Assembly: GCA_016789725.1 (NCBI GenBank)
Contig: JAEUQN010000024.1
Span: forward strand, 1 to 57,976
Direction: 5' to 3'
Origin: Blastocatellia bacterium
Lineage (GTDB): Bacteria > Acidobacteriota > Blastocatellia > RBC074
DNA length: 57,976 nucleotides
Shown here: piece after piece, positions 1 to 57,976 of the stretch
Position numbering within the stretch: the stretch's first letter is position 1
How the letters are laid out: the number at the start of each line of letters is the position of its first letter
Notes under the pieces: model-generated
Databases searched by the model: none
What the model was told of the DNA's origin: nothing
What the model saw: only the letters and a program-made list of their open reading frames with translations
Translations under genes and position numbers: made by a program

Positions 1-2
1 TG

Positions 3-494
3 GGGATGGTGAGCCTCAAATACGGCAGCCTACCAAACAGCACCACGCAGATTAACGACTTCATCAGCCTACGTCACACGCTTGGCTTTTTGGTTGGGAG
101 TTTTTCTGGCGCAGTTTCCTTTGCCGCGGGCGTCTTTTTCGTCATTTTTATGGCTTGCGTTTTATTGCGTCGCGACTGGATTGCCGCAGTCTTCTTTGTT
201 GTTTTAGGGATTGCCGCGACTATCCCAACTTCGTCAGAGTCATGGTTTGCAGCAACGCTGTCGGCAAGCTTAATTGGCTTTGGGTATTTCTTTGTCGCGA
301 GACGTTACGGCTTACTGGCGTTGTATGTGTTTGGCTTCTGTGACATTGCGAATCACTTGTCCGCCAATTTCTCCGCGTGGTACGCAGGCCATACGTTCCT
401 TTTTCTGGCGGTTTTGTTGGCGTTGGCGATTTATGCGTTTCGCACGGCATTAGGCGGGCAGAAGGTGTTTACAGGAAAGCTGCTGGAAGAATAA
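3..494 (+). CDS. C-terminal part of a multi-pass membrane protein (5' end outside window)
   Basis: The reading frame is open to the left edge, so the ATG at 6 may be internal and the gene probably begins upstream. About 160 residues are visible, with roughly five hydrophobic segments (near residues 28-52, 58-72, 82-97, 103-117 and 130-145). The end of the protein (FSAWYAGHTF, then ALGGQKVF and a final LLEE) resembles, from memory, the membrane tail of large acidobacterial serine/threonine kinase-like proteins. No kinase motif is visible here, so that link is an inference. It could equally be a free-standing membrane protein. Confidence 0.6.
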   Translation, partial: GMVSLKYGSLPNSTTQINDFISLRHTLGFLVGSFSGAVSFAAGVFFVIFMACVLLRRDWIAAVFFVVLGIAATIPTSSESWFAATLSASLIGFGYFFVARRYGLLALYVFGFCDIANHLSANFSAWYAGHTFLFLAVLLALAIYAFRTALGGQKVFTGKLLEE

Positions 495-517
495 GTCCTG
501 AGAAAACGCGGAGCGTC

Positions 518-668
518 TGGGAGCGCAAGCGTCCTCGCTTGCCACGAGCGCGTATACACCGCTCGTGAGGAGTGGTGAGGCAATCCGTTCCTCTTTAGCG
601 GATTCCCTCACGACGTTTGTTTGCGCTGCTATCGCGCGCAAACAGCAAGCGAGATGCTTGCGCTCCCA
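518..668. repeat. Nested palindromic repeat element (REP/MITE-like)
   Basis: The ends are inverted copies: tgggagcgcaagc at 518-530 pairs with gcttgcgctccca at 656-668. The match continues inward (534-542 with 645-653). Inside are two more hairpins: cacgagcg/cgctcgtg (543-550 with 560-567) and tgtttgcgc/gcgcaaaca (618-626 with 636-644). The whole 151 bases could fold into a branched cruciform. No coding capacity is evident. It fills the space between two convergent genes and may also act as a bidirectional terminator. Confidence 0.7.
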
Positions 669-697
669 ATGCCTAAATCCTCCGCATACTAACAGCC

Positions 698-2353
698 TCA
701 TTTTTTCTTCCCCGGCCCCCACAAGGCGCGGCCTGATTTGTTGCCGGTGTGCTCGCCATCTTTCAATTCCTGCACGCCGTTTACAAAGACATGCTTCATT
801 CCGATGGCGTACTGATGTGGCTTTTCAAATGTAGCCGTATCCGCAATCGTTTTAGGATCAAACACGACGACATCCGCGAAGTAGCCTTCTTTCAACAAGC
901 CGCGTTGTGCCAAGCCTAAGTTCGCGCAAGGCAAGGCTGCCAGCCGCCGAATTGCCTCTTCGAGCGGAATCACCTTTTCATCGCGCACATATTTGCCGAG
1001 CAAGCGGGCAAAGTTGCCGTACGCGCGCGGATGCGTGGACGAATTCAGGAACGCGCCTTCTGCCGCCATCGAAGCCGCATCCGAACCGAACGACACCCAA
1101 GGCAATTTGAGCTGCTTTTTGATGTTTTCTTCGGACATCATGAAATACACCGTGTCCACGCGGGAGCGGTCTTCGACGATCAAATCCATAATCGTTTCAA
1201 TCGGGTCTTTGCCGCGCAGCTTGGCGACCTCACCAATGTTTTTGCCGATGTATTGCCTGAGTGCCGGATTGCGAAATCCGACGAGCAGGATGCGTTCGGG
1301 CGAACCGGCAAGCAACCACATATTTTCCCAATCGCTGGTTGGTTGACGCACTTCATCGGCAATCTTCTTGCGCATTTCCGGGTCTTGTAATCGTTTGAAG
1401 AGTTCCGGGAATCCGCCGTCCAAGGTCCACGGCGGCAGGGTCGAATTCAAGCCCGTCGCGCCTGCCGTGTACGTGTACATATCCGCCGTAATCTTCAACC
1501 CGTCTTTGCGCGCTTTCTCAACCATCTTGATAACCTGATCCATCTTCGCCCAGTTGGTTTGGCCCGACGCTTTGAGGTGATAAATCTCGGCGGGGATGTT
1601 GGCTTCACGCGCGATGCGAATGAGTTCCTGCACGCCTTCGAGCAACTGATTGCCTTCGCTGCGCATGTGCGAAATGTATTTGCCTTGATACTGCGATGCG
1701 GCCTTGCACATTTCAATTAACTCTTCTGTCGTGGCATAAAACGCAGGTGCATAAATTAACGACGAACCGATGCCAAGCGCTCCCGCTTCCATTTCCTGCC
1801 GCACGAGTTCGCGCATTTGCTGAAGCTGTTCCGGCGTCGCCTTTTTGTCTTCCAAACCGATCACATATTCGCGGATCGTCGTGGCACCAATGTACGACGC
1901 AATGTTTTGCGAAATCCCGCGTTGCTCAGCGTATTTCAAATATTCGGCCAGCGTCGTCCAATTGGAAATGCCACGCCGCTGCTTCATTTCGGCACTCAGC
2001 GGCCCCATCGAAGAGCCTTCGCCAAAAATCTGCGTCGTCACGCCTTGTCGCAATTCACCGAGCGAACGACCGTCTTGCAAAATTGAATTGTACGAATGCG
2101 AGAGCATATTGACGAAGCCCGGCGCAACGGCCAGCCCTTTGACATCAATCACGATCTTTGCCAGAGGAGCTTGTAGTTTCCCTATCGCCACAATTTTATC
2201 GCCCTTGATGGCAACATCAGCAACGCGCGCCTTTTTGCCAGAGCCGTCGTAGACTGTGCCATTTCTCAGCAATACATCGTAGGTGTCGCCTTGCGCCAAT
2301 ACCGTGAATGAAATGAGAAGAATTAGTGAAAGGGGCAGCAACTTTCTCAGCAT
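698..2353 (-). CDS. Secreted N-acyl-D-amino-acid deacylase family amidohydrolase
   Basis: A 551-residue amidohydrolase of the D-aminoacylase type, which hydrolyses N-acyl-D-amino acids or related amides. The N-terminus (about 20 residues ending in VLAQ) is a signal peptide, so it acts outside the cytoplasm. The family frame is clear: YDVLLRNGTVYDGSG at the start, QGVTTQIFGEGSSMGPL, YISHMRSEG, EIYHLKASG, FGSDAAS and a C-terminal GNKSGRALWGPG. The usual HxH metal motif after PGF is replaced by LSHS, so the first histidine is missing, while the later His and Asp ligands remain. GAGG lies about 9 bases before the ATG. It is divergent from tetR. Substrate unknown. Confidence 0.8.
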   Translation of the reverse strand: MLRKLLPLSLILLISFTVLAQGDTYDVLLRNGTVYDGSGKKARVADVAIKGDKIVAIGKLQAPLAKIVIDVKGLAVAPGFVNMLSHSYNSILQDGRSLGELRQGVTTQIFGEGSSMGPLSAEMKQRRGISNWTTLAEYLKYAEQRGISQNIASYIGATTIREYVIGLEDKKATPEQLQQMRELVRQEMEAGALGIGSSLIYAPAFYATTEELIEMCKAASQYQGKYISHMRSEGNQLLEGVQELIRIAREANIPAEIYHLKASGQTNWAKMDQVIKMVEKARKDGLKITADMYTYTAGATGLNSTLPPWTLDGGFPELFKRLQDPEMRKKIADEVRQPTSDWENMWLLAGSPERILLVGFRNPALRQYIGKNIGEVAKLRGKDPIETIMDLIVEDRSRVDTVYFMMSEENIKKQLKLPWVSFGSDAASMAAEGAFLNSSTHPRAYGNFARLLGKYVRDEKVIPLEEAIRRLAALPCANLGLAQRGLLKEGYFADVVVFDPKTIADTATFEKPHQYAIGMKHVFVNGVQELKDGEHTGNKSGRALWGPGKKK

Positions 2354-2504
2354 AATTTTGACCTCGTGTTGGGAATAGAATTACCGCTCAAGAAGTACCG
2401 TAATATGCTGGAAACTGCAACTGAAGCGCATCGTCAGGGAGGTAATCCCTGCCAACAGAATTGTAAGAAGGCTGAGCGAGAAATGGTTGTCCTTCAAACT
2501 TGTA

Positions 2505-2518
2505 AGTAAGCACTTACT
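2505..2518. promoter_or_regulatory. Predicted TetR operator, copy 1
   Basis: The palindrome agtaag-ca-cttact lies in a longer sequence, gtaagtaagcacttacta, which recurs almost unchanged 48 bp downstream. It sits between the divergent hydrolase gene and the HTH-coding part of tetR. Such palindromes next to TetR-family genes usually bind the TetR dimer. Binding is inferred. Confidence 0.6.
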
Positions 2519-2552
2519 AAAACCACTTGCACGATTTCGCCTTCCTATGGTA

Positions 2553-2566
2553 AGTAAGCACTTACT
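2553..2566. promoter_or_regulatory. Predicted TetR operator, copy 2
   Basis: An identical agtaagcacttact palindrome, centred 48 bp (between four and five helical turns) from copy 1. It lies inside the open frame upstream of the chosen tetR start, which argues that this stretch is promoter DNA rather than coding sequence. Confidence 0.6.
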
Positions 2567-2630
2567 TTTCGCAAAAGATCGAAAAGATGATTTCAGAAGA
2601 TTAAGGAGACGCATCACGCGCACCCATCTC

Positions 2631-3311
2631 ATGGCACTGGTAAAACCATCGTTAGCGGAAAAACAGACGCCTCGCATGACGGCGGAAGATCGGCGGCAAC
2701 AAATTATTGATGTTGCAATCCGGCTCTTTTCACAAAAGGGATTTCGCGGCACGACCACTAAGGAAATTGCACTGGCGGCGGGGGTCAACGAAGCCATTAT
2801 TTTCCGGCACTTTGCGACCAAGCGCGATTTGTATTCCGCGATTATTGACCAGAAGGCCTGTGCTACAGAAATGGTAGCCAAACAGGCCGAAGTCACCCGC
2901 GCCATCGAGCATCGCAATGACCGAAAACTCTTTGAAATACTGGCCCTTCATATTTTGGAGGTGCATGACCACGATGAAACCTTTATGCGTCTGATGTTTT
3001 ACAGCGCGCTTGAAGGACACGAACTCTCAGACATGTTTTTTCGTAATCAAGTCGCGGAACGATACCGCGAAGTAGCCAATTATATTAAAGAGCGCATCAA
3101 CGAAGGTGCCTTCCGCAAGGTTGATCCGCAGATCGCCGTTCGAGCTTTTTTCGGGATGGTCATCCATCACGCTCAGACAAAACGGTTCTTTAACCAAAGC
3201 CTGGGCGATCAGAAAAGCTCCCATTCCAATCGCGTCGCAGCAGAGCGATTCACAGATTTATTTTTAGCAGGCATTACCAATACGGAACAGCCCAGCCAAA
3301 AACGCAAATAA
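2631..3311 (+). CDS. TetR/AcrR family transcriptional repressor of the efflux operon
   Basis: A 226-residue one-domain regulator. The N-terminal helix-turn-helix (about residues 18-68) has typical TetR features: RRQQIIDVAIRLFSQKGF, TTTKEIALAAGV and IIFRHFATKRDLY. The C-terminal part is helical and would bind an effector. The frame is open back to 2487, but that extension contains both operator palindromes and is rich in Arg/Lys, so the ATG at 2631 is preferred (family length about 190-230). A possible SD, aaggag at 2603-2608, is far from it, so the start is uncertain; MTAEDRR at 2676 is another option. It lies 18 bp before the adaptor gene and probably represses itself and the pump genes. Confidence 0.85.
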   Translation: MALVKPSLAEKQTPRMTAEDRRQQIIDVAIRLFSQKGFRGTTTKEIALAAGVNEAIIFRHFATKRDLYSAIIDQKACATEMVAKQAEVTRAIEHRNDRKLFEILALHILEVHDHDETFMRLMFYSALEGHELSDMFFRNQVAERYREVANYIKERINEGAFRKVDPQIAVRAFFGMVIHHAQTKRFFNQSLGDQKSSHSNRVAAERFTDLFLAGITNTEQPSQKRK

Positions 3312-3329
3312 TATTTTTTGAGGATTTTT

Positions 3330-4655
3330 ATGAGCGTACCCTCTACGAAACGTAGCCTTGAGATTGAAAAAGATAACGTGACTCCGCTTCGACCGCATCG
3401 CATTGATGAGCCAGAACCGGAGCCAACCCCGAAATCCTGGGGGAAATGGATTGGACTGCTGATTTTATTGGTGGTTATCGTCGGAGGGTTTCTGGCATTT
3501 CGCGCCAGGAAAGCCGCACAACCGACGCCATCGGCGCAAACAACTGGGGCCGCCTCTAAACCGGAGGCACCGGTTGAGGTCACAACGGCAGCCGCGATTT
3601 CGCGTTCATTGCCACAAACGGTCGAAGTCGTCGGCACCCTCGCGGGCGATGAAGAAGTTGTGGTCTCAGCGCAAATTGCGGGCGAAATTTCAGCCCTCAA
3701 TGTGGATTTCGGCTCGTACGTCCAACAAGGTCAGATCATCGCGCAAATTGATCGGCGCGATGCACAACTTAAATTGGAACAAGCCGAAGCCACAATGAAA
3801 CAAACGATGGCACGGCTGGGGATGAAAGAAGGCGTTAAATTTGACCCCACGAACACCGCTGACGTACAGCAGGTCAAAGCACAATTGGATTGGACGAAAA
3901 CCGATTTGGATCGCGCCACAAAATTGGTTGAAGCCGGCGACGTGCCGCGTTCGATCTACGATCAGGCGCTGACACAAAGGAATCTGGCGCAGGCCCGGTA
4001 TCAAGCGGCGTTGGACGCAGTCAATCAACAGGTTGCGCTCGTCGAACAACAGCAGGCAGCAATCAATCTGGCGCGCAAAAATCTGGGCGACACCGTCGTT
4101 CGCTCTCCCATCAGTGGCGCGGTGAAAGAGAAAACCCAATCGCGCGGCGCGTATGTTCCGGTGGGCGGGAAAATTCTGACGCTGGTACGGACGAATCCAT
4201 TGCGCTTGCGGGTAGATATTCCCGAAACCTACGCTTCTTTCGTGCGCGTCGGCCAAACGATTACGCTGACGACAGAAGCCTTCCCGGATCGCACTTTTTC
4301 CGGTCGCGTTGCACGCATTGGAGCATCGCTCAACGAACAAACACGGGCGCTCACCGTCGAAGCTCAGGTGGCTAATCCCGGCAATCAACTTCGCCCCGGC
4401 ATGTTTGCCAAATCGCAACTCGTCACCAATCGTGGCGGGGCGGCAGTGATGATTCCGAAGAAAGCGATTTATACCATCGCGGGCCTCAACAAAGTCTTCG
4501 TGATTGAAAACGGCAAAGCCGTCGAGCGCCTCGTCAAAACAGGCGTCGAAGATGGCGAGTTGATTGAAATTACTGAAGGCGTCAAAGAAAGCGAACAAGT
4601 AGCAACGAGCAATGCCGACAAGTTGCAACAAGGGAGTGTAGTCAGTAGTCGGTAG
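3330..4655 (+). CDS. RND efflux pump periplasmic adaptor (HlyD/AcrA family)
   Basis: A 441-residue membrane fusion protein that links the inner-membrane RND pump to the TolC channel. It has a cytoplasmic start, one transmembrane helix (about residues 39-57), a lipoyl half-motif region ([20 protein letters not shown]), a long alpha-hairpin rich in Gln/Ala, the second lipoyl half ([12 protein letters not shown]) and a beta-barrel/proximal domain ([14 protein letters not shown]). ATG 3330 is chosen because gagg at 3320-3323 is well spaced; an upstream TTG is less likely. Second gene of the tetR-adaptor-RND-OCD-TolC operon. Confidence 0.92.
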
Positions 4656-4706
4656 AGGGTAGTCGGTAGCCTTCGGTTTTTCTACCGACTACCCTCTACT
4701 GACTAC
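4638..4706. repeat. Long inverted repeat built from gtagtcggtag-type units
   Basis: The right arm at 4682-4706 (25 bases) is the exact reverse complement of the left arm at 4638-4669, except that the left arm has one extra 7-base unit, tcggtag. The left arm overlaps the adaptor stop codon (TAG at 4653-4655). The hairpin sits between the adaptor and RND genes. It may attenuate transcription or stabilise mRNA, or it may simply be a dispersed repeat. Confidence 0.7.
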
Positions 4707-4726
4707 CGCTTACTCGCATAAAATTT

Positions 4727-6169
4727 ATGCAAAAACTAGCTGAAATTTGTGTGCGCCGCCCGGTCTTTGCCACGATGTTGATTACGACATTGATGGTGCT
4801 GGGCATATTTTCTTATCAACGCCTCACGGTCGAACGCTTTCCCCGCGTCGAATTCCCGGTGATCTCGGTCATCACTCGCCTGCCTGGTGCTGCACCGCAG
4901 GAAGTCGAAACTGAAATCAGCGACAAAATCGAACAAGCCATCAACACCATCAGCGGCATCGAGGAATTACGCTCGACCTCATCGGAAGGCGCGTCGCTCG
5001 TGTTCGTTACCTTTGATTTAGACCGCGATCTGGATTCAGCCGCGCAAGATGTGCGCGACAAAATCAACACGATTTTGCCGCAATTGCCGCGCGGCATTGA
5101 TCAGCCTACGGTCGAAAAGCTTGATCCCGATGCATCGCCGATTATGACGCTTTCGCTGGCGTCCAATCGTTCGGTACGCGAAATGACGGAGTTTGCGGAC
5201 AAGGTGTTGCGTCGCCAATTGGAATCGGCCAACGGCGTCGGCCAGGTCACCTTGCTCGGTGGACGCAAACGACAAATCAACGTCAATCTGGATGGCAGCA
5301 AATTGCGCGCGTATAACCTGACCGTGGCGCAAGTCTCACAAGCGTTACAAACCCAAAACCTCGAAGTCCCCGGCGGGCGCATCGAAGAAGGCGCGCGCAC
5401 CGTGACACTGCGCACGCTCGGACGTCTGCAATCGGTCGCGGAATTCAATCAAATCGTGGTGGCCAGTCGTGGCAACTATCCGATCAAGATTTCTGATCTT
5501 GGTTTCACCGAAGATGGCGTCGAGGAGATTGAAACCGCTGGGTTGCTGAATGACAAGCCTGCGCTGCTGCTCAACATCCGTCGTCAGTCCGGCACCAACA
5601 CGGTGGACGTGATTGATGAACTGAAAGCGCGTTTGACTGAGCTGAAAAAGACTTTGCCTGCCGGGTATTCGGTAGAAATCGTGCGCGACCAATCGGAATT
5701 TATTCTGGCGTCATTCCACGCGATTCAGGAGCATTTGATCGTCGGTTCGATTCTGGCCTCGCTCGTCGTGTTGTTATTTATGCGCAATTTACGCGCGACG
5801 ATTATTTCGGCGATTGCGATTCCTACCTCAATTGTCTCAACAGCAGCGGTGATGGAATATTTCGGCATCACGCTGAACGGCCCTTCGATGTTGGGCTTGA
5901 CGCTGTCGGTCGGAATCGTGATTGACGACGCCATTGTTGTGTTGGAAAACGTGTTTCGCTACATCGAAGAAAAAGGCTACAGCGCATTTGAGGCAGCAAT
6001 TGAAGGAACCCGCGAAATTGGTATGGCGGTGATGGCAACGACGCTTTCGCTGGTCGTAATTTTCCTGCCCGTCGCGTTTATGCAAAGCATTCCGGGGCGC
6101 TTTTTCAAAAGCATGGCGCTGACGATGTCGTTTGCGATTATGGTGTCATTGATCGTCAGCTTCACGTAG
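4727..6169 (+). CDS. RND efflux transporter, N-terminal half (ends at an in-frame TAG)
   Basis: 480 residues corresponding to the first half of an AcrB/HAE-type proton-driven exporter: TM1 ([17 protein letters not shown]), the first porter/docking segment ([28 protein letters not shown]) and TM2-TM6. The proton-relay aspartates are D400-D401 in TM4 ([14 protein letters not shown]). The frame stops at TAG 6167-6169 in ...VSFT-stop-TPMLSSR, where relatives have Leu (SFTLTPML). One T-to-A change from TTG explains it. The frame continues unchanged in the next gene, so this is one ~1050-residue gene interrupted by a nonsense codon, a sequencing error, or a naturally split pump. Confidence 0.88.
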
Positions 6170-6175
6170 ACGCCA

Positions 6176-7879
6176 ATGCTTTCCTCACGGCTTTTCAATA
6201 ACGTCAAGCAGCGGTTGGAAGGCGCGCACAAAGTAGCCTCCAAAGAATCATGGTTTGCTCGCATGCTCGATGGCGGCTACACCAAACTGCTGACGCTCTC
6301 GCTGCGACATCGGTTGATCGTGTGCCTCATCGCATTAGCGGTGTTAGCCTCGCCCGTCGTGATTGGCAAATACATCGGCTTCGAGTTTTTCCCAAAGGAC
6401 GATCAGGGTGAATTTGAAATCACATTCCGCGCCCCCGAAGGCACCTCCATCCCGGCGACCATGGAAAAGGCGCTGAAAATTTCCAACGACATCCGCAAAC
6501 TGCCGTATATTCAGTACACTTTAACGACGCTCGGCGACAGCCAGCAGCGGCTGACCAACGAAGCCAAGTTGTACATTAAAATGACGCCCCTCGCTGAGCG
6601 CAGCCTGACGCAATTCGATGTCATGACGATGGCACGCGATCAAGTCATGCTGAAACCAGAGTATAAAGACTTGCGCTCCTCCGTCGCCGTCGTCGCGCCG
6701 ATCAGCGGTGGCGGACGAATGAATGCCGACATTTCGTATCAATTGCTGGGGCCGGATTTAGAAAAGCTCGGTAAATATTCCGAAGAAATTCTCAAGCGCA
6801 TGCAGGAAACGCCGGGTGTGGTGGACGCCGACACAACCTTGACGCTCGGCAAGCCAGAACTGCGCGCGCGCGTGGATCGCGCCAAAGCTGCCGACTTGGG
6901 CGTCAGCATTTCCGACACCGCGCAAAGCCTGCGCTTGTTGGTCGGAGGCGATAAGGTTTCAACGTATAACGAAAGCGGCGAGCAATACGAAGTACACATC
7001 CGGGCTTCCGAAAACTTCCGCTCCGATGCGAGTGGTATTGGCCAATTGAATGTGCCATCCACGCGCGTCGGCAGTATTGGCTTAGACAGCTTCGTCAAGT
7101 TGGAACCCGGCAGCGGCCCGACACAAATTGATCGTTCGTCACGGCAACGATTGGTGATGCTGACGGCAAACGTGAAATCAGGTTTTGCGCAGAGCCAGGT
7201 CAGCGCCGCGATTGCCAAAGCGGTCAAGGAAATGAACCTGCCGCCCGATTATCAATTCGCGGCGGCGGGCAATATCAAAGAATTGAATCGCACGTTGCGC
7301 GGCTTCGGAATGGCATTTTTGCTGTCGTTTATTTTCATGTACATCGTGCTGGCCGCGCAGTTTGAATCGTTCCTGCACCCGATCACGGTACTGCTGGCCT
7401 TACCGCTCAGCTTGCCCTTCGCCCTGCTCTCGCTGGTGATTGCCAATCAGTCCATGAATATGTTCACGCTGCTCGGCTTGCTGGTGCTCTTCGGGATGGT
7501 CAAGAAAAATTCCATCCTCCAGATTGACCACACGAATGGATTGCGCGCGAAAGGACTGGAGCGCCATGAAGCCCTGATTCAGGCGAGTCGAGATCGTTTG
7601 CGTCCGATTTTAATGACGACCATTGCCTTCGTCGCCGGGATGGCTCCGCTCGCGGTCAGCAGTGGCCCCGGCGCAGGGATCAACCGCTCAACTTCGGTCG
7701 TCGTGATTGGTGGGCAAAGCATGTGTTTGCTGTTGACGTTGTTGATGACGCCCGTTGCTTATTCAATCTTTGACGATTGGATCAACTCAACGATCTGGGG
7801 ACGGATTGCCGGATTGTTTGGCAACGCGCGACGCAAAGTGGCAGCAACGGCGTCAGCCATCTTTGGGAGTTTGAAATAG
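6176..7879 (+). CDS. RND efflux transporter, C-terminal half (same frame, after the TAG)
   Basis: 567 residues giving the second half of the pump: the linker after TM6, TM7 ([19 protein letters not shown]), the second periplasmic repeat ([20 protein letters not shown]) and TM8-TM12. TM10 carries the conserved lysine in [12 protein letters not shown] 6176 is two codons after the TAG in the same frame, and no convincing ribosome-binding site precedes it, so independent translation is doubtful. The two parts total about 1050 residues, the normal RND length. Apart from the stop, no decay is seen, so any loss is recent or the stop is an error. Confidence 0.86.
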
Positions 7880-7881
7880 CG

Positions 7882-8822
7882 ATGCGTTATCTCACCGAAC
7901 AAGACGTAACCCAATTGTTGACGATGCAGGATGCGCTCGCGGCGGTCGAACTCGCCTTCAAAGCACAAGCGGCTGGCGATGCAACCAACGAGTCACGTCG
8001 GCGTGTGCGCGCGAACAACGCCATTCTGATGACGATGAGCGGCGCGATAGCTTCGCTCAAAGTGTTCGGATTGAAGGCGTATACGGTGGCACGCGGCAAA
8101 GCACGTTTCCACGTCAGCCTGTACGACACCACGACCGGTGAGTTACTGGCTCTTATCGAAGCAGACAAATTGGGACAAATGCGCACTGGAGCAGCAAGCG
8201 GTGTTGCAACCAAATACCTGGCACGAGAGGACGCGAAAACCGTTGGCATTTACGGCACCGGCTGGCAGGCACAATCACAACTCGCCGCAGTCTGTGCGGT
8301 CCGCAACATCGAAAGCGTGAAGGTTTATAGCCGCTCCGAAGAAAAACGAACCCTTTTCAGCCAAACCATGTGCAAGGAGTTGGGAATCGCCAACGTCACA
8401 CCGGTGGCCGACCCAGAAGCAGCGGCGCAGGCAGACATCCTCATCACCATCACTTCATCACGCGAACCGGTGCTGAAAGGCGCATGGATTAAGGCTGGAA
8501 CGCACATCAACGCCGCCGGAGGCAATTCGATTTTGCGCAGCGAGGTAGATGATGAAGCCATCAAGCGAGCGAACTTCATCGCCGTTGATTCTAAGGATCA
8601 GGCGCGACTTGAGGCAGGCGAATTGGTGTTCCCCATCGAAAAAGGATTGCTGACGTGGGAGCGCGTGCAAGAGGTTTGCCACGTCGTGAATGGCACCATG
8701 TCGGGCCGTCAACAGACATCAGACATCACGCTTTTCAAATCGCTCGGCTTAGCTATCGAAGACGTAGCGACAGCGGCCTTGTTGTATCGCAAAGCCGTTG
8801 AGCAAAACATTGGGAAAGAGAT

Positions 8823-8826
<4 letters not shown>
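7882..8826 (+). CDS. Ornithine cyclodeaminase / mu-crystallin family dehydrogenase
   Basis: A 314-residue NAD(P)-dependent enzyme of the OCD/alanine dehydrogenase/ketimine reductase family. Visible features are the N-terminal substrate region (MRYLTEQDV, then [11 protein letters not shown]), the interaction segment [23 protein letters not shown], and a Rossmann motif [14 protein letters not shown] with [11 protein letters not shown]. The start at 7882, three bases after the RND stop, is preferred over an upstream in-frame ATG inside the RND gene. Its stop overlaps the TolC-type start (ATGA), so it is translationally coupled inside the efflux operon. The substrate cannot be told from sequence. 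Confidence 0.87.
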
Positions 8827-10502
<1,676 letters not shown>

Positions 10503-10506
10503 AAAA

Positions 10507-10574
10507 GTTCAGAGTTCAAGCTTCAGCTTAGTTTTGTACTTCTAAGCAACCAAGCTGAAGCTTGAACTCTGAAC
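10507..10574. terminator. Perfect 23-bp inverted repeat after the efflux operon
   Basis: Bases 10507-10529 are the exact reverse complement of 10552-10574, with a 22-base AT-rich loop. It starts four bases after the TolC-type stop codon. No U-run follows the right arm, so it may be a dispersed palindrome acting as a transcript end or 3' stabiliser rather than a classical terminator. Confidence 0.55.
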
Positions 10575-10656
10575 GCCTCCTTCCCCCGCATCTCGACTTC
10601 CCTTCTCCTTCCGCGCTACAATCCGCCCAGCCGAAATTCAATCTGAGAGGTACTGT

Positions 10657-11199
10657 ATGGAAGCCATTTTAGAACCGACCATCACGCTTGATCCTGATAA
10701 AGAATACGAGATTGTGGATGGCGTCCCGGAGGAAAAAGAAATGGCCGGAGCAAGACACGGACGAGTCGGCGCACGACTCCTAACTTTTATCAACTATCAC
10801 GTTATCACTCACGATTTGGGTGTAGTTTACGGCCCCGACACAACGTTCAAAATGGAGCGAAACGAACGACTGCCGGACATTGCCTTTGTTGCTGCTGAAC
10901 GCATTCCTGAAGAGGGCGACCCGGAAGGCAGTTGGAATATGGCACCGGATTTAGCCATTGAAATTATCTCTCCCAACGACGTTTATGTGAAGGTAATGAA
11001 CAAAGTCTTTGATTATTTCGAGGAAGGCGTCAAACAAGTGTGGCTGGTTTCTCCCGAACATCATACCGTGACGATCTATTACTCTGTCACAGATGACAAA
11101 ATACTGGGCGAACATGACTTTTTAACCTGCGAAGAATTATTGCCCGGCTTTCAGTGCAAAGTTGGCGATCTGTTCACATTGCCTAAAAAGCGGCAATAG
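10657..11199 (+). CDS. Uma2 family endonuclease-like protein (DUF820)
   Basis: 180 residues with the PD-(D/E)xK fold signature of the Uma2 family: an early acidic YEIVDGVPEEKEM, MAGARHGRVGARLLTFI, LPDIAFVAAERI, the core acid motif PDLAIEIISPND, then KVFDYFEEGVKQVWLVSPEH. The candidate catalytic residues are the Asp of LPDIAFV and the Glu of AIEII. A gagagg sits about 7 bases before the ATG. These proteins occur as multicopy orphans in cyanobacteria and acidobacteria, and their role is unknown. It stands alone here and is unlikely to be part of the flanking operons. Confidence 0.85.
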   Translation: MEAILEPTITLDPDKEYEIVDGVPEEKEMAGARHGRVGARLLTFINYHVITHDLGVVYGPDTTFKMERNERLPDIAFVAAERIPEEGDPEGSWNMAPDLAIEIISPNDVYVKVMNKVFDYFEEGVKQVWLVSPEHHTVTIYYSVTDDKILGEHDFLTCEELLPGFQCKVGDLFTLPKKRQ

Positions 11200-11229
11200 A
11201 TTTTCCCATCAAATCACGAAACACGTATT

Positions 11230-13056
11230 ATGAAGTTCCGCATCACCCAACTCATCGCTCTGATTTTATTGCTCAATTCATTCTCCTTAGCGCAAACGCC
11301 CACGCGCGACACCTATCGCCCGACGATACGCGGCACCCGCGCAGTCGTCGCAGGCGGGCATCCGCTCGTGGCTGAAGCAGGAATGCGGATGCTACATCGC
11401 GGCGGCAATGCGGTGGATGCGGGCGTAGCGGCGACGTTCGCAGCTTCGGTGATTGAGTTCTCGCACTTCGGCTTTGGCGGCGAAGTGCCTGTGATTATCA
11501 AACTGGCAGGCAAAACCGTCGTCACGATCAACGGGCAAGGACAAGCACCAGCGTTAGCAACGCGCGAGGTTTTTGAGAAACGCGGCAACAATCAAGGCGA
11601 AGTACGCGGGCGTCAGCAAGGCCATATCCCAGGCACAGGACCGCTGGCAGCGACAGTACCGGGCGTGCTGGCGGCGATGATCGTGGCGCTCGATGAATTC
11701 GGCACAATGAAGCTCGCCGATGTGCTGCAACCCGCGATTGAATTAGCCGAGGCGTTTCCGATTGACGAACTGCGCGTGACCTACATTCGCAACACGCGCC
11801 CGATCATTGAGCAATGGGCCGACACGCGCGCGGTCTTTTTGCCCAATGGCGAAGTGCCGAAAGTCGGCGATATTTTTGTGCAAAAAAATCTGGCGAATAG
11901 TTTGCGCGAACTCGTCACGGCGGAGCAGAAAAATGCCAAGCGCGGACGACACGCCGCTTTGCTTGCCGCCCGCGATCATTTCTATCGCGGGCCGCTCGGC
12001 AAACGCTATTGCGATGCAATTGAAAAAGCGGGCGGGTTGGTGCGCACCAGCGACCTCGCCAAATTCAATGCGAATCTGGACACGCCAACGAAGACAGATT
12101 TTCACGGCTACGAAGTGTACAAAGTTGGGTTCTGGTCGCAGGGTCCAGTCATGTTACAGGCGTTGAATCTGTTGGAAAGTTACGATCTGAAAGCGCTCAA
12201 ACACAATTCGCCGGATTACGTTCACACCTTAACCGAAGCGATCAAGCTGGCGTTTGCAGATCGAGATCGCTATTACGGCGACCCGTTTTTCGTCAAAGTG
12301 CCGGGGACAGAATTGCTCTCGAAAGAATATGCCGCGATGCGGCGCGCGTTGATTGATCCGAAGACGGCTTCGATGGAACAACGCCCCGGCGATCCCGTCA
12401 ACAAAAAATCGCTCGCGCAGTTGATTAGTCTGGCGGACATCGGTCCATCCGAAATTCCTGAAGCCGAACGCGCGAATGATACAACCTGTGTGAATGTGAT
12501 TGATGCGCAAGGCAATGTATTTTCGGCGACACCGAGCGGCGCGTGGCTGCCGTGTTTTATTGCGGGCGATACGGGCATTCCGATTTCTTCGCGCCTGCAA
12601 AGCTTCCTGCTGACGCCCGGACATCCCAACGAATTGCAACCCGGCAAACGCCCTCGCATCACGCTTTCGCCGACACTTGTGCTGAAAGATGGTCAGCCGT
12701 TTGCAGCACTATCAACGCCGGGCGGCGATAATCAGGATCAGGCTTTGTTACAGACGCTACTGAATGTGATCGAGTTCGGAATGAATCCGCAGGAAGCGGT
12801 CGAAGCCGCGCGTTTTGATTCACAGCATTTCGTTAGTTCTTTCGACGATCATAAATTCAATCCCGGCCTTCTCGTACTTGAACAGCGCTTTGGCGAGGCG
12901 GTTATCAACGATTTGAAAGCGCGTGGTCACAAGGTAGAGGTGAAGCCCGATTTTTCGCCGACTGCCGCGCCAACCATCGTCATTTTCGATCCGCGCACAA
13001 AACTGATTCAGGCAGGCGCAGATGTGCGACGTGGGCGATATGCAATTGGGTGGTGA
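11230..13056 (+). CDS. Gamma-glutamyltransferase family protein, secreted
   Basis: A 608-residue Ntn-hydrolase homologue of gamma-glutamyltranspeptidase, which transfers or hydrolyses gamma-glutamyl groups such as that of glutathione in the periplasm. It has a signal peptide (MKFRITQLIALILLLNSFSLAQ). The large-subunit part shows MRMLHRGGNAVDAGVAAT and IKLAFADRDRYYGDP. The autocleavage/nucleophile region reads NDTTCVNVIDAQGN, so the Thr nucleophile is present but the usual following His is Cys. The small subunit shows GGDNQDQALLQTLLNVIEFGMNPQEAVEAARF in shortened family form. The missing His may shift specificity, as in acylase-like members. Confidence 0.85.
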   Translation: MKFRITQLIALILLLNSFSLAQTPTRDTYRPTIRGTRAVVAGGHPLVAEAGMRMLHRGGNAVDAGVAATFAASVIEFSHFGFGGEVPVIIKLAGKTVVTINGQGQAPALATREVFEKRGNNQGEVRGRQQGHIPGTGPLAATVPGVLAAMIVALDEFGTMKLADVLQPAIELAEAFPIDELRVTYIRNTRPIIEQWADTRAVFLPNGEVPKVGDIFVQKNLANSLRELVTAEQKNAKRGRHAALLAARDHFYRGPLGKRYCDAIEKAGGLVRTSDLAKFNANLDTPTKTDFHGYEVYKVGFWSQGPVMLQALNLLESYDLKALKHNSPDYVHTLTEAIKLAFADRDRYYGDPFFVKVPGTELLSKEYAAMRRALIDPKTASMEQRPGDPVNKKSLAQLISLADIGPSEIPEAERANDTTCVNVIDAQGNVFSATPSGAWLPCFIAGDTGIPISSRLQSFLLTPGHPNELQPGKRPRITLSPTLVLKDGQPFAALSTPGGDNQDQALLQTLLNVIEFGMNPQEAVEAARFDSQHFVSSFDDHKFNPGLLVLEQRFGEAVINDLKARGHKVEVKPDFSPTAAPTIVIFDPRTKLIQAGADVRRGRYAIGW

Positions 13057-13338
13057 ATTGGTAATTACATAGTAGCGAGTTGATCGGCAGCGTTAGCACA
13101 TGAAGTTACTGTGATTTGCGGCGCAGCGCTTGTAACAAGTCACAAAATTATCAGTAAATCCGCAATATTTCCCGCCATACTTTGACTCCCCGAAGGTCCT
13201 ATCAGTCATTTGAAAAATTTGCCCTTCTGACAAATAGTTCCTGCTGGACTTGAACGCGCAGGTTTGAGTATGATGCGGTGTGCCTACCGCCCCACTTGAT
13301 CGGCGCTTTTTGTCCGCACCTTCCTCACGGAGTTTTTC
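13057..13338. other. Intergenic region upstream of the small CxxC gene
   Basis: About 280 bases without a supported gene. A possible -10 sequence, tatgat at 13269-13274, has only a weak -35 (tggact at 13245-13250, spacer 18). No strong hairpin or RNA gene was recognised. Confidence 0.3.
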
Positions 13339-13566
13339 ATGGTTCTCAAGCGTATCGCCGAAAAGGTTATGGATTCATTGTTTGATTGCTCCTACGTTGA
13401 GCAAACGGCTTATTTTATTGAAGACGGCGCGTTCTGGCGCGAAACTCTTTATCATTGTCGCCGCTGTGGAAAAGTGGATGCGCTGTCGCAAATCATGATT
13501 GGCGAAGACGAATTCTGGGAAAGCCACTCACCGTACTATCTCACCTTGGACCAACACGAAAAATAG
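13339..13566 (+). CDS. Small conserved-looking protein with a CxxC motif
   Basis: 75 residues, acidic, not assigned to a family. The ATG has a good ribosome-binding site (cggag at 13328-13332, spacing 6), which supports it as a real gene. The middle contains HCRRCGKVDAL, a possible single zinc or redox CxxC; there is no second pair, so metal binding would need a dimer or the nearby His. No signal peptide or membrane segment. A hairpin follows at 13577-13621. Confidence 0.6.
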   Translation: MVLKRIAEKVMDSLFDCSYVEQTAYFIEDGAFWRETLYHCRRCGKVDALSQIMIGEDEFWESHSPYYLTLDQHEK

Positions 13567-13576
13567 ACAGCCGGTT

Positions 13577-13621
13577 GACGAGTTCAGCCGTTCAGGACTA
13601 GAGTGAATGGCTGAACTCATC
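13577..13621. terminator. Stem-loop between the CxxC gene and the VOC gene
   Basis: The arms at 13577-13594 and 13604-13621 are complementary at 16 of 18 positions, with a 9-base loop (ggactagag). There is no U-run. The right arm ends close to the VOC ribosome-binding site (tggagg at 13628-13633), so it could end the upstream transcript or modulate VOC translation. Confidence 0.45.
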
Positions 13622-13639
13622 AATGTCTGGAGGCTGTTT

Positions 13640-13975
13640 ATGTCACTCTTCGATCACGTCGCCATCAAATCCACGAACGTCGCTGCCGACGTCGAAAAAT
13701 ATCGCCAACTCGGATTCCAAGTCGAAGCCTGTTTTGAGGATTGGGGAATGGTGCGCGATGAGCGCGGCATTGGCATCGCATTGCTGGGACCGGGATCACA
13801 TCATCCCACCCATTTTGCGATTCGCGTGGAAAAATTGGAGGAGTTGGAACAAATGGCAGCAGCGGAAAACCGCCCGGTACAAACGCATCGGGATCGCACG
13901 ATTTCGTTTTACACCCACGGCGCACAAGGGGTCGCGCTGGAATATATTTGGTATCCGTCCGATTTTAGGAAGTGA
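13640..13975 (+). CDS. VOC (glyoxalase/bleomycin resistance) fold protein
   Basis: 111 residues forming one vicinal-oxygen-chelate domain. The start (LFDHVAIKSTNVAADVEKYRQLGF) is the typical first beta-alpha unit, with His at residue 5 as a likely metal ligand. Further features are HFAIRVEKLEELEQM and the end GVALEYIWYP, whose Glu is the usual last ligand. ATG 13640 is chosen over an upstream ATG because tggagg precedes it by 6 bases. The substrate is unknown; it could be a glyoxalase, a dioxygenase-like or a binding protein. Confidence 0.8.
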   Translation: MSLFDHVAIKSTNVAADVEKYRQLGFQVEACFEDWGMVRDERGIGIALLGPGSHHPTHFAIRVEKLEELEQMAAAENRPVQTHRDRTISFYTHGAQGVALEYIWYPSDFRK

Positions 13976-14033
13976 TCATTTTCCATTCTCTATTTCCCAG
14001 TTTTCCTTTGTCATTGATGAGCGATAACCTCGC

Positions 14034-14064
14034 CCTTTTCAATTAAAAAGCCTATTGGAAAAGG
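14034..14064. terminator. Weak bidirectional stem-loop between convergent genes
   Basis: ccttttc (14034-14040) pairs with gaaaagg (14058-14064) around an AT-rich loop, between the VOC gene and the end of the histidine kinase gene. On the minus strand the loop contains a run of five T. Stem short; low confidence. Confidence 0.35.
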
Positions 14065-14066
14065 TC

Positions 14067-17000
14067 TCAATTCCCTGCCCGCACCGCATTCGCAGCGACA
14101 ATCCATTTATCAATCAAGCTCCACAACATCGCAGCCATCACGGGTTTGGGTAAGTGATCGTCCATGCCAACTTCGCGGCATCGTTTTTTATCGCTATCGC
14201 TCAACTCCGCTGTCATCGCAATGATCGGAACGCGATGGCGACCAGCATCACGACGACGAATGGCCGCCGTGGCATCAAACCCATCCAGCACAGGCATCTG
14301 ACAATCCATCAGCACCAAATCATATTTCGTCTTCGCGCTAATCTCGACAGCCTCTTGTCCATTTTCAACCACGTCTACTTGAAAGCCACGTTGCTCCAAC
14401 AGGCGAAACACCAGACGTTGGCTAATAACGTTGTCATCCACTACCAAAATGCGACTGGCGATGTTTGATAGTTGCGAGATTTTTTCAGGGGCAGGGTCTT
14501 GCATTTTGGGCGATTCCGAAAGCAATTCACGCAGGCGATTGCGACGTACTGGCTTGAGCAGGAAGGCCGCGTCCGCCCGTTCAGCGATGCCGCGATCCTG
14601 TCGCCCAATCATCAGTGCGGTACGAACCGTCCCGCATAAAGGGTCCGCCTGAATCCGTTCTCGCAAAGCGACCCCATCAATCACAGGCATGTGCAAATCA
14701 ATCAACGCGAAGTTGAAAGACTGTCCACTGGCGACCGCATTTCTGAGCAGTTGCAGAGCTTGCTGCCCGCTACCTGCACCGGCCACGTCCATCTGCAAAT
14801 CCGTTAGCAATTGCACAAGCGACTGACAACTTGCAGCATTATCATCCACAACCAACACGCGCTGACGTGCCAGCACCTGATCTTCGCTCGTCGTCCCTGG
14901 GGCCTGAAGTTGCAGGCGAGCGGTAAAATGAAACGTACTGCCCTTGCCTAATTCGCTTTCGACCCCAATTTCGCCGCCCATCATTTCAACCAATTTCTTG
15001 GAGATCGCCAACCCCAACCCAGTGCCACCAAAACGACGTGTCATGGAGCCATCGGCTTGTGAAAATGATCGGAATAACTTCACACAATTTTCCGGTGTGA
15101 TGCCGATTCCGGTGTCCGTCACAGAAAAGCGCAGCAAATAACCGCTCGCTTTTTGCGCCAGGAATTCGACCTTCAGAACGACCTCGCCTTCCGACGTAAA
15201 CTTGATGGCATTGCCAAGCAAATTGATCAGGACCTGACGCAATCGCCCCGCATCTCCCAGCAAAAACTTCGGAACCTTGGGGCCAAAATGACAAACGAAT
15301 TCCAAGCCTTTGGATTGCGCCTGTTCAGCCAATAAATCCACCACATCTTCGAGCAATTGTTGTAGGTCAAACGGCAATGCCTCCAATTGCATTTTGCCCG
15401 CTTCGACTTTGGAAAAATCCAGAATGTCATTGATGATGTCGAGCAACGCCTGCGCCGAATTTTTCACCGTCTCGGCATAATCGCGTTGCTCTTCATCCAA
15501 TTCTGTATCCAATAACAAGCCGGTCATTCCGATCACGCCATTCATCGGCGTGCGAATTTCGTGGCTCATATTAGCGAGGAACTCACTTTTGGCGCGACTT
15601 GCTTCTTCGGCCTTGGTGGTGGCTTCTTCCAATTCCTTCGTGCGTTCCTGAACCTTGCGATCCAGATCAGATAACAAGGCGCGAAGCTCCCGATTCAATT
15701 TATCGCGCTCGCCAACCGAGTTTTGTAACTGCGTATACGAGCTGTCCAGGCGCTCTTTCATCTGCGCAAATTCTTCGATGATTTGCTCAATTTCTGCGGG
15801 GGCCTGCTCCTTTAAGCGGGCAATTTGTGGCAGGGCTTTGCGTTGTTCTGTCGCATCAAACCCGCGAATGAATTGGGATAACTGCTCCAGAGAATCCGCC
15901 ACCTTGCGGGTCAGGTAATGTGCCAGCCAGATAACAAAACCTGCCAGCACAACTAACCAAAACAGGCTCAACCAATAGAATTGAGAGATTTCCCGCTGGA
16001 TCAACGCAAACGGGCGCTGCGCGATCACACGCCACTTCGTCAGTGGGGACCGGGTGACGCCGCTCAGCCATTTGTCGTCGGTAAACTTCCCACGAGAAAA
16101 ATGATACGACGGAGCTGGGCTTTCTGCCTGCTTCAGAAAAACAGATTCAGACACTTCACTCAACACCGGATATCGGTTTTCAGGATAAGAGTAGATGACC
16201 CGTTGGGACTGATCCAGGATCAGTAATTCTGACCCCGTGATCGGCTCCACTTTGGCGGCGAGTTGCTGAAAGTGAGCCAGATTTAACGATGCCGTCACGA
16301 CCCCCCAAAGCTGTCCATCACGCCATAGCGGACAAGTCAGCGCAATCACAGGTATTTTGGTAATTCGCCCCAAAAATACCTCGGAAATCACTGGCTTTTG
16401 CGATTTGATAGTTTCCTGAAAATACGGGCGATCCGCGACCGATTTATACGCGGGGAAATCTTCATCGCTCTTTCCCTCGCTCACTTTACGCGTAATTACG
16501 ATTTCACCAGAAAACTGTGCCACCGACACGAGATTGAAGGCAGGGGTGTTTTTCTGCCATTGCTCAATCCAGTGACGCATGGTTGCCGCATCATAGCTTT
16601 GCGACTGCTCCAACGAACGCGCGAGGGTGATCACTTCCGTTTGGTATCTTTGCACAAAGGCTTCTACCTGTTGACTAATCGCCCCTGAGGTTTCTTGCAA
16701 CCGAATCCCCGATTGTTCTTCTTGCATCCAGGCGATGCGATTGCCATTGATAATTGCAAGCCCAACCAAAGGCAGGGTCACCGCAACAATCAACGCATTT
16801 CGGATTTGAGCGCGAAACCGCAGGCTCTGGACAGGTTGCCCCGGTAATCCCAAAAGACGTTTGAGCGGAAAAATCAACAACAATAATTCCACCAGTAAAA
16901 GGCTACAGATTTCGCTAAAGATGACTTGAGTCGCACGGCCTCGAATATGCAATTCAGGCGTTTTGAAAAGGACCTGTTCCAGAAACAGTAACCCCGGAAG

Positions 17001-17321
17001 CCCCAGCGCAACCCAGTACAGCAGTGAGGCAGCCAATGCAGGCAAATTCCGACGCGTAGCGATTCCTAAAACAATCGCCTCTATTCCAAACAAGATCATT
17101 GGAGTGACTGTGCCGTCAAAAAAGTATGACTCGCTCGCCGCCATAATGGCCGCTATTGCGCCCAGCCACGGGCCATATTCCAAAACAATAATCAAAACGG
17201 CCACGCCCCCAACCAATAAATGAATACTGCCCAACACAGGGATGGGCAGAAGGTTTAAAGCAAAGCCTAACAAACCTGCGCCAAGAGCAATCAGAAGGGA
17301 TCGTTTGGGGTGCGGCTGCAT
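14067..17321 (-). CDS. Hybrid sensor histidine kinase with two receiver domains
   Basis: About 1084 residues. Order: six or so N-terminal membrane helices (residues 5-160), a further helix, a periplasmic Cache-like sensor (about 200-420, with [19 protein letters not shown]), a membrane helix (about 440-460), a HAMP-like linker and coiled coil, HisKA with the phospho-His in [16 protein letters not shown], and an HATPase with [19 protein letters not shown]. Then come REC1 ([10 protein letters not shown], phospho-Asp in [11 protein letters not shown], Lys in LKP) and REC2 ([16 protein letters not shown]). No HPt domain or separate output regulator is adjacent. The second Met (17321) is chosen because GAGAAG lies 5 bases before it. 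The ligand is unknown. Confidence 0.92.
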
Positions 17322-17521
17322 GTAATCTTCTCTCATTTAGGAACTGATCGAAAGGGCTGGTAATCAGTTCAGGATCGTTGGGATAGGGTCGTCTGAGGGG
17401 TCGTTCGCAGGGAGGGCCAGCGAGTTCTGCGACAATTTATCACAGTTCAGGAAAATTTCGATCTAACAAAAGTTGTCACTAAAACAACTCGAAAGTCTAC
17501 GGGCGGAGAATTACCAGGAGG

Positions 17522-18274
17522 CTATAAACGTTCCAACTGGGACGCCGCCGCTTCATCCACAATCCAGGTTAGCGTCCCGTGAACAGGCCGAATCAATTGG
17601 CTCGGATACACCTCCGGTTGAAACTCGCCTTGCAACACAGCTCTGAGCGTGACGGCTTTGTCTGCGCCTCCCACTAAAAAGATGATGGTGCGGGCTTGAT
17701 TGATCGTCGCAGCGGTTAAGGTAAGGCGGTATGTTTTCAACTTTTCCACATAATTTTCCACGGCAACGACTTCGGCGTCGGCCTGCAATGCGGCGGTGCC
17801 GGGAAATAGAGAAGCGGTGTGCCCATCTGCGCCCATTCCCAAAAACACCAACTCGAACTGAGGTAAAGAGTCCGTTTGAAAAAATTGCTGGAGCTGCGCT
17901 CCATAGCGTTGCGCGGCTCGTGCTGGCGCGTCTTCACCGTACAGACGAAAGATGTTTTCAGGCGGGAGCGGAACTTTCGAGAGCAAGGCTTCATTCGTCA
18001 TGCGGTAATTGCTTTCCTCATGATCCGGCGGCACGCATCGTTCATCGCCCCAAAAAATATACACGTTGGCCCAATCAATCGCGCTTCGATACGGCTCGTC
18101 AGCTAACAAACCGAACATCGCTTTTGGCGTTGAGCCGCCAGACAATGCGACCGTAAAGCGCCCCCACCGCGCAATGTTCGCCTGCGCTTGTTGGCAAAAA
18201 GTTTCCGCCGCTGCTTGCGCCAATGCTTGCGCATCTGCCACGCGAATGATTTGTGCGGTGTTCAGACTTGGCAT
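17522..18274 (-). CDS. pgl: 6-phosphogluconolactonase
   Basis: 250 residues. It hydrolyses 6-phosphogluconolactone to 6-phosphogluconate in the oxidative pentose phosphate pathway (cytoplasm). Family motifs are clear: [35 protein letters not shown], and [16 protein letters not shown] with the catalytic His. The ATG at 18274 has gggaga about 8 bases upstream, so an in-frame start 42 bases earlier is rejected. It is divergent from tdk across about 70 bp. No zwf or gnd is nearby. Confidence 0.93.
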
Positions 18275-18347
18275 AATTGCGTTCTCCCTCAAATTGGTGT
18301 ACTTAACGTTCCCCACAAAAAATGCACAGGAAAGGTTACGATTCGTC

Positions 18348-18935
18348 GTGGAGCATTATTCCCCAAATACCGGTTGGATTGAAGTCGTCGTTGGTTCAAT
18401 GTTCAGTGGCAAGAGCGAAGAGTTGATTCGCCGTTTGCGCCGCGCCCAAATTGCCAAGCAAAAGGTACAAATTTTCAAACCGCTGATTGATGATCGGTAT
18501 TCTGAAAACCACATCGTTTCGCATGGCGAACGCCGCATCGAATCACTTGCGGTGCGAACCGCACAGGAAATTCTCGAAGCGGTCCACGAAGATACCGAAG
18601 TCGTAGGCATAGATGAAGGGCAATTCTTTGATCAGGCGCTGGCCGATGTCGCCAATACTTTAGCCAGTCAGGGCAAGCGCGTCATCATTGCGGGCCTCGA
18701 TATGGATTATCTTGGCAAACCCTTTGAACCGATGCCGCAATTGATGGCGATTGCCGAAGACGTCCACAAAACCCGCGCGATTTGTGTCGTCTGTGGTCAC
18801 GCCGCCACTTACACGCAACGCCTGATCGCCAGTCAGGAACGCGTCGTCGTCGGCGCAGCGGGCGCATACGAAGCGCGTTGTCGGCAATGCTTTGAGCCAC
18901 ATTTGGCAGAAGAGCAAGCAGAGGCTACGGCCTAA
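18348..18935 (+). CDS. tdk: Thymidine kinase (type II)
   Basis: About 195 residues. It phosphorylates thymidine using ATP (salvage). P-loop [18 protein letters not shown] near the start, [10 protein letters not shown] as the Walker B/DEGQ region, [16 protein letters not shown] as the family motif, a zinc-binding CVVCG and CRQCF pair, and the lasso region with [14 protein letters not shown]. The frame is open far upstream over the pgl gene; the GTG at 18348 is preferred, with aggaaagg about 12 bases upstream, and gives the usual family length. The start codon choice is tentative; the gene identity is firm. Confidence 0.93.
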
Positions 18936-18980
18936 ACAAATCCCCCCAGTTACGTTCAGTTACTTGCGAAAGGAGCATCT

Positions 18981-20039
18981 ATGGATACCACGGGAATTGA
19001 ACGCCGGAGAGAGCAAAACCTTGTCTACAATTTTTTGCGAGTTGTTGAAATGGCTGCCATCGAAGCCGCCCGCACGATGGGGCGCGGCGAACGCCAATAT
19101 TCCGATCAGGTAGCAGTGGAAAAAATGCGCTACGAAATGGATATGATTCCGATGGACGGGCGCATCGTAATTGGCGAAGGCGAACGCGATGAAGCTCCGA
19201 TGTTATATATTGGTGAGCGGCTGGGGCTGGGGGCACGCGATGAAAATACGACGGTCCGCTACCCCGAAGTAGACATTGCAGTTGATCCATTGGAAGGCAC
19301 GAACCTTTGCGCCACGGGTTCACCGAATGCAATTGCCGTACTCGCCGCCGCCGAGCGCGGCGGGCTGTTACACGCGCCTGACATTTATATGCAAAAGCTG
19401 ATTGTCGGCCCCGGAGCCAAAGGCGCGGTGGATATTGATGCTCCTGTCAAAGACAACCTGAAAGCCATTGCCAAACGATTGAATCGTGACGTCGAAGATT
19501 TAGTCGTCGTCGTGATGGATCGCCCACGTCATGCTCAATTGGTGGCAGACATCAAAGCCGCTGGCGCGCGCATTCGCCTGATTACCGATGGCGATCTGTC
19601 GGCAGGCATTTCCGCTGCGGTTGGAGGCTCCGGCGTCCACGCTGTTATGGGGATTGGCGGTGGCCCCGAAGGCGTGATTACGGCTGCCGCCATGAAATGT
19701 CTGAACGGAGAAATCCAAGCGCGCTTTATGACGAAAGAGCAACTGACCCAACCCGAAGACCGCGCCAAAATTGCCGATGACATTGTGGATCGCATGAAAG
19801 CGATGGGGATTAACGACCCGTCTCGCGTCTACGACACCAACGAATTAGCGCCGGGCCGCAAGATCATTTTCGCGGCGTGCGGCGTGACCGATGGAATGTT
19901 GCGCGGCGTGCGATTCTTTGGCAGCGGTACCCGCACCGAATCGCTCCTGATGACCACTGAAACGCATCACGTCCGCTTTGTAGATACGCTCCATCTCGAA
20001 GGCGATCCCGATGCGGTCGTACGCTTTGACAGATTCTGA
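18981..20039 (+). CDS. glpX: Class II fructose-1,6-bisphosphatase (GlpX)
   Basis: 352 residues. It converts fructose-1,6-bisphosphate to fructose-6-phosphate in gluconeogenesis; some members also act on sedoheptulose bisphosphate. Motifs: [18 protein letters not shown] (metal site), [17 protein letters not shown] (the lithium-sensitive phosphatase motif), [10 protein letters not shown] and [15 protein letters not shown] strong ribosome-binding site (gaaaggagc) precedes the ATG. It follows tdk by 45 bases and ends convergent with the giant secreted gene. Confidence 0.95.
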
Positions 20040-20064
20040 AATGAGGTGTTGGCCACTCATTTCA
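20037..20064. terminator. Stem-loop at the glpX stop codon
   Basis: tgaaatgag (20037-20045, starting with the stop codon) pairs exactly with ctcatttca (20056-20064) around a 10-base loop. It sits between two convergent genes and may end both transcripts. No T-run follows on the plus strand. Confidence 0.5.
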
Positions 20065-20072
20065 AATTCCGA

Positions 20073-23000
20073 CTACTTGAGGTTGATTCTGACCGGGTTG
20101 GCGGCCTTGCCATCCACCGTCAGCACGACATCCACTTCGCCTCGCCCCGCCAGCGTCTTGGGCAATTGGATGTTCACTTGATCCAAGCCAATAAAATCAG
20201 GCTGTTTGTTCGCATACAGCACCGGAACACTCACGCCTCCGACAGTTGCGGTGACATTTGTTAAGCCGCTGTTATTGCGAATTCCCGTCCCATACAATTC
20301 CAGAAATACTTCATCGCCCGCATTCAAATCAATTTGCCGCGCGGTACAATTTTGCCCGCTCGTATCGCACGCGAAATTCGATTCGTAACGCGGTGAGCCA
20401 TTGCTGAAATACAAGATGGCTGCCGCTGCCGCTCCGCTCCCATTTTGATTGGCAGTAAATAACCCCGGCATGACATTCGCAATATTCACGGCACTTGTGA
20501 AGCGTTCGCCGTTGCCGTTGGTGATCGTAATGGTAGCGAAGCCCGCTGCGGTTCCCGCCGGGATTTGATAGTTCACTTGTAGTTTCCCAACATAAAACAG
20601 CGGTGCGAGCCGTTCGACCCCAAGACTGTCGCGGACCTTGACCGACGTACCCGCCAATTCCGTCGGTAAGGGGAATTGCGTAACGAGTTGATCGCCTGTC
20701 GCCAGATTTGCACCAAACACCGAGACGATGGATTCCGCCGCAACGGGTTGCGCATTTCCATAGCTCGCAGCACTGACGGTCGCCGCGCTTTGGTAGGCTG
20801 CAACAACGACGACGCGATGATTGTAGGTATCCGCGATGAAGAGATTTCCGGCGCTATCAACAACCACGCCAGCAGGCGCATTGAGCGAAGCATTTGCCGC
20901 GACGCCGCCCTCATCGCTGGTTGGTGATGTCGTCGTGCCGTTGCCTGCTACGGTCGTAATCGTTCCGTCAATCGCCACTTTGCGCACGCGATGATTCCCC
21001 TGATCGGTGATGTAAATAATGCCCGCCGCATCTGCGGTCACCCCACCTGGCGCAGTGAATTGAGCCGACGGCGCGGCCCCGCCATCACCGCTGAAGCCCG
21101 CAGTGCCAGTCCCTGCAAAGCGTGTGATGATGCCTGCCGGAGAAACCTTGCGCACCTGATGATTGCTCGTATCAGAAATGTATAGATTGCCCGCGCTATC
21201 CAGTGCCACACTGGTGGGAAAGTTCAGTTGTGCTTGCGTCGCCTGTCCGCCATCACCGCCGGAGCCATAGCCATTGCCCGCGATAGTCGTGATGAGACCG
21301 GAACTGAGATTCAATTTGCGCACTCGATGATTGCCCGCATCTGCAATCAGCAAATTGCCCGCGCCATCCAGTATGATTCCCACTGGCGTATCCAGTTGCG
21401 CCTGGGTGGCGGCACTACCATCACCGCTGTAACCGTCAATCCCGGTCCCCGCAATGGTCGTAATCAGGCCTGCCGCAGTGACCTTGCGAATGCGATGGTT
21501 GTTGGTATCAGCAATATAAAGATTGCCCGCGCTGTCCACCGCCACGCCATTGGGCTGATTCATCGCCGCATTGATCGCCAAGCCGCCATCGCCACTCGAA
21601 CCGAGTTGCCCACTTCCTGCCACCGTGCTGATGAAACCAGAGCGCGTGACTTTGCGAATGCGATGATTGCCTTTGTCTGCGATGTAGAGATTGCCTGCGC
21701 TGTCGAGCGTGACGGTTTCGGGTAAGTACAATTGGGAAGCAACGGCGGAACCGCTTTCAAGGTTGAACCCCGCACTACGCGCGCCTGCCACAAAGGTAAA
21801 AGTATTCGGCACGTTATACGTAACAAGCAGATTCGCAGAGGATTCGTTCCCCGCGTCATCCCACGCGGTAACGGTCAAAGTATTTGGCCCAGGCAATAAT
21901 TTTAGATCGGGTACTGACCAGTTACTTGCGCCAGCTATAAACCCGCTGCCACCACGATCATTTTTCCAGCGAATTTCTATCACTTTGCCGTTGTCCGAAG
22001 CTGTTCCACTGAGATTCAGAGAAGCGTTTGTGGTCGTATAACTGGAGTTGGTGGTTGGTGAAGTGATCGCTATTTGCGGTGCTATTTTATCTTGTGAAGA
22101 CGGAGAGGCTTTAAAGAGTGCCACCGTAAGCGAATAAACATTGCCTGCATTGTCCACCGCCACAGCCTGCGTTCCCACTATTCCAAAAGCAATCGTTTTG
22201 ATAATGCCTTGCGGATCAATTCGGCGCAGGTAGTTTTCACCTGTTCCTCGATTTTCGGTGAAATAGATATTTCCCAAGCTATCCGCAACAATCGGGCCGG
22301 AGGGAACCACGGACGATGTGATAGCAGGGACGTTATCAACAGGATTACCGAAGCTTCCATTACCAGCAAAGGTGCTAATGATTCCCTGGGTATCCACCTT
22401 ACGAATCCGCGCATTTTCAGTGATGTAAAGATTCCCCAAATCGTCAAACCCAATGCCTTTTATTAAAGTGAAAACTGCATCTTTAACCGGGCCACCATCT
22501 CCGCCGTATCCGAAGCCCGTGCCACCCGCATACGCATTGATAATTCCGGTGTCGGCTGTCACCTTGCGAATGCGATTGTCGTCAATTATGAACAAATCCC
22601 CGCCTTTATTGATAGCAACACCACTCACATACTCTAACCCTGCTTGTATGGCTAAGCCACCATTACCGACACCATCTAAGCCGCCTCCAGCGACACTACT
22701 GATAATTCCATTGGTTCCCACCCGCCGAATGCGTCGGTTATCAACAACATAGATATTGCCTTGCTCATCAGCGGTGATTTGCTGTGGCCCTGCGAGTTGC
22801 GCTTGAGTCGCTGGCCCGCCATCACCACTAAAACCTTGTGTTCCAGTTCCGGCAATCGTGTTGATGATTCCATCTGTGCTGATCTTTCGGATACGGTTAT
22901 TGCCTGTATCTGCAATATAAATGTTCCCGCTTTTGTCGGTACACATCCCATACGGAGAATTAGTTCTGGCTTGACTCGCAGGCCCGCCATCTCCGCCAAA

Positions 23001-26000
23001 ACCAGGATTAGAGTGATTGACAATGATCTCAGCTTGATACTCAGGTGCATAAATTACCTGAAGTGATACGCTGGCTTTATTGCCGGTAATATCAGTCCCT
23101 GTAACCGTAATAGTATTCACTCCTATTTTTAGGCCAATCGGGTAGGAGTTCCATTTAATAGATTGATAAGTACCTGCTTCGATAGACGTCGTGCTTATTC
23201 CACGATCAGTCGTAATCTGGAGCGGGACAAGTATCCCAGTATGATCAGAGGCCGACCCCGTCAAAGTAATTCTGGCTATCCCTGTTCTGTATAAACCGGC
23301 GGTCGTGGGTGTCTGAATGGTTATGGCGGGTGGCGTACGATCAGCAGAAGGTGATTGAACGATGGTGTGACTTTTCCCCGCAATGGTTAGCGTTCCGACG
23401 CGCTCCTCATTGAAAGTGTTAGCAGTTACGGTAAAGGCGACTGAGCCATTGCCCTTCCCGCTCGTTCCCGAATCAATCGTAACCCAAGTAGCATTGCTGT
23501 TGGCCTGCCAGTCACAAGTAGCCGTTGTCGCAACGCTAACACTACTTTTGCCACCATCACCAGAGAAATGCTGCTGAGCCGAAGAAAGAGTCGAGGAACA
23601 GAGTTGCGTGTCTAATACCACGCGCCAGACGCCACGTCCATGAGTGAACGCATACAGACTCGTGACACCGTTCACGGTATTGATAATCAGAGATTCGACC
23701 GCGACGTTGGCAAACCTCGTATTTTCGACTGCCCAGGTATTGCCCTTGTCCGTAGATGAAAAAACTCCGAGGTCTGTGCCAATAAACAGTCGGGAGGAAT
23801 TTGATGGATCAACCGCGATAGAGTTTACAGGGATGTCGGGTAATCGCCCTGTGCCTTGACCATCAATGGCAATCCATTGACTCCCCAAATCAGAAACGCG
23901 GTACACATGCGATCCTCCAAAAGTTGAATAAACAGCATAAAAAGCGCGCTTATCGAAAGGATCAAAAGCAACGCCAGAAACAAACCCATTGCGCGGCGTC
24001 GTGTAAAGCCATGAACCTTTTGAGATCGCACCACCTGAGTAATAAATGCTACCACCACTCGTACCAGCGATTACATAATTGGAATCCAACGCCGAAACCG
24101 CGATGCAGCCTACCTGCAAACCACCTGTACTCGCGGCTTCAACCCAGCTTGCAGCGCCGTTCCCTGTTCTCCAGATTTTTTCGCCGCCGGTCCATAATTG
24201 AAGTGAATTACTGGGGTCTATAGTCAGAGGAGCAATAAACAACGGGCGCGTGTCTGCAATTCCTAAAACGGCCTCCGCAAATGTCAACCCGCCATCCGTT
24301 GACTTCAAAAACCTCCCGCCGGGTGTGGACGCATACAATACCTGCGGATTCATGGGATCAATGGCTGTATAGCCGCCATCGCCGCCGTAAATCTCGCGCC
24401 AGCCATTGATGCTGTTGGCATCGGTTCCCAACAGCGTCCCATTATCCTGCGTCCCGCCAAAGTAGCTTTTGCCGTCCGGGAAGACTGCGCCGTGATAGAA
24501 CTGCGTCACGCCGTAGTTGTTATTCAACGAAGTCCAGCGCACACCACTGGCCGATGGATTGCACGTAGCGGTGATGCCCGTTGCGACCAAAGCTCTGGCG
24601 TCGTCGGTGCGATACACGCCCCCGTCGTTGCCTATAAACATCTGTTTGTTACTCGTTCCGTTGTAGTTTGGATGAAACGCAATGATGTGATGATCGGCGT
24701 GGGCATATTGCGGGACGCTCGGCTCCGGCCACCAGTACGAGGCGATGCCCCAATTCGCACCGCCATCGTCTGAGCGAAATAAATCAATGCCGCCAACCCA
24801 GACCTTGTTTTCATCCAAAGGGTCTACGGCAATGACATTGTTGTACCAGCCCTGATTGGAAAAGCCGCCCGCGCCGAGGCCACATTCGGAACGGAATGCG
24901 CCCAGTGGATTGGAAAACAAAACCGTGTTGAGCTTGAGGGCATTGTTATTGCGCGCCTGCGCTGTCCACGTGCCAGAATCGCCACTGCTCGTTGAACGAA
25001 ATACGGCGTGTAACCCATCACGAAAAGGACCGGACAACGTGCTGGCAGCAACCGCATAAATGACGTTTTGATTCGATGGCGCAAGGGCTAACGAAGTCCG
25101 CCCCATTCCATTTTCTCGATAAACCGAGGTCCAGGTTCCGGCTCCTCCGGCATCGGTGTTGCGAAAGATTTCTGCCCCCCTGAAAGTTCCACAGGCGGCA
25201 AAGATGTAGTCGGTTGTTTGATCGGTGCGGATCACCAAATCCAGACAACCATCCGTGTAATTCAAAACTTTTCCCCAAGTCGCTCCGCCATCCAACGAAC
25301 GCCACACGCCGGTATGCGTCCCGGCGTACAGGCGCTGCGAATTCGATTTGCTTACCACGATGTCATTGACGTAGTAAAAATCGGACGTGCCGGTGGTTTC
25401 AAGCCGTGTCCAATTCACGCCGCCATCGGTCGTGCGGAAAATCCCGGCTCCGCGCACGGCATCATTATTGAAAAAGCCTTCGCCTGTACCGGCATAAATC
25501 ACATCGGGATTATTCGGGTCAAAGGCCAAACAACTCACCGCGATGTTAGCGATCAAATCAGTTAATGGCTCCCAACGCGCTCCGCCATTCGTCGTCTTCC
25601 AGACACCGCCCGCCACACCTGCGGCATACATCACATTCGGAATCGTCGGATGAATCAACAACGACCGCGTGCGTCCGCCAATGTTGCCAGGGCCGAGCGG
25701 TTCCCACGCCCCAAGAGTGTCCGCAGAAGCTTCCGTGTGCGCGGCTTTCATTTCCCGGCGCGAAGGCAAAATTCGATTTTGTGCCGATGAATATTGGGGC
25801 ATCGCCTCCATATGTGTTTGGGCTGCGAGATATTTTTCGACGGGGATTTCGGTTTCACCAGTTGGCAATCGTTTGAGCCGATAATAGCCCATCGCTTCGC
25901 GCGGCTGATCGTAGCGAGGCTTCTCGCGCAACTCTTCATTCAGCTTTTCAACCACTCGTGACGGGAATTTTTGAGCCGCAGACGGCGAGGGTTGCGGTCC

Positions 26001-26228
26001 TGTTGGCGGCGCTGGAGTTCGTTTTCGCGCCGTTTGTATCGGCGACTTCGCTTCATTGTCAGACGAATTAGACGCGCGCGACGTTTCGGCAGCGGCCTGC
26101 TGATGGCTCAAACTTGGAGGTACAGGTGTAACAGGAAGCGGTGCTTTGTAATTTATGACGAACCACACACCTACTAAAGCGACGACGGAAACAACGAGTG
26201 CGAGGAAGAAACGGGATTGAATGTTCAT
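20073..26228 (-). CDS. Giant secreted BNR/sortilin-like, BACON, Ig-like and NHL repeat protein with TIGR03437 C-terminus
   Basis: 2051 residues. The N-terminal hydrophobic segment (about 7-25) is a signal anchor or signal peptide, followed by a Pro-rich stretch. Residues ~175-870 hold Asp-box/BNR repeats of the sortilin type (TTDGGVNWTRL, SLDGGATWGKV, SDDGGANWG, STDKGNTWAVE). Then a BACON-like domain (~876-963, CDWQANSNATWVTI), an Ig-like domain, a first NHL propeller (~1066-1380, GNIYIADTGNNRIRKI), a second Ig-like domain, and a second NHL propeller (~1480-1812). The C-terminal domain (~1820-2051, VSVFGANLATG, NYQIPAGTAAG) matches the TIGR03437 domain known from Solibacter. It is probably an extracellular or surface protein; the ligand is unknown. 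No clear ribosome-binding site. Confidence 0.88.
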   Translation of the reverse strand: MNIQSRFFLALVVSVVALVGVWFVINYKAPLPVTPVPPSLSHQQAAAETSRASNSSDNEAKSPIQTARKRTPAPPTGPQPSPSAAQKFPSRVVEKLNEELREKPRYDQPREAMGYYRLKRLPTGETEIPVEKYLAAQTHMEAMPQYSSAQNRILPSRREMKAAHTEASADTLGAWEPLGPGNIGGRTRSLLIHPTIPNVMYAAGVAGGVWKTTNGGARWEPLTDLIANIAVSCLAFDPNNPDVIYAGTGEGFFNNDAVRGAGIFRTTDGGVNWTRLETTGTSDFYYVNDIVVSKSNSQRLYAGTHTGVWRSLDGGATWGKVLNYTDGCLDLVIRTDQTTDYIFAACGTFRGAEIFRNTDAGGAGTWTSVYRENGMGRTSLALAPSNQNVIYAVAASTLSGPFRDGLHAVFRSTSSGDSGTWTAQARNNNALKLNTVLFSNPLGAFRSECGLGAGGFSNQGWYNNVIAVDPLDENKVWVGGIDLFRSDDGGANWGIASYWWPEPSVPQYAHADHHIIAFHPNYNGTSNKQMFIGNDGGVYRTDDARALVATGITATCNPSASGVRWTSLNNNYGVTQFYHGAVFPDGKSYFGGTQDNGTLLGTDANSINGWREIYGGDGGYTAIDPMNPQVLYASTPGGRFLKSTDGGLTFAEAVLGIADTRPLFIAPLTIDPSNSLQLWTGGEKIWRTGNGAASWVEAASTGGLQVGCIAVSALDSNYVIAGTSGGSIYYSGGAISKGSWLYTTPRNGFVSGVAFDPFDKRAFYAVYSTFGGSHVYRVSDLGSQWIAIDGQGTGRLPDIPVNSIAVDPSNSSRLFIGTDLGVFSSTDKGNTWAVENTRFANVAVESLIINTVNGVTSLYAFTHGRGVWRVVLDTQLCSSTLSSAQQHFSGDGGKSSVSVATTATCDWQANSNATWVTIDSGTSGKGNGSVAFTVTANTFNEERVGTLTIAGKSHTIVQSPSADRTPPAITIQTPTTAGLYRTGIARITLTGSASDHTGILVPLQITTDRGISTTSIEAGTYQSIKWNSYPIGLKIGVNTITVTGTDITGNKASVSLQVIYAPEYQAEIIVNHSNPGFGGDGGPASQARTNSPYGMCTDKSGNIYIADTGNNRIRKISTDGIINTIAGTGTQGFSGDGGPATQAQLAGPQQITADEQGNIYVVDNRRIRRVGTNGIISSVAGGGLDGVGNGGLAIQAGLEYVSGVAINKGGDLFIIDDNRIRKVTADTGIINAYAGGTGFGYGGDGGPVKDAVFTLIKGIGFDDLGNLYITENARIRKVDTQGIISTFAGNGSFGNPVDNVPAITSSVVPSGPIVADSLGNIYFTENRGTGENYLRRIDPQGIIKTIAFGIVGTQAVAVDNAGNVYSLTVALFKASPSSQDKIAPQIAITSPTTNSSYTTTNASLNLSGTASDNGKVIEIRWKNDRGGSGFIAGASNWSVPDLKLLPGPNTLTVTAWDDAGNESSANLLVTYNVPNTFTFVAGARSAGFNLESGSAVASQLYLPETVTLDSAGNLYIADKGNHRIRKVTRSGFISTVAGSGQLGSSGDGGLAINAAMNQPNGVAVDSAGNLYIADTNNHRIRKVTAAGLITTIAGTGIDGYSGDGSAATQAQLDTPVGIILDGAGNLLIADAGNHRVRKLNLSSGLITTIAGNGYGSGGDGGQATQAQLNFPTSVALDSAGNLYISDTSNHQVRKVSPAGIITRFAGTGTAGFSGDGGAAPSAQFTAPGGVTADAAGIIYITDQGNHRVRKVAIDGTITTVAGNGTTTSPTSDEGGVAANASLNAPAGVVVDSAGNLFIADTYNHRVVVVAAYQSAATVSAASYGNAQPVAAESIVSVFGANLATGDQLVTQFPLPTELAGTSVKVRDSLGVERLAPLFYVGKLQVNYQIPAGTAAGFATITITNGNGERFTSAVNIANVMPGLFTANQNGSGAAAAAILYFSNGSPRYESNFACDTSGQNCTARQIDLNAGDEVFLELYGTGIRNNSGLTNVTATVGGVSVPVLYANKQPDFIGLDQVNIQLPKTLAGRGEVDVVLTVDGKAANPVRINLK

Positions 26229-26369
26229 ACTGAGGAGACTGCAAAAACAACGTCAAGAGTGCATCGGTAAGTGAAGGGACTCGCGGGCAAAAGTGTAGGC
26301 GGGTGCAGTCACGAAAGTCAACGTCTTTGTCAGCCCTCGCTTCGCCTGCTGGATGCTCTATTTCATTGC

Positions 26370-26397
26370 TTGCGTCTGTGTAGGCGTCAGCTACAAT
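26370..26397 (+). promoter_or_regulatory. Possible sigma-70-type promoter of the amidase gene
   Basis: ttgcgt (26370-26375) and tacaat (26392-26397) are separated by 16 bases and lie about 30 bases before the amidase ATG. It is a reasonable match by eye only. The rest of the ~200-base gap upstream shows nothing else recognisable. Confidence 0.35.
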
Positions 26398-26426
26398 GCC
26401 TCAGACTTTTCTACAGATGGTGAACG

Positions 26427-27584
26427 ATGAAATCAGTTTATTTGCTCGTGTTTTTGTCCCTGGCGGTGTTAACGGCTTGTCGAAAGGAAACGGCTTCACA
26501 ACCAGCGACGCCAACGCCAACGCCCGCTACGATTCCCGAACAATTGCCGCAGCTTCGCACCAGTGACGCCCGCGTTGACCTGACAACACCCTTGCCAACC
26601 GCCACGCAACAGGACACGGCGTTTACTGCGCGAGGCGTAACAATTGCAGCAGAAAAACAAACCGCCACCTTCATTTCGCAAACCCTGCCAGTCACGATTG
26701 CAGCCCCTACGCCATTTCTTGCGCTTTCCGCCAAATGGACATCTGTCATTTCCAAAGACGCCCGGTTCACCCTCAGCGTACGTGCATCTGTCAACGATCA
26801 GGATTGGGGCGCGTGGCAATTATCGAGTTTGGATGGCGATCCTCGCACGCAGGCGGGGCTGTTCTTTTTTCCGTCCGAATCCCGATTCATTCAATACCGC
26901 ATCGAAATGGAACGTGACGCCAAGCATCAGGCTCCGTTTGTGCAAGACCTCAAGTTTCGCTTCATCAGCCCCGGAGCAACGCCGCAGAACGAACAGGCCA
27001 AGCTGCGCCCGGCACAATCATTGACGCGCAAACAATGGCATTGCCCGGAAACCAGCTTCAAATCGAAGCAACAAAGCGCCAGAGTTACTCATTTGATCGT
27101 GCATCACACAGCGACGACAAATGAGGTGCAGGATTGGCCTGCGGTGGTGCGGACGATTTGGAATTTTCACGCCGTCACGAATGGCTGGCGCGATTTGGGG
27201 TATCACTATCTGATTGATCCGCAGGGTGTCATTTACGAAGGTCGCGCGGGCGGCGACAAATCCGCCGGGATTCACTTCAGTTGCGCGAACACCGGTACGC
27301 TCGGCATTGCGATGGTTGGCAATTACCTTTCGACCGCACCGAATGGAGACGCGTTGCAAAGTTTAGAAAAGCTGTTGGCAACAAAATGCCAGCAATTCAA
27401 TCTTGATCCATTGGGCGCAGGTTTTCACGCCAGCACAGGATTGAAATTGCCACACATCGCCGGGCATCTGGATGCCAACGCCTCAAAGAGCCATCACGTT
27501 TGCGCAGGCACCCATTGCCCCGGCGAACGACTGTATTCATTGTTACCAGAGATTCGGAAGGCAGTAAGAGAAAACGTTCATTAG
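26427..27584 (+). CDS. PGRP-type N-acetylmuramoyl-L-alanine amidase lipoprotein
   Basis: 385 residues. The signal ends in a lipobox (AVLTAC at residues 13-18), so it is probably lipid-anchored in the envelope. A Pro/Thr linker leads to a beta-rich domain (~50-190), then the amidase_2/PGRP domain from about 217: THLIVHHTATT (first zinc His), WRDLGYHYLIDPQGVIYEGR, LGIAMVGNY, and the closing HHVCAGTHCPGERLY with the second His and Cys ligands. It would cleave the amide bond between MurNAc and the peptide stem. It stands alone; the next gene starts about 70 bases later. Confidence 0.88.
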   Translation: MKSVYLLVFLSLAVLTACRKETASQPATPTPTPATIPEQLPQLRTSDARVDLTTPLPTATQQDTAFTARGVTIAAEKQTATFISQTLPVTIAAPTPFLALSAKWTSVISKDARFTLSVRASVNDQDWGAWQLSSLDGDPRTQAGLFFFPSESRFIQYRIEMERDAKHQAPFVQDLKFRFISPGATPQNEQAKLRPAQSLTRKQWHCPETSFKSKQQSARVTHLIVHHTATTNEVQDWPAVVRTIWNFHAVTNGWRDLGYHYLIDPQGVIYEGRAGGDKSAGIHFSCANTGTLGIAMVGNYLSTAPNGDALQSLEKLLATKCQQFNLDPLGAGFHASTGLKLPHIAGHLDANASKSHHVCAGTHCPGERLYSLLPEIRKAVRENVH

Positions 27585-27656
27585 CCCGCCTCCCTCGTGT
27601 AACCTTTTCGCTGTTCCCATCGTGATGTGGGTGAAAACTATTTTGGAAAGGGGAAC

Positions 27657-28952
27657 ATGATGAACATAGCGATTATCGGCGGAGGCATTGCGGGCTTAAC
27701 CGCGGCGGCGTATCTGGCGCGCGCAGGCCAAACCGTTACCGTTTTTGAAAAAGCACACACGTTGGGCGGACGCGCCCGCACGGAAACGAAACAAGGATTC
27801 GCCTTCAACTTCGGGCCGCACGCGCTCTATCGCAACGGCGCAGGCGTGAAAATTCTGCGCGAACTCGGCGTCGAGTTCAGCGGCAAAATCAACAGCACCG
27901 ACGGCGCGTTTGCGCTGGACAACGGAGCCAGGCATACCATGCCCGGCGGTTTTGTTTCGTTGCTGACGACGGGGTTGATGAACCTGCCCGCAAAGCTGGA
28001 AGCCGCGAAATTATTGGCGAGTTTGCCGAAGCTTGAAACCACTCCTCTTGATTCATTGACTGTGCGCGAATGGCTCGCGCGTGAGGTCAAGCAACCGAAA
28101 GTCGCACAACTCGTGCAAGCCTTGTTTCGTGTTTCGACCTACGCCAACGATCCCGCGCGGCAAAGCGCAGGCGCAGCGTTGCGACAATTTCAGATGGCGC
28201 TCAGCGGTGGCGTGTACTACCTCGACAACGGCTGGCAAACGATGGTGAACGGCTTGCGTGCGGTCGCGGAACAAGCGGGCGCGACAATCCAAACCGACGC
28301 CAGCGTCACCGCGATTGAGCAAAATACATCTGGCTTCGTCATTCACTTTGCCAACGGCAAAAGCCTCCTTGCCGCTTCCGTTATCATCGCTGCCAGCCCA
28401 ACAGAAACTGCCGCTCTGGTCAAGTCAAACGAAACGCTTGCCAACTGGGCACGGACGATGATTCCGGTGCGCACCGCTTGTCTGGATGTCGCGCTCACAC
28501 ATTTGCCGGAACCGCACGCGCGTTTCGGCTTAGGCATTGACCAGCCTTATTATTTTTCGGTGCATTCGGCGACGGCCAAACTCGCGCCCGACAACGGGGC
28601 GATGATTCACGTGGCGAAATATCTGCCGCCAGCTTCTCGTGAAAATTCGGGCGAAAATGCGCAGACGATTGAGCAGGAATTGGAACAGGTGTTTGATTTA
28701 CTGCAACCCGGTTGGCGCAAGACTGTCGTAGCACGTCGCTTTCTGCCTCGGATGACCGTCACGAATGCACTGGTAACAGCCGCGAATGGTGGCATTCGCC
28801 CCGGTCCAACTGTTCCGGGTAGCAAAGGTTTGTATGTTGCAGGCGATTGGGTCGGCAACGAGGGCCAGTTGGTAGACGCCAGTTTTGCGAGCGGCAAAGC
28901 GGCAGCAGAGATCATTGTGCAACAAGCTCACGCGGTTGCCGCCGCCGCGTAG
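27657..28952 (+). CDS. NAD(P)/FAD-dependent oxidoreductase (phytoene desaturase/amine oxidase-like)
   Basis: 431 residues. The N-terminal FAD-binding motif is IAIIGGGIAGLTAAAYLARAG, followed by VFEKAHTLGGRARTE, the second FAD contact of the carotenoid desaturase/protoporphyrinogen oxidase group. The C-terminal FAD motif is GLYVAGDWVGNEGQLVDASFASGKAAAE. ATG 27657 follows an aaagggg site. The gene is 32 bases before an ECF41-like sigma factor. ECF41 loci often pair with an oxidoreductase, so it may be the target. The substrate is unknown; no carotenoid genes are near. Confidence 0.83.
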   Translation: MMNIAIIGGGIAGLTAAAYLARAGQTVTVFEKAHTLGGRARTETKQGFAFNFGPHALYRNGAGVKILRELGVEFSGKINSTDGAFALDNGARHTMPGGFVSLLTTGLMNLPAKLEAAKLLASLPKLETTPLDSLTVREWLAREVKQPKVAQLVQALFRVSTYANDPARQSAGAALRQFQMALSGGVYYLDNGWQTMVNGLRAVAEQAGATIQTDASVTAIEQNTSGFVIHFANGKSLLAASVIIAASPTETAALVKSNETLANWARTMIPVRTACLDVALTHLPEPHARFGLGIDQPYYFSVHSATAKLAPDNGAMIHVAKYLPPASRENSGENAQTIEQELEQVFDLLQPGWRKTVVARRFLPRMTVTNALVTAANGGIRPGPTVPGSKGLYVAGDWVGNEGQLVDASFASGKAAAEIIVQQAHAVAAAA

Positions 28953-28984
28953 TCCCTGACCACCTGAATGGATTGATTTTCCTT

Positions 28985-29929
28985 ATGACCAGCGCAATTC
29001 AAATCGAAAACGCTTTTACGGCGCACGAACGCTTTTTGTGGGGCTTGTGTTACCGCATGACAGGCAACGCGGCAGACGCTGATGACCTCGTGCAAGAAAC
29101 GTTTGTTCGGGCGATGAAGTCGCCGCCTGCGCGCACCGATGAGCCGTGGCGTCCGTGGCTCGTGCGCGTAGCCGTCAATCTCAGCCGTGATCTGTTGCGA
29201 CAACGCAAACGGCGCGCGTACGAAGGGGAGTGGTTGCCCTCGCCCATTGAAACCGCACCACCCGCGTTTGATCCGCCCGATGAACAAGGGAATCCGGCCA
29301 CGCGTTATGATTTGATCGAAAGCGTATCGTATGCGTTTTTGCTTGCGCTCGAAGCCTTGACACCAACGCAACGTGCCGTGCTGTTGTTGCGGGATGTGTT
29401 TGATTATTCAGTCAGTGAAACAGCCCAGGCATTGGCCCTGAGTGAAGCCAATGTCAAAACAACCTTGCACCGCGCGCGTCGGGCGTTACAAGACTATGAT
29501 CGGGCGCGAGTACCAATAACACCGGCGTGGCAGGAGCAAGTCCAACAGACGATGCAGAAATTTTTGGGCTATTTATTCAATCACGATGTGGCCGGAGCGG
29601 AAGCCCTATTGGCCGAAAATGTGCGACACGTGAGTGATGGTGGCGGCGAATTTTATGCGGCACGCGTGCCAGTGGTGGGGCGCACAAAAGTCACGCTTTT
29701 CAATTCACGGCTGGCGCAGATTGCGAAAGCGAATGCGCTTGATGTTCATTCCGAATGGCGAATGCTGAATGGTCTGCCCTCGCTGGTGTTCGAGATTCCA
29801 GACATTGCCGCAGGCTTTGCGCCGCGTACGGTGATGATTTGTCACTTGAATCCTGAGGGGCAAATTGATCGAATTCATTCCGTCCTGGCCTCGCGGAAGT
29901 TGACGGCAGTGCGTTCGATTGCCAAGTAA
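28985..29929 (+). CDS. ECF41-like (SigJ-type) RNA polymerase sigma factor with SnoaL-like C-terminus
   Basis: 314 residues. The sigma2 region (FLWGLCYRMTGNAADADDLVQETFVRA) and sigma4 region (LEALTPTQRAVLLLRDVFDYS, ALSEANVKTTLHRARRAL) are typical ECF domains. The linker has WLPSP, close to the ECF41 WLPEP motif, and the C-terminal SnoaL-like extension contains SDGGGEF, close to the ECF41 DGGGK motif. In that group the extension controls activity in place of an anti-sigma factor, and none is seen here. ATG 28985 is chosen because the sigma2 domain begins just after it; the longer frame runs into the oxidoreductase gene. Confidence 0.88.
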   Translation: MTSAIQIENAFTAHERFLWGLCYRMTGNAADADDLVQETFVRAMKSPPARTDEPWRPWLVRVAVNLSRDLLRQRKRRAYEGEWLPSPIETAPPAFDPPDEQGNPATRYDLIESVSYAFLLALEALTPTQRAVLLLRDVFDYSVSETAQALALSEANVKTTLHRARRALQDYDRARVPITPAWQEQVQQTMQKFLGYLFNHDVAGAEALLAENVRHVSDGGGEFYAARVPVVGRTKVTLFNSRLAQIAKANALDVHSEWRMLNGLPSLVFEIPDIAAGFAPRTVMICHLNPEGQIDRIHSVLASRKLTAVRSIAK

Positions 29930-29980
29930 ATGGGTTTCGTGGTTCAATTCTCTTTTCTAAACCCAAAGGAGAATTGATTC

Positions 29981-30730
29981 ATGAAAACCCTTGTCTTACT
30001 TCGTCACGGTGAAAGTGATTGGAACCGCGAAAATCGTTTCACGGGATGGACGGATGTTGACCTCAGTGAAAAAGGCGTGCAGGAAGGCATCGCCGCTGGG
30101 AAGCAAATGAAACAGGACGGCTATGTCTTTGATGTCGTCTTTACCTCAGTCCTCAAACGCGCAATTAAAACGATGAATCTGGCGCTGGAGCAAATGGATT
30201 TGCTGTGGCTTCCTGTTCACAAAAGCTGGCGCTTGAACGAGCGACATTACGGCGCGCTGCAAGGACTCAACAAAGCAGAAACCGCCGAACAGCACGGGAT
30301 GGAGCAAACGAACATCTGGCGGCGAAGCTACGATATTCCGCCGCCACCGCTGACGCCAGATGACGAACGCTATCCGGGTCACGATCCGCGCTATGCTTCC
30401 CTTTCTGCGGAAGAATTACCCCTGACGGAATGCCTGAAAGACACGGTCGAACGCTTCCTGCCCTATTGGCACGAAACGATTGCGCCCGTCGTGAAATCAG
30501 GGCAGCGCGTACTGATTGCAGCGCACGGCAACAGCCTGCGCGCGTTGGTCAAATATCTCGACAATGTTTCGGATGACGAGATCGTCGGGTTGAATATTCC
30601 GACGGGGATTCCGCTTGTGTATGAGCTTGACGACGATCTGAAACCGATTCGCCATTTCTATCTGGGCGATCCTGAAGCAATTAAGAAAGCGACCGAAGCA
30701 GTCGCCGGACAGTTGCAGAAAAAATCGTAA
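29981..30730 (+). CDS. gpmA: 2,3-bisphosphoglycerate-dependent phosphoglycerate mutase
   Basis: 249 residues, the normal GpmA length. It interconverts 3- and 2-phosphoglycerate in glycolysis. The catalytic phospho-His is in [12 protein letters not shown], followed by [14 protein letters not shown]. The family region [20 protein letters not shown] and the second active-site His in [15 protein letters not shown] are present. A strong site (aaaggag) lies 12 bases before the ATG. It follows the ECF gene by about 50 bases but is probably an independent housekeeping gene. Confidence 0.95.
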
Positions 30731-30797
30731 CGCGAGCAATGCGTTTACCGTTAGAGCAATTTACCTTACAGGTATTCGGGCAAAGCATCTACCTTCA

Positions 30798-30860
30798 TTG
30801 ACACAGAAACATTAGAGCACCTACTTTCCTTTACAAGCAGTACGTCTGCCAAGGTATACT
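30798..30860 (+). promoter_or_regulatory. Promoter region of the kor operon (two candidates)
   Basis: A perfect -35 ttgaca (30798-30803) precedes tacttt (30822-30827, spacer 18). A second candidate is tttaca (30830-30835) with tatact (30855-30860, spacer 19). Both lie upstream of korA in a 160-base AT-richer gap. Seen by eye only. Confidence 0.4.
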
Positions 30861-30896
30861 TTGCCCTGTCCCCAATATCTTTGAATGGAGTTAGGA

Positions 30897-32756
30897 ATGT
30901 CAGATTTGGAAATAGAAAGTCCATCAACTCACCTGCCGCCTGAAGAAGTAGAAACAGTAACGATCCGATTTGCCGGTGATTCAGGCGATGGAATGCAAGT
31001 CACCGGGTCACAATTCACTGCTACATCAGCAATCATTGGCAATGACATCTCGACGCTACCCGATTTCCCTGCGGAAATTCGTGCGCCAGCGGGAAGCCTG
31101 CCCGGCGTTTCCGGCTATCAACTCAACTTCAGCAGCCGCGATATTCGCACGCCCGGTGATGAGCCAAACGTCCTAGTCGCAATGAATCCGGCGGCACTCA
31201 AAACCAACATTAAAGACTTAGAACCCGGCGGAATTCTGGTCGTCAACACGGATGAATTTGTCGCGGGCAATTTGAAAAAAGCCGGATACGCAACGAACCC
31301 ATTGGAAGACGGTTCACTCGCGGGCTATCGCCTTTTCAAGGTGGCAATTACATCGAACACGTTGAAGGCGCTGGAAGGCTCCGGGCTGCCCCACAAACAG
31401 GTGGAGCGTTGCAAAAACTTCTACTCGCTCGGCTTGATGTACTGGCTCTACGACCGCCCGATGGAACAGACCATCAAGTGGATTGATGAGAAGTTTGCCG
31501 TGCGGTCAGCAGAAATTGCGGAAGCCAACAAAGTCGCGCTCAAAGCGGGATTCAACTTCGCTGATACCACAGAGCTTTTCACCTCGCACTACCACGTTGC
31601 CAAAGCCAAAATCAAACCCGGCAAATACCGCAACATCATGGGCAACGAAGCAACGGCGCTCGGCTTTATCGCCGCTTCGCACCTGGCGGGTCGTCCATTG
31701 TTTTACGGCAGCTATCCGATCACGCCAGCCTCAGACATTTTGCACGAATTGTCAAAGCACAAGAATTTCGGCGTTCGCACGTTTCAGGCCGAAGACGAAA
31801 TTGCGGCGGTCGGTGCAGCCATCGGCGCTTCGTATGCTGGGCAAATCGGCCTGACAGGAACCAGCGGCCCCGGCGTCGCCTTGAAGTCTGAATTCATCAA
31901 CTTAGCGGTGATGACTGAATTGCCTCTTGTGATTGTTGATGTGCAACGCGGCGGCCCGTCCACCGGATTGCCAACCAAGACGGAACAGGCCGATTTGTTG
32001 CAATGTATGTATGGCCGCAATGGCGAATCCCCTGTCGCCATCGTCGCGCCCGCAACACCCGGCGATTGCTTCAATATGGCCATCGAAGCCGTGCGGATTG
32101 CTACCAAATACATGGTGCCAACGTTCTTCCTGTCGGATGGCTATTTGGCGAACGGTTCAGAGCCGTGGGAAATTCCGGCGATTGCCGACCTGCCCCAGAT
32201 TTCCATTAACTTCCGCACTGAAACGGAAGGATTCTTCCCGTATTCACGCGACGAAGAAACGCTCTCGCGTCCGTGGGCCATTCCCGGCACGCCGGGGTTA
32301 GAGCATCGCATTGGCGGCATTGAGAAACAGCACATCACAGGCAACGTGAACTACGACCCGGACAACCACGATTTCATGTGCCGTTTGCGGGCGGAAAAGG
32401 TCGAACGCATTGCCAACGATATTCCGCTGCTCGAAGTCTATGGCCAGCCAACAGGCAAAGTCCTGGTGCTTGGATGGGGCGGCACGCACGGCGCGATCAC
32501 GACCGCCGTTGAGCAATTACAAGAGCAAGGCCACGCCGTATCAAGCGCGCATCTGCGTTACTTGAACCCGTTCCCGAAAAACCTGGGCGAAGTGCTGAAA
32601 GGCTTTGAGACAGTCATTATCCCTGAATTGAATTTGGGGCAACTGTCCGTGATGGTGCGCGCCAAATATCTGGTAGACGCCGTCAGCTTCACGCAGGTCA
32701 AAGGCAAGCCGTTCAAGGTTTCCACGCTGGTGAACAAGATCAAAGAGTACCTATAG
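30897..32756 (+). CDS. korA: 2-oxoglutarate:ferredoxin oxidoreductase, fused gamma-alpha subunit
   Basis: 619 residues. The N-terminal ~190 residues are the gamma domain ([21 protein letters not shown]). The rest is the alpha (pyrimidine-binding and C-terminal) part, with [32 protein letters not shown] in family form, [19 protein letters not shown] and [11 protein letters not shown]. With KorB it oxidatively decarboxylates 2-oxoglutarate (possibly other 2-oxoacids) to acyl-CoA, reducing ferredoxin. ATG 30897 has ggag six bases upstream. No ferredoxin or delta subunit is fused or adjacent, so electrons must pass to a ferredoxin encoded elsewhere. Confidence 0.93.
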
Positions 32757-32769
32757 ATTCCAAAATTTT

Positions 32770-33825
32770 ATGAGTGAAAACGGACATACAACCAATGGCG
32801 CGGTCAAATTAACGCGCAAGGATTTCACTTCTGATCAGGAAGTGCGATGGTGCCCTGGCTGCGGGGATTATTCAATTCTCGCGCAGGTGCAACGACTGAT
32901 GCCGGAACTCGGCATTCCCAAAGAAAAGATCGTGTTCATTTCGGGTATTGGCTGTTCCAGCCGCTTTCCGTATTACATGAACACATACGGTTTCCACACG
33001 ATTCACGGACGCGCTCCGGCCATTGCTTCGGGCGTGAAGATTGCGAATCCTGATTTGCAGGTGTGGGTCGTGACGGGTGATGGTGATGCACTTTCGATTG
33101 GTGGCAACCATTTTATGCACGCGCTCCGGCGCAATTTCGATTTGAAGATTTTGCTCTTCAACAATCGGATTTATGGCTTGACCAAGGGGCAATATTCGCC
33201 AACCTCCGAGTTCGGCAAGATCAACAAATCGGCTCCGATGGGCGTGATTGATCAGCCGATCAATCCGTTGTACCTGGCGTTTGCCTCGCGCGCGACGTTT
33301 GTGGCACGTTCGATTGACATTGATCCGAAGCATTTGGCAGCGACGCTTGAACGCGCAGCAGCACACAAAGGCTCAGCGTTCGTCGAAATCTATCAGAACT
33401 GCAACATCTTCAACGATGGCGCATTCAAAGGGTTTGCCGAACGCGAAGTGCGCGAAGACCGCGTGATTCAAATCGAACACGGCAAGCCGCTGATTTTCGG
33501 TAAAGAGAAAAACAAAGGCATCCGCCTGAACGGCCTTAAGCCTGAAGTCGTCACAATCGGCGAAAACGGCATTACCGAAAGTGATTTGCTGGTACACGAT
33601 GAACATTCGCCTGATCCGTTGCTAGGCTTTATTTTAGGGCGGATGGAGTTTCCTGAATTTCCGGTGCCGATGGGCGTCTTCCGTTCGATTGAACGTCCGT
33701 CGTATGAAAATTTGCTGACAGAGCAAGTGGATCGTGCCGTAGCCAATAAAGGCGCGGGCAATCTGGAAAAGCTGCTGCACAGCGGTGAAACCTGGGTCAT
33801 CGGTGACGATGGCGAACACGCATAA
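32770..33825 (+). CDS. korB: 2-oxoglutarate:ferredoxin oxidoreductase beta subunit
   Basis: 351 residues, 13 bases after korA. Thiamine diphosphate-binding subunit: VRWCPGCGDYSILAQVQ (Cys pair of the 4Fe-4S cluster), GIGCSSRFPYYMNTYGFHTIHGRAPAIA, WVVTGDGDALSIGGNHFMHALRR (TPP/Mg motif) and LLFNNRIYGLTKGQYSPTS. Family members have four cluster cysteines; the fourth is plausibly in IYQNCNIFND. No ribosome-binding site is obvious, so translation may be coupled to korA. Confidence 0.94.
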   Translation: MSENGHTTNGAVKLTRKDFTSDQEVRWCPGCGDYSILAQVQRLMPELGIPKEKIVFISGIGCSSRFPYYMNTYGFHTIHGRAPAIASGVKIANPDLQVWVVTGDGDALSIGGNHFMHALRRNFDLKILLFNNRIYGLTKGQYSPTSEFGKINKSAPMGVIDQPINPLYLAFASRATFVARSIDIDPKHLAATLERAAAHKGSAFVEIYQNCNIFNDGAFKGFAEREVREDRVIQIEHGKPLIFGKEKNKGIRLNGLKPEVVTIGENGITESDLLVHDEHSPDPLLGFILGRMEFPEFPVPMGVFRSIERPSYENLLTEQVDRAVANKGAGNLEKLLHSGETWVIGDDGEHA

Positions 33826-33830
33826 CAGGA

Positions 33831-33977
33831 GAAATCAAAAGGCAAAAGGCAAATATCAAAAGGCAAAAGGTCGGAAGATGATTTTTGTTTTATTCAGATG
33901 AATAAAGAAAAAAGAAAGTGCCGACCTTTTGCCTTTTGCCGTCAGTTGCGACTGTTTGAGATTTGCCTTTTGATTTC
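33831..33977. repeat. Nested inverted repeats after korB
   Basis: The outer arms gaaatcaaaaggcaaa (33831-33846) and tttgccttttgatttc (33962-33977), and the inner 18-base arms (33857-33874 and 33921-33938), are all exact reverse complements. The unit caaaaggcaaaagg is repeated. The structure fills the gap between korB and the flavoprotein gene and may reduce read-through or be a dispersed repeat. Confidence 0.65.
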
Positions 33978-34000
33978 CTCTTTCTAACCAACCCAACACA

Positions 34001-35362
34001 ATGAGCGACACGGTAACGCGTAGTGGACATTTGGTCGTAGTCATCGGCGCAGGGCCAGCCGGTATTTATGGCTCGCGTAAGTTGACAGAGGCCGGACATG
34101 AAGTAGTTCTGCTGAATCGGGACATCAAACCCGGCGGCCTCGCAGAATACGGAATTTACTTCAACAAGTATCGGATGAAAGAAGGCATCCGCGCTCAGTT
34201 CCGCAAAATCCTCGCAGACCCGCATATTCACTATCTCGGACACGTTCACATTGGACAGGCAGCGGAACTTTCGCTCGAAGAACTCCGCGCCATTGTACAG
34301 CCCTCCGCCATTGTTGTCGCGGCAGGCGCACAAGGAACGAAATTTCTGGGAATTCCTAACGAACAGCTTCCCGGCGTCTATCACGCCAAAGATTTGGTTT
34401 ACCACTACAACGAATTGCCACCGTTCAGCCAACAACATTTTCGCATCGGTCAGCGCGTCGCCATCATCGGCATTGGCAATGTGATGGTAGACATCGCGCA
34501 TTGGCTGGTTCACGAAAAGAAAGTCGCCGAAGTCATCGCCGTGGCACGTCGCGGCCCCTGCCAACGCGCTTACACCGATCAGGAAATCAAATCCATCGCG
34601 GCAAATATTGACACTGACGATTTGCACGCAGAACTCGAACGGGTGCGGTTACGCATTGGTGCTGATGGCGAGAATATGGAAGTGATCTGTCAGGCGATGA
34701 CCAAATATATTCACGAAGCAAGCAAGGACGGAGCCAGTCCAACGAAGGTCAAATTCCGTTTCTTGTCCTCGCCCGTTGAAATACTCCACGATGCCGACGG
34801 GCATCCGCGCGCGTTGCGGGTGGAAGACACTGAACTTGTTCCCAAAGGCGATGATTTCAGTGCGCATGGGTTAGGAACATTTACGGACATCGAAGCCGAC
34901 ACCATTGTTTTTGCGGTCGGTGACAGCGTGGATTTCAGCCTTGGTCTGCCGTGCGGCAAAGGCGGATTTGCAACCAATCCCAACCCTGATGCAGACCATC
35001 CGGGCGCAGAATCCTATCAGGTCTTCGATCCTGAATCAGGGCAAGTGATGCCGGGGACGTTTGTCATCGGCTGGTCGCGGCAGGCTTCCGATGGGTTGGT
35101 CGGCAAAGCGCGGCAGGACGGCGAGCGGGGTGTGGCGGTAGTCAATCGTTATTTAGAAACGGTGGCGAAAGATTCAGAGGAAACCGCTGAGACAAAACTG
35201 GCAAGGCTGTCCGAAGCCCTGCAAACACGGGGTGTGCGCGCTGTCACCTACGCAGACGTTCAGCAGCTCGAAGCGATTGAAAAACAGATTGCGGAGCAAC
35301 GCAGAATCGAATATTTCCGCTTCGCTACCAACGAAGAAATGTTTGCGCGATTATCGGTGTAG
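34001..35362 (+). CDS. Ferredoxin-NADP reductase-like FAD flavoprotein (adrenodoxin reductase/FprA type)
   Basis: 453 residues. FAD motif VVVIGAGPAGIYGSRKLTEAGHEV, then GGLAEYGIYFNKYRMK as in the GltD/adrenodoxin reductase superfamily. A second Rossmann motif for NADP(H) is VAIIGIGNVMVDIAHWLV, and the C-terminal FAD contact is FVIGWSRQASDGLVGKARQDG. No iron-sulfur cysteines are seen, unlike GltD-type proteins, so electrons would come from a separate ferredoxin. Between korAB and pnt it fits a role in passing electrons from 2-oxoglutarate-derived ferredoxin to NADP. No clear ribosome-binding site. Confidence 0.83.
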   Translation: MSDTVTRSGHLVVVIGAGPAGIYGSRKLTEAGHEVVLLNRDIKPGGLAEYGIYFNKYRMKEGIRAQFRKILADPHIHYLGHVHIGQAAELSLEELRAIVQPSAIVVAAGAQGTKFLGIPNEQLPGVYHAKDLVYHYNELPPFSQQHFRIGQRVAIIGIGNVMVDIAHWLVHEKKVAEVIAVARRGPCQRAYTDQEIKSIAANIDTDDLHAELERVRLRIGADGENMEVICQAMTKYIHEASKDGASPTKVKFRFLSSPVEILHDADGHPRALRVEDTELVPKGDDFSAHGLGTFTDIEADTIVFAVGDSVDFSLGLPCGKGGFATNPNPDADHPGAESYQVFDPESGQVMPGTFVIGWSRQASDGLVGKARQDGERGVAVVNRYLETVAKDSEETAETKLARLSEALQTRGVRAVTYADVQQLEAIEKQIAEQRRIEYFRFATNEEMFARLSV

Positions 35363-35434
35363 GATGGGCGGTTCGCCTATCCACAGAAAATTAAAATAAC
35401 GCCACAAGACAGACGAGCCGTCTGCCCTATATTT

Positions 35435-36574
35435 ATGCAGATTACCGTACTCAAAGAAACGCAACCTGACGAATCCCGTGTCGCCTTAATTCCCGAATCC
35501 GTCAAAAAACTTATCGGCCTGAAAGCTGCTGTTGCGGTTGAAAGCAATGCAGGCCAAAACGCAGGCGCAAGCGATGCCGATTATGAAGCCGCAGGCGCAA
35601 GCGTCTCAGCAGATCGCGCCGCCCTGCTCGCCTCAACCGACGTGTTGGTCGCCATCAACCGCCCAACCACCGACGACCTTGCCCACTTGAAAAAAGGCGC
35701 AGTCGTCATCGGTTTTCTGCGCCCGCTGGATGAGCCAGAAGCACTCCGACCAATGCTGGAGCAAGGATTGACCGCGTTTTCCGTCGAACTGATTCCCCGC
35801 ACCACGCGCGCACAGGCAATGGATGCGCTGTCTTCGATGGCGACCATCGTCGGCTACAAAGCGGTCTTGCTCGCGGCGGATCGTGTGCCGCGAATGTTCC
35901 CGATGCTCACGACTGCCGCCGGCACGGTGCCACCTGCAAAAGTTTTAGTGTTAGGCGCGGGCGTCGCAGGCTTACAGGCGATTGCAACCGCGCGGCGATT
36001 AGGCGCAGTCGTCGAAGGCTTCGATGTACGCGCCGCAGCCGGTGAGGCTGTCCGTTCACTCGGCGCAAAATTTCTGGAAATAGATCTGGGCGGTCAATCC
36101 GCCGAAGGCGCAGGCGGCTATGCCAAAGAAGTGACCGAAGAGGTGATGGATCGCAGCCGCGAGTTGATCGCCAAACAAGCCAAACAAACTGATTGCATCA
36201 TTACGTCGGCAGCCATCCCCGGCAGGAAAGCGCCGATTCTGATTACCGAAGAAGCTGTCCACAATATGAAACGCGGCTCCGTCATCGTAGATTTGTCAGG
36301 CGCAACGGGCGGCAACTGCGTCTTGAGTCAACCCGGTGCAACAATTGATGTGAATGGCGTGACGATCATGTGTCCGTTGAATCTGGCAGCAACTGTGCCC
36401 GTGCATGCCAGCCAGTTGTATTCGCGCAACGTGACGGCATTTTTGAGTCCGATGATTAAAGAAGGCGAACTGAGTTTGGATTTCAATGATGACATCGTCG
36501 CGCCGAGTTGCGCGGTACATCAGGGCGAAGCAAAGCACCCACGTTTGCAAGCAGTATTGGCGGCGAAATCGTAG
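35435..36574 (+). CDS. pntAA: Proton-translocating NAD(P) transhydrogenase subunit alpha part 1
   Basis: 379 residues of the NAD(H)-binding domain I of the three-subunit transhydrogenase. Motifs: VLKETQPDESRVALIPESVKKL at the start, PRTTRAQAMDALSSMATI, VLVLGAGVAGLQAIATARRLGA (NAD-binding), DVRAAAGEAVRSLGAKF, ITSAAIPGRKAPILITEE and SVIVDLSGATGGNC. It exchanges hydride between NAD(H) and NADP(H) with PntAB and PntB in the membrane. Its last ~145 bases occur again at 37245-37391, and 1.3 kb of unrelated genes separate it from pntAB, where the two are normally adjacent. Confidence 0.95.
   Translation: MQITVLKETQPDESRVALIPESVKKLIGLKAAVAVESNAGQNAGASDADYEAAGASVSADRAALLASTDVLVAINRPTTDDLAHLKKGAVVIGFLRPLDEPEALRPMLEQGLTAFSVELIPRTTRAQAMDALSSMATIVGYKAVLLAADRVPRMFPMLTTAAGTVPPAKVLVLGAGVAGLQAIATARRLGAVVEGFDVRAAAGEAVRSLGAKFLEIDLGGQSAEGAGGYAKEVTEEVMDRSRELIAKQAKQTDCIITSAAIPGRKAPILITEEAVHNMKRGSVIVDLSGATGGNCVLSQPGATIDVNGVTIMCPLNLAATVPVHASQLYSRNVTAFLSPMIKEGELSLDFNDDIVAPSCAVHQGEAKHPRLQAVLAAKS
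36431..36574 (+). repeat. Direct repeat, copy 1 (3' end of pntAA)
   Basis: These 144 bases encode the last 48 codons of pntAA (including the stop) and recur at 37245-37391 region with about 11 mismatches by eye, mostly synonymous. The two copies flank the small-protein/retropepsin pair. Confidence 0.9.
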
Positions 36575-36626
36575 TTAGCTGACAGTATATCTGCGTGCTA
36601 AACTCGAACGGAAAGAGAGGTAAGTC

Positions 36627-36845
36627 ATGAGCGTAACTACGTATGAAGCTATCGTAGAAAATGGACAGATCAAATTACTTCAGTTGCTACAACTGCCGGA
36701 AAAAACGAAAGTTTACGTGGTCGTGCCAGACGTCGAGATACCATCGCCCATCAAGATTGGTAGCCCGCGCTTAAGGCATCCAGAGCAGTTGATTCACTTT
36801 GTCAAAGAGGTCATTGAGGAACCGGAAGATGCCAGCTTACGATAG
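36627..36845 (+). CDS. Small AF2212/DUF104-like protein, partner of the retropepsin gene
   Basis: 72 residues. The start, TYEAIVENGQIKLLQ, followed by LPEKTKVYVVVPD, matches the beta-hairpin pattern of AF2212/PG0164-type small proteins (YEAIVENG...LPEGTKV), often annotated as antitoxin-like. The C-terminus is a charged helix (HPEQLIHFVKEVIEE). agagagg is 6 bases before the ATG. It overlaps the protease gene by 17 bases, so the two are translationally coupled. An antitoxin role is only suggested by family naming; the partner here looks like a protease, not a PIN toxin. Confidence 0.7.
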   Translation: MSVTTYEAIVENGQIKLLQLLQLPEKTKVYVVVPDVEIPSPIKIGSPRLRHPEQLIHFVKEVIEEPEDASLR

Positions 36846-37206
36846 CAGCCTTTTTACGCCTCCCGCACCTGTGGCACGAGTGACATTACGAAACCCAAAC
36901 ACGGGCGTGACGTTGGCCGATATTCCAATGCTCATTGATTCCGGCGCAGACGTAACGCTGTTGCCACAGTCTTCAGTCGAATTTCTCGGTATTGTGACGG
37001 AGGCAAACACCGCTTACGAATTAACAGGCTTTGATGGCAACCAGAGTTCGGCGTTGGCAGTGCGCGCGGACTTGCTCTTTGAGCGCAAAACCTTCAAAGG
37101 CCAGTTTCTGCTCATCAATCAGGAAGTGGGATATATCGGGCGCGACATCTTGAATCATCTCTCCTTATTACTGGATGGTCCTGGCGGGCATTGGGAAACG
37201 CGTTAG
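36829..37206 (+). CDS. Retropepsin-like (clan AA) aspartic protease
   Basis: 125 residues. The single catalytic loop is MLIDSGADVTLLP (family DTGA/DSGA), and the second family motif is IGRDILNHLSLLLDGP. The length fits a one-domain retropepsin that must dimerise to be active. ATG 36829 overlaps the upstream small gene; an in-frame ATG 30 bases earlier is less likely. No signal peptide. Such small protease plus small-partner pairs are scattered in cyanobacteria and other phyla with unknown role. Here the pair sits between two copies of the pntAA 3' end. Confidence 0.82.
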   Translation: MPAYDSSLFTPPAPVARVTLRNPNTGVTLADIPMLIDSGADVTLLPQSSVEFLGIVTEANTAYELTGFDGNQSSALAVRADLLFERKTFKGQFLLINQEVGYIGRDILNHLSLLLDGPGGHWETR

Positions 37207-37225
37207 ATTTCCAATGCCCGCGATT

Positions 37226-37391
37226 CCCGTGCAGGCATTCGCGCCCCGTAACGGCGTTTTTGAGTCCGATGATTAAAGAAGGCGAACTGAGTTTGGATTT
37301 CAATGATGACATCGTCGCGCCGAGTTGCGCGCTGCATCAGGGCGAAGCAAAGCATCCGCGCTTGCAAGCAGCGTTGGCGGCGAAATTGTAA
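37226..37391 (+). pseudogene. Second, truncated and frameshifted copy of the pntAA 3' end
   Basis: From 37245 the sequence repeats the last 48 codons of pntAA (VTAFLSPMIKEGELSLDF... to AALAAKL-stop) with about 11 nucleotide differences. Homology extends back to cccgtgca at 37226, but with about 11 bases missing relative to pntAA (tgccagccagttgtattcgcgc against ggcattcgcgc), which shifts the frame. There is no start codon with a ribosome-binding site. It is a remnant left when the protease pair was inserted or duplicated, or the ancestral end of pntAA. Confidence 0.85.
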
Positions 37392-37418
37392 GGAAGAAGG
37401 CAAGAAGGCGCTACAAAA

Positions 37419-37886
37419 ATGGACGAAGGCGAGCTTTCGAGTTTACTAAAAAAGTTTTTTGAAATGGTTAGGGATTTTCAAAACCAAGCAGCGACTGCCA
37501 ATGATTTACTGCGAACCTACCTACATCTTGAGAATCCCATGTATTGGCGTCAAGGCAAAGTTCTACAAACGGGAAAGTGCGGCCCCAATAATTCCATCCG
37601 ATATTTTTATCACGGCAGTGGTTGTCGGGTGGAAACAAAACATCTTTTGATTGATTGGGATTATGGATTTGATGGACGAACTGATGGCTTCGATTTATGG
37701 CGACTACGATGCTTTGCCAAAAATTGGGCCAATAAATATCCAGAGTTTAGTGACAACGACTTACTGAAAATAGTTTTTCAAGAAGTCCAAAATAAAAGGC
37801 TAGTACACCAACCATTTTTGTCGAAACAAGATGATCTATTTTACTTGGATGAGACTCAGGCTGAACCTGACCTGAAAGATAAATAA
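37419..37886 (+). CDS. DUF6896-like protein of unknown function
   Basis: 155 residues, cytoplasmic, with GSGCRVETKHLLIDWDYGFDG and TDGFDLWRLRCFAKN as its most conserved-looking parts; from memory this resembles DUF6896. That family is sometimes found near toxin/immunity genes, but no toxin is seen here. The gene is visibly richer in A and T than the flanking pnt genes and uses AAA, TTT and TTA often, which suggests transfer. It lies between the pntAA remnant and pntAB. The ribosome-binding site is weak. Confidence 0.6.
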   Translation: MDEGELSSLLKKFFEMVRDFQNQAATANDLLRTYLHLENPMYWRQGKVLQTGKCGPNNSIRYFYHGSGCRVETKHLLIDWDYGFDGRTDGFDLWRLRCFAKNWANKYPEFSDNDLLKIVFQEVQNKRLVHQPFLSKQDDLFYLDETQAEPDLKDK

Positions 37887-37914
37887 GTTACTGGTTTGAC
37901 CAAAGGATTTGGAC

Positions 37915-38253
37915 ATGAAAACCGACATCTTAATTTCTTCTTTGTACGTTTTCGCCCTCGCCGCGTTTCTCGGCTATCAAATTATTTCGCGCGTTCCGCC
38001 TTTATTGCACACACCATTGATGGCGGCAACGAATGCGATTTCGGGCATTTCATTAGTCGGCTCGCTCGTCACTGCCGGAGCTGAGCACAGCACGCTGAGC
38101 ACGATTCTGGGCGTCATCGCTGTGATCGCGGCGACAATCAATGTGGTCGGTGGATTTACGATCACGGAACGCATGCTCAAGATGTTTCAGGACAAATTGC
38201 CGAGTGATTCCCCAAAAGATTCCAAAGACAAGAAGGAGGAGAAACACTCTTAA
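37915..38253 (+). CDS. pntAB: NAD(P) transhydrogenase subunit alpha part 2
   Basis: 112 residues with three membrane helices (about 5-22, 38-55 and 62-82), including HTPLMAATNAISGISLVGSL, the family signature, and VVGGFTITERMLKMF. It forms part of the proton channel domain of the transhydrogenase. The C-terminal tail is Lys/Asp-rich. ATG 37915 has aaagga about 7 bases upstream. Its stop overlaps the pntB start by one base (TAATG). Confidence 0.94.
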   Translation: MKTDILISSLYVFALAAFLGYQIISRVPPLLHTPLMAATNAISGISLVGSLVTAGAEHSTLSTILGVIAVIAATINVVGGFTITERMLKMFQDKLPSDSPKDSKDKKEEKHS

Positions 38254-39626
38254 TGGAATCCAAATATTTGATTGAAATTGCCTACATCATCGCTTCGACC
38301 CTGTTCATCTTTGGCCTCAAAGGTTTGAGCCATCCCAAGTCGGCACGCAACGGCATGAACCTGGCGGCAATGGGGATGCTCGTGGCAGTCGTCGGCACAT
38401 TGTTGCACCACGAAATCGTCAGCTACACCTGGATCATTGTCGGGTTGCTGGTGGGTTCGCTGATTGGATCGGTGATGGCGCTGAAGGTTTCGATGAACGC
38501 ACTGCCGCAACGGCAGGCGATTTCGCTGGCCTTTGGCGCATTGGCGGCAACACTGGTCGGCGTCGCGGAATATATGCGCGGCGGAGCAGAACTCGGCAGC
38601 TTCAAAATGACCGCGCTGGGGTTTGAAGTTTTGTTCGGCAGCATAACCATTGCAGGCAGCCTCGTCGCATTTGCCAAATTACAGGAATTGATTCGCGGAA
38701 CTCCGCTGACCTTCAAAGGCCAGAACATCTTCAACATCGCGCTGTTTACCTTCACGATAGGAATTTTCATTTCGCTGATCTTTTCGCCGGGAAACGAAAT
38801 CATGTTTTACGTGATGATCGGGCTGGCGTTTTTGTTTGGCTTGTTGCTGGTGTTGCCGATTGGCGCAGCAGATATGCCCGTGGTGATGTCGCTGATGAAT
38901 TCGTATGCCGGTTTAGCATCTGCTGCGACGGGCTTTGCGCTGAATAACAACGTGTTGATTATCGCAGGCACATTGGATGGATTTTCTGGCTTCATCCTTT
39001 CGATTCTGATGTGCAAGGCGATGAACCGCTCAATGACCAACGTGCTGTTTGGAGCATTTGGCGGCGCGTCCGAAGAACAACAAGCCATTGAAGGCGTGCA
39101 GCGTGAGGTGGGGATTGATGACGTCGCCGTACAATTGGCCTACGCGCGTCAGGTTGTCATCATTCCTGGCTATGGCCTGGCCACCGCGCAGGCGCAACAT
39201 ACAGTTCGTGAATTGGCCGAAGCATTAGAACATCGTGGGGTCATCGTCAAATACGCAATTCATCCAGTGGCGGGGCGCATGCCGGGCCACATGAATGTGT
39301 TACTGGCCGAAGCGAATGTGCCGTACTCTTCGCTTTACGAGTTGGAACAAATCAATCCTGAAATGGGCGCGACCGATGTGTCCATCGTGATTGGCGCGAA
39401 TGACGTCGTGAATCCCGATGCCCGTGACAATCCGAAAAGCCCGATTGCCGGGATGCCGATCATCGAAGTAGACAAATCCAAACAGGTCATCGTGCTGAAA
39501 CGCGGCAAAGGCAGAGGGTTTTCCGGCATTGAAAATCCGCTGTTTTTCAAGCCAAACACCGGAATGTTGTACGGCGACGCCAAAGCGTCATTGGCAAAAC
39601 TGGTGCAAGCCGTTCAGCAAGCCTAA
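38253..39626 (+). CDS. pntB: NAD(P) transhydrogenase subunit beta
   Basis: 457 residues. The first ~260 residues hold about eight or nine membrane helices (LIGSVMALKVSMNALPQRQA, GAADMPVVMSLMNSYAGLASAATGFAL). The soluble NADP-binding domain III follows: VVIIPGYGLATAQAQHTVRELAE, IHPVAGRMPGHMNVLLAEANVPY, IGANDVVNPDAR and VIVLKRGKGRGFSGIENPLF. It couples hydride transfer to proton movement. It ends 9 bases before the convergent fusion gene. Confidence 0.96.
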   Translation: MESKYLIEIAYIIASTLFIFGLKGLSHPKSARNGMNLAAMGMLVAVVGTLLHHEIVSYTWIIVGLLVGSLIGSVMALKVSMNALPQRQAISLAFGALAATLVGVAEYMRGGAELGSFKMTALGFEVLFGSITIAGSLVAFAKLQELIRGTPLTFKGQNIFNIALFTFTIGIFISLIFSPGNEIMFYVMIGLAFLFGLLLVLPIGAADMPVVMSLMNSYAGLASAATGFALNNNVLIIAGTLDGFSGFILSILMCKAMNRSMTNVLFGAFGGASEEQQAIEGVQREVGIDDVAVQLAYARQVVIIPGYGLATAQAQHTVRELAEALEHRGVIVKYAIHPVAGRMPGHMNVLLAEANVPYSSLYELEQINPEMGATDVSIVIGANDVVNPDARDNPKSPIAGMPIIEVDKSKQVIVLKRGKGRGFSGIENPLFFKPNTGMLYGDAKASLAKLVQAVQQA

Positions 39627-39635
39627 GCCGCTTGC

Positions 39636-41747
39636 TCAGCGGATTTTGCAATGCGGCGCGATGCCTTCCAGCAAAAACTGCTCCTGATCTGCGACCGGTT
39701 GCCATCCTAAATCCTGCTTGACCTCGTGGTTATCGAAGTAACCATAGAGGCTGGAACAATTCATGTCATGGAAATTAGGAAACGCTTCAAATCGCCCACA
39801 GGTCATCTTAAGAAGCCATCGCAAGACACTCGTTGATTTCATCATCCAAGGTCGAATATTGACCACTTTGATGGGGCGATCCAGGACCGTTGACAACTCC
39901 TTCACGTATTCGCGCGCCGTTAACCGAACATCCCCAACCAGGTTATACGACTTCCCATCAATTTCAGGCGCGGTAAGTGCTAAGTAATAAGCTTCCGCAG
40001 TATCACTTGCCAGGACAAATGGAAGCGGATGAGTACCGCTCCCCAGACACGTCGCATGTTGTTTGTTGTAAAATTTGGCGACCCCGCTGTGATAAGGATT
40101 GCCATCTTCGCCAATCACCAAACCGGGCCGGAAAATACACACATTCAGCCCCTTCTCACGGTGCATATCCAGCAAAAGCTGCTCGCACACAGATTTGAAT
40201 TTTGAGTATGGATCGCGGTTGTTAAATTGTGGATCAGGGCCGGTGGAATCTTTGAGGATTTGGTCAGGACTCGACATGTCCAAAACCCCAATTGTGCTGG
40301 TGTAGATCAGCCGCTTGACCTTTTTTCGCAGACAAACTTCTGCCACATTGCGTGCGCCACCGATGCCTACTTGTTCCAGGTATTCCCAACTACTGTCTCC
40401 GAAACTAAACGCCAGATCAATCACGTATGGAGCATCACCAATGACGGCTTCGACATCACGGGGATTAGCGATGTTTCCGGGATAACAACTAACCAGATCG
40501 TGGGAAAAAATTTCCGGCAAGCCGCGATTGCCTCGCGCCAGAACATTGACACGCAACCCTGCTTCAACCAGCCGTTTGACGATATGGCGACCGATAAATC
40601 CCGTGCCGCCAAAAATCGCGACATCCGCTGGTTCCTGCCAGGCGGTCTTGATCTCTGGAGCGCGCACCGGCGAAGCTTCAAGGACCGCAACGCCTTCTGT
40701 GATGCGTTCGCACATACGGATCACTTCGATCCCAAAATCAACATCTACGGGCAGCTTTTTATCCTCCAATCCCTGATAGAAACTTTCGATTGAATTCCGC
40801 ATCCCAACGGCTTGCCAATCCGCCGGATACCGCAGGCCGAAGGTGGCTTTTAATTCTTCGACAAAGCCGCGATAACTTTGCCAAGCCGCCTGTCGGCTAA
40901 GGGCAAGACCGGTGTGAGAATTAATAAAATCCCGCCCTTTGGTGCTGGTCTCGGTGACGACACGATTGCGCATCACATCCACCGCAATCGTGCCATTCTC
41001 ACAAATGATAAACATGCCAATGGTGGGGAATTCCTGTCCGATGGAATAGAAAAACTGGGTCGTAGCATGTTCACAAATCATCGAGACATGCCAGGTCCCA
41101 AAGAAATCAATGCCGGGAGCCAGTTTCACCGGATCGCGTGTCAGGACCTTACATTCGCGCATCTCTCCAACTAAATCATAAATCTGCGACAAGGGATGAA
41201 CCGCTTGCTCGAAGAAAATGTTTTGCGGAGCTTGAAACATCCAATGGGTGTATTTCTTGGCGGCTAATAGAGACAAATCCGTATTCCAATAACAATTGAT
41301 GTGATGGATTTTCCCTAAGGCCTTCTCTTTAACAATTTCTTTGACGCGCAAATGCGCAGGCGTGAAAGCAGTATTTTGGTTCACGCCCACCATGACGCCA
41401 TGTTTTTTCGCAGCTTCTTTTAAAGCGAGAGCATGTGAAACGCTAAGGCACATGGGTTTTTCAATTAAGACGTGAATTCCCGCTTCGATATAAGGCAACG
41501 CCACATCTTTGTGTTTGTGCGGCGGGACGAGAATATGTGCAACATCACAAAGCTTCCTGGCAAAAACCTCCGATGGCTCAGCATACGCGGCTTCTATATT
41601 CCAGAGTTTGGCAAGCCTTTGAGCCATGTCTAGCTGAGGGTCCACGACGGCAGTGACGTTGACCCAGGGAAGAGATTTGAGAATTCTGATGTGGCTCTCG
41701 GAGATTCCTCCGGCTCCAACAATACACACATTGACGCTTTTACCCAT
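39636..41747 (-). CDS. Gfo/Idh/MocA oxidoreductase fused to an NAD-dependent epimerase/dehydratase
   Basis: 703 residues carrying two enzymes. Residues 1-350 are a Gfo/Idh/MocA dehydrogenase: VCIVGAGGISESHIRIL (NAD site), HVLIEKPMCLSVSHALAL with the EKP motif, and QNTAFTPAHLRVKEIV. Residues ~372-703 are an extended SDR: VAIFGGTGFIGRHIVKRL, then YTSTIGV and the YxxxK motif in RDPYSKFK, FRPGLVIGEDG and YNLVGDVRLTAREYV. Such sugar dehydrogenase plus epimerase combinations suggest nucleotide-sugar or glycan modification. aaggag lies 9 bases before the ATG. No glycosyltransferases are adjacent. Confidence 0.88.
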   Translation of the reverse strand: MGKSVNVCIVGAGGISESHIRILKSLPWVNVTAVVDPQLDMAQRLAKLWNIEAAYAEPSEVFARKLCDVAHILVPPHKHKDVALPYIEAGIHVLIEKPMCLSVSHALALKEAAKKHGVMVGVNQNTAFTPAHLRVKEIVKEKALGKIHHINCYWNTDLSLLAAKKYTHWMFQAPQNIFFEQAVHPLSQIYDLVGEMRECKVLTRDPVKLAPGIDFFGTWHVSMICEHATTQFFYSIGQEFPTIGMFIICENGTIAVDVMRNRVVTETSTKGRDFINSHTGLALSRQAAWQSYRGFVEELKATFGLRYPADWQAVGMRNSIESFYQGLEDKKLPVDVDFGIEVIRMCERITEGVAVLEASPVRAPEIKTAWQEPADVAIFGGTGFIGRHIVKRLVEAGLRVNVLARGNRGLPEIFSHDLVSCYPGNIANPRDVEAVIGDAPYVIDLAFSFGDSSWEYLEQVGIGGARNVAEVCLRKKVKRLIYTSTIGVLDMSSPDQILKDSTGPDPQFNNRDPYSKFKSVCEQLLLDMHREKGLNVCIFRPGLVIGEDGNPYHSGVAKFYNKQHATCLGSGTHPLPFVLASDTAEAYYLALTAPEIDGKSYNLVGDVRLTAREYVKELSTVLDRPIKVVNIRPWMMKSTSVLRWLLKMTCGRFEAFPNFHDMNCSSLYGYFDNHEVKQDLGWQPVADQEQFLLEGIAPHCKIR

Positions 41748-41785
41748 AATGGCACGCTCCTTTTGATCCGGCTTCTTAACGGGAG

Positions 41786-41805
41786 CCTCGCTTCTTTAAG
41801 CGGGG
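41786..41805. other. Short stem-loop between tRNA-Lys and the fusion gene
   Basis: cctcgctt and aagcgggg pair with one G-T around a four-base loop. It lies downstream of the minus-strand tRNA and about 40 bases before the fusion gene start. No T-run follows on the minus strand, so a terminator is not certain. Confidence 0.35.
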
Positions 41806-41899
41806 AAAAGTAAATAGTGTGAATCGTGGGAGAGTTTCAGAGGAAATAGGGAAAAGCGCGTAAAAAGCAAATAGGTAATCGAAAGATTGCCCATATAAG

Positions 41900-41975
<76 letters not shown>

Positions 41976-42050
41976 ACTTGAAGGAAGCGGAGATACTAGC
42001 AATCAAACTACGCTTCGTCAACCATCCCTAATGTTTTTTTCAACCTCAAG

Positions 42051-43868
42051 CTAGAGCAGGTTGAAAGTGAACTCAATGGACATCCGTACACTAACCGGTT
42101 GACCATTTTTCATCGCCGGGCGGAAGCGAATCTTTTGCGCAGCTTTAATCGCTTCCTCGTTCAAGCCGTCTGGCAACCCACGTGTAACACGAGGACCAGA
42201 AACGCGCCCATCTGCCGTAAAGACCACACTCACAACGACGACACCCTGCACACGATTCTGGCGTGCGGATTCGGTGTATTTGGCTTTCTCTTGATATAAG
42301 ATCGTCGGCCTCAAGCTTGCTGAGGCAGGGAAAATCCCGCCGGAACCATCCGTCCCCGCACCACCGCCAATTTCGCCTTTGCCACCACCTTTATTGAAGC
42401 CTTCGCCAGGACCTTGTCCACCGCCTTTACCATCGCCGAGTCCGGTTCCGCTGCCGCGTCCAAGTGAAGGTGGGGCATCAGCTCCATTTTCAAGCCCAAT
42501 CGGACCAGCCTTGGTAATCGAAAGCTTGTCATCCCCAATCGTTGTCGGAGCGACGACCAATGATGGATTCTTGATCGTGGGCGTCCGCAAAGTGGGAGGC
42601 ATCACCTGTGGCAACATCGTCATTTGCGGAGGCACGCCTTTGCTGACAGGCGCATTCGTATTCTGTCCGCCGCCACCTTGTGCCTGTTGCGGTTTGGGTT
42701 TGCTGCCACCGGTGAATCCATCCCCTTTTCCTTTCGGGATTTCTTTCTTAACTACCTCAATTTTCTTCTCAACCTTTGGCTCTTCCTCAGCCAGCGTTGG
42801 TTCCAACATGCGAAATTGCTCAGTCTTGGCCTGCACGGTCAGACATTGAGCGGGAAAGACCTGGCAGAACCAGCGATCCGAGAAAAAAACAAAGGCGAGC
42901 AAGGCCATCAGAGGAACCCAATTGGCTACTTCCAAACCGATCTTGGGTACCGCAATTCCCTGAGTGAATTTATTGATGATGCGGCTGAGCAAAAAGCCGC
43001 GAACGGCATAGCACCCGACCAGATAGGTGCTCAACGCAAGACAAACTACATTGAACATCACGGGCTTTTCTTTGCCTAGCAACGCCAAGGTGTGGAAGCA
43101 CAGATAGGCCGTGCCATAACCAATCACTGCCATTTCCGAACCGGCCAGCAGCATATTCCGGCGACGCATATTGCTGCCATCGCCGCGCACGAGTCCAACA
43201 AAAAACTGTTTGGGATCACTGCGTAATTCCTGCCACGCGGAGCCAAGTTCTCGTCCGACACGAGAGAACAACGACTCATCCGGGATTAAGACTTGAAACC
43301 CCTGCGTCGTTCCCGGAGCAAGCTTGCCGCCGACGAACTGGTTGTCTTTGATATTTTTTAGCGAAGCGACCAGGCGACTAATCAAGCTCGGAGCTTCTGG
43401 CAGCGCCAGGTTCAGACCAAAATCTTCGGCGGGAGCGGGAGCGATTTTCGCATTGCCGTTGGTCGCCACGTTGGCCGCCACAGTTGCCACAGGAGTCACT
43501 TTCGCAGCCTCGGCAACGACGGCTTTGGTTTCAACCGGAAGCGATGCCGGAACAGGAGGCGTCGGAGCCTTGTATTCCAAATCGCGGGGCGCAATATATG
43601 GCGCGGGCGCTGGAGCTTCAGGAACAGAAACAACCGCTTCTTCAATGACCGTCGGCGTAATCGTCGAAGCAGCTACTTCAGGAACGGCTTCGCGCGTAAC
43701 TTCAGGTCGAAGCACCTCGTTCAAAGCAGGCGTGATCACGGGCGCGGTAACTACGGCAGGCTGCGAGCGCCGGGCGTATTCTTCACTCGTAAGCAACGTT
43801 GAGTTATCTTGCGGGCAATATTTGAATCCATCTGGATAGCTAGATTGACAAGTCGAACAAATTTTCAT
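42051..43868 (-). CDS. TonB-family protein with N-terminal zinc ribbon
   Basis: 605 residues. It opens with a zinc-ribbon-like CSTCQSSYPDGFKYCPQD, then a long Pro/Ala/Val-rich stretch (about 30-160), a soluble part, hydrophobic helices (about 235-300 and 315-335), a Pro/Lys- and then Gly-rich linker (GGGQNTNAPVSKG, GKGGGQGPGEGFNKGGGKG), and a C-terminal TonB domain (about 515-605: RVQGVVVVSVVFTADGRVSG, GLNEEAIKAAQKIRFRPA). The TonB domain would be periplasmic and energise an outer-membrane receptor. No ExbB/ExbD or receptor is adjacent. The start has gaggtgaggc just upstream. Confidence 0.85.
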   Translation of the reverse strand: MKICSTCQSSYPDGFKYCPQDNSTLLTSEEYARRSQPAVVTAPVITPALNEVLRPEVTREAVPEVAASTITPTVIEEAVVSVPEAPAPAPYIAPRDLEYKAPTPPVPASLPVETKAVVAEAAKVTPVATVAANVATNGNAKIAPAPAEDFGLNLALPEAPSLISRLVASLKNIKDNQFVGGKLAPGTTQGFQVLIPDESLFSRVGRELGSAWQELRSDPKQFFVGLVRGDGSNMRRRNMLLAGSEMAVIGYGTAYLCFHTLALLGKEKPVMFNVVCLALSTYLVGCYAVRGFLLSRIINKFTQGIAVPKIGLEVANWVPLMALLAFVFFSDRWFCQVFPAQCLTVQAKTEQFRMLEPTLAEEEPKVEKKIEVVKKEIPKGKGDGFTGGSKPKPQQAQGGGGQNTNAPVSKGVPPQMTMLPQVMPPTLRTPTIKNPSLVVAPTTIGDDKLSITKAGPIGLENGADAPPSLGRGSGTGLGDGKGGGQGPGEGFNKGGGKGEIGGGAGTDGSGGIFPASASLRPTILYQEKAKYTESARQNRVQGVVVVSVVFTADGRVSGPRVTRGLPDGLNEEAIKAAQKIRFRPAMKNGQPVSVRMSIEFTFNLL

Positions 43869-44042
43869 GCCTCACCTCATTATTTTTTCTAAATCTTAGA
43901 CTTGCAAATACTCAAAAGCAAGAATTCATCCCATTTTCCAAATCGCTGCTTAGGTGTCGAATCTGTGTTACAGGTTGCCACGCCGGAGCGATGCTTTGGT
44001 TTTGCAAGATCATTCTGACACATCCCATAAACGCTTCCCGCG

Positions 44043-46133
44043 CTACTTTTGTGACACGGGCGGCGTTTTTTTATACTGTTCCAGTTTTCGATAAAGAGTT
44101 TTGCGTCCAATGCCCAGTAAGCGTGCCGTTTTGGCCTTATCTCCATCCGTGAACAAAAGCGTTTGCTCAATCATTAATTGCTCCACTTCCTCAATTGGCG
44201 TTGGCACTGCAACTTCAATATGGCTCAGGCTGGCTAAATCAGAAAATTGAGCACGAATCGCTTCGGGCAGGTCGTGTTCAGTGATCATGCGCCCGGCGGC
44301 GATAATCACCGCGCGTTCAATACAATTTTCCAATTCGCGAACGTTTCCCGGCCAGGAATAATTCTTGAGCATTTGAATCGCACGGTCATTAATCCCTACC
44401 ACTCGTTTGCCGCTGCGTTGTTGATAATGCTCAATAAAGTGAGCCACCAGCGAATAAATATCTTCAGCCCGCTCCCGCAGCGGTGGCAAATAAATAGGAT
44501 AGACGTTCAGGCGATAAAACAAGTCACGACGAAAGCGCCCGGCTTCGATTTCGGCTTCGAGGGTTTTATTCGTTGCCGCGACGACGCGGACATCTGTTTT
44601 CAAGACTTCATTGCCACCAACACGCGTAAATTCCCCGTCTTGTAAAACGCGCAACAAACTGACCTGCGCGGCCAAACTCATTTCACCGATTTCGTCCAGA
44701 AACAGGGTGCCACTATTGGCCTCTTCAAATTTCCCCATCCGGCGGGCGCGCGCATCCGTAAAAGCACCGCGTTCGTGTCCAAACAATTCGGATTCAAGCA
44801 AGGTCGGCGGAATCGCACCGCAGTTAATTTTCACAAACGGCTTCGAGGCACGTCGTGAATTAAACTGAATCAGGCTCGCAATCAATTCTTTGCCTGTGCC
44901 GGACTCACCCTGAATCAAAACCGTCGTGTTGCTATCCGCAACCGATAAAACCATCTCAATCGCACGGCGCAACTTGGCAGAAGAGCCGATGATTCGTTCG
45001 TTCGAGCGCACGTCATTTAATTCGCGCTTCAGGCGAACAACCTCTGCGGCGAGACGATCTTTCTCCAAGGCAATGCCAACCTGACTCGAAATCCCGCCCA
45101 GCAATTGCACATCGTAGTTGGAAAATCGTGCCGCTGCTTTCGCCCAGACCAACGCGAGAATCCCGAATACATTGCCTTTGATAGTGATCGGTGCTACCAG
45201 GGCCGATTCGCCTTTGATGATATTGTTCAGCACATAGCGCGCGAGCGGCGAATCTTTTGGCGTCTCGAATTTAAGGATCGTCCCTTCTTCCATCACTTCA
45301 CGCACGACGGGATGATCGGGGACGCGAAGTGAACGGGCTTCGCGGAAGCGCCCTTCAATGCTGCGCCGGGCATCGAACCCACGCCGGGCGCGAATCGTAT
45401 CGAAGTGCAAATGCTCGCCAGCGGTGTCGAGGATCGCAATGCAGCCATAATCCGCGCTGAGCAATTCCAACGCCTTATCAATGACGAAGTCTTTGATCTC
45501 ATTGAAATCGCTGCGTGTATTGATATCGTTCGAGATTTCGAGCATCAATTTGGTCAGCGCGATTTCCTTTTCTTTCTGGTCGTAAAGCTGCGTGTATTGA
45601 ATCGCAATCGAAGCCTGCGCCGCCAACCACTCGACCATTTTGATTTCTGATTCGGTCCAATGATGCGGCTCTGAGGTGTAATGCAATCCGATGACGCCGA
45701 GCAATTCATCGCGGGCCACAAAGGGCGCGACCAGAACGGAGCGCGTGCCGATCAACTGACACGTCGTTCGCACCCAAAACGGCAAATCGGATTTGGCAAT
45801 GTCATCAATCGCAAAATGACGAATCGTCGGGAGGCGATGATAGATAGCTTCCTTCGGAATAAACGATTGCGGAATGTGAAAGCCCGCGCCGGATTTTAGC
45901 TTTTCGCTCGCGCGATATTCATAGCTAACAATGAAACCGCCCTCTTTGGCGGGCGTGATGACTGTGCAGCGATCCACTCCCAATTGTCGCCCCAGTTCGT
46001 TCACCGTCGCCTGTAAAAACCGGTCCAGATCAATAACACTGTTGACTTCGGGATTGATCCGATTCACCAGCGCATCGCGGGCTTCATACATTTCGATCAA
46101 TTGCGCCTGATTAATTGGGTTAAGTTCTGACAT
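44043..46133 (-). CDS. Sigma-54-dependent transcriptional activator with two GAF domains
   Basis: About 696 residues. GAF1 (~25-180) and GAF2 (~205-375) are followed by an AAA+ domain with Walker A GESGTGKELIA and Walker B GTLFLDEIGEM, and a Fis-type HTH at the end (DKAKTARLLGIGRKTLYRKLEQY). The sigma-54 contact loop reads GAFTDA rather than GAFTGA. It is activated by ligand or redox sensing through the GAF domains, not by phosphorylation, as no receiver domain is present. ATG 46133 is given as the start; a GTG nine bases upstream is possible. It is the last gene of a lolA-HAD-regulator operon. Confidence 0.93.
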   Translation of the reverse strand: MSELNPINQAQLIEMYEARDALVNRINPEVNSVIDLDRFLQATVNELGRQLGVDRCTVITPAKEGGFIVSYEYRASEKLKSGAGFHIPQSFIPKEAIYHRLPTIRHFAIDDIAKSDLPFWVRTTCQLIGTRSVLVAPFVARDELLGVIGLHYTSEPHHWTESEIKMVEWLAAQASIAIQYTQLYDQKEKEIALTKLMLEISNDINTRSDFNEIKDFVIDKALELLSADYGCIAILDTAGEHLHFDTIRARRGFDARRSIEGRFREARSLRVPDHPVVREVMEEGTILKFETPKDSPLARYVLNNIIKGESALVAPITIKGNVFGILALVWAKAAARFSNYDVQLLGGISSQVGIALEKDRLAAEVVRLKRELNDVRSNERIIGSSAKLRRAIEMVLSVADSNTTVLIQGESGTGKELIASLIQFNSRRASKPFVKINCGAIPPTLLESELFGHERGAFTDARARRMGKFEEANSGTLFLDEIGEMSLAAQVSLLRVLQDGEFTRVGGNEVLKTDVRVVAATNKTLEAEIEAGRFRRDLFYRLNVYPIYLPPLRERAEDIYSLVAHFIEHYQQRSGKRVVGINDRAIQMLKNYSWPGNVRELENCIERAVIIAAGRMITEHDLPEAIRAQFSDLASLSHIEVAVPTPIEEVEQLMIEQTLLFTDGDKAKTARLLGIGRKTLYRKLEQYKKTPPVSQK

Positions 46134-46145
46134 AGACACCACATT

Positions 46146-46805
46146 CTAAAACAAACCAACGCGCGAACGCTTCACAACCAACCGCAAGACATCCGCGAAC
46201 GTCTCAAATTCCTGACAGGCGATGCCGCGCGTCCGGCAATACTCCGCCAGATAACGCTTCGCCAAGACCTCATCCGCAACTTCTGCGGAAGCGCGATCCG
46301 ATAAACCATCGCCAATAAAAACCGTATAAAAACCTGCGGCGCGGGCCTGTTGAATGGCTGCCGCTTTGTCGTGACCATAATCGGAATCATCCCGAAACAC
46401 GCAACGCCATCCCGTCTCCAAGGGTTGAATCCGGCTGGCTAAAATTTCCAATTCGGGAAATGCGGACGAAGGCAAAAATAAATCAATGACTTCGTGAAAC
46501 CCCGCGCTGAGAACTGTCAGCGGAATCTGCTGCGCGCGACACCACTGCACAAATGGATTGAAATCCGGGTCAACTTGAATCTTCGCCCGCAACAGTTTTT
46601 CGGCGTCATCAAACGACGCGCGAATCGTTGCCATTTCGGCGGTAATACCATCGCGCAAGGTCATCGTGTTGGCGCGCAACTGTTGTCCGACCTGTTCCAG
46701 AATAGCAGGACCTCCGCCTAACTCTTTGGTTAGAAAAACGAGCGAGTCGGTATCTGTAATCGTGCCGTCGAAATCAGTAAAAATATGAAGTTTGGAATAA
46801 GTCAC
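46146..46805 (-). CDS. HAD-IB family phosphatase (MtnX-like)
   Basis: 219 residues. HAD motif I is FTDFDGTITDTDS, motif II is LTVLSAGFHEVID, and the motif III/IV region is YGHDKAAAIQQ with VFIGDGLSDRASAEVAD. The start resembles MtnX, the 2-hydroxy-3-keto-5-methylthiopentenyl-1-phosphate phosphatase of methionine salvage, but no other salvage gene is near, so the substrate is open. It begins with GTG and has no strong ribosome-binding site. It lies 40 bases after lolA and a few bases before the sigma-54 activator, so probably co-transcribed. Confidence 0.82.
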   Translation of the reverse strand: MTYSKLHIFTDFDGTITDTDSLVFLTKELGGGPAILEQVGQQLRANTMTLRDGITAEMATIRASFDDAEKLLRAKIQVDPDFNPFVQWCRAQQIPLTVLSAGFHEVIDLFLPSSAFPELEILASRIQPLETGWRCVFRDDSDYGHDKAAAIQQARAAGFYTVFIGDGLSDRASAEVADEVLAKRYLAEYCRTRGIACQEFETFADVLRLVVKRSRVGLF

Positions 46806-46845
46806 TGGTGTTTTGAGATTAAAAATTGGAGATTTGAAATTGGGA

Positions 46846-47502
46846 TCATTGTTGCCGCACCGTCACACCGGCGGGCGGTTGGAAGCTAAAAACAGAATCG
46901 GCAATTACGGTATTTTCCCGCACATTCGTCAGCAAAAAATCAATGCGCGCGTTGCCCGATTTCAGAAGCGACAGACGCGCCAGCGTCAAGCTGTTCGGTT
47001 CAACTTCAATGAGTAATTCCCGAATATCACTGCGGCGCTTCGGGATCATTCGCAGCACTCGATTCCCCGCCCGAATCGGAGCCTCATCCGCCAATTCAAT
47101 GCGGGAAAAATCACGCCGCAAATTGCCGCGCCCCAGCAAAAACATAAACGGCGCGCGCCAATCATCGGTTTGCTTTGCACTGACGCGCGTCGCACTGCGC
47201 TCAGCGGGGAGGTATTCAAAAACGACCTTGCCATCGGAAATGTAAAGCTTGGCTTCCGGCGTTGCATATTCCCATCGCATTTTGCCCGGCTTCTTTAGTT
47301 GCAATCGCCCGCTTTCTCGACGCGTTCGTTCACCGGGTGCATTGTAGATTTGCGTAAAATCAGCACTCAGGGTATTCAACCGTAGATATTTCCCCTGTAA
47401 ACCATTGATAAGCTGATCCAGCTCCTTCGAACTGCCAGCCGAAAAACCAATCATTCCAAAGGGCCACCACAAGCAGACCAAACAGGAAACCAAAATTCTC
47501 AT
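46846..47502 (-). CDS. lolA: Outer-membrane lipoprotein carrier protein LolA
   Basis: About 218 residues. The N-terminus is a signal peptide (MRILVSCLVCLWWPFGMIGFSAG region). The mature part has the LolA pattern: LNTLSADFTQIYNAPGE, SGRLQLKKPGKMRWEY, KLYISDGKVVFEYLP, and a long beta-rich end. It carries lipoproteins across the periplasm. ATG 47502 is preferred to an upstream TTG. It is divergent from the DUF11 cluster across about 300 bases, and its operon includes the sigma-54 activator. Confidence 0.87.
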   Translation of the reverse strand: MRILVSCLVCLWWPFGMIGFSAGSSKELDQLINGLQGKYLRLNTLSADFTQIYNAPGERTRRESGRLQLKKPGKMRWEYATPEAKLYISDGKVVFEYLPAERSATRVSAKQTDDWRAPFMFLLGRGNLRRDFSRIELADEAPIRAGNRVLRMIPKRRSDIRELLIEVEPNSLTLARLSLLKSGNARIDFLLTNVRENTVIADSVFSFQPPAGVTVRQQ

Positions 47503-47708
47503 CAAATTGACGGGCAACCAATTAAACTTAGTACAGTAAATTTCGATTATAGATGGAATTCAGCACACAGTATACCGCCATAGGCCACAAAATTTGTCAG
47601 TTTGACTTGGCAAATTCTGTCAAAGAGACAACCTGACCGATTCGGTTACAGTCTTCCCAAGTTCAATCATTTTGGAGTTTATCGCTTGCAGCCAGGAAAC
47701 TCTCTTAA

Positions 47709-47725
47709 TTGGCACGCCAGTTGAC
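47709..47725 (+). promoter_or_regulatory. Candidate sigma-54 promoter (-24/-12) of the DUF11 gene cluster
   Basis: The sequence ttggcacg-ccag-ttgac fits the sigma-54 consensus (YTGGCACG-N4-TTGCW) fully at -24 and with one change (A for C) at -12. It lies about 85 bases before the first DUF11 gene, in the same ~300-base divergent gap that begins upstream of lolA. A weaker ttggcaaattctgtcaa is found further upstream (about 47,610). The neighbouring operon encodes a sigma-54 activator. Activity is inferred. Confidence 0.5.
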
Positions 47726-47810
47726 TTGGGTTGGAACTGGTGTGTGGCGTGTTTCTGTGGAGTCTGCGCTGCACATCCTCAGCTCAATTGCAGTGAAAGG
47801 AAACGCGCAT

Positions 47811-48308
47811 ATGAAAACTCTCACCAAAAGTTCAAGTCTCATCTCTTTCTTTTTTTCCCTTCTCATCGCGGGCAGCGTCTTCGCTGCCTTGTATGGCCGA
47901 CCAGCGGTGAAGGTCTTTTTAGTGGGGACAGTAGAACGAAACCATCAGCCGCTCACCTTGGAAAAAGCCGGGCTGCTGAATCCGGGGGAAATTCTGCAAT
48001 GGACCATTAAGTCGCAGAATGACGGCAACGCTCCCGCCCATCACTACAAAACCATCGGTGAAATCCCCCCTGGCACCAGCTATGTGATCGGCAGCGCCCG
48101 CGCTGAAGGGAATGTCGGCGTTGTGTACAGCATTGATGGCGGCCAATCCTTCGAGGCCAAACCAATGATTGACCAAAAACAACCGGATGGCTCGGTCCGT
48201 AAAGTGGCGGCTCCCGCTTCGTCATACACGCACGTGCGATACGAATGGAATGACCCGCTCAGCGAAGGCAAACAGGTTTCGGCCTTCTACAAAGTACGTG
48301 TCAAATAA
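47811..48308 (+). CDS. Small secreted protein with one DUF11-like domain
   Basis: 165 residues. Signal peptide of about 26 residues (FFFSLLIAGSVFAA). The mature part is one beta-rich DUF11/TIGR01451-like domain: NPGEILQWTIKSQNDGNAPA, IGEIPPGTSYVIGSA, VYSIDGGQSFEAKP and a closing VSAFYKVRVK. ATG 47811 has gaaagg 10 bases upstream; the open frame before it overlaps the promoter region and is not used. First gene of the DUF11 cluster, followed by a hairpin and the next secreted protein. Confidence 0.75.
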   Translation: MKTLTKSSSLISFFFSLLIAGSVFAALYGRPAVKVFLVGTVERNHQPLTLEKAGLLNPGEILQWTIKSQNDGNAPAHHYKTIGEIPPGTSYVIGSARAEGNVGVVYSIDGGQSFEAKPMIDQKQPDGSVRKVAAPASSYTHVRYEWNDPLSEGKQVSAFYKVRVK

Positions 48309-48316
48309 CCTTGACC

Positions 48317-48348
48317 GAACTGGGAAGATGCAGTTCCTTCCTGTTTTT
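48317..48348 (+). terminator. Possible intrinsic terminator after the first DUF11 gene
   Basis: gaactg (48317-48322) pairs with cagttc (48331-48336) around an 8-base loop, followed by cttcctgttttt. It is short, so it may only attenuate transcription into the next gene. Confidence 0.4.
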
Positions 48349-48450
48349 ACAGCCCGCTTCAGTCTTTGACCGGGACAAACCGCAAGCCCTGTAGGCAAGT
48401 CTGTCTTCACCACCAACAACTAATTTCTATTTGTTCAGGAGTAATAAACG

Positions 48451-49962
48451 ATGAAGAGGAAAAATCACCTCTGGGGCAAGGTGCTGATCGGTGCGATTGC
48501 CCTTTTTACCAGCTTAGAAATAGCTTTCGCACAAGCCACTCCCGGCGGCACAGTGATTCGGAACAGAGCTTCTGCGACTTACACAGACGACGTTTCCAAT
48601 CCAACCAAATACAGTTCCACCTCCAACGAAGTCACGACGACGGTTTCCTACGTCGCCGGTCTTGAAATCACGCCTGACGGCAGCACGCCATCAACCACTG
48701 TCACGCCTAGTTCAACCGCGACATATACATTTACGGTCCGCAACCTTGGCAATTTCACAGACAACGTGGAATTCCTGGCCAGCGGAGCTAGTGTCCGACT
48801 GACTGGCCCAGGCACGATTGCGCAAGCGTTTGTGGACATCAATAGCAACGGCAATTACGATTCAGGGACGGACGTAGATATTCTTGGCAACGGCGCAGCC
48901 GTCACCACTTCGCTGGCACAAAGCGGTTCAGTCGCCGTGGTGGTCAAAGTCACTGTCAACTCAGGTGCAACCGCCGGACAAACACTCAAAGTAGATTTGG
49001 GCGACACGGCGGGCAGTTCCCCGTACGACAACCAAACGGCAGATAATTCGACCAACGAAGTTCACACCAAACATCCCGGCAGCATCACGGCAGTAAATGG
49101 CGAACGCGAAGCCAAGGGTGACATCACGATGACCGTCGGTGCAATCCCAGCCGTCACCAACGGACCAACAGGCCAGCCAGATGCGCAAGGCCCCGGTCCC
49201 AGCACCAACACGGATTACACGAACAAGGCCGTGAGTGCTTCCACCACCAACACGCCTATTGTTTTTGATAACACCCTCAAGAATGGTGGTAACTCGGCAG
49301 ACACCTTCACCCTAAAAGTAGCAACGGGTGGTGCGGTGGCCGGATCGAAAGTTGAAATCAGCATAGACGGTGGAACTTTGTGGACAGAAGTGATTACGAA
49401 CGGTTCGCCGAGCGGTACCCCTTCCGTCACGACAACGTCGGTCGCGTCCGGCTCAAACTTCAACTACAAAGTCCGCGTGACGCTGGCAAGTGGAGCCACG
49501 ACCTTGACCGCGTACGAAACCATTGTGCAGGCCTGTTCGGTACTTGATCCGACACAGATGAACAACACGATTGACCGCATTTATACGGGCTATCTACGCC
49601 TCGTCAAAACGGCGACCGTGACCAATGCGACAGGCATTGGCGGAGCAACGGAACCAGTGCCGGGTGCTGACATCGAATACGTGATTGCGTACGACAACAT
49701 TGCAAACGCTCCGACCGGGACCGGCAATGTTGATCTGGATGCGCTGCAAGTTGTCATCACGGAAGACGGCGATGTCTCGCCGAACAATTGGTCAACGACA
49801 ACGGACCGCGTCGCCAGCACCGAATCGGATTCACGTGGCGGCAGCATCGCCATCAGCAACAGTACCGGCGGGGTTGCCAACAGCAAATATGTGGACACCG
49901 TAGGAACTCTCGCGGGAGGGCAATCCGGGACGTTCCGATTCAAACGCAAAATCAAACAATAA
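48451..49962 (+). CDS. Secreted DUF11-type protein, about 500 residues
   Basis: 503 residues with a signal peptide (IGAIALFTSLEIAFAQ). It begins with GTVIRNRASATYTDD, the same opening as the barrel protein downstream (ITNQAHASYSDP). It then has a second beta-sandwich (TVTPSSTATYTFTVRNLGNFTDNVEF) with an EF-hand-like DINSNGNYDSGTDVD, followed by NTPIVFDNTLKNGGNSADTF and PVPGADIEYVIAYDNIANAP repeats. Thr/Ser/Asn-rich and Cys-poor, as in surface-exposed proteins. There is no anchor motif; it ends in FRFKRKIKQ. aggag is 9 bases before the ATG. Confidence 0.8.
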   Translation: MKRKNHLWGKVLIGAIALFTSLEIAFAQATPGGTVIRNRASATYTDDVSNPTKYSSTSNEVTTTVSYVAGLEITPDGSTPSTTVTPSSTATYTFTVRNLGNFTDNVEFLASGASVRLTGPGTIAQAFVDINSNGNYDSGTDVDILGNGAAVTTSLAQSGSVAVVVKVTVNSGATAGQTLKVDLGDTAGSSPYDNQTADNSTNEVHTKHPGSITAVNGEREAKGDITMTVGAIPAVTNGPTGQPDAQGPGPSTNTDYTNKAVSASTTNTPIVFDNTLKNGGNSADTFTLKVATGGAVAGSKVEISIDGGTLWTEVITNGSPSGTPSVTTTSVASGSNFNYKVRVTLASGATTLTAYETIVQACSVLDPTQMNNTIDRIYTGYLRLVKTATVTNATGIGGATEPVPGADIEYVIAYDNIANAPTGTGNVDLDALQVVITEDGDVSPNNWSTTTDRVASTESDSRGGSIAISNSTGGVANSKYVDTVGTLAGGQSGTFRFKRKIKQ

Positions 49963-49991
49963 CGATGGTGGCAATATTGATGGTGAATGAA

Positions 49992-50059
49992 GAAGGCTGG
50001 AACGGCGCGGCACGAAACTAAACGCACAGCGTTGACGCCACTGCCCCGCTCCAGCCTTC
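49992..50059. terminator. Stem-loop between the second and third DUF11 genes
   Basis: Arms 49992-50005 and 50046-50059 pair at 13 of 14 positions around a 40-base loop. No T-run follows. It may attenuate transcription or protect the upstream mRNA. Confidence 0.4.
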
Positions 50060-50126
50060 ATCCTTACGCTCTGTTCACGTTTTACCAATGGTCGGAGCAA
50101 TTGGGATGGAAGATTGGCTCAGACTT

Positions 50127-53100
50127 ATGTTTCATAAACTCACGACTCAGCTTGTGATGTTGGTGCTTATCGCGGTCGGCAGTGTTTGCGCCCAGGCCCA
50201 AACCCCTCCCACGGGAAACACCGGAACCATCGGCAAGGTCATCACAAATCAAGCTCACGCCAGTTACAGCGATCCCAGCGGCAACAATTATCAAACCTCT
50301 TCGACCCCCATCAGCCTGACTGTCAATGCTGTCGTCGCGCTGAGCGTCGCCCCCGACGACACACAACCAACCGGCATCCTCATTCCCAACGAATCGGTCA
50401 CGCGCATCTTTCGCGTTTGCAATGTTGGTAACGTCGAAGATACCTATGCAATCATTCAATCAACAATTACCGCTCCAGCGACCATCTCTGCCTTGTACTG
50501 GGACATAGATCAAAGCGGCACATTAACGCCAGCCGACACGCCAATCACCTTGAATACAACGCGCAGCCCATTGCTGCCAGCGGGCGAATGCCTGAACGTT
50601 CTCGTCATCGTTGCTTCCGGCGCGATCAAATTGGACGAGGTTATTACCATCGGGATTTCAGCCCGCTCCCAAACAGACCCCAACAAAACTGATCCCGGCA
50701 CGATCATCAACAAAGGCGGCGAAGCAACCAAAGTTTCTGATCCGGCAAACCCAGCGCTGCCGCCCGTTAAGTACGTCGAAAACAAAGACCACGTGACCTC
50801 GACCGCCGGAGCCATCCTCAATTACAGCATCAATTTTCGCAACAGTGGGGCAACACCTGCGGTCAACGTTCTACTCTCGGACGATTTACCAAGCGAATTG
50901 GATTATGTCCCCGGCACATTGAAGCTCGGCAACACGCCGCTGACGGATGCGATTGACGGCGACGTCGGCCATATCATCAACAGTCGCCGCATTGAAGTGA
51001 AGCTGGCGAATGTGGCTATCAACGAAGTCGTAACCGCTACTTTTCAGGCGCGGCTCAACAGCAACACGAAACCCGGTGTCGGCGTCATCAACACGGCTAT
51101 CGTGGCGGGTGACAATATTGGCACCGCCATCCGCACGGCTCGAACCACCGTCGTCATCAATCCCGAAGGCACTGTTTATGCGGGCTACAGTGGCGGCAGC
51201 GTCGTGATTTCGGGAGCACAGGTTTTAGTGACCACCGATCCCGAAGGCAAAGTGCCGTTGCCGATGTCAACCGGTGGTTTTTCGCCGAACCCCAATAATG
51301 AAAATCCTTTCCTGAGCGATCCGCGTGGTCACTTCGCGTTTGCCTTCGCGCCCAATCAGGTCGGAGCGCCGGGCGCACCTGCAACCTACTACGTTCACGT
51401 CACCGCGCCTGGCTATCGTGGGCGCGTCATCGAAGTGAAGTTGGAGCCAGCCGCGATTGGGCTTTTCAAGGTAGACGTGCGCAGTTTAGATGGGCAGCCG
51501 ATTGCACAAGCCGGAAGCTTTACCCTGACCACGTCGGGCGTCACGCTGGCAGACATCTCGGCGCTGGTGATGAACATTCCGATGTTCGAGAGCACAACCC
51601 TCCAACTCACGAAAGTCGCGGACAAACAACGCACCGAGATTGGAGACACCGTTTCATATCGGCTGGAAGCCCACAACGCCACGGCTGGAAAACTCAGCGA
51701 TGTGGAATTGGTGGATACATTGCCGCCGTCTTTCACCTACGTTCCCACAACCGCGCGCGTCCAAATCGGAAGCGCCGCCGTCAGCGCGCTTGAACCTGCC
51801 ATCGTCAATAACCAAATGGTGTTTGCGATTGGCGAATTAAATCCTGGCGCGCGCGTCATCATTACTTATCGGCTGCGCGTTGGTGCCAATGCCAGACAGG
51901 GCGAGCAAATCAATTCGGCCATCATTCAAGGCTTCTTTCCCAATGGCGACCCAGCGCGGACGCAACCGGTCAAAGCGCCGGTGTTAGTTGGGATGGGCGC
52001 GTTTTCGATGCGGCAAATCATCATCGGACGCGTGTTTGAAGATACAAACGGCAACGGCTTGTTTGAATCCTGTGACCGTCCGGTCATTGGCGCACGCATT
52101 TACCTGAACAATGGCGTTTCAGTCATCACCGATTCATTTGGCTTGTACAATTTTCCTTCGGTGGAAGAAGGCGCCACCGTCGTGGCCCTTGATCCAATCA
52201 CCGTTCCGAAAGGTTATGCGCTACAAGACAACAAACAAAAATCCGGTCGTAGTTGGACACGTTTGGTACGCACGCCGCTCGGTGGTGGCGGGTTGAATCG
52301 CGTCAATTTTGCACTGGAAAAAACAATTAATCCCGTCACCGAAACCGTCACGGACATCGGTTCCGTCGAAGCCAGCGTAACCACAACGACACCGGCAACG
52401 CCTGCGACACCTAATTCGCTGGCGGCAATGTGGGCGGCCAAAGGAAAAGATGGTGACGATGCGGCAGAAGAATCCGAAGCCGCTAAACGCGAGGCGAATG
52501 GCAAAGATAATGGTGCTTTCGACGGTGCATTTGATCGGCTGCTCAACAAACGCCCCGATCCCAAAACACGCGCGGGCGCAGTCGCAATGAACGTTGGCAA
52601 ATCCGGTCACAAAGCGCCCGGAACTTATGATGAAGCCGCTAACGACACGATCACGCCTGTCGAGCCGGGCAAGATTGTCGTGCTTTCGCCCGAAGCCAAC
52701 GAAGTGATTATGGAAAACGCGTTGCGGGTCGAAGCGCGCGTCCATCTGGATTACAACGTCGCGCTCGAAGTTGCGGGTCAACGCATTCCCGAAACCAATA
52801 TCGGCGTCAAAGAAGTAGACCGCAAAAACAAAGTGACGACCTTTGTCTTTGTTGGCGTCAACCTCAAGCCCGGCCCAAATCAGTTGAAAGTCATTGCAAT
52901 TGCGCCCGACAACTCGGAAGGCGACGCAGCAGAGTTGACCGTGATGGGACGCGGCCCAGCAGCACGATTGGAAATCCTGACCGATAAAAAAGAGATTCAA
53001 TCCGGCGGACGTGATTCCACAGTCGTGCGCGTCCGCGCCTATGACGCGTGGGGCAATCCGGCGCACGGTGGACAAGTCGGCGTCCAGGTTTCAGCAGGCC

Positions 53101-56100
53101 GATTGCTGCGACCTGACTATCAGGCAAACGCCAAAGAACCCAATAAAACTGCACCTGTGAACACTCCGGTGAACACAAACGACGAAAACGCGCCGCCCGT
53201 TCAAGCGGCATCAAGCGCGACGGCTTCCGGCTCGACCTGCACACGAACGGCGACCAAAAAAGGTGAGAAACAAGATTGCATTGCGGCACTTGCCACGCAA
53301 CAAGGCATCAGCCGCGAAGACGCCGAGAAACTGCGCTCGCCCTTGATTGGCGCGGGCGGCGAGCCACTCAACGGCTTCTCCTCCGAGCAGGTCAATGCCA
53401 CTTCACGCCAGCAAATTCTCTCGCTCGAAAGTGGCGAAGCAATGATTGAACTGATTGGTGAAGGTCAACCGGGCAATGCAGAACTTCGTGCCTTTAGCGG
53501 CGATTTACAAGCACAAAACCAGATTCGCTTCACGCCGGAAATTCGCCCTCAAATTCTCGTCGGCTTAGCCGAAGCATCGTTTGGAAAAGCAGCGCCAGAC
53601 ATCGCGTTGCGTGGCAGTGATAAGAATTATCGGCATCACACGGAATTCTATTTTCGCGGGCCGCTGTTGTTCGAGTCGCAATTAACATTGGCCTACAACA
53701 GCTTCCGTCCATTAACGCGCACGGATGGACGCGACCGCCGATTCTTCCTTGACCCGTTGGATCGCGTGTATCCCGTGTTCGGCGATTCTTCGACGCGCTT
53801 TGAAGATGCACAATCGAACTCGAAACTCTACGCGCGCATTGATCGAGGCCGATCCTACGCGATGTTTGGCGACTTTGACGCGGGCCAGCAGGAAACCATC
53901 AACAATCGCGTCACCCCCACGCCAGTCACGAACCTCGCCGAAAATTTAGCGAGCGCGGGCATCGGCAATTCGATCCTGAATAACTTCAACAGCATCCCGG
54001 TGTTTGCCAATCAAGGCCCTCAACTCACGGGTTACAACCGGCGTCTCACAGGCGTCAAAGTTCACCTTGAAAGCGAAGGCGGCAGTTCATTGACCTTGAC
54101 CGGAGCGCGGCCCGACACGGCATTTGCGCGCGATGTTTTCGCGGCCAGCACATTGGGGTTGGTGCGATTGTCGCGCAGCGATGTGTTGCAAGGTTCAGAA
54201 ACCATCGTCCGCGAAGTGCGTGACCGTCGCAATCCTGAACTCATCTTGCAACGTGAAGTGTTGGTGCGGTCGGTGGATTACAACCTTGATCCGTACCTCG
54301 GTTCAATCTACTTCCTGCGCCCGCTTTCGACGTTTGATTTCGCGCTGAATCTGGTCCAAATCGTAGCAACCTATGAGTACCGCGCAGTAGGGATGAACTC
54401 TGCGGTGTACACAGCGCGCGGCGCGAAAAATTTCAACGGCACCGGCACGCGCATTGGCACGACGTTCGTAGATCAACGACAAGATACGCTCGGTTCGTTT
54501 TATCTCGGCGGCGTAGATGTTGAGCAACGCCTCGGCAAAAAAGGCATCGTGCAAGCCGAATGGGGAATGAGCAACGGACGCGTCGCATCAAGTGGCAGCT
54601 ATTTCGGTTTCCAGGGTTTGGCAGGCAGCCTCAACAGCGGCAATGCCACCCACAACGGCAGCGCATTTCGCGTCGAATATCGTCAGCCACTGAATTTCAA
54701 CGAAGCGCAATTACAGCTAACGTTCTCGAAAGCTGCGCAAAACTTCTTCAATCCATTCGGCACGACGATCACACCAGGTTCACAACGCGGTTCGGTCGCG
54801 CTGGATTTAAAGCCAATCCAGTCGGCGCAAATGCGGCTCGGCTTTACGGATGAACGCAATCGCACGGCGGTTTTCAATAACAGTCGCCGCACGGCTTCGA
54901 TTGGCTGGCTGCAAAGTTTTGGCGATAAGTTCCGCATGAGTCTGGGCTACGATTATCGCAACTTCGATGACAACTCCGGCAGCGCATTGGCGAACAATGC
55001 GAACGCCAATGCAGATGCCAATGGCAGCACGGCGACACCCGCGACAGCCTCCCAATTTGCCGGACGCGAAGTGACATCGCACTTGGTTACAGCGGGTGCG
55101 GAGTATACGCCCAACGACAAGCTCAACATTGCCATCAAGCGTGAACAAAATCTGGGCGAAGCTGATCCGACATATCCGAATCAAACAACGATTGCGGCCA
55201 GCTATCAGGTCAATTCATTGGCGAAAGTGTTTTTCACGCAACGGCTCGCCTCGCAAGCCATCACCGCTATCAGCGATGTCAGTTCGTTTGGTTTTGCTGA
55301 AACCGCGTCGCGTCGTGAAACTGCGATTGGCGTGGAATCACCGCTCAACAAATACACCACGATGAGCGGTCGTTATCAAATCAATAATGGATTGAACGGC
55401 ACAGACAGCTTCGCGGTTATCGGGCTGATGAATCGCTTCCCGATCAATAAAGTGCTGTCGTTGGATGCGGGATATGAACGCGGCATGCATTTGCGCGGCG
55501 AAGGCAACAGCTTCAATAACGCAATGTTCGGCTTCAGTTATAACCCAACCGACAACTTCCGTTCGGCGGCGCGGTATGAACTGCGCGATTTGTACGGCTT
55601 CGGCAACATCTTTACGGTGGGAGCGGCAGGCAAATTATCCGAAAGCTGGACAACGCTGGGACGCTTTCAATATTCACGCACCGAATTTCGCAATCAAGGC
55701 AACAACCTGATGATGAACGGGCAACTCGCAATGGCGTGGCGTCCGCTAAGTTCGGATAAGACGGCGTTTCTGATGAGTTATACACATCGGTCCATTGAGC
55801 AAGGCGCGCGACAAGGCTTTGGCGCAGCCATTGACCGCGACGAGATTTTGGCCGCCGATGGTTTGTATCAACCGTTCCGTCGGCTGGAGCTATATGGTCG
55901 TTATGCCATGAAGTTTAACCGCTCTGGCCGAGATCAGGTGCCAATGGTTTCCACTTTAACTTCCTTGGTTCAAGGTCGCGCCGAATTGCGATTCGCACAG
56001 TACTTCGATGTAGCGACTGAAGCACGGTTGTTATGGTTGTCAGGAACAGGTTCGCGGCGAACTTCCATCGGCGCAGAACTGGGCTTCTGGGCGCTTTCCG

Positions 56101-56330
56101 ATGTGCGATTGGCGGGCGGCTACAATTTCACGCAGATGAAAGAAAGCCCCGGTTACTTCGGTGGTTTTGGAACCTTCACCAACAATCTCAACACGCGCCA
56201 AGGCTTTTATTTCGTCGTGTCCTCGAAGCTCTCAAACATGTTCAATTTGTTCGGGACTTCGCCAACTGGCCTGGTCGGACACGAAGCCTCTCCGGCAACT
56301 AACCCGCCCTCCACATCAGAGAAAAAATAA
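50127..56330 (+). CDS. Large secreted DUF11 protein with predicted outer-membrane beta-barrel
   Basis: About 2067 residues. Signal peptide (LTTQLVMLVLIAVGSVCAQA). The N-terminal module (GKVITNQAHASYSDP, RIFRVCNVGNVEDTY) is related to the preceding protein. DUF11 domains lie at about 227-341 and 491-601 (NSGATPAVNVLLSDDLPSEL, DTVSYRLEAHNATAG). An SdrD-B/Cna-B-like domain with an EF-like DTNGNGLFESCD is at ~629-690. An acidic/Ala linker, a YD-like and Ig/invasin-like part, then from ~1140 to the end alternating beta-strands typical of a large barrel (YRHHTEFYFRGPLLFESQL, YARIDRGRSYAMFGDFDAG, GAEYTPNDKLNIAIK). The start is uncertain: ATG 50088 and 50106 are also in frame. Confidence 0.8.
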   Translation: MFHKLTTQLVMLVLIAVGSVCAQAQTPPTGNTGTIGKVITNQAHASYSDPSGNNYQTSSTPISLTVNAVVALSVAPDDTQPTGILIPNESVTRIFRVCNVGNVEDTYAIIQSTITAPATISALYWDIDQSGTLTPADTPITLNTTRSPLLPAGECLNVLVIVASGAIKLDEVITIGISARSQTDPNKTDPGTIINKGGEATKVSDPANPALPPVKYVENKDHVTSTAGAILNYSINFRNSGATPAVNVLLSDDLPSELDYVPGTLKLGNTPLTDAIDGDVGHIINSRRIEVKLANVAINEVVTATFQARLNSNTKPGVGVINTAIVAGDNIGTAIRTARTTVVINPEGTVYAGYSGGSVVISGAQVLVTTDPEGKVPLPMSTGGFSPNPNNENPFLSDPRGHFAFAFAPNQVGAPGAPATYYVHVTAPGYRGRVIEVKLEPAAIGLFKVDVRSLDGQPIAQAGSFTLTTSGVTLADISALVMNIPMFESTTLQLTKVADKQRTEIGDTVSYRLEAHNATAGKLSDVELVDTLPPSFTYVPTTARVQIGSAAVSALEPAIVNNQMVFAIGELNPGARVIITYRLRVGANARQGEQINSAIIQGFFPNGDPARTQPVKAPVLVGMGAFSMRQIIIGRVFEDTNGNGLFESCDRPVIGARIYLNNGVSVITDSFGLYNFPSVEEGATVVALDPITVPKGYALQDNKQKSGRSWTRLVRTPLGGGGLNRVNFALEKTINPVTETVTDIGSVEASVTTTTPATPATPNSLAAMWAAKGKDGDDAAEESEAAKREANGKDNGAFDGAFDRLLNKRPDPKTRAGAVAMNVGKSGHKAPGTYDEAANDTITPVEPGKIVVLSPEANEVIMENALRVEARVHLDYNVALEVAGQRIPETNIGVKEVDRKNKVTTFVFVGVNLKPGPNQLKVIAIAPDNSEGDAAELTVMGRGPAARLEILTDKKEIQSGGRDSTVVRVRAYDAWGNPAHGGQVGVQVSAGRLLRPDYQANAKEPNKTAPVNTPVNTNDENAPPVQAASSATASGSTCTRTATKKGEKQDCIAALATQQGISREDAEKLRSPLIGAGGEPLNGFSSEQVNATSRQQILSLESGEAMIELIGEGQPGNAELRAFSGDLQAQNQIRFTPEIRPQILVGLAEASFGKAAPDIALRGSDKNYRHHTEFYFRGPLLFESQLTLAYNSFRPLTRTDGRDRRFFLDPLDRVYPVFGDSSTRFEDAQSNSKLYARIDRGRSYAMFGDFDAGQQETINNRVTPTPVTNLAENLASAGIGNSILNNFNSIPVFANQGPQLTGYNRRLTGVKVHLESEGGSSLTLTGARPDTAFARDVFAASTLGLVRLSRSDVLQGSETIVREVRDRRNPELILQREVLVRSVDYNLDPYLGSIYFLRPLSTFDFALNLVQIVATYEYRAVGMNSAVYTARGAKNFNGTGTRIGTTFVDQRQDTLGSFYLGGVDVEQRLGKKGIVQAEWGMSNGRVASSGSYFGFQGLAGSLNSGNATHNGSAFRVEYRQPLNFNEAQLQLTFSKAAQNFFNPFGTTITPGSQRGSVALDLKPIQSAQMRLGFTDERNRTAVFNNSRRTASIGWLQSFGDKFRMSLGYDYRNFDDNSGSALANNANANADANGSTATPATASQFAGREVTSHLVTAGAEYTPNDKLNIAIKREQNLGEADPTYPNQTTIAASYQVNSLAKVFFTQRLASQAITAISDVSSFGFAETASRRETAIGVESPLNKYTTMSGRYQINNGLNGTDSFAVIGLMNRFPINKVLSLDAGYERGMHLRGEGNSFNNAMFGFSYNPTDNFRSAARYELRDLYGFGNIFTVGAAGKLSESWTTLGRFQYSRTEFRNQGNNLMMNGQLAMAWRPLSSDKTAFLMSYTHRSIEQGARQGFGAAIDRDEILAADGLYQPFRRLELYGRYAMKFNRSGRDQVPMVSTLTSLVQGRAELRFAQYFDVATEARLLWLSGTGSRRTSIGAELGFWALSDVRLAGGYNFTQMKESPGYFGGFGTFTNNLNTRQGFYFVVSSKLSNMFNLFGTSPTGLVGHEASPATNPPSTSEKK

Positions 56331-56368
56331 GGCGCGCCAGGAATTGAATCAGAGAAGGATTACGAGGA

Positions 56369-57976
56369 ATGAAGACAGGAAGCAGATTTCAGAATCACCC
56401 AGCTCCTCACAGCCAAACGAAGAGCAATGACGTCTGGAGAGGTTGGCGCGGGCTGTGCCTTCGAGCCTTGGCGTTGCTCATGGCGCTCAACCCCTTGCTG
56501 ATGACGGCGAGTTTGCCCCGCACCGCAACCGCCGCACCGCCCAGCAGCACTGCCATTTATGTCATGGAAGGGTCAGGCAGCAGTGCCGTCCGAAACCTCC
56601 GCACAGTGAATACCTCGACGGGGGTTCTGTCTTCCATCGTATTTACAACCGGCGTCAGCAATAGCGCGGCGTTGTCCATTGATCCGACAAACCTGTATTT
56701 GTATTACGTTGATCGTTCGACCACGCCCAACCAACTGCGGCGATATGATGGAACCACGGAGTCGGCCTCCATTGGAACTTTTTCGGGGACCAGTTCTGGC
56801 ACAGTCATTCTCAGGATGGGATTTCGCGGGGCAACCGGATTCGCTATTGACTCGGCCAATAATGCCTTTTCTTTTACCAACACAGCGCCCTCAACCATCA
56901 CCTCCCTCGGAGCGATTACCTTTCAGGGAACTTCTCCGTCTGGGTCAACTTCGAGCGGCGACATTGCGTTTGATGGTAATGGGCGCGGCTGGGCCATCTT
57001 TGGCAACTCGCTGTACCGCATGGATTTCAATTCCAGTCCGATCAATGCCTATCCGATTGGGCAAATTACGATTGGCGGGACACCTCTCAGCACGGGATCG
57101 TCTACCGTTGGCAGTATTGCATTTGACTCTTCCGGCAATTTATTAATTGCAGCAGTGAGCGGCACCTCCTCAACGATTTATAATGTCAGCATTAATGACG
57201 CCACTGCTGTACAGGTCGGGTCAACAATGGCCAGCACTATTATCAGTGACTTTGCCAGTGGCAACCTCCCGCTCATTGACCCCAATATCGTCGCCACAAA
57301 ATCTGTCAGCCCAACAGGTAATGTCAGCCCCGGCGCAACCTTGACCTATACGATTGAAATCGAAAACACTGGCAATGCGCCAACGGTTGTTTCGACCTTC
57401 ACCGATGCGCTCCCAACCGGAACGACCTATGTTGCCAACAGCGCGACGCTGAACGGTACAAGTCTGGGAGCAGCGTCTTATCCCTTCAGCACGGCTTACG
57501 CAATTAATGGCCGCAACGCATCAGCAGGAGCAATCAAAACCGGTTACAGTAATCGCGCGACCATTACCTATCAAGTTACGGTCAACACCTCAAGCCCCCC
57601 TGCTGTCATTAACAATAGTGGCGTCATCACATATCTCGACGGTCCCAGCGGCGGAGTTTCGACGAACATCACCACGACCAATGTTGATGCGGTGGTGAAT
57701 GGCTACAAATCCGTCAAGCTCACAACCGACGCAGACAGCAGCGGTTCTGTAACACCGGGCGACACTTTAACGTGGACGATTTCATACAAAAATACGACGG
57801 CTCTCAGTGCCACCAGTTTTCAGATCAATGATCCACTTCCCACTGGTGTGACGATCACCTCAACCGGTGCCCAGAGCGTTTCTGTTTCTGGTTCAGGAAC
57901 CAGTGCCAGCATCAATGCTTCTTATACAGGTGCAGCAAGTGGGGCGGTGAGTAATCTGTTAGCCGCCGGAGCTACT
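56369..57976 (+). CDS. Secreted DUF11-repeat protein, 3' end outside window
   Basis: Open for 536 codons to the right edge. The N-terminus is a long basic stretch followed by a hydrophobic segment (LRALALLMALNPLLMTASLP), a signal peptide of the extended kind. Residues ~55-300 look like a beta-propeller or WD-like segment (IYVMEGSGSSAVRNLRTVNT, SIDPTNLYLYYVDRS). The first classic DUF11 domain starts near residue 310 (VATKSVSPTGNVSPGATLTY, NTGNAPTVVSTFTDALPTG) and a second near residue 445 (DTLTWTISYKNTTALSATSF). Ribosome-binding cgagga and aagga lie just before ATG 56369. It follows the barrel gene by 38 bases, so probably the same operon. Confidence 0.8.
   Translation, partial: MKTGSRFQNHPAPHSQTKSNDVWRGWRGLCLRALALLMALNPLLMTASLPRTATAAPPSSTAIYVMEGSGSSAVRNLRTVNTSTGVLSSIVFTTGVSNSAALSIDPTNLYLYYVDRSTTPNQLRRYDGTTESASIGTFSGTSSGTVILRMGFRGATGFAIDSANNAFSFTNTAPSTITSLGAITFQGTSPSGSTSSGDIAFDGNGRGWAIFGNSLYRMDFNSSPINAYPIGQITIGGTPLSTGSSTVGSIAFDSSGNLLIAAVSGTSSTIYNVSINDATAVQVGSTMASTIISDFASGNLPLIDPNIVATKSVSPTGNVSPGATLTYTIEIENTGNAPTVVSTFTDALPTGTTYVANSATLNGTSLGAASYPFSTAYAINGRNASAGAIKTGYSNRATITYQVTVNTSSPPAVINNSGVITYLDGPSGGVSTNITTTNVDAVVNGYKSVKLTTDADSSGSVTPGDTLTWTISYKNTTALSATSFQINDPLPTGVTITSTGAQSVSVSGSGTSASINASYTGAASGAVSNLLAAGAT

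Follow-up and report, generated by a model that had tools for sequence, protein, structure and literature searches.

The proteins encoded by four adjacent genes of a Blastocatellia bacterium, p1 to p4, share a DUF11 domain that, by comparison of their sequences, is split where the proteins begin and end. Three of them (p1, p2 and p4) break off where strand F ends, one beta-hairpin short of a complete DUF11 domain, and p2 and p3 open with a hairpin of the type found at the DUF11 tail, right behind the signal peptide. We propose that the proteins probably assemble head to tail through these split domains into a surface fiber anchored by the predicted barrel of p3. The genes and their features are located in Table 1, with positions referring to the window, the whole stretch of 57,976 nucleotides that was analyzed.

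Table 1. Cluster genes and features within the window.
Feature	Position	Strand	Description
p1	47811..48308	+	165 aa; signal peptide and one DUF11-like domain minus last hairpin; acceptor only
p2	48451..49962	+	503 aa; predicted shaft; N-terminal donor hairpin, incomplete C-terminal DUF11-like domain
p2 donor hairpin	48541..48660	+	~residues 31-70, Asn38; directly after signal peptide
p2 acceptor domain	49576..49959	+	~residues 376-503; Lys386, Glu438; without Asn hairpin; ends at strand F
p3	50127..56330	+	2067 aa; predicted base in the outer membrane; donor hairpin, two complete DUF11 domains, SdrD_B-like domain, predicted barrel
p3 donor hairpin	50226..50342	+	~residues 34-72; Asn41 kept in 34/34 aligned homologues
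p3 first complete DUF11 domain	50748..51161	+	Lys215/Asp252/Asn322 in 34/34
p3 second complete DUF11 domain	51588..52010	+	Lys496/Asp530/Asn596 in 34/34
p3 C-terminal predicted beta-barrel	53484..56291	+	stretch that was modeled
p4	56369..57976	+	at least 536 aa; DUF11 repeats; gene cut by contig end; predicted tip

Composition and conservation of the cluster

A sequence-only reading of this DNA had described four adjacent exported proteins of the sizes in Table 1, an observation we confirmed, and its assignment of a barrel to p3 alone among the four was borne out at the level of prediction. The conserved gene neighborhood that it proposed to seek in Blastocatellia, Deinococcus and Thermus was present. 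Its interpretation of the region as a surface structure stood insofar as the barrel protein and the exported DUF11-type relatives belong together, but not in the inclusion of LolA. The window LolA, used as a phmmer query (E 1e-5), matched nothing in the ORFs of 30 relative loci, several of them short, or around the second cluster described below, and LolA was rejected as a part of the system on these grounds. The split-domain relation between the protein ends, and the assembly mechanism that it gives, were absent from that reading.

The same genome carries a second, paralogous cluster in the same order (contig C111), including a complete copy of p4. All 21 Acidobacteriota clusters whose upstream sequence was long enough have p1-p2-p3 in this order on one strand. 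Relatives of the cluster occur in Thermus, Deinococcus and cyanobacteria, with p3 split over an arm gene and a barrel gene in Deinococcota and cyanobacteria, and an Acinetobacter plasmid carries part of the cluster. In Thermus thermophilus HB8, p1, p2 and the barrel protein are TTH_RS10905, TTH_RS10910 and TTH_RS10920; the HB27 record has the barrel gene but no p1 or p2 next to it. At a score of at least 148 bits, a threshold chosen post hoc from the gap to the next match at 65 bits, p1 was present in 12 of 199 Acidobacteriota genomes (50/199 pass at E 0.001 instead). All 12 fall within the 17 genomes that have a barrel match (P ~1e-15), and in 11 of them p1 is on the same contig as the barrel. 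The sequences behind these counts and the split-domain counts below share kinship and are not independent. Together, the sequence comparisons identify the p1-p4 genes as a conserved unit, the set occurring in at least three phyla.

Split DUF11 domains at the protein ends

The Pfam DUF11 model (PF01345, CLIPPER; cut-off 24.6 bits) matched p3 (58.6 bits) and p4 (39.7 bits), and the window p1 and p2 failed. To locate the protein ends within the domain we used a profile built from 58 complete internal domains (144 columns, with the Asn of the final hairpin in column 107). Among proteins whose alignment reached the end, the last residue fell at columns 96-98 in 17/18 p1, 19/19 p2 and 5/6 p4 (28, 29 and 21 proteins tested, respectively). 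The same profile applied to other Acidobacteriota outside the profile set placed the end there in 6/6 p1, 6/6 p2 and 3/3 p4, a held-out set from which loci L067 and L068, of the window's class, had been removed; in other phyla the counts were 1/2, 3/4 and 3/3. Ten further DUF11 ORFs comprised five extra p4-type proteins with the same end, one overlapping frame, one ORF cut by the locus end and three controls from the same loci or genome beyond the cluster with a visible end, none of which stops at that column. The C-terminal acceptor of the window p4 is not visible as the contig end cuts the gene.

The most uniform ends were those of the minimal p2 proteins, in which the C-terminus was at column 97-98 in all 116 full-length homologues and the N-terminal hairpin was also detected in 113 (four of 120 homologues, outside 285-315 aa, were left out). 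In the minimal p2 of locus L065 the Pfam DUF11 match (42.3 bits) stops two residues before the protein end (293 of 295), having reached position 83 of the 114 in the model.

The hairpin lacking at these ends was sought at the N-termini with a tail-only profile, built from the first alignment with only those rows kept that had tail letters. Scores of at least 5 bits within the first 110 residues were obtained for 20/30 p2 and 26/42 p3, compared to controls of 0/28 p1, 0/29 p4, 2/414 other ORFs and 1/72 shuffled sequences. A looser hairpin motif was present near the N-terminus of 3/34 p1 and 10/25 p4, where the tail profile finds 0 and 1. Profile-profile comparison aligned hairpin and DUF11 tail in register but weakly (probability 19%, 13 columns), using the first, contaminated domain set.

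When a donor hairpin was joined in silico to the acceptor tail, the score gain exceeded that of a shuffled hairpin in every protein (p1 28/28, p2 29/29, p4 21/21). The donors were picked by the hairpin motif, which 65 of 70 proteins provided; a donor Asn count of 63/65 was discarded as circular, the selecting motif having required Asn or Met at that position. These joining counts are from a rebuilt profile in which every window possibly touching a C-terminal domain was removed, since the first internal-domain profile was contaminated by p4 C-terminal domains, and with it joined p4 exceeded shuffled in 6 or 7/21 only. The p4 of L026, L027 and L029 (of another type or a broken ORF) and of Kovacikia and Acinetobacter were left out of the profile and joining sets, p4 open at a contig end were dropped, and P0031 (apparent wrong start) and the p2 of L016 and L026 were not used as donors. 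With the Pfam model, the window p1 rose from 16.5 bits alone to 24.0 with the p2 hairpin and 27.1 with the p3 hairpin, compared to 19.4 with a shuffled one; Thermus p1 had no gain, and the window p2 C-terminal domain had no match with the hairpin joined or not.

The AF2 model of p1 (pLDDT 93.6) has its last strand at the C-terminus, and its last residue aligns with residue 307 of RrgB (2X9Z), in which the bond-forming Asn is residue 318 (PMC12617251). As p1 folds confidently alone, the model does not require a partner to complete it. By sequence, p1 had only weak fragment matches in the PDB, mostly to sialidases; Foldseek returned nothing at E <=0.001, and the DUF11 structure 9IFR was absent among the matches listed.

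In an arrangement without a polymer, p3 would serve as an outer-membrane anchor or a porin and bear a DUF11 arm, p1, p2 and p4 would be separately secreted adhesins or coat proteins that sit on it, and the shared ends would be a habit of domain boundaries. DUF11 domains are usual stalk modules (PMC12617251), and the barrel model had its best Foldseek matches in SlpA, the S-layer porin of Deinococcus, and in the SlpA complex (TM-score ~0.25), both of which would suit such an arrangement. However, the ends are not arbitrary, as the minimal p2 proteins illustrate (column 97-98 in all of them), the three DUF11 ORFs outside the cluster end elsewhere, and isopeptide residues are kept on both sides of the cut, and we regard this explanation as unlikely. 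Nor can a shifted domain border explain the shared ends, because published bonds set that border (9IFR Lys715-Asn806, RrgB Lys193-Asn318; PMC12617251).

Proposed assembly and isopeptide bonding

In the fiber model, p2 or p3 would insert its N-terminal hairpin into the open C-terminal domain of a neighboring subunit, and insertion of this kind would set the polarity, with p4 at the tip, p2 in the shaft and p3 at the base. As a protein whose only joint is a C-terminal acceptor, p4 would be the tip and carry N-terminal binding modules, such as the CBM96 domain of the p4 of locus L063 (65.3 bits, cut-off 26). Having both donor and acceptor, p2 would be the repeating shaft subunit, and p3, with a donor only and the barrel, the base. 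The acceptor-only p1 is predicted to be a cap or first subunit, which would cap free hairpins or start chains without covalent bonding. It is conceivable that p2 pairs with its own hairpin, by self-complementation inside one chain. A Rosetta-stone test for natural p2-p3 fusions found no long p2 match among the 240 proteins examined.

The model of the p3 barrel is of low confidence and has ~41 strands of at least 7 residues by our own count. By sequence, p3 had no relatives in the PDB, and its SdrD_B-like domain scored below the Pfam cut-off. In the fiber model p3 is predicted to be the outer-membrane base, and its N-terminal half may be either external or periplasmic. Alternatively, p3 could be a pore, two-partner or usher-like, that translocates p1, p2 and p4, with the pairing of hairpin and acceptor serving as a cargo recognition signal and not as a fiber joint. 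The p3 hairpin does fit the C-termini of every cargo type, and the separate arm and barrel genes of Deinococcota and cyanobacteria would also accord with such a device. Against this, p2 has a hairpin too, needless for a pure cargo signal, and in Pfam the barrel showed no kinship with any known secretion pore, neither p3 nor the Thermus barrel protein matching the usher family PF00577. We consider a secretion device improbable. A match of p3 to PF03797, the C-terminal barrel of the type V monomeric autotransporter, was also absent.

Returning to the fiber model, the joint may in some lineages be covalent. In the DUF11 crystal structure 9IFR, the Asn of a Lys-Asp-Asn isopeptide bond sits in the final hairpin (PMC12617251). 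Lys, Asp and Asn were present in 42, 57 and 57, respectively, of the 58 complete internal domains. In the minimal p2 proteins Lys and Asp were each found in the C-terminal part of 116/116, and the N-terminal Asn in 112/116; in ABI59_08360 of Acidobacteria bacterium Mor1, a minimal p2, they are Lys196, Asp231 and Asn38 (P0246 numbering). In an acceptor with Lys and Asp or Glu, hairpin insertion would complete the Lys-Asp-Asn center, and the joint would self-seal as an intermolecular isopeptide bond. SpyTag and SpyCatcher are a split pair that self-seals with an isopeptide bond, to which the proposed joint may be likened.

The residues vary among the other proteins. Blastocatellia p2, the window p2 included, have Glu in place of Asp, with the donor Asn in 20/21 (Met in the exception, L037); Lys is absent, as aligned, from Deinococcus and cyanobacterial p2 and from the acceptors of three p4, and p1 is without the bond residues, so the covalent joint cannot be universal. 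A version of the fiber model in which the domain is completed by the hairpin, yet subunits of no lineage become linked by an isopeptide bond, would fit the retention of the split in p1 and in the several p2 and p4 without Lys. It is harder to reconcile with the residues of the minimal p2 proteins, which are kept on opposite ends of the chain, and we think it rather doubtful. Even so, 62 of the 293 minimal p2 columns are conserved at >=95%, and with many other columns also conserved, invariance alone is no proof of catalysis. We tentatively suggest, as a real possibility, a covalent zipper, in which half CLIPPER domains at the subunit ends would be welded by autocatalytic intermolecular isopeptide bonds wherever Lys, Asp and Asn are kept, without a sortase or dedicated chaperone, giving outer-membrane-anchored fibers in several Gram-negative phyla.

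Relationship to known systems and gene surroundings

In Gram-positive sortase pili (RrgB and others) sortase links the subunits through an LPXTG motif. No LPXTG-type sorting signal was seen at those cluster C-termini that were inspected by eye, which end at strand F. Chaperone-usher pili include the type 1 and P pili. These pili have an N-terminal donor that completes the incomplete Ig-like domain of a neighbor, an acceptor-only tip and an outer-membrane base, as described in part in PMC9715654. The cluster would work in a similar way, its sequences showing an unfinished C-terminal domain and an N-terminal hairpin that would fit it. They differ in having a single donor strand, whereas the cluster has a hairpin with the isopeptide Asn and a different domain family, and in their base, which in the cluster would be p3, donor subunit and barrel in one protein. 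No PapD-type chaperone was matched among the scanned genes of the window and relative loci.

The archaeal thread Saci_0406 is joined head to tail by donor-strand complementation, as proposed for the cluster, with an apparent intermolecular isopeptide bond, Asp24-Asn57, between subunits two positions apart, as seen by cryo-EM (PMC9715654). It differs in having no outer membrane or barrel, one main subunit and an Asp-Asn in place of a Lys-Asn bond. Fibrillar adhesins of the DUF11/CLIPPER type (9IFR) belong to the same family, and the Lys-Asp-Asn residues recur in the complete domains of p3 and most internal domains of p4-type proteins; in those adhesins the whole domain is in one chain with an intramolecular bond (PMC12617251), whereas in the cluster the domain is cut and presumably shared between subunits. 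DUF11 domains are likewise found in the long surface filaments of GhlA (Litorilinea; 49 DUF11 domains) and the related GhpA (Aureispira), which differ in being giant single chains that run along the filament and assemble side by side, rather than subunits connected through split domains (PMC13319060). In the open-licence PMC literature we found no report of an interaction, fiber or bond for the cluster proteins, and "donor strand" and "DUF11" occurred together only in an F-ENA preprint on spore fibers.

If correct, the model would describe a fiber system with donor complementation that has no relation to the chaperone-usher pathway and occurs in Acidobacteriota, Deinococcota, cyanobacteria and, partly, on an Acinetobacter plasmid. 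Many hypothetical proteins of such clusters annotated as "DUF11 domain-containing" would gain a role (tip, shaft, cap or base) that can be tested, and the system is open to experiment in Thermus thermophilus HB8, which is cultured and bears the cluster. The covalent version, if true, would be a natural self-welding Ig-like polymer, a precedent for split-tag protein chemistry, and might supply thermostable parts.

A shared sigma54 promoter was rejected as a general feature of the clusters, as a scan of 21 upstream regions found only four (L025, L031, L039 and L009) with a site that beat nearly all shuffles, that of L039 falling inside a gene; the window upstream region had no such site. The window encodes a GAF-type sigma54 activator divergent from the cluster, and near the second cluster a sigma54 activator is encoded ~3.4 kb upstream on the opposite strand. 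In 14 of 19 relative loci carrying p1, a sigma54 activator is upstream on the same strand, that of L013 being typed as a receiver-type response regulator adjoining a histidine kinase.

The four-gene cluster in Acidobacteriota

The sequence-only reading of four consecutive exported plus-strand proteins held: the genes for p1 to p4 are real, and their products appear to be exported, with signal peptides judged by eye. Because the window is the entire contig (C166; assembly of 7.77 Mb, 88.6% complete), p4 is truncated at the contig end. The p3 protein is composed of two complete DUF11 domains (CLIPPER, PF01345), an SdrD_B-like domain and a long all-beta C-terminal part. A single barrel with the strand count of the barrel model (see table) would be bigger than any we know of.

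A second cluster with an order identical to that of the window was found in the same genome on contig C111, encoding a p1 of 156 residues, two p2 proteins (761 and 678 residues), a p3 of 1939 residues that is 40% identical to that of the window, and a p4 of 1274 residues that is complete. The p3 barrel-region search matched 833 proteins, with the best 120 listed; the 30 relative loci from GTDB genomes are all from Acidobacteriota, judged by title, and 19 of them extend far enough upstream of p3. The gene order is conserved, p1 and then p2 directly upstream of p3 on one strand in 21/21 clusters (the 19 loci, the window and C111), including one locus with p2 in two pieces (L039) and five with a broken p3 (L031, L035, L036, L037 and L039). 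In 24 of 32 clusters the p3 stop is followed, at a distance of no more than about 100 bases, by the start of a same-strand ORF; in the other eight this ORF is masked by a longer overlapping frame (L016, L022 and L038) or the sequence ends too early (five). The four genes are one unit. Further p4-type genes lie behind p4 at three loci (see table), which suggests alternative tips.

LolA, an HAD-IB phosphatase and a GAF-GAF-sigma54 activator are divergent from the cluster in the window. LolA had been read as part of the system, a proposal we abandon, as the 30 relative loci gave no LolA match. A same-strand sigma54 activator is located upstream in 14/19 relative loci with p1, and in one of these loci (L013) it is a receiver-type regulator adjoining a histidine kinase. 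A sigma54 promoter upstream of p1 was not found as a general feature of the clusters.

Barrel matches were identified in 17 of 199 Acidobacteriota genomes. Strong p1 matches (at least 148 bits, a threshold placed at the gap above the next match at 65 bits) were identified in 12 of the 199, all within the 17 barrel genomes (P ~1e-15); a cut-off of E 0.001 lets the p1 profile match other DUF11 proteins as well (50/199 genomes). In 11 of the 12 genomes p1 and the barrel are on one contig, at most about 9 kb apart, and in the twelfth (G137) they are on two contigs; the remaining five barrel genomes had only partial matches. The cluster is an accessory trait, since the barrel is present in 31 of 147 genomes of the window's class and, among the 11 listed of its family, only in the window's own genome.

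Features with coordinates in the window and at relative loci
Sequence	Position	Strand	Feature
Window	20073-26228	minus	2051-residue protein; NHL/teneurin-type propeller repeats and BACON domains
Window	42051-43868	minus	605-residue protein; CxxC-type N-terminus, Gly-rich linker, TonB C-terminal domain
Window	53484-56291		barrel model; about 41 strands of at least 7 residues (manual count); low confidence, may contain more than one barrel
L020	17137-19602		p4-type gene downstream of p4; same strand-F end
L022	4700-10972		p4-type genes downstream of p4; same strand-F end
L025	17247-19694		p4-type gene downstream of p4; same strand-F end
L009 (C111, adjoining the second cluster)	1-4834		1445-residue protein, open at edge; distinct C-terminal part; 161-residue ORF directly behind
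L011 (C35)	489-6170		1231-residue protein with one complete DUF11 domain, adjoining a 653-residue protein with a HELTH-type motif

Truncated C-terminal domains and N-terminal hairpins

A complete DUF11 domain has a Lys in its first strand, then an Asp, and finally an Asn in its terminal hairpin; in the crystal structure 9IFR the residues of the isopeptide bond are Lys715, Asp748 and Asn806 (PMC12617251). Our domain profile is based on 58 internal domains that are complete, of which 21 p4-type proteins supplied 46 and p3 supplied 12; every segment possibly touching a protein's C-terminal domain was left out. The profile comprises 144 columns, and the Asn occupies column 107. Among proteins that align locally right up to their end (of 28 p1, 29 p2 and 21 p4 tested), the final residue falls at column 96-98 in 17/18 p1, 19/19 p2 and 5/6 p4. 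Outside the profile set, the same was true in other Acidobacteriota classes of 6/6 p1, 6/6 p2 and 3/3 p4, and in other phyla of 1/2, 3/4 and 3/3, respectively (7 p1, 7 p2 and 6 p4 tested). In 39 of 120 cyanobacterial-type p1 homologues the alignment extends to the end, which lies at column 97 in 38 of them and at column 96 in the other. None of three control DUF11 ORFs outside the clusters with a visible end stopped at column 96-98.

Directly behind the signal peptide, p2 and p3 carry the motif [A/G]GTxIxNxAxAxYxD...TxSNxVxVxV. A profile of the DUF11 tail only scored at least 5 bits at the N-terminus of 20/30 p2 and 26/42 p3, and of 0/28 p1, 0/29 p4, 0/7 barrel-half proteins, 2/414 other ORFs and 1/72 shuffled controls. 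A loose form of the hairpin motif also occurs near the N-terminus of 3/34 p1 and 10/25 p4, where the tail profile found 0 and 1. The hairpin Asn is invariant in p3 (34/34) and present in 20/21 Blastocatellia p2. From these profiles, the hairpin missing from the C-termini of p1, p2 and p4 appears to be the one found at the N-termini of p2 and p3.

The two pieces were joined in silico, using 45-residue acceptor tails and, as a control, shuffled hairpins. Mean domain scores rose from 3.5, 8.9 and 4.1 bits for the tails of p1, p2 and p4 alone, and about 10 for the hairpin alone, to 22.3, 22.0 and 17.6 when joined (8.6, 8.1 and 5.0 with shuffled hairpins). With the Pfam DUF11 model, window p1 went from 16.5 bits to 24.0 or 27.1 with a hairpin and 19.4 with a shuffled one; the same model showed nothing of the kind for Thermus p1 or the p2 domain of the window.

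In other Acidobacteriota p2 has only about 295–313 residues, and that of L065, one such minimal p2, consists of a hairpin (columns 100-139), a middle domain (13-144) and an acceptor (4-97). Among the best 120 of 718 homologues, 116 were full-length; all 116 end at column 97 or 98 and have an invariant Lys and Asp in the C-terminal part, 113 also have the N-terminal hairpin, and its Asn is present in 112 and replaced by Ser in four. Other columns conserved at 95% number 62 of 293. Judging from this layout, a complete centre could form only where the N-terminus of p2 meets the C-terminus of another copy, or its own.

Relatives in other phyla and proposed assembly

Using the window barrel and cyanobacterial relatives as queries, tblastn searches of plasmid records led to clusters in Thermus thermophilus HB8 (pTT27, TTH_RS10905 to TTH_RS10925: p1, p2, p3 N-half, p3 barrel half and p4), T. 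brockianus, Deinococcus aetherius, D. ficus, the cyanobacteria Kovacikia and Synechococcus NIES-970 (p2 before p1) and an Acinetobacter haemolyticus plasmid (p2 region fragmented). Blastocatellia-derived profiles pick out most parts in these records; they gave 9 bits or no match with the Thermus barrels, and no match with the proteins at the p4 position in D. aetherius and Acinetobacter. The p3 protein is encoded by a single gene in Acidobacteriota and Acinetobacter; in Deinococcota and cyanobacteria it is divided between two genes that adjoin or overlap. On pTT27 of T. thermophilus HB27 (L048), the barrel gene is present and the p3 N-half is shortened; in contrast to HB8, p1, p2 and p4 are unannotated in the stretch examined.

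The sequences themselves show the order of the genes, where the proteins end and how the residues are conserved. From these we infer that the subunits complement one another to form a surface fibre, which would run from a p4 tip through a p2 shaft to a p3 base, with p1 as a cap or starter. The CBM96 carbohydrate-binding module of one p4 (L063) and the beta-helix of the D. ficus protein at the p4 position fit p4 as a tip that binds something. The joints might be covalent where the acceptor retains Lys and Asp/Glu. Lys and Glu were present in all 23 Blastocatellia p2 checked; in p4, Asp was present in 20/21 and Lys in 9/11 of those aligning in the Lys column; and in p1, Asp was present in 1/28 and Lys in 0/3 aligning in that column (gaps in 25). 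From these residues, a covalent joint would not be expected in p1, the Lys-less Deinococcus and cyanobacterial p2 or the three p4 without the acceptor Lys.

This is a four-part system of several phyla for which a specific, testable split-domain mechanism is proposed, and a name for it was not found in the open-licence PMC literature searched. The proposed mechanism would work like those of chaperone-usher pili and archaeal threads, a likeness in way of working. The system is not classed as a chaperone-usher pilus because an usher-family barrel is absent by Pfam.

Two further loci were observed in passing (see table). The 1445-residue protein of L009 is presumably an Rhs-type repeat protein, in an arrangement we take to be as in polymorphic-toxin loci, and the 653-residue protein of L011 presumably resembles contractile-injection core proteins.
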